From the NCBI GenBank assembly GCA_902803285.1, contig CADCPC010000030.1:1-35520 (forward strand): a DNA stretch of 35,520 nucleotides. The letters run 5' to 3'. Below are positions 1-35,520 of this stretch, one piece after another. The notes under the pieces were generated by a model. It searched no databases and was not told the DNA's origin. It saw only the letters and a program-made list of their open reading frames with translations. Origin of the DNA: an uncultured Erysipelotrichaceae bacterium. GTDB taxonomy: Bacteria > Bacillota_I > Bacilli_A > RFN20 > CAG-826. Positions within the stretch are counted from its first letter, which is position 1. Each line of letters begins with the position of its first letter. Both the position numbers and the translations under genes were made by a program.

Positions 1-68
1 ATGCCCAAAATTTTGGCTGCTTCTAACTGCGATAAGTTGTATTCATTTCTTAATTCTTTTAATTTCAT
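1..68 (-). CDS. XRE-family helix-turn-helix regulator, N-terminal fragment
   Basis: A minus-strand reading frame opens with ATG at 68 and runs off the window edge, giving about 22 residues that begin MKLKELRNEYNLSQLEAAK. This is the first half of a Cro/C1-type helix-turn-helix domain: the pattern LKELR...LSQ.E.A..LG is the usual helix 1-turn-helix 2 of the XRE family. Such proteins bind DNA as dimers and often repress their own promoter, and the three spaced repeats just upstream fit that. No clear Shine-Dalgarno is visible (AAAGAAT precedes the ATG). The rest of the protein, and so its effector or toxin-antitoxin partner, lies outside the window. Confidence 0.7.
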   Translation of the reverse strand, partial: MKLKELRNEYNLSQLEAAKILG

Positions 69-91
69 ATTCTTTACCCAAAAGTATAGTA

Positions 92-168
92 TCATAATTG
101 TCCTATATTGTAAATAATATATGGTCATTTTGTCCTAATAAATATATATTAATAGGTCATTTTGTCCT
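92..168 (-). promoter_or_regulatory. Three operator-like repeats with 32-bp period upstream of the XRE gene
   Basis: On the plus strand the core TCATTTTGTCCTA occurs at 125-137 and 157-169, and a diverged copy TCATAATTGTCCTA at 92-105. The shared GTCCT starts at 100, 132 and 164, exactly 32 bp apart (three helical turns). The best copy is an imperfect palindrome, AGGTCA-TTT-TGTCCT (154-168). The copy nearest the gene overlaps a plausible promoter for the regulator (minus-strand TACTAT or TATACT around 84-90). This arrangement fits cooperative binding of the adjacent XRE protein to its own promoter. The binding is inferred. Confidence 0.5.
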
Positions 169-173
169 ATAAT

Positions 174-200
174 ACAATAAAACCGCCCTTCCGGACGGCT
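174..200 (-). terminator. Rho-independent terminator
   Basis: On the minus strand the stem CCGTCC/GGGCGG with a GGAA loop (183-198) is followed by TTTTATTG. It sits at the end of the duplicated tRNA-Ala downstream segment, in the same relative place as the terminator behind the intact tRNA-Ala gene. Confidence 0.8.
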
Positions 201-278
201 GTCTATGGATAAATCGTTTTGTGCAAAACCGGATAAGTGGCTTTGGGCGACGACAATTTGGTTAATTTTGGTGGACCA
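201..278 (-). repeat. Direct repeat copy A: duplicate of tRNA-Ala 3' end and its downstream segment
   Basis: This segment matches 2217-2295 at roughly 80% identity with small indels. Read on the minus strand it starts with TGGTCCACCA, the exact last 10 bases of the intact tRNA-Ala, and continues through TTGTCGTCG, CCACTTATCCGGTTTTGCAC and ATAGA to a terminator hairpin. The sequence just before it (279-320) only vaguely resembles a tRNA 3' half and does not fold as a proper T arm. It is therefore a remnant, left by duplication or by integration/excision at the tRNA. Confidence 0.75.
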
Positions 279-300
279 GAAGGGTTACGATAATAACCCG

Positions 301-450
301 CTACCTCTTACTATTTCGGGACAGAACAAGTCCGGTATTATGATCAACAACCTTTATGATATGATCAATGATGGCTAAAACAATCCCAATAAACTTCGCA
401 CAGTCAACCCAGGTTATACGTTTTTTAGTTATTTTTGAGGTTTCTTCCAT
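301..450 (-). pseudogene. Truncated acyltransferase-3 family N-terminus
   Basis: A 49-codon minus-strand frame starts at 450, four bases after the stop of the upstream acyltransferase gene. It contains RITWVDCAKFIGIVLAIIDH, the characteristic first transmembrane segment of acyltransferase-3 proteins (W-D-x-x-K-x-x-G-I-x-x-x-x-x-x-H). These membrane O-acyltransferases normally exceed 330 residues. This one stops at 301 after a short tail that no longer looks like the family, and the tRNA-derived repeat begins about 20 bases later. I read it as the 5' stump of a second acyltransferase gene cut off by recombination. A functional micropeptide is unlikely. Confidence 0.65.
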
Positions 451-454
451 AAAC

Positions 455-1543
455 CTAAACGGTTTTAACGCTTGTTAGTTTCTTGGCAATTAGCTTTTCG
501 ACAAATAGATATAAACAGGAAATAGCTAAACTAATAGCTAAGACAAACAATAAAAACCAAGGTCCGAGACCTTTTGAAAAAAGGAAATCTGTATCTAGAG
601 TTCTAAGGGTCATCAATATCGGTTCATTAAATGCGTATATTGGGAAAGATAGTTCTGCTAAATATTTGAAGAACTTATAGCCAAAGAACTTATTTAAAAC
701 ATCGATTCGATATAGCAGAACAAATAGTGATGGGAAAAACACTATTCCAAATGATAAGGCAATGTCTCTACCGACAGAGCGATTTCTAACCTCTGGCAAA
801 CACATAAGTGCGACAAAACAAGCTAAAACAACAAAAGATATTATACGAGTTAATAACATTTTCTTTTGGTCAAAGGAATCAAACTTTTCGTATAGAACCC
901 CTAAATAAAAACCAAGGAAGAAAGTTATTAAACCGCGTGGTATTTCATGCGACCAAATAATCCAATCGATATTCTTTTTATACATAGCGTACATTCCAAT
1001 ACCGATTAAAATCGGAAGTAAAAAGAATATTTTTGAATTATTGTGATGTTTAGAAAATAGAGTTAGTAAAACGCCAAGGAAGAAGCAAAGGAGCAATACA
1101 AAAATATACCATAGCCCACCATTAAGGCCACTTCCTGGAGAGATGACACCAAATCCTCCAAGGAGGAAAGATCCAATGATGTTATAAATGTCTAACGATC
1201 TAATCGGATTGCCTCCCATTGTGTTAAGTCTAGCAATAGTTAAGATAAACATATATAAAGATGTAAGGATAACAAGTGAGAACAATCGAACCACTTTTCT
1301 TTTAAAGAATTCGCCAATTGTTATTTCTTCGTTAATTAGTCTTTTAAATGATGTGTAAAACAACGAGCCAGAAATAACAAAGAACATCTCAACAAAGAAA
1401 ACGCCATTTCTTTGAATAAACACAAAGAAAGTTGATGGATTCTCAAGCGGCATGAATGGCAAATGCACGATACATGCAATGATGACTGCCCCAAGAAATC
1501 TTAGTGGGTTATAGAAATTTAAATTTGGATTATTCTTTGTCAT
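455..1543 (-). CDS. Acyltransferase 3 family integral membrane protein
   Basis: The 362-residue protein is almost entirely hydrophobic, with about ten predicted membrane segments. It matches the acyltransferase-3 (OafA/OatA/WecH-like) family: an N-terminal NPLRFLGAVIIACIVHL segment with the conserved R and H, a GVFFVEMFFVISG segment (FFxxSG), and an SFPIYAFNEP segment near the C-terminus (the family usually has ..hpi). Members transfer acetyl or succinyl groups to extracytoplasmic sugars such as exopolysaccharide or peptidoglycan. The substrate cannot be told from the sequence. It is followed after 4 bp by the stump of a second family member, so the two were probably one polysaccharide-modification locus. 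No good ribosome binding site precedes the ATG. Confidence 0.85.
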   Translation of the reverse strand: MTKNNPNLNFYNPLRFLGAVIIACIVHLPFMPLENPSTFFVFIQRNGVFFVEMFFVISGSLFYTSFKRLINEEITIGEFFKRKVVRLFSLVILTSLYMFILTIARLNTMGGNPIRSLDIYNIIGSFLLGGFGVISPGSGLNGGLWYIFVLLLCFFLGVLLTLFSKHHNNSKIFFLLPILIGIGMYAMYKKNIDWIIWSHEIPRGLITFFLGFYLGVLYEKFDSFDQKKMLLTRIISFVVLACFVALMCLPEVRNRSVGRDIALSFGIVFFPSLFVLLYRIDVLNKFFGYKFFKYLAELSFPIYAFNEPILMTLRTLDTDFLFSKGLGPWFLLFVLAISLAISCLYLFVEKLIAKKLTSVKTV

Positions 1544-1583
1544 ACTTTGAACATAGGTATTTTATCTTAAAATATAAAATATT

Positions 1584-1673
1584 TCACTCATTAAAAATGC
1601 TCTCAATAAACTTGATCAATTCTTTCGTTCTATCAACACGACCTTTAAGCGTTGGGACAATATAGTTACAGTG
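1584..1673 (-). pseudogene. C-terminal remnant of an unidentified coding sequence
   Basis: A minus-strand open stretch between an in-frame TAA (1674-1676) and a TGA (1584-1586) encodes YIVPTLKGRVDRTKELIKF followed by IESIFNE. It has the composition and helical amphipathic look of a real protein C-terminus but no start codon. It is probably what remains of a gene once upstream of the acyltransferase. The parent family is not recognised. Confidence 0.3.
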
Positions 1674-1690
1674 TTACTTTATTATTAAGG

Positions 1691-1723
1691 CAAAAAAAGA
1701 AAGTCCCATGGCTAAGGACTTTC
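1691..1723 (-). terminator. Rho-independent terminator
   Basis: A perfect 8-bp stem GAAAGTCC/GGACTTTC (1699-1706 with 1716-1723) is followed on the minus strand by seven Ts. It ends a transcript that must come from 1724-2120, where no convincing gene is visible. Confidence 0.8.
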
Positions 1724-2121
1724 TGATTATTTGTAGTTACACAAACTCATCTATCAAGAATAGCACAAAAGTCTCTATCCGTATTATGTCGCGGATCTTT
1801 GCCCATGCTAACTAAAAAACAAAATATTTCTTTTAAAGGGCCTACGGGGTACTGAACGCTATTTAGTTTAATAAAATTAAAAGCCAGCCCTGAAGTAGCA
1901 AGTAGGCCAGCTTTAGAATGGAGATACTTCGCGTAATATTTAAACAAACGCGTTACTATGGCTTGTGAGGCTACTTCTATTGCTCACACCATTACTTTAC
2001 GTTATATAACCAGCCCATGCGTCTCTCCACAAGTGACAGTTAAAACAAGCCACCTGGGACTCAGAAATCAGGCAAGTAAGTAAATGCTTTATATTTATAT
2101 AACGTTCCTTAGAACTCGAAT
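1724..2121. other. Gene-poor segment, unassigned
   Basis: These 400 bases hold no gene I can identify, though a terminator ends the minus strand here. There is a 66-codon minus-strand frame (1747-1947, starting MFKYYAKYLHSKAG) with no recognisable domain. A second minus-strand stretch near 2000-2080 could encode SESQVACFNCHLWRDAWAG but has no start. The GC content is higher than in neighbouring spacers. Several short inverted repeats occur, for example GGCCTAC at 1839-1845 with GTAGGCC at 1902-1908, and TGTGAG/CTCACA near 1965-1988. It may be eroded foreign DNA or an unrecognised structured RNA. Confidence 0.3.
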
Positions 2122-2122
2122 A

Positions 2123-2189
2123 TGGCTAGCTCATGCTGGGAAAGCGTATCGTTCGCAAGAGATCGTGAGTTCGAGCCTGGTCTGAGACA
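2123..2189 (+). pseudogene. Degenerate tRNA-like remnant
   Basis: The plus strand reads like a decayed tRNA: TAGCTCA.GCTGGGA-type D arm, ATCGTTCGCAA around an anticodon CGC, and GTGAGTTCGAGCC as a T arm. The anticodon stem does not pair and no acceptor stem can be built, so it is not functional. It shares the D-arm and anticodon-loop sequence with the intact tRNA-Ala(CGC) on the other strand, making an imperfect inverted pair about 100 bp apart. Confidence 0.4.
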
Positions 2190-2190
2190 C

Positions 2191-2215
2191 AAGAAAAGAC
2201 CTCACATGGAGGCCT
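2191..2215 (-). terminator. Terminator downstream of tRNA-Ala
   Basis: On the minus strand AGGCCTC, loop CATGT, GAGGTCT is followed by TTTCTT. It lies about 70 bases beyond the tRNA 3' end and probably ends the tRNA transcript. Confidence 0.65.
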
Positions 2216-2216
2216 C

Positions 2217-2295
2217 ATCTATGTTGGATAAGTCGTTTGTGCAAAACCGGATAAGTGGGTTTGGCCGACGACAAGTTAGTATGATTGGTGGACCA
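2217..2295 (-). repeat. Direct repeat copy B: tRNA-Ala 3' end and downstream segment
   Basis: This is the resident partner of copy A at 201-278, beginning with the last ten bases of the intact tRNA (TGGTCCACCA). Both copies run in the same orientation and both end in a terminator hairpin, although the hairpin sequences differ. Confidence 0.75.
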
Positions 2296-2361
2296 TATCG
2301 GGATCGAACCGACGACCTCATCGTTGCGAACGATGCGCTCTCCCAACTGAGCTAATGGCCC
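2286..2361 (-). tRNA. tRNA-Ala (anticodon CGC)
   Basis: The minus strand folds into a complete cloverleaf: acceptor GGGCCAT/ATGGTCC, D arm GCTC...GAGC, anticodon stem CATCG/CGATG around loop TTCGCAA (anticodon CGC, reading GCG alanine codons), T arm GTCGG-TTCGATC-CCGAT, and an encoded CCA. The acceptor carries G3:U70, the alanine identity pair. It lies 46 bases after the glucokinase gene in the same direction. GCG codons are rare in this AT-rich DNA, so this is a minor isoacceptor. Confidence 0.96.
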
Positions 2362-2407
2362 AAGCGAAATATATGATAATTGCTTATCAATATGATTTCA
2401 AATGTTT

Positions 2408-3352
2408 TTATAAATATAAAGCGGCAGCACCAATCTTACCAGCATCGTATCCTAAACTAGCTTGTTTAATTTCAACTTCAGGAGCATTCTCCATCCCATA
2501 GTGATGTGCTTTCATATAACTTCTAACTCTTGAAAGGAGGTTTTCTCCTTCATTAGCCACTCCACCGGAAAGAACAATAACATTAGGTCTAAAGATATTG
2601 CAGTAATTAAGTAATCCTTCAGAAAGATACTTAACATAATTATTTATTACTTCTTTAGCAGTTAAATCACCACGTTCTTCAGCAATAAAAGGCACTCTCG
2701 CGTCGATTTGTCCTAATTCATTAGCAACTTCATTCATCAAAGAATTTGGTGCCTTAGCCATCGCTTCTTTGGTATCTCTAATTAACGCAGTAGCGGAAGC
2801 ATAAGCTTCAAAACATCCATGTCTACCACATCCACATTCTTTACCGTCAAGTTCAATAACCATATGGCCGAGTTCAGCACCCATACCTAAGTTGCCGTTA
2901 TATAGGTTCTTGTTGATGACAATGCCACCACCAACACCAGTGCCTAATGTAATCATAAGAACATAATTAAATTCTTTAGCGACACCAAACTTAGCTTCTG
3001 CTAATGCAGCAGCATCCGCATCGTTAACTAATTTGACATATAGATGGCATCTCTCCTCCATAAATGTCTTTAAATTAAAGTCATTCCAGGAAGGAATATT
3101 AGGGAGATTAACAATAACTCCTGTCTCTTTATTGAATGTACCAGGAATACCAATGCCAATACCCACTACTTTGTCATCATAATGATGTTCAGATAATGTT
3201 TGATTAACTAAATCACATAATTCTCCAATTATCTTTTCTGGAGGAAGTGATTTATCTGTAGGCATAGAAAATCTATCTAAGATTTCACCTTTTTCATTAA
3301 TTGTGGCGCCTTTAATAGAAGTACCACCAACGTCAATACCAACTGCAATCAT
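2408..3352 (-). CDS. glcK: ROK-family glucokinase
   Basis: The product phosphorylates glucose (or a related hexose) with ATP in the cytoplasm. Sequence support is the phosphate-binding GIDVGGTSIKGA at the N-terminus, VNDADAAALAE with the catalytic Asp, LGTGVGGGI, and the ROK zinc site made of the His in ELGH and the cysteines of CGCGRHGC. About 314 residues is normal for ROK glucokinases. A longer frame begins at 3373 (MRKKNIV...), but it has no ribosome binding site. The second ATG, at 3352, is preceded by AGAAAGAAG and starts directly at the conserved strand, so I prefer it. The gene is separated from the YgeW operon by a terminator and followed by tRNA-Ala. Sugar specificity is inferred; N-acetylmannosamine or other ROK kinases are alternatives. 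Confidence 0.88.
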   Translation of the reverse strand: MIAVGIDVGGTSIKGATINEKGEILDRFSMPTDKSLPPEKIIGELCDLVNQTLSEHHYDDKVVGIGIGIPGTFNKETGVIVNLPNIPSWNDFNLKTFMEERCHLYVKLVNDADAAALAEAKFGVAKEFNYVLMITLGTGVGGGIVINKNLYNGNLGMGAELGHMVIELDGKECGCGRHGCFEAYASATALIRDTKEAMAKAPNSLMNEVANELGQIDARVPFIAEERGDLTAKEVINNYVKYLSEGLLNYCNIFRPNVIVLSGGVANEGENLLSRVRSYMKAHHYGMENAPEVEIKQASLGYDAGKIGAAALYL

Positions 3353-3381
3353 AACTATATTCTTCTTTCTCATTAACTATA

Positions 3382-3417
3382 TGAAAAATAAAAAGGATAG
3401 TCAATGTTGGACTATCC
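3382..3417 (-). terminator. Terminator of operon A (after ygeW)
   Basis: A perfect 8-bp stem GGATAGTC/GACTATCC (3395-3402 with 3410-3417) is followed on the minus strand by TTTTTATTTTT. It ends the preA-to-ygeW transcript and isolates the glucokinase gene. Confidence 0.9.
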
Positions 3418-3436
3418 TAATTATCAGCACTAAATA

Positions 3437-4447
3437 TTAACGTCTATCTCCAGGGAGTTTGTCGTGAACGAATAGTGCCATAACTGCTTTAGCAGTATGG
3501 ATTCTGTTTTCTGCTTCTTCATAAACAACTGATTGTGGTCCGTCGATAACTTCATCAACGACTTCGTTAACTCTATCTGCTGGAAGAGCATGCATATATC
3601 TACAAGTTGGTTTTGCTAGCGCCATCTTATCTGGTGTACATTTCCAAGCTTTTAATGCTAATAAAGCATCATCAACAACCGTTGTGGATTGGTTAGTAAC
3701 CCAGCTACCCCAGTTCTTAGGGAAGACGACATCTGCATCTTTATAAGCAGCATCCATATCATGAGTAATAGTTAAGCTACCACCATTTTCAGCTGCGTTC
3801 TTTCTTGCTTTTTCAATAACCCAGTCTGGTAAATCGTATCCTTCAGGATATGCTAATGTGACATCAATTCCATAACGAGGGAATAATAAGACTTGTGAAA
3901 CTGGAACAGAAATTGGTTTCTTATGTGTAGTGGCCATTGCCCAGATAACAGAAACTTTTAAGTGTTCTGTATGACCAAATTCATCTTCAATAGTCATTAA
4001 GTCTGCTAATGCTTGCATTGGGTGATATAAGTCACATTGTAAATTGATGATTGGGACTGTGGACCATTTAGCCATTTCACGAATATATTTATTACCTAAT
4101 CCCCAGTTGCAATATCTACAAGCAATCATGTGACCGAAGCTAGAAAGAATAACTGCAGTATCCTTTGCGCTTTCACCATGAGCAATTTGCATCATAGATG
4201 TGTCTAAGAATGTAGCGTGTCCGCCTAATTGAGCCATACCACTTTCGAAAGAGTTTCTAGTTCTTGTTGATTGTTCGAAGAACATCAAGAAACCAGTCTT
4301 GTTGGTTAGCCAATCTGTTTGTTCGTTTGCGTAGAAAGCATCTTTTAAATCACGAGATACTTTGAGCATGTAGTCGATTTCTTCTTTCGTGAAATCTTCA
4401 AGAGTAATTAAGTGTCTACCTGCAAATCTAGGTGCTACTTTTTCCAT
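3437..4447 (-). CDS. ygeW: YgeW-type knotted carbamoyltransferase
   Basis: A 336-residue member of the aspartate/ornithine carbamoyltransferase superfamily. The carbamoyl-phosphate site is visible as STRTR (residues 60-64) and HPMQ (142-145), and the second-substrate loop region reads MHALPADR. Ornithine transcarbamylases have HCLP there, which argues against an arginine-pathway enzyme. YgeW proteins occur with ygeY, ssnA and xanthine dehydrogenase-type genes. In this setting the enzyme is thought to run in the phosphorolytic direction on a ureido compound, releasing carbamoyl phosphate for carbamate kinase (inference). It is the last gene of operon A, 13 bp after ygeY, with AAGGAG before the ATG. 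At 336 residues it is shorter than E. coli YgeW, which I recall as near 396. Confidence 0.88.
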   Translation of the reverse strand: MEKVAPRFAGRHLITLEDFTKEEIDYMLKVSRDLKDAFYANEQTDWLTNKTGFLMFFEQSTRTRNSFESGMAQLGGHATFLDTSMMQIAHGESAKDTAVILSSFGHMIACRYCNWGLGNKYIREMAKWSTVPIINLQCDLYHPMQALADLMTIEDEFGHTEHLKVSVIWAMATTHKKPISVPVSQVLLFPRYGIDVTLAYPEGYDLPDWVIEKARKNAAENGGSLTITHDMDAAYKDADVVFPKNWGSWVTNQSTTVVDDALLALKAWKCTPDKMALAKPTCRYMHALPADRVNEVVDEVIDGPQSVVYEEAENRIHTAKAVMALFVHDKLPGDRR

Positions 4448-4460
4448 AATTTATTTCTCC

Positions 4461-5675
4461 TTATTTTTTAAGATTCTTTAAGTATAGTGATGGAAGTACT
4501 GCATATAGTGCAGCACAGATAACAAGGTCTTCTTTTCTTGTCTTTTCATTTGGAGCATGAGCTTCTTTTTCATCTCCTGGTCCAAATCCGATACAAGGAA
4601 TGCCGTATCTCCCCATAATGGAAACTCCGTTTGTGGAGAATGTCCATTTGTCAATGATAGGGGCTTTATGGAATAATTCTTCATAACCTTGTTTCATTGA
4701 TTGAACGAAGATACTTTCTTCTGGAATAACCCAAGTTGGGAAATAACATTCTGTTGGATAGAGCAAACCAGTGTAGCTTGCTCTTTCATATTTATACATT
4801 TCGACTTTTGCGTTAGCCGCTTTAACTGCTGGTAAATTTTGAATTTCCGCAATAGAAGTCTTATCGTTTTCACCAACTGTGAGTCTTCTATCTAAGCTGA
4901 TCCAGCAACCATCTGCGACTGCACATCTGCTAGGTGATTTATGGAAGATTTCACTGATAGTAACTGTGCCTTTTCCTAAGAACGGATCATACGCTAAACC
5001 TTTTTCATTTTTTTTTTTAACTTGCTCAATGATTGGAGCCATTTTATAGATTGCGTTATCTCCTCTTTCAGGAGCAGAGCCATGGCAAGAAATGCCTCTT
5101 ACAGAAACTTTGATTTCCATTCTTCCTCTATGTCCACGATAAATACGGCAGGAAGTCGGTTCTGTAGAAACGACAAATTCTGGTCTCACTTTGTCTTCTT
5201 CGATAATGTATTGCCAGCATAAGCCATCGCAATCTTCTTCTTGGACAGTACCAGTAATCACCAAAGTGTAATCATCTTCTAAATGTAAGTCTTTGATGAT
5301 TTTAGCAGCGTAGACCATTGCCGCCATACCGCCCTCTTGGTCACTAGTGCCTCTGCCACCGATATGAACATCATCTTCAAATCCTTCATAAGGATCAAAT
5401 GTCCAGTTTTTAATCTCGCCAATACCAACGGTATCAATATGAGCGTCCATACCGATTAAGTGACTTCCGTGTCCAATATAACCTAAGATGTTTCCCATAG
5501 GATCGATAACCACTTTATCAAATCCCACTTTTTCCATCTCTTGTTTAATACGAAGCACTACTTCTCTCTCTTCGCATGACTCGCTTGGAATGCGAACCAT
5601 ATCGCGAAGGAATTTAACCATATCCTCTTTGTAAAATTGAGCTCTCTTGAGAACTTCTTCAAAAGATACTTTCAT
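4461..5675 (-). CDS. ygeY: YgeY-type M20 metallohydrolase
   Basis: A 404-residue zinc-dependent hydrolase of the M20/ArgE/DapE family. Metal and catalytic residues are recognisable: MDAHIDTVG (H79, D81), [10 protein letters not shown] (D112), VQEED (E146 base, E147 ligand), STEPT (E172) and HAPNE near the C-terminus. The middle part, [16 protein letters not shown], is the dimerisation lid domain. YgeY is linked with YgeW and is called 'selenium metabolism-linked hydrolase' in family models. A role in hydrolysing a carbamoylated amino acid made from opened purine rings fits the cluster but is inferred. It lies 2 bp after the PLP enzyme gene with GGAAAGGA upstream. Confidence 0.9.
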
Positions 5676-5677
5676 CT

Positions 5678-7045
5678 TTATAATTCCTTTCCTCTCTTTT
5701 CTAAGATTTTTCGGTCATATTCATGAATCTTGTTATATTCATTTTCCCAGAATTCGATATGTTTCATGCTATCGAGATATTCTTTAGAATATCCAAATGG
5801 TAACCAATCTCTTTCTTTTTGTAAGAAGAGTTTTTCTTTAGCTTCTTCACTACGAGTATCTAAGATACCTTTTGTGTCGGCTCCCATAAAGATATCTTCA
5901 AACCATCTCTCTAGGACATTAGGAGTAACTTCTAATTCTCTTTCCTTGAGGTTTTGGATAACTGAATCATATCTATCAAAACTATCAGTAGCGATAGTAA
6001 CGACGTTATCATCTGGTCCAAGTCTTAAATATTTAGCCATTTTAATTGCGCCTAAGATATTACAAATACCGGAAACACCAAAGAGATTAACCATTGATTC
6101 TGCTAATTTCCTATCAATACCGTGTTTTACTAATACTTCAGTACCTTCGTGAATAACTTCTAAGCCTCTTACACAATCATCATCAACGATTTGAGTGATG
6201 AAGTCTGTGGTCAAAACGTTATGAATTAAGGTGCACATCTTATCGCCGATGCCTTCAATTCTATGTTGTCCACGACCACCATTGGTTAATGTAGAACATT
6301 CATGTGGTTCTAATGCAACGATTTTGCATTCTGGGAAGACAGCTTTAATTTGATCACCAGCTGCTAATGTTCCAGCACTACCAGGAGCGCTACAGAAAGC
6401 AGCAACACGACCATTACCAATGCCCTTAACTGCTTCAATACAAGAATTACCAGTAACATGTCTATGGAAACGATAGTTTGGTAATAATTCGAATTGAGCT
6501 AAGGTTCTATTTTTAGGATCTTTCTTTAATTCGTAAGTTCTTTCAAGAGTGAGAATGACATCGCTTTCACTACCTGGTGTTAAATCGAGTTTTGCGCCGT
6601 ATTTAGCGATTCTTTCATATCTCTCTTTACTCATGTTATCTGGCATGATGACAATCGCGTCATATTTCATTAAGTTAGTTATATAACTAACACCAATACC
6701 AAAGTTGCCAGTACTTGGTCCTAAGATTGTGTGTTTACCTGGAATGATTTCTCCATCCACACATCCTTCAATTAAAGTAGAATAGGCTGGTCCTACTTTA
6801 TGGCTTCCACTTGGGAAGTATTTACCAAGAAGAACAACGATATTTGCGTCAACTCCAGTAAGTTCTTTAGGAAGCACGATTTTGTTGACTTCGTTATTCT
6901 CATTTTTCCATGTGATGTTAAACAAGTTAATAGGGTCTAATTCATTTTCTTTTTTAGCCTTTAAAGCTTGCTTTCTCACCTCAGGATCTTGGTGATTTGG
7001 GTTCAACATTTCATCATATGTTGGACCAAATGGAATTTTTGACAT
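5678..7045 (-). CDS. Fold-type II PLP-dependent lyase-like enzyme (YgeX-position)
   Basis: A 455-residue pyridoxal-phosphate enzyme of the tryptophan-synthase-beta/cysteine-synthase fold. PLP would be held by Lys83 in [10 protein letters not shown] and by the substrate loop GPSTGNFG (109-116). A glycine-rich phosphate loop follows ([12 protein letters not shown]). A C-terminal extension of about 90 residues ([10 protein letters not shown] onward) is rich in charged helices. It sits between a second PLP enzyme and ygeY, the place where many clusters carry YgeX (2,3-diaminopropionate ammonia-lyase). Its sequence is not what I recognise as YgeX. A beta-eliminase or ammonia-lyase acting on a diamino acid is the working guess. 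The exact reaction is unknown. Confidence 0.75.
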
Positions 7046-7047
7046 AT

Positions 7048-8292
7048 CTAAATTACTCCTTTTCCTTTTAAGTAAATGTCTAACTTTTCAATATTAGGTT
7101 CCATTAGTTCTGGTTTTACAATTGCCTTTTGAGCGTTGTTAGGATCTTTTAATCCATTGCCAGTCACAATGATTGTGACGCTTTCATCTTTGCTAATGAT
7201 TCCTTCTTCAAGAGCCCTAATAAGTCCTGCTAAAGAAGCAACGCCTGCTGGTTCACCAAACACGCCTTCTTTTCGACCAAGAAGAGCCATCGCTTCAATA
7301 ATCTTTTCATCTGGCACACTAATCCACGCTCCTTTAGAGTTTTCAATGGCTCTCAAAGCTTTAGTTGGATTACGTGGAATGCCAACTGCAATACTATCAG
7401 CGATTGTGTTTTCTTCGCATTCCTTAAGAGGTTCATGATTCTTGCTAGCAACTACGAAAGGCTCACAACCAGTGGATTGAACTCCTAAAATTCTTGGAAT
7501 TCGATCAATTAAGCCAATTTTATGTAGTTCGTAGAACCCTTTATATACACCACCAACTGTGCAGCCATCTCCAACAGAGACAACTACCCAATCAGTAGGT
7601 TTGAAATTAAGTTGTTCAGCAATTTCTAAAGACACTGTTTTCTTTCCTTCAACCATGAATGGATTGATGGCAGCATTGCGGTTATACCAGTGATGTCTAG
7701 CAATTGCTTCTTTTGATAATTTGAACGCTGCTTTATAGTCGCCATCAACAACTACTAAAGTTGCGCCATATAATGAGATTTGAGTTAATTTACCAATAGG
7801 TGCTCTTTTCGGCACAAAGATAACAGCAGGTAAGCCCATATGAGCAGCGTGACATGCACAACTACTAGCAGCATTACCAGTAGAAGAACAAGCAATAACT
7901 TTTGCTCCAGATTCGATTGCTTTTAAAACAGCAACACCACTGGCTCTATCTTTGCTACTTCCAGAAGGATTTAATCCATCATCTTTAATGTATAGGTTCT
8001 TTAGCCCTAACTCGTCAGCGAGATTATGAGATTTGATGAGTGGAGTCCAACCAATTCTTAACATTTCGTCAATATGGTCAGTAGGTATCCCCATCATAGG
8101 AGCATATCTCCACATCGAATAATCTTTGTTATTTTCAAAATATTTTTTTGTTAGGACTTTCTTTAAAGCTTCATAATCATATTCAACATCTAAAATGCCT
8201 TTTTCACCACAATGTGGGCAGGTTAAAAGGTTATCTTTTGTTTCAAAGAATTCACCACATATTGTGCATCGATATCCTTTAATGTAGCTCAT
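7048..8292 (-). CDS. Threonine synthase-like PLP enzyme with zinc ribbon
   Basis: A 414-residue fold-type II PLP enzyme. The N-terminus carries a rubredoxin-like zinc ribbon (C9, C12, C25, C28), as in archaeal and clostridial threonine synthases. The PLP lysine is K114 in NPSGSSKDRA, followed by SSTGNAASS (substrate/carboxylate loop). The phosphate-binding loop is SVGDGCTVGG. The family includes ThrC, cysteate synthase and diaminopropionate-type lyases, so homology alone does not give the substrate. Being inside the ygeW/ygeY operon, 15 bp after xdhB and 2 bp before another PLP enzyme, it more likely handles a product of purine breakdown than makes threonine. No homoserine-pathway gene is nearby. 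Confidence 0.75.
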   Translation of the reverse strand: MSYIKGYRCTICGEFFETKDNLLTCPHCGEKGILDVEYDYEALKKVLTKKYFENNKDYSMWRYAPMMGIPTDHIDEMLRIGWTPLIKSHNLADELGLKNLYIKDDGLNPSGSSKDRASGVAVLKAIESGAKVIACSSTGNAASSCACHAAHMGLPAVIFVPKRAPIGKLTQISLYGATLVVVDGDYKAAFKLSKEAIARHHWYNRNAAINPFMVEGKKTVSLEIAEQLNFKPTDWVVVSVGDGCTVGGVYKGFYELHKIGLIDRIPRILGVQSTGCEPFVVASKNHEPLKECEENTIADSIAVGIPRNPTKALRAIENSKGAWISVPDEKIIEAMALLGRKEGVFGEPAGVASLAGLIRALEEGIISKDESVTIIVTGNGLKDPNNAQKAIVKPELMEPNIEKLDIYLKGKGVI

Positions 8293-8307
8293 ATTCTTTA
8301 CACCCCT

Positions 8308-9147
8308 TTATTTGATTTTTGTTAAGAAGTCTTTTAATAAGTTCATCGCCACTTTTTTACGATAATCCTTAGTACTTCTTTGGTCAGTTATTGGATTAAT
8401 AATTTCATCATATTTGCGGATAATTTCTGGAATTTGCTGTGAAAATTCATCGATTTTTAGTCCAATGTATTGTTTTTCAATGTCTCTATTTCTAACTACT
8501 GTTATAGAAACGCTGCCAAAACCAATTCTTAAATCTTTAATGATGCCCTCTTTAGTTATATATGCGCCTAAGAAAGATAATTTAGAAATTGATTCAGCGG
8601 CTCTACTACCGACTTTTTTCCAATAGTAATGTAAATCATGATGTGGGATAACTATCTCAGTTATCATTTCGTCAGGCTTTCGATCTATTTTTCTAACTCC
8701 TTTTATGAAGTCTTTTACTAATATTTCTCGTTTTGATTCTTTATTTTGTAGCACTAAATAAGCATCTAAAACATATAATGCGACCAAAGTGTCTCCAGCA
8801 GGAGAAGCATTGCCAATATTCCCCGCTAATGTCGCCATATTTCTGATGTTTGGAGAGGCTAGTTCACTAATAACATCTTTAAATAGTTGAGGCACTAATT
8901 CACTAGAAGAGATATCGCGATACTTTGTGGTAGCCCCAATATGAACCCCTTTATCATCACTTCTAATGAAGTTAAGCTCTTCAAGATTAGAGATATATAG
9001 AACATCTTTTTCAAAAGTTGGAAGTAGCCCACTACTACGATGTTTTTGCACCATTAAATCAGTGCCACCAGCAATGATATAGCAATCGTGATTAGATAAT
9101 ATATCTAATGCTTCAGAAAGATTTTTAGGAATAAAATGATTAATCAT
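8308..9147 (-). CDS. Molybdenum hydroxylase 1, FAD-binding subunit
   Basis: A 279-residue CoxM/XdhB-type flavoprotein subunit. AGGTD (26-30) contacts the FAD pyrophosphate. ATLAGNIGNASPAGD is the second FAD loop. A C-terminal domain of the CO dehydrogenase flavoprotein type follows. It passes electrons between the iron-sulfur subunit and the external acceptor. It overlaps the 2Fe-2S gene by 8 bp, with AAAGGAG before the ATG, so the three subunits are translationally linked in the order Mo, 2Fe-2S, FAD. Confidence 0.9.
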   Translation of the reverse strand: MINHFIPKNLSEALDILSNHDCYIIAGGTDLMVQKHRSSGLLPTFEKDVLYISNLEELNFIRSDDKGVHIGATTKYRDISSSELVPQLFKDVISELASPNIRNMATLAGNIGNASPAGDTLVALYVLDAYLVLQNKESKREILVKDFIKGVRKIDRKPDEMITEIVIPHHDLHYYWKKVGSRAAESISKLSFLGAYITKEGIIKDLRIGFGSVSITVVRNRDIEKQYIGLKIDEFSQQIPEIIRKYDEIINPITDQRSTKDYRKKVAMNLLKDFLTKIK

Positions 9148-9610
9148 TCTTTTCTCCTTTCTGAGATGCTAATCTCACTGAATTTATAATTCCTTGATAA
9201 CCAGTGCAGCGGCATAGGTTACCAGAAAGAGCAACTTTAATTTCCTCATCAGTTGGATGAGGATTACTTTGTAATAAAGCGTATGTAGCAATAATCATTC
9301 CTGGTGTACAGAATCCACATTGACTGCCACCCATCTTGGCGAAAGCATCAGCGATAACATTGTATTCTTTACTTTCTCTAATGCCTTCGATAGTCATTAC
9401 TTCTTTGCCAATGACATTTGCAATAGGAGTTAAACATGAATCATAAGGGATATTATCTACTAAAACTGTGCAAGCACCACAACTACCTTCGCCACATCCT
9501 TCTTTTGTGCCAGTGAGATGTAATTCGTTTCTAATAACATCTAAAAGCCTCATTGATGGATCAACATCAACGGTAACGTTATGTTTGTTGATAACAAAAT
9601 TAATCTTCAT
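9140..9610 (-). CDS. Molybdenum hydroxylase 1, 2Fe-2S subunit
   Basis: A 156-residue iron-sulfur subunit with both clusters of the xanthine dehydrogenase family. The plant-ferredoxin-type cluster uses C39, C44, C47 and C59 (GCGEGSCGAC). The second, all-helical cluster uses C98, C101, C133 and C135 (CGFC and CRC). It relays electrons from the molybdenum site to FAD. The start at 9610 lies within the end of the Mo-subunit gene and follows GGAG by about 9 bases. Confidence 0.94.
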   Translation of the reverse strand: MKINFVINKHNVTVDVDPSMRLLDVIRNELHLTGTKEGCGEGSCGACTVLVDNIPYDSCLTPIANVIGKEVMTIEGIRESKEYNVIADAFAKMGGSQCGFCTPGMIIATYALLQSNPHPTDEEIKVALSGNLCRCTGYQGIINSVRLASQKGEKND

Positions 9611-11693
9611 GGCTCAATAACTCCATAATATATTCTGGATTAGCAGGGACTTTGTTTACTTTGTGTTTAATTGCCATTTCTATGGCAAGAGCAATTGCAG
9701 GAGCTCCTCCTACAAAAGTTAATTCTCCCGCTCCTTTAGCGCCAAAAGCACCATAAGGGAATGGATTATCAACAAATCCTGTTTCTAATTCAGGAACATC
9801 TTCAATAGTAGGGATGATGTAATCAGATAAATTTCTTTGTCTAAATTTTCCATCAATTGCTACTTCGTTTTCTAAATAGCCATAGCCTAATGCTTGAACA
9901 ATTCCACCGTCAGCCTGGCCAACAACAATTCTTTCATCTATGCAGTGACCTACATCATATGTAGACCAGCAACCATCGACTTTGATTTGATAAGTGAGAG
10001 GATCAAAAGATACTTCCACAATATTGACTCCCCAAGCATATCCTGGATAGGCATCTCCTTGCATTGTTGCTTCATCCCAATGGATGAAATTAGGAGCGAC
10101 ATATGGTTCAATAATTTCTTGTTCTTCTCCATCTACCCAAATATCTTTAAGATGCTGTGCAGCTTTAGCCGCTAAACCACCAACAATGATAATTGTTCTG
10201 CTAGCAGCCGTAGGTCCAGTAGAAAGAGTCAATGATGTATCAGGTGCATCATAAATAACTTTATCTTCTGGTATTCCAAGAGTGTCCACCACAATTCGCT
10301 TTAAGGTAGTTCTATTACCTTGCCCAAAATCAACTTGTGATGTGTAGAATGTGACCACTCCGTCTTTGTCTTTTTTAATTCTTAACTTGGCTTTGATAAT
10401 ATCGCTTTCACCACCACCGGTAAATCCGCAGCCGTGTAGGAACCAGCTCATTCCAATACCGCGATTGCTGCCTGGTCTAGAATAAAGTTTTACTTTATTT
10501 TCATAATCAGACATCTTCATCGCTTTATCGCGTAGTTCTTTTAATACGATTGGGTCTCTAAAGATACCGTTTGTAGAAGTGATATCTCCTTGTTTAACCA
10601 TATATTTGTTTCTGAGCTCTAATGGGTCAATTCCAAGATGATTTGCTAAATGATGAATAAATAATTCAATTGCAAAAATCGATTGAGGAGAACCAAATCC
10701 TCTAAAGGCTGCACTAGGAACTTTATTGGTACAATAAGCATCACCATTAACGATGAGATTATCAAATGTGTAGGCGTTGGTGCACGCAATTAGGGCACGA
10801 GATAAGACAACTCCTGAACAACCTTTATAAGCGCCACCATCAATATGAACATGGATATTCAAACCTATAATGTTTTTGTGCTTATCTAAATAAGCAGATA
10901 TCTCTGTTCTACTTGGATGCCTTTTAGTAGTGAATGCAATATCTTCAGGACGATCAAATATCATCCTAATTGGTTTCCTTATTTTTAATAACGCTGTGGC
11001 AAGTTGTCCACCCATCAGAGATGGATAATGTTCTTTCCCACCAAAAGCACCACCAACTGCTGGCTGAATAACTCTTACCTTATTCTCTGGGTAATTAGTC
11101 ACTCTCATAATTGCTTTATGGATATAGAAAGGACACTGCATTGATGCTTTGACGGTAATGACATCATTGTCGAAATAAACAATCATGCCTTGAGTTTCTA
11201 AATATGCTTGTTCTTGATAACCAGTTGCAAAGGATTCGCTATAAATTTCAGCAGCACCTTTAAATAATTCTGGGTTACCTTTAGTAAATTCTTTGTAAAT
11301 ATAAGAATTCACCATTTCAAATACTGGTGTCTCTTCTTCATAGGTAATATTGACTTGAGCAGCCAAGTCTAAGCACTTGCCTTTATCTTCTCCAACAATA
11401 AGACCAATAGTCTCACCTAAATAGTTAACTTGTTTGTCAACAAATATTGGCCAATCATCAAATATGATATTACATATATTTTCTCCCACTATATCTTTAG
11501 CGGAAATAAAGTAATACCCTTTAGGTAATTCAGGTAATTTAATATCTAAAACTTTGCCTTTAGCAATAGTTGATCTTACAGAAACCGCAGTTAAAAGATC
11601 ATCCATTTGGATGTCACCAGTAAATATGGCTTTGCCAGCCATCTTATCAGCGTTATCTACTTTAGTAACTGAGGTTTTGTATTCTGGTAGCAT
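9600..11693 (-). CDS. Molybdenum hydroxylase 1, molybdopterin-binding large subunit (purine-type)
   Basis: A 697-residue large subunit of the xanthine oxidase family, on the short side (typical 750-780). The molybdenum-site signature VGGAFGGKE (213-221) ends in Glu221, aligning with the purine-binding Glu of bovine xanthine oxidase (E802). Arg331 in AAFRGFGSPQ aligns with the conserved active-site Arg. GAKGAGE near the C-terminus provides the catalytic Glu657. This Glu/Arg/Glu set suggests hydroxylation of a purine such as xanthine or hypoxanthine, or the reverse reduction of urate. A closely related heteroaromatic substrate cannot be excluded. It lies 1 bp after the preA-like gene and overlaps the 2Fe-2S gene by 11 bp. 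Confidence 0.88.
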   Translation of the reverse strand: MLPEYKTSVTKVDNADKMAGKAIFTGDIQMDDLLTAVSVRSTIAKGKVLDIKLPELPKGYYFISAKDIVGENICNIIFDDWPIFVDKQVNYLGETIGLIVGEDKGKCLDLAAQVNITYEEETPVFEMVNSYIYKEFTKGNPELFKGAAEIYSESFATGYQEQAYLETQGMIVYFDNDVITVKASMQCPFYIHKAIMRVTNYPENKVRVIQPAVGGAFGGKEHYPSLMGGQLATALLKIRKPIRMIFDRPEDIAFTTKRHPSRTEISAYLDKHKNIIGLNIHVHIDGGAYKGCSGVVLSRALIACTNAYTFDNLIVNGDAYCTNKVPSAAFRGFGSPQSIFAIELFIHHLANHLGIDPLELRNKYMVKQGDITSTNGIFRDPIVLKELRDKAMKMSDYENKVKLYSRPGSNRGIGMSWFLHGCGFTGGGESDIIKAKLRIKKDKDGVVTFYTSQVDFGQGNRTTLKRIVVDTLGIPEDKVIYDAPDTSLTLSTGPTAASRTIIIVGGLAAKAAQHLKDIWVDGEEQEIIEPYVAPNFIHWDEATMQGDAYPGYAWGVNIVEVSFDPLTYQIKVDGCWSTYDVGHCIDERIVVGQADGGIVQALGYGYLENEVAIDGKFRQRNLSDYIIPTIEDVPELETGFVDNPFPYGAFGAKGAGELTFVGGAPAIALAIEMAIKHKVNKVPANPEYIMELLSHED

Positions 11694-11694
11694 T

Positions 11695-12774
11695 TTAGAA
11701 TTTAATAGCTCGTACTGGGCATCTAGAAGCGCATAATCCGCATCTAAAGCATTTATCTTTGTTAAACGAAGGACAACCTTCTACCATATCGATTGCAAAA
11801 TATGGGCAGTTTCTTTCACACAATCTGCAATGTGTGCATTTATCCTTATCAACTGCTGGTAATTCGTGTTCATAAGTCACCATATTTGTAAGATGCGTAT
11901 CGATAACTTCTTGAACGGAACTAAATCCGTATTTTTCTAATTCTTTTGGTAAGTCTGCAATGACTTTTGCATATAATTCTTTTCCCTTGAGCATAGGTGC
12001 GCTTAACATGCCTACCGCACTAGCGCCTGCTAAAAGGAATTCAATGACATCTTTTGCGGAAGAAACTCCACCTACCCCAATAACTGTTAAGCTAGGTTCA
12101 GCTTGTTTGATTGTGTAGACTGTTGCTAAAGCAAGAGGCTTAATAACTGGTCCGCTCATCCACACGAATCCTTTATCGTTAGAACACGCCATTTTGCGGT
12201 TAGCAATATCAATCACCATGCTTGGTCCTAATGAGTTAATAGCCACCACACCATTAGCACCATTCTCTTTAATAATTCTTGCAAAATGAGCAGGATCTGG
12301 AATGTGTGGAGATATTTTCATATAGAAAGGCTTTGTGGTTAGGCTTCTAATTGTTCTAACTACTTCACCCATCTTTTCATGATCAGTTCCAACATAATGG
12401 CAGCTCACTTCAAAAGCGTCTGCAAATTCATCTAATAATGGAATGAGTTCTTCCATATCTTCTTTGGTGTAACCAACTGAGATAATTAGAGGAGTGTCTC
12501 CTTTTTTAGCTTTTAATTCTGGGAGGAATTCATTAATCCATTTTTCTTTTGGATATTCTGTCCAAAGCTCACAGTTATAAATAGCGTTTCCTTCTCCAAT
12601 GATACATGGATGAGGAATATGAGCATCTTTAGTGGAAATAGTTTTAGCGACAAGTCCCCCTAAACCAGCTTCTTTAAGCCAAAGAATCTTCTCTGCATCG
12701 CCAACAAGAGGTCCTGCTGCTGGCATTAAAGGGTTCTTAAGAACAAGGCCATCAAATTTTGTAGAAAGATCCAT
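11695..12774 (-). CDS. PreA-like dihydropyrimidine/dihydroorotate dehydrogenase with two 4Fe-4S sites
   Basis: The 359-residue protein joins an FMN-binding TIM barrel of the dihydroorotate dehydrogenase class to a C-terminal ferredoxin with two CxxCxxCxxxCP motifs (CTHCRLCERNCP and CFRCGLCASRCP). The N-terminus, LKNPLMPAAGP, is typical. The active loop reads FEVSCHYVG, where dihydropyrimidine dehydrogenases have NxSCPHG, so the Cys is kept but Asn, Pro and His are changed. The FMN phosphate site GVGGVSSAKD is present. It is the first gene of operon A and takes the place that the much larger YgfK reductase holds in better-known clusters. Reduction of an oxidised purine or pyrimidine ring is inferred. 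No PreT partner is in the window. Confidence 0.82.
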   Translation of the reverse strand: MDLSTKFDGLVLKNPLMPAAGPLVGDAEKILWLKEAGLGGLVAKTISTKDAHIPHPCIIGEGNAIYNCELWTEYPKEKWINEFLPELKAKKGDTPLIISVGYTKEDMEELIPLLDEFADAFEVSCHYVGTDHEKMGEVVRTIRSLTTKPFYMKISPHIPDPAHFARIIKENGANGVVAINSLGPSMVIDIANRKMACSNDKGFVWMSGPVIKPLALATVYTIKQAEPSLTVIGVGGVSSAKDVIEFLLAGASAVGMLSAPMLKGKELYAKVIADLPKELEKYGFSSVQEVIDTHLTNMVTYEHELPAVDKDKCTHCRLCERNCPYFAIDMVEGCPSFNKDKCFRCGLCASRCPVRAIKF

Positions 12775-12803
12775 GAATTATCTCCTTCTGACGCAAAATA
12801 AAA

Positions 12804-12829
12804 TAACAAGGAAAATATTTTCATTGTTA
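12804..12829. promoter_or_regulatory. 26-bp near-perfect palindrome in the operon A leader
   Basis: The half-sites TAACAAGGAAAAT and ATTTTCATTGTTA form a 26-bp dyad with a single mismatch. It lies between the promoter and the ribosome binding site of the preA-like gene, roughly 20-45 bases after the predicted transcription start. It is most simply a repressor operator, though a short mRNA hairpin is possible. Confidence 0.6.
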
Positions 12830-12854
12830 AATAGTTACGTCTCTCATTGACTAT

Positions 12855-12883
12855 ATTATATATAGTATTAATTTTGTTTTTAA
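12855..12883 (-). promoter_or_regulatory. Sigma-A-type promoter of operon A
   Basis: On the minus strand TTAAAA (12883-12878), a 17-bp spacer and TATAAT (12860-12855) precede the preA-like gene. This leaves a leader of about 70 bases with AGAAGGAGA before the ATG. Confidence 0.55.
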
Positions 12884-12918
12884 GAAAAAAATAAAAAAGC
12901 CACTGTTAATCAGTGACT
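12884..12918 (-). terminator. Terminator of operon B (after ssnA)
   Basis: On the minus strand AGTCACTG, loop ATTAA, CAGTGGCT is followed by TTTTTATTTTTTT. The stem includes the last codons and stop of ssnA. It separates operon B from the promoter of operon A. Confidence 0.88.
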
Positions 12919-14192
12919 CTTTTCCATAGCTCTTTGCTATATTCTTTGGATTTTTCCAACTCTTTTTTAACGCTGTTTGATGTGAGTTCATAATTCTTCA
13001 CAAGCTGTTTGCCATTAACATAGACGTTTCTTGGTTTGAAGTTAGGAAATAGGCCAAAGAAGATGTGTCCAAATGCGTTTTTATAATTCATTTCAGTAAA
13101 TGGGACATAATCCACTGTTAGGAAGTCAGCAACATAACCATTTTGAAGTTTTCCAATCTTAACACCAAGTCTTCTGCTAACGTATTCGTAAGCATTAACA
13201 ATACAGTTTTTAATATCATCAAGCGAAACTCCTAAAGGAGAACTATTTTTTAGATGTCCTAAATAGTAAGTGTTGAGGTATTCAGTAGTCATCGATGAAG
13301 ATAAGCCGTCATTGCCAATCATTACTTTAACCCCAGAATCAATGATGCTTCTAATGTCAGTAATGCCAACCGCATTATTTAAGTTACTTGATGGGTTAAT
13401 AACAACATAAGCTTTTCTTTCTTTGATGATTTCAATTTCTTTTGCAGTTGTAAATGTGCAGTGCACTAGTAGTGAATCTGGTTTAATAAGATGATACTTG
13501 TCTAGTCTTTCAACAATTGTAGTTTGATAGTTCATCAAGCAATCATCGACGTCCATTTTACTTTCAGCAACATGAATATGAATAGGTGTATCTCCTTGTT
13601 TCTTAGCGATTTCCTTCAACGAATTATCACTAAGTGACATAGAAGCGTGCATGCCAAATAAACCACCAACATGTTTGGAAGCAAAACTACTATTTTCTTT
13701 AATGCAGTCTTTGATGTTATAACGATCGCTACTTTCAAAGCAGAACAAACCTCTCATGTGAAGTTTATTCACTAATGCTTTTTGAAGTGATGACAAAGAG
13801 CCAACAATTTCTTCTCCAGAAGCATGATGATCAATTATTGTTGTGACACCATTAAGTAAAAATTCGCTTCCGGCTGCAATGCCAGAATAATAAGTAATGT
13901 CGTTATCAATCTTATCATCAAGCTTCCACCACATTTGATCTAAGATGTCTTGGAAGTTTTTAGGATTGAATGGAAGAGATAAGCCTCTAGCAAAAATTGA
14001 ATAAATATGTGAATGAGCGCAAACAAATGAAGGCATAACGATTTGACCATGTCCGTGAATGACATGATAGAAGTTATTTTTGAATTGACTCATTGGGCCA
14101 ACTTCACGAACGATATCATCAAAAACGATATATCCATCTTCGATAAAATTATCATAATCAAATATCTTTACATTAATAATCGCTTTAAACAT
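12906..14192 (-). CDS. ssnA: SsnA-type amidohydrolase (aminohydrolase)
   Basis: A 428-residue amidohydrolase-superfamily enzyme of the SsnA/AtzA/guanine-deaminase group. Metal ligands are visible: H60 and H62 (AHSH), H207 (IHVAES), H244 (LVHCTF) and D295 (GNDG). There is no carboxylated lysine, so it should have a single metal ion and a deaminase- or ring-opening-type active site. SsnA genes accompany ygeW, ygeY and hydantoinases. The protein probably hydrolyses a C-N bond in a purine-derived ring (inference). It follows the hydantoinase gene by 2 bp and ends operon B. Confidence 0.85.
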   Translation of the reverse strand: MFKAIINVKIFDYDNFIEDGYIVFDDIVREVGPMSQFKNNFYHVIHGHGQIVMPSFVCAHSHIYSIFARGLSLPFNPKNFQDILDQMWWKLDDKIDNDITYYSGIAAGSEFLLNGVTTIIDHHASGEEIVGSLSSLQKALVNKLHMRGLFCFESSDRYNIKDCIKENSSFASKHVGGLFGMHASMSLSDNSLKEIAKKQGDTPIHIHVAESKMDVDDCLMNYQTTIVERLDKYHLIKPDSLLVHCTFTTAKEIEIIKERKAYVVINPSSNLNNAVGITDIRSIIDSGVKVMIGNDGLSSSMTTEYLNTYYLGHLKNSSPLGVSLDDIKNCIVNAYEYVSRRLGVKIGKLQNGYVADFLTVDYVPFTEMNYKNAFGHIFFGLFPNFKPRNVYVNGKQLVKNYELTSNSVKKELEKSKEYSKELWKRVTD

Positions 14193-14194
14193 AT

Positions 14195-15505
14195 TTAGCT
14201 CCTTTTAATATCACAATTTACTAACCTACCAACATTATTAATAAACTCGCCATTTTTAACAATGAATTTTCCTCTTAATAATGTATCAGTAATTCTTTGG
14301 TCAGTAGGTAGATTTTCATATATAGAATAGTCGACATTCCCATGAGGTTTTTTAACTACTCCATCAAGGTTTTCCACAATCGCTAAATCCGCTAAATTTC
14401 CAACTTTAATTCCAGTTTTGTCAGTAAATTTCTCAAGTATTGCAGTATTTTTGCTCATTTTATCAATAACTTCATCGCCAAACATTTTGTGTAAGACAAT
14501 ATAAGAATGTTCAATACCTCCAATGCCTAGTGGATGACCTGCTAATAATGGGTGAGTTTTCTTATCTTCGCTAGTAAACGAACAGTGATCTGTACCAATA
14601 GCGAAAACATGACTAAAGTTAACACACATTAATCTTCTTTCTTCTTCACTTCTTAGTGGAGGAGCAAATGTATATAGATATCCTTTTTCGCCATTTAAGA
14701 GGTCTTTATTTAAAGCAAAGTATTGAGGACAAGATTCGATAAAAATATTTTTGTTTAGACTTTCACCAAATTGCTCAATAATTTTCTTAAGTGTATATCC
14801 GCTTGAACAGTGGACCATATATAGATGTCCATCAGTTTCAACTGCGTATTTGCAAAGTTTTAAAGCTTCACTAGTTTCACATTCGCTATTTCTTGCTTCT
14901 GATATATCTGTGCATTTAAGAGTAGGATCTCGATTAATCATCTCATCTTTTTCAATATGAGCAGTTACCACGAAATCATATTTTTTGGAAAGTCTTAGTA
15001 ATTCAATGATGTCTTTATCGTTTGTTCTACGATGAGTTTCTGAATACGTGGTGAATAACTTGATAGTGTTTATACCAAGTTCTTTCATCTTTAAGACATA
15101 TTCTTCTAAATCGCCATTAGGTTCCCTAATGCAAGCATGGAAATGGTAATCCACAGGACATTTCTTTGCGAGTTTTAATCTTTCATTAAAAGATTTTTCT
15201 AACTCTTCAGCGTTTCTACTAGGATCTAAGAAATCAATAATTGTGGTAACTCCACCTAAGGCAGCGCTTTTGCCTCCACTATAAAAGTCATCTCTTGAAG
15301 TAACCGTCCCACACCATAATTCAAAATGAACATGTGGATCAATTAGCCCAGGAATAATCTTTTTATTGGAAGCATCGTAACACTCTTTAGCATCAGGCTC
15401 TTCATTTCCTATATAGGAAATCTTTTCCCCGCTAATACCAATATTAGTTTTAATAAAGTGATGGTCTATATAGGCTTCACCATTTTTGATTAGTAGATCA
15501 AGCAT
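14195..15505 (-). CDS. hyuA: Dihydropyrimidinase/hydantoinase-like cyclic amidohydrolase
   Basis: A 436-residue binuclear zinc hydrolase. The H58-x-H60 motif (DPHVHFE), the carboxylated Lys149 in TIKLFTTY, His183 (AHIE), His232 (VHCSSG) and Asp306 (GTDHC) match the D-hydantoinase/dihydropyrimidinase set in order. The product opens cyclic amides such as hydantoins, dihydropyrimidines or partly reduced purine rings in the cytoplasm. Its place between a molybdenum hydroxylase and ssnA points to the purine route. It starts 1 bp after the Mo-subunit gene ends and is followed 2 bp later by ssnA. Confidence 0.88.
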   Translation of the reverse strand: MLDLLIKNGEAYIDHHFIKTNIGISGEKISYIGNEEPDAKECYDASNKKIIPGLIDPHVHFELWCGTVTSRDDFYSGGKSAALGGVTTIIDFLDPSRNAEELEKSFNERLKLAKKCPVDYHFHACIREPNGDLEEYVLKMKELGINTIKLFTTYSETHRRTNDKDIIELLRLSKKYDFVVTAHIEKDEMINRDPTLKCTDISEARNSECETSEALKLCKYAVETDGHLYMVHCSSGYTLKKIIEQFGESLNKNIFIESCPQYFALNKDLLNGEKGYLYTFAPPLRSEEERRLMCVNFSHVFAIGTDHCSFTSEDKKTHPLLAGHPLGIGGIEHSYIVLHKMFGDEVIDKMSKNTAILEKFTDKTGIKVGNLADLAIVENLDGVVKKPHGNVDYSIYENLPTDQRITDTLLRGKFIVKNGEFINNVGRLVNCDIKRS

Positions 15506-15506
15506 T

Positions 15507-17834
15507 TTATTTTTTAAGTTCCTTAAGACCTTTAAGAATTTTTTCAGGAGTAATTGGCAAAGTATGTACTCTTACTCCAGTAGCGTTATAAATCGCGTTA
15601 CAAATAACGGCAGGAGGAGTATCAATACCAATCTCTCCTACTGATTTAGCACCAAATGGGCCAGTTGGTTCATAAGAATCAGCGAATTCACTTGTTAGTT
15701 TATGGATCTCTTTATGTGTAGGGATATGGTAATTTAAGAAGTTATTACTTAACAAATTACCTTTCTTATCGTATTTCACATCTTCAAAGCAAGCCATACC
15801 TAAGCCTTGAACAATGCCACCTTCGACTTGTCCTCTAGCAAGCATTGGGTTGATAGTTGTTCCACAGTCAGTGACAGTTACGTAATTGAGAACTTCATAT
15901 TCACCTGTTTCTAAATCAACTTCCACTTCAGCATAAGCCGCCATAAATGGAGGAGGAGAAACGTGTCCGATATAGCTCTCTGTTACAGAAACCTGATGTT
16001 GGTCTTTGTTATATAACCATAAGACAGATAAGTCGTTGAGAGAGACCTTTTTATCTCCACTAGTAAATACTTCTCCATCAAATTCAACAGTGGATTCTTT
16101 AACTTCAAGATATCCTGCTGCTTCTTTAATAAGTCTTGCTCTCATTTTTTGAGCAGCATTCCAAGCAGCGTTACCACTTATATAAGTAGTTGAAGAAGCA
16201 TAAGCTCCGCAATCAAATGGAGTTAAGTCTGTATCAGAAGAATAGATAAGAATCTTATCTACTGTTGTTTGTAATTCTTCAGCAACGATTTGAGAAATAA
16301 TTGTGTCACTACCTTGCCCAATATCGGTAGCACCGACAGTAACCATATATGAACCACCATCATTGAGTTTGATAGAAGCGCTTCCCATATCCATAAATGG
16401 GATGCCACTTCCTTGCATAGCAATAGCCATACCATACCCTCTAACTTTAGTGTCGCTGATAACTTTTCTTGGCCAGTTTTCTTCCCAACCAATTAATTCA
16501 GCACCACGTTTAATACAATATGGAAGTTTACATGATTCCATAATCATCGCAGTACCTTTGGTACCTTCACCCATAATTTCAAAAATTGGGGAAGTTTCTT
16601 TTTCTTTCATGGAATTCTTTTCACGAAGAATTCGTGGATTAATTCCTAATTTTTCTGCAAGGATATCAATTGTACTTTCAAGAGCATAGTTGCCTTGAAT
16701 TGCACCATATCCTCTATATGCGCCTGCAGAGACGTGGTTAGTGTAAACAACTTCTCCACCAAATCTCACCGCGTTGACTTTGTTATATAAAGGTAAAACT
16801 TTACTACCAACAATCATAAAGACTGTTAATGAGTGTTCGCCATATGCGCCTGTATCACTTAATGAACGACAATCAATAGCTTTGATTGTGCCATCTTTCA
16901 TTGCCCCAATTTTCATATTAATGCGCATTGGGTGACGTGTATAAGAAGCACCAAAAACTTCTTCTCTGGTATAGACCATTTTACTTGGTCTACCTGTTCT
17001 TAATGTTGTTAAGGCACAGAAGAATTCACCGTGGAATGCTTGTTTACCACCAAATCCACCACCAACACGAGGTTTAATAAATCTAATTTGACTAACTGGC
17101 ATACCTAATGTAGTAGCCATAATTCTTCTCATGTGGAAAGGAGTTTGTGTTGAAGAATAGATAACTAATCTATTATGTTCATCAAGTCTAGCGTTACTAC
17201 TATGAGGTTCAATCATCGCATGTGCTTGTGCTTGTGAATAGAATGTTCCATCAACAACAACATCACATTTCTTTAATTCTTCTTCGACATTGCCGACTTG
17301 CATCTCATATGCAGCGGCTATATTTCTTTTTGGTTCAAAGCCAATTGGGAACATTTCTTTAATGCCATCTTCTGGGTGAATAATAGAAGGGTTATCCACT
17401 GCTTTCTCAAAATCTAAAACAGGTTCTAAAACTTCATATTCAACTTCGATTAACTTAAGAGCGTCTTCCGCGATTTCTTCATTAATTGCGGCAACCATCG
17501 CTACTTCATCACCAACATATCTCACATATTCATCTAGGATGAATTTATCATGTGGTGAAGGTTCTGGATATCCTTGACCTGCTCTAGAAAAAGAAACATG
17601 TGGGACATCTTTATAAGTTAAGACTAAAGCAACTCCATTAAGAGCCTTAGCTTTGCTAACATCAATGTTTTTGATATGCGCAAAAGCATGAGGAGAACGT
17701 AGTATTTTAATTACTAATGAGTTTTGATCGGCTAAATCATCAGTGTAGAAACTTCTACCTTGCATTAAGCCTTTGCCATCTACAGAGTGAGTTTTTTGGT
17801 TAACCACTCTCATCTTTTTCTTATCGATAATCAT
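15507..17834 (-). CDS. Molybdenum hydroxylase 2, molybdopterin-binding large subunit
   Basis: A 775-residue full-length xanthine dehydrogenase family large subunit. The N-terminal domain starts at VNQKTHSVDGKGLMQGRSFY and the Mo-binding domains follow. RVGGGFGGKQ (257-265) has Gln265 where subunit 1 has Glu. AYRGYG provides Arg374, and FGAKSVGE provides the catalytic Glu734. As I recall, E. coli XdhA also has KQ at this site, so purines remain possible, but the pocket differs from hydroxylase 1 of operon A. AGGAGG stands 7 bases before the ATG. The gene is 2 bp after its 2Fe-2S partner and 1 bp before the hydantoinase gene, so its product is probably the hydantoinase substrate or a precursor of it. 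Confidence 0.88.
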   Translation of the reverse strand: MIIDKKKMRVVNQKTHSVDGKGLMQGRSFYTDDLADQNSLVIKILRSPHAFAHIKNIDVSKAKALNGVALVLTYKDVPHVSFSRAGQGYPEPSPHDKFILDEYVRYVGDEVAMVAAINEEIAEDALKLIEVEYEVLEPVLDFEKAVDNPSIIHPEDGIKEMFPIGFEPKRNIAAAYEMQVGNVEEELKKCDVVVDGTFYSQAQAHAMIEPHSSNARLDEHNRLVIYSSTQTPFHMRRIMATTLGMPVSQIRFIKPRVGGGFGGKQAFHGEFFCALTTLRTGRPSKMVYTREEVFGASYTRHPMRINMKIGAMKDGTIKAIDCRSLSDTGAYGEHSLTVFMIVGSKVLPLYNKVNAVRFGGEVVYTNHVSAGAYRGYGAIQGNYALESTIDILAEKLGINPRILREKNSMKEKETSPIFEIMGEGTKGTAMIMESCKLPYCIKRGAELIGWEENWPRKVISDTKVRGYGMAIAMQGSGIPFMDMGSASIKLNDGGSYMVTVGATDIGQGSDTIISQIVAEELQTTVDKILIYSSDTDLTPFDCGAYASSTTYISGNAAWNAAQKMRARLIKEAAGYLEVKESTVEFDGEVFTSGDKKVSLNDLSVLWLYNKDQHQVSVTESYIGHVSPPPFMAAYAEVEVDLETGEYEVLNYVTVTDCGTTINPMLARGQVEGGIVQGLGMACFEDVKYDKKGNLLSNNFLNYHIPTHKEIHKLTSEFADSYEPTGPFGAKSVGEIGIDTPPAVICNAIYNATGVRVHTLPITPEKILKGLKELKK

Positions 17835-17836
17835 GA

Positions 17837-18286
17837 TTAATCCTCCTTGAGATATCTCTTAATGGCATTCATCTGACTCTGTAAGCCGCTACAACGGCAT
17901 AAATTACCAACGATGTAGTCATTAATCTCTTCATCAGTTGGATTTTTTAATTCTCTTTTAAGAGCATAAATTACTAAGGCATAACCAACATTACAGAATC
18001 CACATTGATCCGCTCCTTCTTCAGAGAAGTAATATGAAATCTTAGCGGCTTCTTCTTGTATGCCTTCAACAGTTGTGATGTGTTTGCCTTCTATTTGAGC
18101 AGTCAAAATTGAGCAACTCATTGCAGGCTTATCATCAACCAATAATGTGCAACTACCACATGTAGATTCATTGCAGCCAATCTTAATAGACTTAACACCG
18201 TGACTTCTTAATGTATGAGAGAGGTATTCATTTGGATTAACATCATAGTTAACCAAAACATCATTTAGATAGAATGATACTTTCAT
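17837..18286 (-). CDS. Molybdenum hydroxylase 2, 2Fe-2S subunit
   Basis: A 149-residue electron-transfer subunit. The first 2Fe-2S cluster is bound by C38, C43, C46 and C58 (GCNESTCGSC) and the second by C95, C98, C130 and C132 (CGFC, CRC). It shares the family layout with the subunit in operon A but is clearly divergent, so the two hydroxylases are not a recent duplication. The start overlaps the stop of the FAD-subunit gene (TAATG). Confidence 0.94.
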   Translation of the reverse strand: MKVSFYLNDVLVNYDVNPNEYLSHTLRSHGVKSIKIGCNESTCGSCTLLVDDKPAMSCSILTAQIEGKHITTVEGIQEEAAKISYYFSEEGADQCGFCNVGYALVIYALKRELKNPTDEEINDYIVGNLCRCSGLQSQMNAIKRYLKED

Positions 18287-19080
18287 TATTTACTTACCTC
18301 CTCTAGTCCACGTCTAATATATACACGAGCTAAATCAATACGATATTCTTTGCTCGCATCTTTATTATCTAAGAATTGTAATTCTTCAGTTGCTATCTCT
18401 GCTGCTTTGACAAAGTCGTCTCTACTTGGAGAAGAGATACTATTAATATAATCGCTAGCCTTATGAGCAATAGCAGCGACCATTGGTCTAGCACCAACTA
18501 CAATTGTGTATTTATCGTTAACTTCACTAACTGCAATATTAACAATAGGGAAATCAAGAGCGGTCGTCTTTACTTTCTTAAAGAAGCCTTTTCCTACATG
18601 TTTTTTAATACGAATATCCACTAATATGGCGTTTATCTTTCCGCGGAAAAGTAAGAATTCTTCTAACTTCATCTCTTGTTCTGGATAGAAGTGAAGAGTG
18701 ACATCATATGGTAATAAACCGGTAATAACATCAGAGAAAGGATATCTTCCCATGATGGAGCCACCAATTGTGGCCAAATTTCTAAAATTGACACCCATTA
18801 CTTCTCTAGTAGCAAAGCTAATCGCATCACCATATAGAGACTTAATAAGTGGAGAATTTTCAAAATCTCTTTCTGTAACCATTGAACCAACGATCACTTC
18901 TTCTTTTGTCTCGCTTATTTTGTTTAAGCCAAGGGTAGACAAATCAATCAATGCATTATAGCTTTGACCCATTTTCTTGATCCAAAGTCCACCAGCGAGT
19001 AAAACATTCTTTGGATCTTCTTGTAACTTAGAGTATGCATCTTCTAGAGAAGAGGCGCGGTAGTATTCATTTGCTCTCAT
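18286..19080 (-). CDS. Molybdenum hydroxylase 2, FAD-binding subunit (divergent)
   Basis: A 264-residue flavoprotein subunit of the XdhB/CoxM type. The first FAD loop reads LLAGGLWIKK instead of the usual AGGTDL, and the second reads LATIGGSIMGRYPFSD instead of TLGGNxANASPAGD. The fold is recognisable, but cofactor contacts are altered. It may bind FAD differently or need another acceptor. It is the first of the three hydroxylase 2 genes, with AAAGGA 8-12 bases before the ATG, directly after mocA. Confidence 0.82.
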   Translation of the reverse strand: MRANEYYRASSLEDAYSKLQEDPKNVLLAGGLWIKKMGQSYNALIDLSTLGLNKISETKEEVIVGSMVTERDFENSPLIKSLYGDAISFATREVMGVNFRNLATIGGSIMGRYPFSDVITGLLPYDVTLHFYPEQEMKLEEFLLFRGKINAILVDIRIKKHVGKGFFKKVKTTALDFPIVNIAVSEVNDKYTIVVGARPMVAAIAHKASDYINSISSPSRDDFVKAAEIATEELQFLDNKDASKEYRIDLARVYIRRGLEEVSK

Positions 19081-19093
19081 ACTATCATTCCTT

Positions 19094-19642
19094 TCAGTTT
19101 TTTATGTTTATAACATCTAAAACAGTGTTTAGATTTATAACGATGTTTTTGTCCTTAACATTTATTATTTCATATTTTTTGCTATCGCGAAATTGTTTTA
19201 GATTACTATCTAACGGAAAAAGGAGAATTTCCTCTTTATATTTGATATCAATATAAATCGGATGACCATCTGTGTCTTTATATCTTGGAACACGAATATC
19301 GCCCTTCCCATTTAATAGTGATTGATATGTTTCTTCTGAAACAAATGGGCAATCTCCAGGAATTAAAAAGAAAGAATCATTAATATGTCTTATTCCAGTT
19401 TGGACACTAGAAAACATTCCTTTTTCGTAATTGTCATTCGTCACTATTTCGATATCTTTTTCTTCTTTTAAGGCTTCTCTAATTTCTTTGTCATATCGAC
19501 CAGTAACCACCACTAAGTGATTTACAAATGGTTTCATGCTTTGGATGGTGTGCCATAAAAGAGGATGCCCATCAACATAAATTAGCAACTTATTAGTCCC
19601 CATACGGGTTGATTTACCACCTGCTAAAATAATTCCATCCAT
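19094..19642 (-). CDS. mocA: MocA-type molybdenum cofactor nucleotidyltransferase
   Basis: A 182-residue MobA/MocA-like nucleotidyltransferase. The nucleotide-binding signature LAGGKSTRMGTNK is at residues 6-18, and PGDCPF is the metal-binding segment. Proteins of this size beside xanthine dehydrogenase genes attach CMP to molybdopterin (MocA) so that the cytosine-dinucleotide cofactor can be loaded into xanthine oxidase-family enzymes. The GMP form (MobA) serves the DMSO-reductase family, so MocA is favoured by context. It is the gene just upstream of hydroxylase 2 and 1 bp after the CPBP protease gene. No XdhC-type insertion chaperone is present in the window. Confidence 0.82.
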   Translation of the reverse strand: MDGIILAGGKSTRMGTNKLLIYVDGHPLLWHTIQSMKPFVNHLVVVTGRYDKEIREALKEEKDIEIVTNDNYEKGMFSSVQTGIRHINDSFFLIPGDCPFVSEETYQSLLNGKGDIRVPRYKDTDGHPIYIDIKYKEEILLFPLDSNLKQFRDSKKYEIINVKDKNIVINLNTVLDVINIKN

Positions 19643-19643
19643 A

Positions 19644-20396
19644 TTACGCTCTGAAATATCTATCTAATTTACTTAAGTAAAGTTTATATAAAAGAAAGAC
19701 ATAAACTCCTAATATCACTCCGATAACTACTGCGGTTAAATAGAAAGCAATATTACTTGAATAGCCACCTAACACGTAGTTATAAATAACTCTATTTAAC
19801 ATGTTAAATGTGAAATGTAAGACAACACAGGAAGTTAATGAGTGTCCATATTCATATAGGAAGCCAAGTAAGAGGCCTAATCCGAATGTGTATACCGTTT
19901 GCACTAATACAGAGACTAATGCTCCAACTGTTGAAACATTAACTAGATTAAGTAGATGCATTAACGCGAATATACCAGCACTACCAAATATTCTCTTTAA
20001 AGAACTGGTGTTGCTTAAAGAATTGTGAATGAATAGACGGAAGACAATCTCTTCACTAACAGCGATTAAAAAGATAAGTAATGAATATAAGCCTACTAAA
20101 GTAGGAGATAGGGAAACCATTGTAAATCCACCATCAATAGAAGAAGCAATAATGTTAGAAACAGTGGCTAATAAGAAAGGTAAACACATTAATATGTGTC
20201 TCCAACTAGCGACTCCAAAAATCTTAATTCTGTTTTTGATGATGAGATAAATATAGAAAGTAAGAAGTAAGCATCTTAATCCGATTTGAATAAGAAGTTG
20301 ATACGTCAAATCAACTTTGATTAAATCAACAGGAAAAGCAGCAACAAAAATGAAAAGTAAAATAAAGATTAGCAAATCACTACGCTTTAACATCAT
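19644..20396 (-). CDS. CPBP (CAAX-like) intramembrane metalloprotease
   Basis: A 250-residue protein with about eight membrane segments and the CPBP/ABI motifs: EEIVFR (E115, E116, R120), FALMHLLN (H147) and LHFTFN (H194). Bacterial members are putative intramembrane proteases or scaffolds, some linked to bacteriocin immunity. The substrate is unknown. The gene overlaps the end of the lgt-like gene by 17 bp and runs into mocA after 1 bp, so it is probably co-transcribed with the purine genes, with no obvious functional tie. Confidence 0.85.
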   Translation of the reverse strand: MMLKRSDLLIFILLFIFVAAFPVDLIKVDLTYQLLIQIGLRCLLLTFYIYLIIKNRIKIFGVASWRHILMCLPFLLATVSNIIASSIDGGFTMVSLSPTLVGLYSLLIFLIAVSEEIVFRLFIHNSLSNTSSLKRIFGSAGIFALMHLLNLVNVSTVGALVSVLVQTVYTFGLGLLLGFLYEYGHSLTSCVVLHFTFNMLNRVIYNYVLGGYSSNIAFYLTAVVIGVILGVYVFLLYKLYLSKLDRYFRA

Positions 20397-21153
20397 CTTG
20401 TTTTACCTCCGCGAATATTTTGGTTTTATAAAAATAGAACAATACTCCTGTTCCAATAACTAGAGCAATACAAATGTATTGTGAAGGAGATAGTCCTGCT
20501 AATTGTCCTCTTTCATCCCCTCTGAAGAACTCAATGATAAATCTAAATACACCATAACTAACCATATAAATTGGGAATGTGTAATTGGTAATTTGTTTAA
20601 AAGCAAGAATTGCTAATATAGTAGCTAATATAAATAAGAAAATCATCTCAATGACTTGTGTTGGAATAGTTGGATGCTCATGTCCTGGAAGCATAATGCC
20701 GTACCATGCATCGGTATCTTTACCATAGCAACATCCAGAAAGCAGACAGCCAATTCTTCCAAAAGCGTGTCCTAATGAAATAGAAGCAGGAGCAATCTTA
20801 AGCATCTCTTTCAAAATAGGTTCATTGTGTCTTAAGTAGAAAAAGCGATATAAAAGTAAGAACGCTACTACCCCAAAAATAAGACCTCCATAGAAAGTCA
20901 TGCCCCAAGTCCACGCTTGTGGTTCATGATAAACAGCGTGTTTAATAGCCTCATAGATATTCTCAAATATAATTGTTCCTACAATACCAATAAGGACGGT
21001 AAAAACCATAGTAATCAACAAATCGACATAATTGGTTTTAACTTTTTTTCTTGATTTTAAGAAAAACAAAACCTCTGCTAAAGCAGCAATAGCACCTATT
21101 AAAATCATTAGTGTCATTGAAAAGCCTTCAATGCCAAATAAATCCGGATACAT
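20380..21153 (-). CDS. lgt: Prolipoprotein diacylglyceryl transferase family protein (Lgt-like)
   Basis: A 257-residue membrane protein with about seven membrane segments. Lgt transfers diacylglycerol from phosphatidylglycerol to the lipobox Cys of prolipoproteins. The family signature appears as HAFGRIGCLLSGCCYG (129-144), with the essential Arg133. Textbook Lgt has GRIGNFxNxE there, so this belongs to the Cys-rich variant group. TIPTQVIE and YGVFRFIIEFFRGDER complete the pattern. It is the first gene of operon B. No ribosome binding site precedes the ATG, and a TAAAAT -10-like box sits 6 bases upstream, so the mRNA may be leaderless. It could be the only Lgt of the cell or a paralogue. Confidence 0.8.
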   Translation of the reverse strand: MYPDLFGIEGFSMTLMILIGAIAALAEVLFFLKSRKKVKTNYVDLLITMVFTVLIGIVGTIIFENIYEAIKHAVYHEPQAWTWGMTFYGGLIFGVVAFLLLYRFFYLRHNEPILKEMLKIAPASISLGHAFGRIGCLLSGCCYGKDTDAWYGIMLPGHEHPTIPTQVIEMIFLFILATILAILAFKQITNYTFPIYMVSYGVFRFIIEFFRGDERGQLAGLSPSQYICIALVIGTGVLFYFYKTKIFAEVKQDDVKA

Positions 21154-21156
21154 AAC

Positions 21157-21192
21157 ATTATTTTATCAAAATAATTGCCGATATGTTATACT
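21157..21192. promoter_or_regulatory. Divergent lgt/arcC promoter region with 19-bp palindrome
   Basis: The 61-bp gap carries the perfect dyad ATTATTTT-ATC-AAAATAAT (21157-21175). For arcC, TTATCA (21163-21168), an 18-bp spacer and TATACT (21187-21192) form a weak promoter. For lgt, TAAAAT on the minus strand (21165-21160) can serve as -10. The palindrome overlaps both, so one regulator could control both directions. Confidence 0.45.
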
Positions 21193-21214
21193 TACTTTTG
21201 CGTGAGGTACAAAT

Positions 21215-22132
21215 ATGTCTAGATATGTTGTTAGTTTAGGTGGCAATGCTTTAGGAAATAACGCCGAAGAACAAAAACTTTTAGTGAGCAATGTTGCTAA
21301 AAACATCGTTAAGTTAATGAAAGATGGCCACGAAGTAGTTATCGTTCACGGTAATGGTCCACAAGTTGGCATGATTAATCTTGCTTTCACTGACGCTAAA
21401 TCAGTTCCTGATATGCCATTCCCAGAATGTGGGGCTATGAGCCAAGGATATATTGGATGGCATTTACAAAATGCCTTACAAAACGAATTAAAGAATCAAG
21501 GTGTTAAAAGAAATGTCGCTACTATCATTACTCAAGTAGTAGTTGATAAGAATGATCCACTATTCCAAAACCCTTCTAAACCTGTTGGTAGTTTCTATAG
21601 CAAAGAAGAAGCTGAAAAAATCGCTTCTGAAAAAGGCTACACGATGAAAGAAGACGCTGGTAGAGGATATAGGAGAGTTGTGCCTTCACCTCTTCCAATC
21701 GATATCGAAGAGAAAGAAATGATCTCTAAACTAGTTAAAGCTGGTGATGTTGTTATTTGTGCTGGTGGCGGAGGCATCCCAGTAATTAGAGAAGGCCAAT
21801 CTCTAACCGGTGTTGCTGCAGTTATCGACAAAGATTACGCAAGTGCATTAGTCGCAGAACTAGTCGAGGCAGATTATCTAGTTATTCTTACCGCAGTTGA
21901 TAACGTTTATATCAATTTCAGACAACCAGATCAAATCAAACTTGAGAAGGTATCATTAGAAGAAATTAAGAATTATATGAAGGGCGATTATTTCGCAAAA
22001 GGAAGCATGTATCCAAAGGTCAATGCATGTGTCAAATTCTTAAATAAATGCCCAGGTAAAAAAGCAATTATTGCTGCTCTAGAAAACGCTGCTCTTGCAT
22101 TCGATGAAAAAAGCGGAACAATCATCAAATAA
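21215..22132 (+). CDS. arcC: Carbamate kinase
   Basis: A 305-residue amino-acid-kinase-fold enzyme that makes ATP from carbamoyl phosphate and ADP, releasing CO2 and ammonia. Typical ArcC segments are SLGGNALG at the N-terminus, IVHGNGPQVG, GYRRVVPSP, CAGGGGIPVI and GSMYPKVNA. GTGAGG supplies a ribosome binding site 8 bases before the ATG. No arginine deiminase or ornithine transcarbamylase accompanies it. Instead it is divergent from the operon that ends with hyuA and ssnA and near ygeW, so its carbamoyl phosphate most likely comes from the YgeW reaction (inference). Confidence 0.95.
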   Translation: MSRYVVSLGGNALGNNAEEQKLLVSNVAKNIVKLMKDGHEVVIVHGNGPQVGMINLAFTDAKSVPDMPFPECGAMSQGYIGWHLQNALQNELKNQGVKRNVATIITQVVVDKNDPLFQNPSKPVGSFYSKEEAEKIASEKGYTMKEDAGRGYRRVVPSPLPIDIEEKEMISKLVKAGDVVICAGGGGIPVIREGQSLTGVAAVIDKDYASALVAELVEADYLVILTAVDNVYINFRQPDQIKLEKVSLEEIKNYMKGDYFAKGSMYPKVNACVKFLNKCPGKKAIIAALENAALAFDEKSGTIIK

Positions 22133-22156
22133 ATAAAAAATACTGGCAATTTGCAT

Positions 22157-22190
22157 AAAAAAATGGCGAAAAACCGCCATTTTTTCTTTT
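22157..22190. terminator. Bidirectional terminator between arcC and serA
   Basis: ATGGCG, loop AAAAAC, CGCCAT (22163-22180) is flanked by A6 and T5-C-T4 tracts, so it can stop both arcC and the convergent serA operon. Confidence 0.9.
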
Positions 22191-22201
22191 TCATCAAAGT
22201 C

Positions 22202-23332
22202 TTATAAAGCTCTAACTCTAACCACTCCTGAAAGTGCTTTAATCTTATTTTCTAATCCTTCTGGAATCTCTTTAATTTCAGCAAGTAAAACCGCACTATT
22301 TCCTTTAGTGGCTGTTGCTAATTTGTCCCATTTAGCTAGAGATAATAATTCGGTTGGTAATTCTCCTCTGGCAAGGACTAAAACACGATGATCAATTTTC
22401 TTTCCTAAATCAACTGATGGGAAGTTAACTGAGTTGATTAAATTGCCATTTTCGATATAGTTAACAACTTGGTCAACTGCCATTGAAGCACAGTTATCTT
22501 CTGCTTCTTCAGTAGATGCTCCGAGATGAGAAATTGCTACTACCTTATCCATGTTTGCAGTCTTGGCGTTAGGAAAATCAGTTACATATTTTCTAACCTT
22601 TCCACTATCAAGAGCTTCTTTTAAGTCATCATCATTCACAAGAGCATCTCTTGCAGCATTGATAATAACCACACCATCTTTCATTTTGCCAAAAGCTTCT
22701 TTATTTAATAGACCTCTTGTTGCATCCATTAATGGTACATGGATGGTAATATAATCAGCTTCTTTAAATAATTCATCATAGGAAACAATTTTTGTTTCTT
22801 TTAATAAGTCAGCGTATCTTTCTAATGTTTTTTCACTTGGTTCAACGCCTAAGACACGCATTCCAAGTTTACTAGCAGCATCCGCTACTAAAGCTCCAAT
22901 AGCACCACAGCCAATAACGCCGAGTGTTTTGCCTAATATCTCAGTGCCAGCAAATGCTGATTTAGCTTTTTCCATCGTTTTATTAATTTCTGGGTCTGCT
23001 TTATTATCTTTGACCCATTCCAAAGAACCGCGGATATCTCTAGCAGCAAGAAGCATCATAGCAATTGTTAATTCTTTAACAGCGTTAGCATTTGCTCCAG
23101 GAGTATTGAAAACCACAACACCTTTATCAGCATATTTATCTAGCGGAATATTATTAACTCCTGCTCCTGCTCTAGCAACCGCTAAAGTATGAGCTGGAAG
23201 TTCGATTTCATGCATAGCGGCACTTCTTACCAATACCGCTTCACTATCATTAATGTTATCAACAAGTTGATAATCTGCTGGTAAACGTTTTAAACCAACA
23301 GGAGATATTTTATTTAAACAATGGATTCTCAT
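22202..23332 (-). CDS. serA: D-3-phosphoglycerate dehydrogenase family protein
   Basis: A 376-residue NAD-dependent 2-hydroxyacid dehydrogenase for the first step of serine synthesis. The Rossmann motif is GCGAIG (141-146), with catalytic Arg228 (NAARDALVND) and His269 (ISHLGAST). The usual catalytic Glu lies in a DVFxxEP segment. Here that region reads TDFPNAKT and has no obvious Glu, a feature I associate with a clostridial-type subgroup. A short C-terminal region of ACT-like length (about 75 residues) follows. Its start overlaps the serC stop by 4 bp (ATGA), which supports the serine assignment. Confidence 0.87.
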   Translation of the reverse strand: MRIHCLNKISPVGLKRLPADYQLVDNINDSEAVLVRSAAMHEIELPAHTLAVARAGAGVNNIPLDKYADKGVVVFNTPGANANAVKELTIAMMLLAARDIRGSLEWVKDNKADPEINKTMEKAKSAFAGTEILGKTLGVIGCGAIGALVADAASKLGMRVLGVEPSEKTLERYADLLKETKIVSYDELFKEADYITIHVPLMDATRGLLNKEAFGKMKDGVVIINAARDALVNDDDLKEALDSGKVRKYVTDFPNAKTANMDKVVAISHLGASTEEAEDNCASMAVDQVVNYIENGNLINSVNFPSVDLGKKIDHRVLVLARGELPTELLSLAKWDKLATATKGNSAVLLAEIKEIPEGLENKIKALSGVVRVRAL

Positions 23333-24414
23333 TTGTGAGCCTCCTCGAATTCTTTCATGAATTTCACTAATGCTTCAACACCAGCTTTAGGCATAGCGTT
23401 ATAGATAGATGCTCTTAATCCACCAGTAGATCTATGACCTTTTAAGTTTGTGTATTTATATTTCTTAACTTCTTCTAAGAACAAAGCATCTAATTCTTCA
23501 CTCGGTGTCTTAAATGTAACATTCATTAATGAACGTGCTTCAGGAACAACACTTGTTTTGTAGAAACTAGAAGAATCAAGATAGTCATATAAGACTTTTG
23601 CTTTTTCTTCATTTAATTTCTTTCTAGCTTCTAAACCACCAGTTCTAAGTAGCCACTTAAAGACCTTACCGCAGATATAAATACCATATGTAGGTGGGGT
23701 GTTATACATAGAACCATTTTCACAGTGTAGAGCATATTTTAAATATGCAGGAAGAGGAAGTTCGTTAGTTCTTGCTACTAAATCATCTCTGATAATGATA
23801 ATTGTGACTCCAGCAGGCCCAACATTCTTTTGAGCTCCAGCGTAAATCATGCCAAATTTCTTAACATCGATTGGTTCGCTTAAGAAACAAGAAGACATAT
23901 CACAAATTAATGGAATATCTCCTGTATCTGGATATTCTTTAAATTTAGTACCGTAAATGGTGTTGTTGTCACACATGTAGACGTAATCACTATCTTTATT
24001 AAATTTAATGTTCTTGACATTAGGAATGTAAGAGAATTTCTTATCTTCACTAGAAGCGACTACTCTCACTTCGCCAAATAATTTAGCGTCCGCTATCGCT
24101 TTCTTTGTCCAGACACCAGTATGAATATAATCAGCCTTCTTATTAACAGTCATTAAATTCATTGGGATCATACCAAATTGAAGTGTTGCGCCACCTTGTA
24201 AGAACAAAACTCTATAGTTATCAGGAATACCAACGAGTTCTCTTAAGTCAGCTTCTGCTTCATCAATGATTTGTTGGAAGATTTTGCTACGATGGCTCAT
24301 CTCCATCACAGACATGCCACTTCCATGGTAGTCAAGCATTTCTTCTGCTGTTTCTTTAAGCACCTCTTCTGGCAACATAGCTGGTCCAGCAGAAAAGTTA
24401 TAAATTCTTGCCAT
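23329..24414 (-). CDS. serC: Phosphoserine aminotransferase
   Basis: A 361-residue class V aminotransferase that converts 3-phosphohydroxypyruvate and glutamate to phosphoserine and 2-oxoglutarate. It begins with the typical FSAGPAMLPEEVL and has MEMSHRS, QGGATLQF and the PLP lysine K196 in GAQKNVGPAG. The GHRSTGGLRASIYNA segment near the C-terminus is diagnostic. It is transcribed with gdhA, which makes the glutamate donor, and with serA. Confidence 0.95.
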   Translation of the reverse strand: MARIYNFSAGPAMLPEEVLKETAEEMLDYHGSGMSVMEMSHRSKIFQQIIDEAEADLRELVGIPDNYRVLFLQGGATLQFGMIPMNLMTVNKKADYIHTGVWTKKAIADAKLFGEVRVVASSEDKKFSYIPNVKNIKFNKDSDYVYMCDNNTIYGTKFKEYPDTGDIPLICDMSSCFLSEPIDVKKFGMIYAGAQKNVGPAGVTIIIIRDDLVARTNELPLPAYLKYALHCENGSMYNTPPTYGIYICGKVFKWLLRTGGLEARKKLNEEKAKVLYDYLDSSSFYKTSVVPEARSLMNVTFKTPSEELDALFLEEVKKYKYTNLKGHRSTGGLRASIYNAMPKAGVEALVKFMKEFEEAHK

Positions 24415-24428
24415 AATAAAATTCTCCT

Positions 24429-25646
24429 TTATTTAGTAATTCTTTTGGCTTCTAAGTAATATCTTTTTTCATTAGCGTGTCCCATCGAGAAACTCTTTCT
24501 TGGTAAGACAGCGTCTTTACTTAAATAATCAAATAAGTCATCCTTGGTTAGAGATGGCATAAATATCGCCACACTATGAGGATTCTCATCAGCGACTTTT
24601 AATAATTCGTCATCATCGTGAATAAAGTCAATTTTCACATCTTTATGTTCTTCTAGATATTTATCTAGGAAAGTTTGTATTTTCAAATAATCTTGAGGAG
24701 CGTTTTTCTCAATAAAGAAATCGATTTTTCCTATTTCTTTTTCGTAAATATATGAGTGATATTCTCCATGACAGCATTCCATTAGTTTTGGAATGAAGTC
24801 TTCTTTTACTCCAAATAGAATTCTATGGATTGGTTCAAAGATAATGCCATCATCATATAAGTTATTAGCCTCTACCAAAGCATATCTAGCTGGATGAGAA
24901 ATTCTTTCTTCTTCGCCTAGTCCCTTTTTCACTTCTTCCCAATGTGCTTTTGCAGTTGCTAGAGAATGGTTGCCATCTCCCACAATAAACAAAAGACCAT
25001 TGTTATTCTTATAGAATAAGTCATTGAATTTATTAATTACTGAAGCGGTATCACTAATCTTATAACCACGAATATGACCACCATCTTTATTTAGTTCAAA
25101 GTCATAAACTTTTTCTAATTTGTCTCTACTACTATATAGAGGTTCGACAATCGTCTTATCTTTATCATCAAATAATAGTAAGACATGTGGCAATTCCACT
25201 TTCGCATCTTTCCTGATTTGTAATCTAGGAGGGATGCGTTCTACGATTGTAGCTTCGCTCGCTCTAATCAAAGCGTGGCTACCTTTAGTAAAATCGTAAT
25301 CTTCTAAATCAATGGAGATGATAAGTCCTAATCTTCTCACTCCATATGAAGTTATTCTTTCAACTAAAATAAAACTCTCACCGATGTCTTCTAACACATT
25401 ATTTTTTAAATAATCATCAATATGGTTATTAATATTTTTAATGTATTCAGCCTTATTAGTGTTTTCTAAATATGCTTCAGGATAAATCATATGAAAAGTT
25501 GATGGTTCATCACCAATATAACTCTTCAAAGAATCCCAATATGTAATATTGCTTGTATATTGGTCACAAGCAATAACAGCATATTTAGACATATCCACTC
25601 CCTTCTTAGGGAGTAATATACGAGAAGCTTTAACGGTTTTAATCAT
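24429..25646 (-). CDS. DUF1015 family protein in the serine operon
   Basis: A protein of about 405 residues of the DUF1015 family, recognised by DQYTSN near the N-terminus, PPRLQIRKDA and VGDGNHSLATAK. The GDGNHS motif resembles the GxHR box of ParB/SerK-like enzymes, some of which phosphorylate free serine. I choose ATG 25646 over 25652: it forms TAATG with the gdhA stop and has AAGGAG 7 bases upstream. It lies between gdhA and serC, and no serB-type phosphatase is present in the window. A role in phosphoserine/serine conversion is therefore an attractive inference, but the reaction is unproven here. Confidence 0.8.
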   Translation of the reverse strand: MIKTVKASRILLPKKGVDMSKYAVIACDQYTSNITYWDSLKSYIGDEPSTFHMIYPEAYLENTNKAEYIKNINNHIDDYLKNNVLEDIGESFILVERITSYGVRRLGLIISIDLEDYDFTKGSHALIRASEATIVERIPPRLQIRKDAKVELPHVLLLFDDKDKTIVEPLYSSRDKLEKVYDFELNKDGGHIRGYKISDTASVINKFNDLFYKNNNGLLFIVGDGNHSLATAKAHWEEVKKGLGEEERISHPARYALVEANNLYDDGIIFEPIHRILFGVKEDFIPKLMECCHGEYHSYIYEKEIGKIDFFIEKNAPQDYLKIQTFLDKYLEEHKDVKIDFIHDDDELLKVADENPHSVAIFMPSLTKDDLFDYLSKDAVLPRKSFSMGHANEKRYYLEAKRITK

Positions 25647-26992
25647 TAACATACTCCTTGAGCAAGCATTGCATCATAGACTTTTAAGAATCCGGCAATA
25701 TTAGCACCTAACGCTAAATTACGAGGTTGTCCATATTTAACAGCAGTGTCGTGGCAGTTCTTAAAGATACGTTTCATGATCTCTTCTAATTTTTGATCAA
25801 CTTCTTCGAATGTCCAAGATAAGTGCATCGCATTTTGGCTCATCTCAAGACCGCTGACAGCAACTCCACCTGCGTTACTTGCTTTGCCTGGTGCAAATAA
25901 GACGTCATGAGTGTTGAAATATCTAATTGCTTCAACATCAGTAGGCATATTTGCTCCTTCTACTAACATATAGCAGCCATTCTTTTTAAGAATCTCTGCT
26001 TCCTTAAGAGAGATTTCTCCTTGGGTAGCGCATGGAAGAGCAATATCACATGGGACAGACCATAATCCTCTTGAATTAGGAACGAACTCCACTCCTTTAT
26101 GTGTTGAAGCATATTCTTTAGAGAATAAGCCTTTTTTCTTTGATAATTCGACAATGTAAGGAACATCTAATCCGTTAGGATTACTAACATATCCATCAAT
26201 ATCACTCATACCTACCAAGATAGCACCTAATTCATGGGCCTTTTGAGCGGCCATACCACCGACTTTTCCACATCCTGAGATAATAACTCTCTTGCCTTGG
26301 AAATCGCTGTTAAAATAGGTTTTTAGCATTTCTCTGGCAAAATATAATAAGCCATATCCAGTAGCTTCTGGTCTAGCCAAAGAACCACCATAAGAAACAT
26401 TCTTACCAGTGAATACTCCACCCCATTCATTTTGGAGTTTCTTATACATGCCAAACATGTATCCGACTTCTCTAGCCCCAAATCCTAAATCTCCTGCTGG
26501 AACATCAGTATCTTTGCCGATATGACGATATAATTCACTCATAAATGATTGACAGAATCTCATTACTTCACCATCGCTCTTACCACGTGGATCAAAATCT
26601 GCCCCACCTTTACCGCCTCCCATAGGGAGTCCAGTTAAGGAGTTTTTAAATGTTTGTTCAAAACCTAAAAACTTAAGAATTGACAAATTGACAGAAGGAT
26701 CAAATCTCATTCCACCTTTGTAAGGTCCAATCGCAGAGTTAAACTGCACACGATAGCCAGTATTCACTCTAATCTTTCCTTGGTCATCAACCCAAGGGAC
26801 TCTCATTTGAATTACTCTTTCAGGAACGATAAGTCTTTCTAAGATAGAAAATTCTTCGATTTTTGGATCCTTATCCACTAAAAAATCCATGGAGTCAAAA
26901 AATTCTTCAACCGCTGCGACGAATTCTTTTTCGTTGCCATACTTATTTTTAACATCAGCGAGAAGATTATTTAAATAAGCGCTTTTATACAT
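25646..26992 (-). CDS. gdhA: NADP-type glutamate dehydrogenase
   Basis: A 448-residue hexameric-type glutamate dehydrogenase, the same length as E. coli GdhA, that aminates 2-oxoglutarate with ammonia. Diagnostic parts are YKGGMRFDP, LPMGGGKGG (substrate lysines), PAGDLGFGAREVGYM and the Rossmann loop SGCGKVGG. A longer frame begins at 27034 with a hydrophobic, Cys-containing leader. The ATG at 26992, before YKSAYLNNLL, fits the family, and AAAGGA precedes it by about 13 bases. As first gene of gdhA-DUF1015-serC-serA, it can capture ammonia set free by the purine island. Confidence 0.94.
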   Translation of the reverse strand: MYKSAYLNNLLADVKNKYGNEKEFVAAVEEFFDSMDFLVDKDPKIEEFSILERLIVPERVIQMRVPWVDDQGKIRVNTGYRVQFNSAIGPYKGGMRFDPSVNLSILKFLGFEQTFKNSLTGLPMGGGKGGADFDPRGKSDGEVMRFCQSFMSELYRHIGKDTDVPAGDLGFGAREVGYMFGMYKKLQNEWGGVFTGKNVSYGGSLARPEATGYGLLYFAREMLKTYFNSDFQGKRVIISGCGKVGGMAAQKAHELGAILVGMSDIDGYVSNPNGLDVPYIVELSKKKGLFSKEYASTHKGVEFVPNSRGLWSVPCDIALPCATQGEISLKEAEILKKNGCYMLVEGANMPTDVEAIRYFNTHDVLFAPGKASNAGGVAVSGLEMSQNAMHLSWTFEEVDQKLEEIMKRIFKNCHDTAVKYGQPRNLALGANIAGFLKVYDAMLAQGVC

Positions 26993-27045
26993 AATTATTA
27001 TTAGTTCCTTTCTCAGACAGAAAAAAACACACACTTAAAAGTGCA

Positions 27046-27108
27046 TAAAAAATAGTGATTAGATTGTCCAATTAAAATTCATTGACACAATTAGATTATC
27101 ACTATTTT
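27046..27108. terminator. Long inverted repeat between guaD-like gene and gdhA
   Basis: AAAATAGTGAT (27049-27059) and ATCACTATTTT (27098-27108) are perfect 11-base arms 38 bases apart, with partly complementary inner sequence. On the minus strand the second arm runs into TTTTTTATGC. It can act as a terminator for the deaminase gene. It may equally be a regulatory structure in the gdhA leader, since no other clear gdhA promoter is seen. Confidence 0.5.
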
Positions 27109-27130
27109 ATTTTTTTTCAAGTTTACTATT

Positions 27131-27586
27131 CTAGTAGAGTTGGTGTGTGAGGTTCATATACTCGCCATAAAGTTTAAGGCAAGCTTTTCTATCTAATTCC
27201 ACGACTAGTTTTTCTCTTTCGCCAGGACGTTGCATATCGTAAAATTTCTTATCTCTAAATCCAATACCTTCGGTATCGATAATATTACAGCCGTAATAAA
27301 CCTTATCAATATTAGCCCAAAGAATTGCAGACATGCACATCGGACACGGTTCACCAGTTGTGTATAATTCACAACCGCTTAAGTCAAATGTTCCAAGTTT
27401 TTTACATGCTTTATGAATCGCCATCATTTCTCCGTGGCAAGTTGGATCATTATTTTTTAATACTTGATTGTGTCCTTTGCCTACGACAACACCATCTTTA
27501 ACAATGACTGCCCCAAAAGGACCACCATGGCCAAGTTTAATACCTTTTCTGGCTTCGTTAATCGCCATTCTCATATACTTATTCAT
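27131..27586 (-). CDS. guaD: Guanine deaminase-like CDA-fold deaminase
   Basis: A 151-residue zinc deaminase of the cytidine-deaminase fold. The zinc site is His51 (CHGE, with E53 as proton shuttle) plus C81 and C84 (PCPMC). GGPFGAVIV and the C-terminal end of about this length match the Bacillus GuaD/nucleoside deaminase group rather than TadA, which has HAE and a different tail. Guanine deamination gives xanthine, a direct substrate for the nearby molybdenum hydroxylases (inference). GGAG precedes the ATG, and TATAAT on the minus strand near 27613-27618 could be its -10. A tRNA- or cytosine-type substrate cannot be excluded. Confidence 0.78.
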   Translation of the reverse strand: MNKYMRMAINEARKGIKLGHGGPFGAVIVKDGVVVGKGHNQVLKNNDPTCHGEMMAIHKACKKLGTFDLSGCELYTTGEPCPMCMSAILWANIDKVYYGCNIIDTEGIGFRDKKFYDMQRPGEREKLVVELDRKACLKLYGEYMNLTHQLY

Positions 27587-27645
27587 AAGGTTTTCTCCGT
27601 TCTTATTTATTATATAATCATTTTGAATTACAGCGTCTTTTTTTA

Positions 27646-29208
27646 TTAAGGCTCTTCAACTAATTGCCTAAAGATTTTTAAATTGCAATTGGATTGGATA
27701 AAAGTTGTATAGTCATTTTTACCAAGCATAATAATCTTATTTTCTGATAAAAAACTATCATTCCAAATTGGAGATAAATTGTTTCCAATGACACCCAAAT
27801 CAACATGTCCGTTGCACAAAATGCATGTATTTCTATCATCTACCGTGACAACATGAGGCTCTAAAGTCGAATTGCCACATGAGCAATACACTCTGTGCTG
27901 ATTTCCGTTTGCCCAAATATACCCATGTAAATCATTATGAGAGTGGTTGCTTGCGTAGATATCATAATTTCCAGAACCGAGATTGATAACCTTGAGATAA
28001 TAGGTATTGTTTGCTAGTAAAGTGTGTGTTAACGACATATCTCCAAAAGCGGAAGAAGTAGTCTTTGTGATTAAAGGGTTAGACTGGATATCTTGGTAAA
28101 GTGATGCTTGAATATTAACTCCACTATTGTCATAAAATTCATAATTTGACGTTGAATTAACAACTATTTTGTACCATTGATAATCATTTGTTGACATATT
28201 TTTCAAAGGGGTAATGTGTTGATTAGACGACAATGTTACCGATGGTATAGCAGCCAAAAGAGAGCTATACGCATTCAATCTGCCTCCACTTACACACTTA
28301 TTAGTCATGGAAGGAATGGCATCAACATTATTCAAAATTATATTTTTTATTTGAATTGCAGAAAGAGATGGGTTTGTTGATTTAATCAAAGCAGCAACGG
28401 CAGTTACATGAGGTGCGGCAAATGATGTTCCATGAGCATATTTATAATTGGAAGGAACTGGGTCCGTTGTATAAATCGAAGAACCTGGTGCAAATAGATC
28501 AACGGTAGTCTGTCCAAAATTCGAAAAATTGCTTATCGCATCAGACGAATCCGATGATCCTACCGAAATTATGTTGCCATATGGATATCCAGACGGATAA
28601 TGCGGATTAGTATCGTTATCTCTAGTGTCGTTGCCAGCTGATGCAACTATCAATCCTGAATAATTGCTTATAGCATTTTTTATCAAAAGATTGCTTGAAT
28701 AGTCACCAAAACTCATGTTTAAAATATCAATACCATTATTTTTTGCATAGATAATGGCGCTTCTAATTGCCCAATTGTCAAAATTGCCATTTGCGTCGCA
28801 AACAACACGGAGCGAGATTAAATCTACATTCCAGCATATTCCACTCATTCCGTTTTGATTGTTTGTTGCAGCCCCTATAATACCAGCAACATTTGTTCCA
28901 TGTCCGATATTGTCGACAGCTGGGTTTGTGTAATCAGTTATATATCCTTTGCTCAATGTGGAATTGATAGATAATTCTTGATGTGATGTGTCAACACCGC
29001 TATCAATTATGCCAACCTTAACAGTGTTGCTACCAGTTGATATTGTCCAACCATCATTAATGTTGATTTTATCTAATCCCCATTGTGAAGACCTGTTTGT
29101 ATCATTAGCAATCACTGACTCCAAATGAAAAGAATAGCTTTTAATATGGATAAAACACATTGGAACTAATAGTGGCACAATCGAAACAAATCTGAAATAT
29201 TTACTCAT
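27646..29208 (-). CDS. Secreted subtilisin-like serine protease (S8), no propeptide
   Basis: The 520-residue protein starts with a signal peptide or membrane anchor (residues 5-21). The catalytic domain begins almost at once, with Asp69 (GIIDSGVD), His103 (GHGTNVAG), the oxyanion Asn193 (SAGND) and Ser262 (HGTSFAAPHV). Residues about 330-425 resemble a bacterial pre-peptidase C-terminal beta domain. A tail at about 425-465 has YCSCG...H...CILCNGH, a possible zinc knuckle. Residues 1-45 leave no room for the usual 70-100 residue inhibitor I9-type propeptide. The upstream neighbour, 15 bp away, is a lipoprotein with two propeptide-like domains. Codon choice is less biased than in the housekeeping genes nearby. 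Confidence 0.9.
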   Translation of the reverse strand: MSKYFRFVSIVPLLVPMCFIHIKSYSFHLESVIANDTNRSSQWGLDKININDGWTISTGSNTVKVGIIDSGVDTSHQELSINSTLSKGYITDYTNPAVDNIGHGTNVAGIIGAATNNQNGMSGICWNVDLISLRVVCDANGNFDNWAIRSAIIYAKNNGIDILNMSFGDYSSNLLIKNAISNYSGLIVASAGNDTRDNDTNPHYPSGYPYGNIISVGSSDSSDAISNFSNFGQTTVDLFAPGSSIYTTDPVPSNYKYAHGTSFAAPHVTAVAALIKSTNPSLSAIQIKNIILNNVDAIPSMTNKCVSGGRLNAYSSLLAAIPSVTLSSNQHITPLKNMSTNDYQWYKIVVNSTSNYEFYDNSGVNIQASLYQDIQSNPLITKTTSSAFGDMSLTHTLLANNTYYLKVINLGSGNYDIYASNHSHNDLHGYIWANGNQHRVYCSCGNSTLEPHVVTVDDRNTCILCNGHVDLGVIGNNLSPIWNDSFLSENKIIMLGKNDYTTFIQSNCNLKIFRQLVEEP

Positions 29209-29223
29209 ATTCGTATCTTATAA

Positions 29224-30018
29224 TTAACATAAATTGGCATACAAAACATAAGGATTGTTGGCTATTTTTCTAATGTTCTTGCACAGGTTAAGATGTGATT
29301 CACAATCAATTGTAACCTTCAACATTTTTCTTCCACCAGCAAGAGACTCTAAACGTGGCCAAGTATAAAAATTATCACTAATTTCAGTAATAGATAGTTC
29401 AGGAAAATCAGAAATAGAATACTCCTTATCTTGACAGCCATTTTTAAGTATTAAGATTAGCTCATTTTTTGAAAAATAATAATATGGGGGCAAGCCTGTT
29501 TGCGGATCGGTAAAGTGTTGGCTTTGTGTATATTCAATCATTGCATCTGCATAAGCCACATCAACAAACGATGGTTCTAATTCTGCTTTATTAAATTCAA
29601 AATAAGTAGTTTCAATAGGACACGCTTTTATTGAATAAATAAGCGGATTTTGTCTGAGAGCTTTTTTTGTTGTTTCAGGTGTGTTTGGCAAATAATAACC
29701 ACACTCTGGAACATTAATCATAGCAAGCAGTGCTTTTCTATATCCGCCACATGCTCTAGTATTGTTTTCATCAATTTCAACAGACAATAAGTTAGCTCCA
29801 GGAAAATCATCTATAGTGTATTCTTTATCAGACATAGAAGCTTCATGATTTAAAATAATGGTGATTCTATCAAGATGATAATAGTCTTCTGACCAGCAGT
29901 ATTCCCATCTAAAAAACGCACAATCAGCAAATGTCATTTGTGAATCAACGTTTCTTTGTGAACACGCAGAAAACATTAACAAAGGAAGCAGACAAATTTT
30001 GCAAATACTTTTCTTCAT
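29224..30018 (-). CDS. Putative lipoprotein with two propeptide-like repeats
   Basis: A 264-residue protein with a signal sequence ending in a lipobox-like LMFSAC (Cys19). It contains two homologous halves, residues about 50-132 and 185-264. Each has a strand of the type ITIIL or LILIL, then KEYTIDDFP or KEYSISDFP, a central RKALLAM or RKMLKVT strand, and a closing NPLIYSI or NPYVLYA. The closing 'NP-hydrophobic-Y-A' box resembles the end of protease propeptides in secreted clostridial subtilases. With a propeptide-less S8 protease gene 15 bp downstream, a chaperone or inhibitor acting in trans is the favoured guess. No ribosome binding site is seen, and a TATTAT box lies just before the ATG. 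Confidence 0.65.
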   Translation of the reverse strand: MKKSICKICLLPLLMFSACSQRNVDSQMTFADCAFFRWEYCWSEDYYHLDRITIILNHEASMSDKEYTIDDFPGANLLSVEIDENNTRACGGYRKALLAMINVPECGYYLPNTPETTKKALRQNPLIYSIKACPIETTYFEFNKAELEPSFVDVAYADAMIEYTQSQHFTDPQTGLPPYYYFSKNELILILKNGCQDKEYSISDFPELSITEISDNFYTWPRLESLAGGRKMLKVTIDCESHLNLCKNIRKIANNPYVLYANLC

Positions 30019-30045
30019 ATAATAATATTAAACTAAAACAATCTA

Positions 30046-30070
30046 ACAAAAAAGCCCCAAAAGGGGCTCT
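30046..30070 (-). terminator. Terminator after pmbA
   Basis: On the minus strand AGCCCC, loop TTTT, GGGGCT is followed by TTTTTG. It closes the tldD-pmbA transcript. Confidence 0.9.
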
Positions 30071-30085
30071 TATATTAGTACGTAA

Positions 30086-31408
30086 TTATTTACCTGTAAT
30101 AGTTAATTCCTTAACAATAATAGAAGGGCAGCTTGTTCCACTTGGTGAAACTTCAACATTGCCTCCAACAGTTTCAACGTCTTTAAAGACGTCTAATAAG
30201 TTGCCAGAAACAGTGATGATATCAAGTCCTCTGCCTTGCTTACCGTTTTCAATCAAGAAACCACTAGATTGTAACGAGAAGTTACCTGATTGAGCGTTAA
30301 GTCCAGCGTGTAAACCACTTACTTCAGTAACATAAATGCCATTACCAACTTCTGCAAATAATTCTTCCAAGGATTTCTTGCCAGGTTTTAAGCATAAGAA
30401 TGTTGGACCAACTTCAATTCTACTGCCATATCTATGGCCATTACCTGTAGATTCAACACCCTCTTTAGCGGCAGTTGTTAAGTTATGTAAGTAGCATTCG
30501 AGAACACCGTTTTTAATAATTGCTCTATTACTTGTAGCAACACCTTCATCATCAAACCATTTTGAAAAGACATTTCTTGCTAATGGTTTATCTTCGATAG
30601 TGATTTTGCTACTTGCAACTTTGCTACCTAATTTTCCTTCAAAGAAGGATGAGTGTTTTTGCACTTCTTCAGCGCTTGCAGAATCAATTAATGCAGACAT
30701 GAATGAAGAGACAACGCTTGGTGATAAAACGACTTTGTATTGGTTAGAATCGCATGGTTCTCCACCGAGTTGCTCAACAGTCTTCTTACCGATTTTAGCG
30801 CCAAGAGCAGGGATATCAACTTTAGAGAAGTCATTATCAAGAACTAAATCATAGCCTGATTTGACTTGTCCGTTTTCCATTGCAAGAGCAACACCAACAA
30901 CTACAAAGTAGTTAGATTTCTGTGAGAGTTTTAAGCCTCTAGAATTCATCAATGTTGTCACTGATTTGCTTTCAGAATATTCAACTGCTTGAACTTCCAC
31001 GATACGTGGATCATAGCTTCTAATTGCAGCGTCAAGTCCTTTAACTTTTTCAATCTTTTCTTCGACAGAAATTTTTTCTAAAGATGGATTGAAGGTGTTG
31101 ATTTTTTTATATTTTGGAGATCCATGGAAAATGATTTGTGGATCTTCATTCTCAATGACTTTAGCGTTAGCGACGATTTCTCTAACTAAGTATTCAGCTT
31201 TTTCTTTGTTAAATACATCACAAGATGCTGCGCCAAATTTACCATTTACTAATCCTCTAGCTTGAATGGAAAAACCATTGTTAGAAGAATAGTTATCTAC
31301 TTCTCCGTGAAATAAGGAGAAAGATAAATTGTATGATTGGCTGATAAATAATTCAGCTTCTTCAATGCCTGCTAATTTAGCAAGTTCAAAAAACTTATCG
31401 TATTTCAT
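30086..31408 (-). CDS. pmbA: TldE/PmbA metalloprotease subunit
   Basis: The 440-residue non-catalytic partner of TldD. The TldD/TldE heterodimer is a cytosolic peptidase that in enterobacteria matures microcin B17 and degrades unfolded peptides. Family marks are a paired N-terminal domain (FSLFHGEVDNYSSNN), LMNSRGLKLSQ in the middle, and FLENGKQG-type C-terminal strands ending in VSGNLLDVFKDVE. No HExxxH motif is present, as expected for the E subunit. The ATG overlaps the tldD stop (TAATG) and GGAGG stands within the tldD end, so translation is coupled. Confidence 0.93.
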   Translation of the reverse strand: MKYDKFFELAKLAGIEEAELFISQSYNLSFSLFHGEVDNYSSNNGFSIQARGLVNGKFGAASCDVFNKEKAEYLVREIVANAKVIENEDPQIIFHGSPKYKKINTFNPSLEKISVEEKIEKVKGLDAAIRSYDPRIVEVQAVEYSESKSVTTLMNSRGLKLSQKSNYFVVVGVALAMENGQVKSGYDLVLDNDFSKVDIPALGAKIGKKTVEQLGGEPCDSNQYKVVLSPSVVSSFMSALIDSASAEEVQKHSSFFEGKLGSKVASSKITIEDKPLARNVFSKWFDDEGVATSNRAIIKNGVLECYLHNLTTAAKEGVESTGNGHRYGSRIEVGPTFLCLKPGKKSLEELFAEVGNGIYVTEVSGLHAGLNAQSGNFSLQSSGFLIENGKQGRGLDIITVSGNLLDVFKDVETVGGNVEVSPSGTSCPSIIVKELTITGK

Positions 31409-32808
31409 TATTTAAGTTCTCCTCCGCGACCGCCGACGACGCATTCACTAATTCTGAGAGTTGGTTGTCCAACGTTAGTTCTAATAGAACCACTAGATGC
31501 ACCACACATACCTTGGCCAAGAGCTAAGTCATTACCAACCATATCAATATTCTTTAAGATTTCAAATCCTTTGCCGATTAATGTTGCCCCTTTAACAGGT
31601 TCACAAATCTTACCATCTCTAACAATGTAAGCTTCGCTACAACCGAAGTTGAATTCACCAGTTGAAGGATCAACAGAACCACCATTGAAGCCAACTGTGT
31701 ATAAACCTAATTTAGTAGCAGCAATGATTTCTTCAGGTGTAGACTTACCATTTTCAATATATGTGTTAGACATACGTGAAGTAGGGATATAACGGTAGTT
31801 TTGTCTACGGCAAGCACCATTGCCTTCTCTATTCATACGACGTCCATTCAAATCATCAATCATGAAGTCTGTTAACTTACCATTTTTGATAAGTTGACGT
31901 TTTGTTCCTAAGTTACCTTCATCATCAATATCTATTGAGCCCCATGCTTGTGGCATTGTGCTATCATCAACTGCACTGACAAGAGGAGAAGCGATTAATT
32001 CACCTTCTTTGCCGGCAAAGCAGCTTAATCCTTTAGCAACTGCACTAGCTTCTAATGGGTGACCACAAGATTCGTGGAATAATACTCCACCCCAACCATT
32101 ACCAATAATGACTGGCATCTTACCTGATGGACATTCTTTAGCACCTAGATTTTGTAAAGCTACTCTTACTGCTCGTTTAGCGCAATCAACTGGATTAACT
32201 ACTGTATGGAAATAAGAGATATCTTGTTGAGCGCCAGGGCCTTCAAATCCTGTTTCAAATCCTGTTTGATCAGCAGCGACAACTTGGAAAGCTAATCTAC
32301 CGAATTCGCTTTCGCGTTTGAACCATTTTCCTTTGGAATTAAACACTGCAATAAAGCGGTGATTGTCACCAAAAGAACCAATGTATCTCACAAGTCTAGG
32401 ATCTTTTAATGAAGCAATATAATCTGTACCTTCCTTGATAAGAGCGATTTTCTCGCTTCTAGGTACATCATTGTAACTTCTAACAATTGGGTTACGGTTT
32501 TTTGCTCTAATCATGTCAAGCTTAGTGACAGTGATAAGTCTTTCGCCGTGTAAAGACGCTCTTAAACTTCTAGCGAGTTCAAGCAAGCCTTTTTTTGTTA
32601 AATCGTTTGTATAACCATAAATGCATTGATTATCTTTTAGTAAACGAATAGCGGCTCCACACATAGAAGACGAAGAAGAAGTTTCTACTTTTCCATTTTC
32701 AATGGATACACCATAGGAATTGGAATCTTCATAGAAAATTTCTGCATAATCTGCACCGGTGGCAAGAGCTTCGTTTAATACATCAATAGCAAGTTTCTTA
32801 CTAATCAT
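31408..32808 (-). CDS. tldD: TldD metalloprotease catalytic subunit
   Basis: The 466-residue zinc peptidase subunit. The active site HESCGHPLEA (H245, E246, H250) is the TldD form of HExxxH, and the C-terminal CGASSG segment supplies the likely third-ligand Cys. The length is usual. AACGGAGG lies 9 bases before the ATG, and a TATAAT box is visible about 40 bases upstream. The pair has no bacteriocin precursor nearby, so a general peptide-turnover role is most likely. Confidence 0.95.
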   Translation of the reverse strand: MISKKLAIDVLNEALATGADYAEIFYEDSNSYGVSIENGKVETSSSSSMCGAAIRLLKDNQCIYGYTNDLTKKGLLELARSLRASLHGERLITVTKLDMIRAKNRNPIVRSYNDVPRSEKIALIKEGTDYIASLKDPRLVRYIGSFGDNHRFIAVFNSKGKWFKRESEFGRLAFQVVAADQTGFETGFEGPGAQQDISYFHTVVNPVDCAKRAVRVALQNLGAKECPSGKMPVIIGNGWGGVLFHESCGHPLEASAVAKGLSCFAGKEGELIASPLVSAVDDSTMPQAWGSIDIDDEGNLGTKRQLIKNGKLTDFMIDDLNGRRMNREGNGACRRQNYRYIPTSRMSNTYIENGKSTPEEIIAATKLGLYTVGFNGGSVDPSTGEFNFGCSEAYIVRDGKICEPVKGATLIGKGFEILKNIDMVGNDLALGQGMCGASSGSIRTNVGQPTLRISECVVGGRGGELK

Positions 32809-32885
32809 GAAATTACCTCCGTTAAAATAAGTGTTTTGATTATATCATATACACTTAACAATTCGTTAAAAAATGATAAAAAAGA

Positions 32886-32918
32886 CATAAAAAAATAGAG
32901 GCAACACCCCTATTTTTG
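32886..32918. terminator. Terminator after the small membrane protein gene
   Basis: Eleven-base arms AAAAATAGAGG and CCCCTATTTTT (32891-32917, one G-U pair) with a five-base loop, followed on the minus strand by TTTTTTTATG. Confidence 0.85.
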
Positions 32919-32935
32919 CTTTAATTCTATCTTAA

Positions 32936-33175
32936 TTATTCAGTAAGAATTAATCTGCCTTCGATGATTAAGAAGATTAAGTCGATAATAGCTGGAATCC
33001 AGAAACCACCAAGGAAGATAAATAAGATAAAGCCAATAAGATTAATTCCGCTTGGATTTCTTAATAAAGCAGATAAACGAACTAAGATTTCAACAACCCA
33101 GCCCACGAATGGGATGATAAGAAGAAGGACTTGGACGATTCTGCTTTGTTCATTGAACCATGTATCAAATGTCAT
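32936..33175 (-). CDS. Small two-helix membrane protein
   Basis: A 79-residue hydrophobic protein with two membrane segments (about residues 14-33 and 45-70). The C-terminal one, FLGGFWIPAIIDLIFLI, resembles the second helix of YqaE/Pmp3-type and related small membrane proteins, but the match is loose. Function is unknown. The gene has its own signals: TATAAT about 30 bases upstream, AAAGGAG before the ATG, and a terminator behind. It is therefore a real single-gene transcript. Confidence 0.75.
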   Translation of the reverse strand: MTFDTWFNEQSRIVQVLLLIIPFVGWVVEILVRLSALLRNPSGINLIGFILFIFLGGFWIPAIIDLIFLIIEGRLILTE

Positions 33176-33239
33176 TTTTTGTCTCCTTTGTTAAACGCCA
33201 CATATTATAGTAGCAAATTATAAATTTGTATATCTTTTT

Positions 33240-33749
33240 TTAATACGAGCTACTTGAAGCGTCTGCTTGTCTTTGATCAGTAATGTTATCGATTGCGATA
33301 ACGAATGCGACTAATAAACGCCAGTCAATCTTGTCGTCCTCAAGAGTTTCAAGAACGAATGAATCTCTTAATGAAATCTTACGAGAGACGTGAGCAATTT
33401 CTTCACCGTTAAGATAGATATGGTAATCAAATCCTAAAATGTTGCCTTTTAGCTCAACTTCGCCTAAATCGGATTTGCAGAAATATCTATCATGGAATGA
33501 GAAGATTTTTCTTCTAATTCTAAAAATGATATTTTTATCGGCATCTAAAACGAATGCACGATATGCGAATAGTCTCCAGAATTTATTTCTGACGATATAA
33601 ATTGTATTGCCGTCTAAATCTTGGATGAATTTCTTTCTAGTAACTGTGAAGAATTTGCCTTTAACTCTTAAGACATCGTTTTCATTGACATCTTTAACAG
33701 TTGAGCTACCTCTTAAACTAATCCACTTATTTCTAATTGAAACTTGCAT
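33240..33749 (-). CDS. LURP-one-related (tubby-like) protein
   Basis: A 169-residue protein of the LOR/YxjI family with repeated beta-hairpins of the form DxDGNTIYIVRNKF and DADKNIIFRIRRKI, typical of the tubby-like twelve-strand barrel. The role of bacterial members is unknown; a membrane- or ligand-binding function is only a suggestion from the fold. The frame could start at 33779. I choose the ATG at 33749 because AAAGGAG lies 6 bases upstream of it. A near-perfect promoter and a GAGTGT-AA-ACACTC palindrome precede it. Confidence 0.82.
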   Translation of the reverse strand: MQVSIRNKWISLRGSSTVKDVNENDVLRVKGKFFTVTRKKFIQDLDGNTIYIVRNKFWRLFAYRAFVLDADKNIIFRIRRKIFSFHDRYFCKSDLGEVELKGNILGFDYHIYLNGEEIAHVSRKISLRDSFVLETLEDDKIDWRLLVAFVIAIDNITDQRQADASSSSY

Positions 33750-33763
33750 GTTTTTCTCCTTTA

Positions 33764-33822
33764 GAGTGTTTACACTCAAGTATGATTAAGAACATTATAG
33801 AAAAAACAAAATGAGTTGACAA
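33764..33822 (-). promoter_or_regulatory. Promoter and palindromic operator of the LURP-one-related gene
   Basis: On the minus strand TTGTCA (33822-33817), exactly 17 bases, TATAAT (33799-33794), then a 14-bp palindrome GAGTGTAAACACTC (33777-33764) between the expected start site and the ribosome binding site. The palindrome placement suggests repression. Confidence 0.75.
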
Positions 33823-33843
33823 CACTAGAAAAAAATTAAAAAC

Positions 33844-33873
33844 TTTTCAAATAGTCATTTATGTGACTATAAT
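33844..33873 (+). promoter_or_regulatory. Promoter immediately before mgtE
   Basis: TTTCAA, a 17-base spacer and TATAAT (33868-33873) lie only 9 bases before the mgtE ATG, predicting a start site at or next to the ATG. The inverted repeat AGTCA...TGACT falls in the spacer. No magnesium (M-box) leader is possible in so short a space. Confidence 0.55.
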
Positions 33874-33882
33874 AAGGCGATT

Positions 33883-35322
33883 ATGGAAGAATTAGAAAAG
33901 GAAGAATTACAAACTAGAGTACTCAATGCGATCAAGAGTAGAAACGCCAAAGAATTAAAAGAAATCTTTGATACAGTTCCTAACATCGATATCGCTGAAG
34001 CTGTAGAAGAAGTCGATGACGTCGCAAGTCTTCTATATATTTTCCGCGTGGTCGATAATGAGTATTCCGCTGAATTCTTTGCTGAACTTCCAAGTGAACA
34101 ACAAGAAAAAATCATTAACGCCTTTACTGATAAGGAACTTATTGAACTTATCAATAACTCCTTCGCTGACGATATCGTTGATACCCTTGAAGAAATGCCT
34201 GCTAACGTTGTTAGCCGTGTTTTAAAAGTTTGTCCTAAGGACATGAGAAAAGACGTTAATACTCTATTAAACTTCAAAGAAAACACCGCTGGTAGTGTGA
34301 TGACTACCGAATATATCGAAATGCGTGAAAACACTTCAGTTAAAGATGCTATCGCTACCATTAGAGAAAAAGGACGAGATGCAGAAACTGTATATACCAT
34401 CTTTGTTAGAGACGCTAAAAGAACTCTTGTCGGCACCGTCGACTTAGACGAATTAATCTTTGCTAAAGAAGATGAAAAATTAGAAGATATTATGAACCGT
34501 GACTTTGTCACTTGTTCCGTTAATGATGACCAAGAAGAAGTCGCTAACATGTTTAAACGTTACGACTTAAACGCAATGGCGGTTGTTAATACTGAAAACA
34601 AAATCGTCGGTATCATCACCATCGATGACGTTGTTGATATTATCGTTGAAGAGGCTAACGAAGATATCGCGAGATTGAACGCTGTTTCGTCTATGGATGA
34701 GCCATATCTCAAAACTCCAATCTTTAAGTTAGTGCTAAAATGCGCTCCTTGGATCTTGGTATTGATGGTTCTTCAAGTATTCTCAGCGATGATTCTTTCA
34801 AGATTTGAAGATAGCATTGGGCAATTTGCTATCTTAGCAGTCTTTACTCCTCTCATCATGGATGCTGGAGGAAACTCTGGTGGACAAACCACCACTATGA
34901 TTGTCAGAAGCTTATCTCTAGAAGAATTTGACAAAAAAGATTACTTCAAAGTCATATGGAAAGAATTTAGAGTTGCCGCCATCATTGGTGGCCTAGTCTC
35001 ATTATTCGCCTTTGGTTGGTTAATGCTTGAAATGTCAGTCGGCATTATCTCTACCGAATCAGTTATCGAAAGAGCTACCGCGATGGGTGCTAATCCATAT
35101 GCATATATGTCTCTTGTAGCTGCTTTAGTAGCAATGACATTATTCGTGACAATGATTATCTCTAGACTAGTTGGTTGTTCTCTCCCGTTCTTAGCAAAGC
35201 TAGTTCACTTAGATCCTGCTGTTGTTTGTGGTCCAATTACCACTACACTTGTTGATATTATTTCCTTGATCACTTACTTCCTATTATGGACGCAGATAAT
35301 AGGACCAGTATTAGGGTTTTAA
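33883..35322 (+). CDS. mgtE: MgtE magnesium transporter
   Basis: A 479-residue membrane transporter for Mg2+ (and probably Co2+), gated by cytosolic magnesium. The layout is standard: an acidic helical MgtE-N domain (1-130), two CBS domains (about 135-260, with FVRDAKRTLVGTVDLDE and GIITIDDVVDII), a plug helix, and five membrane helices from about 285. DAGGNSGGQ (327-335) is part of the ion pathway. The gene is divergent from the LURP-one-related gene and ends in a hairpin shared with the next convergent gene. The mRNA is probably leaderless or nearly so. Confidence 0.95.
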   Translation: MEELEKEELQTRVLNAIKSRNAKELKEIFDTVPNIDIAEAVEEVDDVASLLYIFRVVDNEYSAEFFAELPSEQQEKIINAFTDKELIELINNSFADDIVDTLEEMPANVVSRVLKVCPKDMRKDVNTLLNFKENTAGSVMTTEYIEMRENTSVKDAIATIREKGRDAETVYTIFVRDAKRTLVGTVDLDELIFAKEDEKLEDIMNRDFVTCSVNDDQEEVANMFKRYDLNAMAVVNTENKIVGIITIDDVVDIIVEEANEDIARLNAVSSMDEPYLKTPIFKLVLKCAPWILVLMVLQVFSAMILSRFEDSIGQFAILAVFTPLIMDAGGNSGGQTTTMIVRSLSLEEFDKKDYFKVIWKEFRVAAIIGGLVSLFAFGWLMLEMSVGIISTESVIERATAMGANPYAYMSLVAALVAMTLFVTMIISRLVGCSLPFLAKLVHLDPAVVCGPITTTLVDIISLITYFLLWTQIIGPVLGF

Positions 35323-35328
35323 TTAAAT

Positions 35329-35358
35329 TAAAAGGTTCCATTATTTGGAACCTTTTTG
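35329..35358. terminator. Bidirectional terminator after mgtE
   Basis: AAAGGTTCC (35331-35339) and GGAACCTTT (35347-35355) form a 9-bp stem followed by T5. The stop codon of the convergent minus-strand gene lies in the loop. Confidence 0.9.
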
Positions 35359-35520
35359 TTTCTCTTCAACAACTATCTTATAGTTTTCAAATTCCCATTT
35401 TGGGTGAGTTTCGCAAAGCATATCAATTACTTTATTAAAGTAACCTGATTCAACCACTCTTCTTTCTTTTGGAGTGGCTTTGTAAGCTTTGTAGGCTTTA
35501 GAAAGGACTAATAAACATTC
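35341..35520 (-). CDS. Unidentified protein, C-terminal fragment
   Basis: The last 59 codons of a minus-strand gene enter from the window edge and stop with TAA at 35341-35343. The peptide (starting ECLLVLSKAYKAYKATPKER, then KVIDMLCETHPKWEFENYKI) looks like a real, well-conserved, charged helical C-terminus. I do not recognise the family. Its last codons are built into the shared terminator stem. Confidence 0.7.
   Translation of the reverse strand, partial: ECLLVLSKAYKAYKATPKERRVVESGYFNKVIDMLCETHPKWEFENYKIVVEEKQKGSK

Follow-up and report, generated by a model that had tools for sequence, protein, structure and literature searches.

It is fairly probable that two adjacent fold-type II PLP enzymes form the last functional unit of a gene cluster for reductive uric-acid/purine degradation, in which a threonine-synthase-like protein (hereafter PLPthrC) would replace YgeX as the lyase and a cysteine-synthase-related protein of 455 residues (PLP455) would be a constant second enzyme. 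What is new, on the best reading, is a variant ending of an already known uric-acid pathway, with the pair in the place of YgeX. Many urate-degrading anaerobes of gut and sediment have the pair next to the preceding step and no YgeX, and one of the two proteins appears to have assumed its job. Synteny, co-occurrence, exchange with YgeX, residue signatures, and the lack of a threonine pathway are observed; from them we infer both reactions and their substrate.

A Purine Gene Cluster Lacking YgeX

The window (the whole stretch of DNA analysed, 35,520 nucleotides) belongs to a 1.04-Mb draft genome of small-genome gut/rumen Bacilli and carries one gene cluster on the minus strand, from about 19080 to 3437, plus a carbamate-kinase-like gene on the plus strand (table 1). 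The gene set matches the reductive uric-acid pathway of Li et al. (2025, PMC12507026), minus YgeX. In that pathway, urate is converted successively into yanthine, ureidomethylhydantoin, 2,3-diureidopropionate, albizziin, 2,3-diaminopropionate, and pyruvate; YgeY takes off the last ureido group, leaving 2,3-diaminopropionate, YgeX makes pyruvate from the latter, and UacX replaces YgfK in C. difficile (PMC12507026). A search with curated models found YgeX, the last pathway enzyme, to be missing from the window cluster. SsnA, HyuA, Mo-hydroxylases, UacX or YgfK, YgeY, a carbamoyltransferase, and carbamate kinase are shared with the uric-acid clusters of E. coli and C. difficile (PMC12507026), from which the window differs in having the pair for YgeX, a carbamoyltransferase that by model is not YgeW, and two Mo-hydroxylase sets. 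Unlike YgeX in its own system, PLPthrC is accompanied here by a second PLP enzyme.

Table 1. Genes of the cluster in the window, with the model scores or other evidence for each
Feature	Position	Strand	Evidence
PLPthrC: threonine-synthase-like fold-type II PLP protein, N-terminal zinc ribbon, 414 aa	7048..8292	-	TIGR00260 218 bits (cut-off 167)
PLP455: cysteine-synthase-related fold-type II PLP protein, N- and C-terminal extensions, 455 aa	5678..7045	-	CysK-like, below cut-off
YgeY hydrolase	4461..5675	-	TIGR03526 683 bits (cut-off 321.5)
OTC-superfamily carbamoyltransferase, YgeW position	3437..4447	-	TIGR03316 (YgeW) 181 bits (cut-off 500); TIGR00658 (ornithine carbamoyltransferase) 259 bits (cut-off 281)
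FAD subunit, molybdenum hydroxylase 1	8308..9147	-	NF043083 XdhB 149 bits, below cut-off
2Fe-2S subunit, molybdenum hydroxylase 1	9140..9610	-	ORF; syntenic in relatives
Molybdopterin subunit 1	9600..11693	-	ORF; syntenic in relatives
UacX-like dihydroorotate-dehydrogenase-family reductase with ferredoxin domain	11695..12774	-	NF005574 164 bits, below cut-off
SsnA-like aminohydrolase	12906..14192	-	Best matches PRK07203 359 and TIGR03314 329 bits, both below cut-off
HyuA-like hydantoinase	14195..15505	-	Best match TIGR02033 (D-hydantoinase) 203 bits, below cut-off
Molybdopterin subunit 2 (second Mo-hydroxylase)	15507..17834	-	ORF; syntenic in relatives
2Fe-2S subunit, Mo-hydroxylase 2	17837..18286	-	ORF
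FAD subunit, Mo-hydroxylase 2	18286..19080	-	ORF
Carbamate-kinase-like protein (YqeA role)	21215..22132	+	ORF; matches YqeA-type genes of other clusters

The two PLP genes are intact minus-strand reading frames separated by 2 bp, and they encode the lysine motifs (K83 and K114) and the zinc ribbon given in a preliminary description of this DNA. That description also placed YgeW and YgeY in the cluster: the YgeY is genuine by its curated model, but the carbamoyltransferase in the YgeW position scores below the models of both YgeW and ornithine carbamoyltransferase. SsnA, HyuA, and UacX of the window do not reach their curated cut-offs either, so that the substrate chain is read from synteny.

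The gene order Mo2-HyuA-SsnA-UacX-Mo1-FeS-FAD-PLPthrC-PLP455-YgeY-OTC is kept in the genus and in other families, and purifying selection is strong on the coding sequences of both PLP455 (dN about 0.07, dS about 1.0) and PLPthrC (dN 0.09, dS 1.6). Because the pair and its neighbors keep their order in relatives and the coding sequences are under such selection, the pair is not a chance association, which the conserved arrangement across families and phyla rules out.

Conservation is uneven along the cluster: within the genus, PLP455, YgeY, and the carbamoyltransferase are mostly 90–98% identical to those of the window, and HyuA, SsnA, and the FAD subunit of the first Mo-hydroxylase diverge faster (about 58–67%; window 8308–17834). 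The carbamoyltransferase is the most conserved of all cluster genes, with 95–99% identity among congeners, and carries KNWGSW and HALP motifs, whose OTC counterparts we take to be SMG and HCLP. A guanine-deaminase-like gene at 27131–27586 recurs beside the cluster in relatives, and the stretch adjoining the cluster at 22202–25652 presumably holds phosphoglycerate-dehydrogenase-like, SerC-type aminotransferase, and DUF1015-like genes together.

Families and Active-Site Residues of the Two PLP Proteins

PLPthrC, with its Schiff-base lysine K114 in NPSGSSKDRA and a zinc ribbon formed by C9, C12, C25, and C28, passes the threonine synthase model TIGR00260 (218.4 bits; cut-off 167.1) and falls far short of the YgeX model PRK08206 (63.3 bits; cut-off 276) and of the cysteate synthase model TIGR03844 (97.7 bits; cut-off 324.9). 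Its nearest relatives in sequence and in fold (AF2 model, pLDDT 86) are the threonine synthases (ThrC; T. thermophilus 1V7C, M. tuberculosis 2D1F), with which it shares the KDR lysine motif. In the phylogenetic tree, PLPthrC sequences form one group (support 60/90) beside, and outside, the ThrC sequences (94/90), and YgeX forms a separate group with 100/100 support.

Residues separate PLPthrC from both of these enzymes. The phosphate of phosphohomoserine is bound in T. thermophilus ThrC, we assume, by T88, S155, R160, and N188. These positions could be located in the alignment and are intact in six of six ThrCs; in the PLPthrC family, unlike in ThrC, all four are changed, to A141 (61/61 sequences), A/G208, L/T/M213, and D242 (61/61). 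The Schiff-base lysine is kept in all 61 family members, which have newly conserved residues as well: R205, K217, S118, and D242 (61/61 each), together with D299 (60/61). Asp120 of YgeX (E. coli numbering), presumably catalytic, is an aspartate in six of six YgeX sequences, whereas PLPthrC has T138 there in 60 of 61, and its chemistry would thus need a different set-up. Curated model, tree, and residues together rule out that PLPthrC is a YgeX. By its sequence, PLPthrC is best described as a threonine-synthase-like clade whose phosphate site has been lost.

One could take PLPthrC for an ordinary threonine synthase and PLP455 for the cysteine synthase of the organism, both lying here by chance; the TIGR00260 match would agree, as would the search of the window genome, which found no other ThrC-family gene. 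We nevertheless regard this as most improbable. Of 34 cluster-bearing genomes, 30, that of the window among them, lack homoserine dehydrogenase and homoserine kinase (thrB) at their cut-offs; in these 30, threonine synthesis is therefore excluded, and PLPthrC has no phosphohomoserine supply. The other four have homoserine dehydrogenase/thrB, and the two that were checked (G262 and G155) carry a separate thrC elsewhere. Together with the family-wide loss of the phosphate site, this rules out threonine synthase for PLPthrC, an activity that the preliminary description had set against its own proposal. A normal CysK encoded elsewhere in the window genome likewise makes it unlikely that PLP455 is an ordinary cysteine synthase.

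PLP455, whose lysine K83 lies in PSGSHKVG, is far below all curated cut-offs. Its best model is CysK (TIGR01139, 132.6 bits; cut-off 351), and it is as far from YgeX (TIGR03528, 21.3 bits, cut-off 532; PRK08206, 24.3 bits, cut-off 276) as the preliminary description had supposed for both proteins, neither of which matches the YgeX family. The same description's term "TrpB-like" has to be dropped: no TrpB model was matched at E ≤ 0.001, the predicted structure (AF2 pLDDT 88.6) is nearest in fold to CysK and beta-cyanoalanine synthase, and the likeness to TrpB is confined to the "HK" motif. With CysK, PLP455 shares a TSGN-type loop, a glutamine, a GTGGT-type loop, and a serine near the PLP nitrogen; the CysK catalytic set is retained in 36 of 36 sequences as K83, STGN 111–114, Q184, and S325, corresponding to the catalytic lysine, the TSGN loop, Gln143, and Ser273 of CysK. 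Unlike CysK, PLP455 has an N-terminal extension of about 60 residues and a C-terminal one of about 85, KVG for KDR, and DK for AG in the pocket, and it gains D268, K269, and H275 in or just after the segment that reads HKIQGIGAG in CysK. Its sequences form a clade of their own (100/100) beside CysK (100/96), so by phylogeny PLP455 is to be placed as a new clade next to cysteine synthase. Because the CysK residues are kept and D268, K269, and H275 are gained, the sequence suggests as substrate an alpha-amino acid with a basic side chain, handled via aminoacrylate.

Co-occurrence with YgeY and Exchange with YgeX

We searched 392 genomes drawn evenly from the phylum (YgeY over its cut-off; PLP455 at E ≤ 1e-60, PLPthrC at E ≤ 1e-90, and YgeX at E ≤ 1e-60). 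The genomes with YgeY and those with PLP455 were identical, 28 in number (18 of 154 genera); PLPthrC occurred in 27 of these and in none of the rest. The hypergeometric probabilities of this co-occurrence are about 1e-40, uncorrected for kinship among genomes that are related and not independent samples. YgeX, present in 4 of the 392, coincides with this set only in G262, which is also the one YgeY- and PLP455-bearing genome without PLPthrC; there it occupies the PLPthrC slot next to PLP455, in the order PLP455-YgeX-YgeY-YgeW-SsnA-YgfK. This YgeX reaches 475 bits with PRK08206 (cut-off 276) and 499 with TIGR03528 (cut-off 532), and its neighbors include a true YgeW (755; cut-off 500) and YgfK (1323; cut-off 835). 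Other loci vary in further genes. The f9, f14, and f31 loci have, between the FAD subunit gene and PLPthrC, an extra gene of about 570 aa that the window cluster does not have and that encodes an adenine deaminase in L054 (6159–7874), the locus tested (598 bits; cut-off 472). In f25 clusters, YgfK-sized, SsnA-like, and HyuA-like genes lie beside the pair, and the one locus tested, L067, has a guanine-deaminase-like gene (364 bits; cut-off 375).

When the scan was widened beyond the phylum, to 84,980 species genomes, it yielded 590 PLP455 relatives, 80 of which were kept; they occur in Bacillota, Chloroflexota, Bacteroidota, Ignavibacteria, Elusimicrobia, Acidobacteria, Planctomycetes, SAR324, and others, and the cultured strain zrk2 has the pair. 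The flanks of 98 PLP455 loci, many cut by contig ends, contained a ThrC-like gene in 58 cases, SsnA in 48, YgeY in 48, and a Mo-hydroxylase in 47. Whole-genome searches of 50 PLP455 genomes across phyla found YgeX absent from 47. The three exceptions are Acididesulfobacillus acetoxydans, in which PLPthrC, PLP455, and YgeX lie side by side in one cluster (L114:8594–12974), so that PLPthrC and YgeX are not strictly exclusive; a SAR324 genome (L162), with YgeX directly beside PLP455 and no PLPthrC in the fetched stretch; and Clostridium ZS2-4, in which a YgeX close to HyuA and YgeY takes the place of the pair, PLP455 is elsewhere, and the cluster OTC is 71% identical to the carbamoyltransferase of the window. 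Among 80 genomes sampled from a Bacteroidota order, 15 had both PLP455 and PLPthrC, and 3 and 4 had a single one of them (Fisher P = 4e-10). Among those with PLP455 only, G505 (L235) has YgeX directly after PLP455 and no PLPthrC in the fetched stretch, and G519 and G545, where PLP455 lies on short contigs, have no YgeX either; PLPthrC-only matches in G536 and G543, with no purine genes around, are probably ordinary ThrCs.

YgeX thus stands beside PLP455 in the PLPthrC position in three separate lineages (G262, L162, and L235), as expected if PLPthrC and YgeX share a job and PLP455 has another. Two fold-type II PLP enzymes found beside YgeY or PLP455, PLPthrC and YgeX would catalyze the same reaction from different clades. 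The proposal of the preliminary description that the pair is a second solution to the last step remains the best reading, because the pair takes the place of YgeX, both members are tied to YgeY, and nearly every pair-bearing genome lacks YgeX; it needs changing in that the two proteins are not equivalent halves, the ThrC-like one being swapped with YgeX and the 455-residue one being kept beside it. A simple equation of the pair with YgeX is set aside accordingly. PLP455 probably has a reaction of its own, separate from that of PLPthrC or YgeX, since it is constant beside either lyase and present without either in some genomes. It also lies away from recognized purine genes in L126, L127, L130, L131, L134, and Elusimicrobia loci.

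A single heteromeric lyase or channelled complex, with PLP455 as a required subunit and PLPthrC inactive alone, would account for the adjacency of the genes, for their co-inheritance with YgeY in Bacilli, and for PLP455 directly adjoining YgeX where PLPthrC is missing. It is unlikely, given that PLP455 is alone or unlinked in several genomes, that each protein keeps its own PLP lysine and pocket residues, and that in vitro E. coli YgeX needs no partner but YgeY (PMC12507026).

Two side observations concern the wider family. In three Elusimicrobia loci (L151, L164, and L172) with no recognized purine genes, PLP455 is followed by a conserved protein of 213–220 aa with a CxxC-type N-terminus, hinting at another use of PLP455. 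In an Ignavibacteria MAG (L161:127–2334), PLPthrC and the C-terminal part of a Mo-hydroxylase subunit appear to share one open frame, possibly a fusion.

Proposed Reactions and Significance

In the scheme that we favor, with PLPthrC as lyase and PLP455 as second enzyme, the upstream enzymes and YgeY would deliver 2,3-diaminopropionate. PLPthrC, of threonine-synthase-family descent and presumed to have lost phosphohomoserine binding, would act as a putative 2,3-diaminopropionate ammonia-lyase, beta-elimination giving aminoacrylate and then pyruvate and ammonia, and would be a non-orthologous stand-in for the unrelated YgeX. PLP455 comes from the cysteine-synthase branch of the fold and keeps residues predicted to make aminoacrylate from an alpha-amino acid; it would be a constant partner that draws on the same pool of amino acids, probably on the same diamino acid. 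Racemization or enantiomer-specific elimination of diaminopropionate and beta-replacement are all candidate reactions, among which we make no choice; most likely, PLP455 would take the other diaminopropionate enantiomer, as lyase or racemase, or replace the beta-amine. The pair bears on the stereochemistry of the pathway, because YgeX accepts both enantiomers and L-specificity is the rule in the families of ThrC and CysK. The breadth of YgeX was reported along with the D-specificity of HyuA, and pathway chirality is open (PMC12507026, PMC12990295).

Alternatively, the pair may act on an earlier or other intermediate (2-amino-3-ureidopropionate or 3-amino-2-ureidopropionate) or form a product other than pyruvate, for example, serine or cysteine. 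The CysK-like PLP455 with its new charged pocket segment (D268, K269) would suit such a role, it is disputed in which order the ureido groups leave (PMC12990295), and a cluster of strain zrk13, with genes named cysteine synthase, threonine synthase, OTC, XDH, and adenine deaminase, was reported to be induced in a condition with thiosulfate, a CysM-type nucleophile (PMC8397711). We find this quite unlikely, because YgeY, present in all 28 genomes, would take off the remaining ureido group, and because the place of PLPthrC is taken by the pyruvate-forming YgeX (PMC12507026). Passages of the same and a related paper report a cluster in strain zrk29 as induced by DNA and RNA and do not link the two PLP genes to diaminopropionate (PMC8397711, PMC10470597); both clusters are taken here as the papers describe them. 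The induction of these two clusters in transcriptomes speaks for the scheme that we favor, with the pair at the end of purine breakdown. Our search of the literature on ThrC or CysK homologs in urate degradation returned nothing beyond the zrk13 transcriptome.

Returning to the lyase and its constant partner, it is a reasonable possibility, advanced here tentatively, that PLP455 catalyzes a reaction new to the pathway (as a racemase, an enantiomer-specific lyase, or a beta-replacement enzyme giving an amino acid from purine carbon) and forms with the ThrC-derived lyase an independently evolved two-enzyme end of anaerobic purine fermentation, widespread across phyla.

It was not until 2025 that the anaerobic uric-acid pathway, which has relevance to gout, was elucidated. 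In the published survey, a match to Pfam PF00291 within 15 genes counted as "YgeX"; because PLPthrC and PLP455 both satisfy PF00291, a survey at this level cannot separate YgeX from the pair, and the published YgeX distribution probably includes it. If our reading is true, many bacteria counted as YgeX-bearing would finish the pathway with different enzymes, and annotations as threonine synthase or cysteine synthase would be misleading, for instance where they are taken to show that an organism lacking homoserine makes amino acids.
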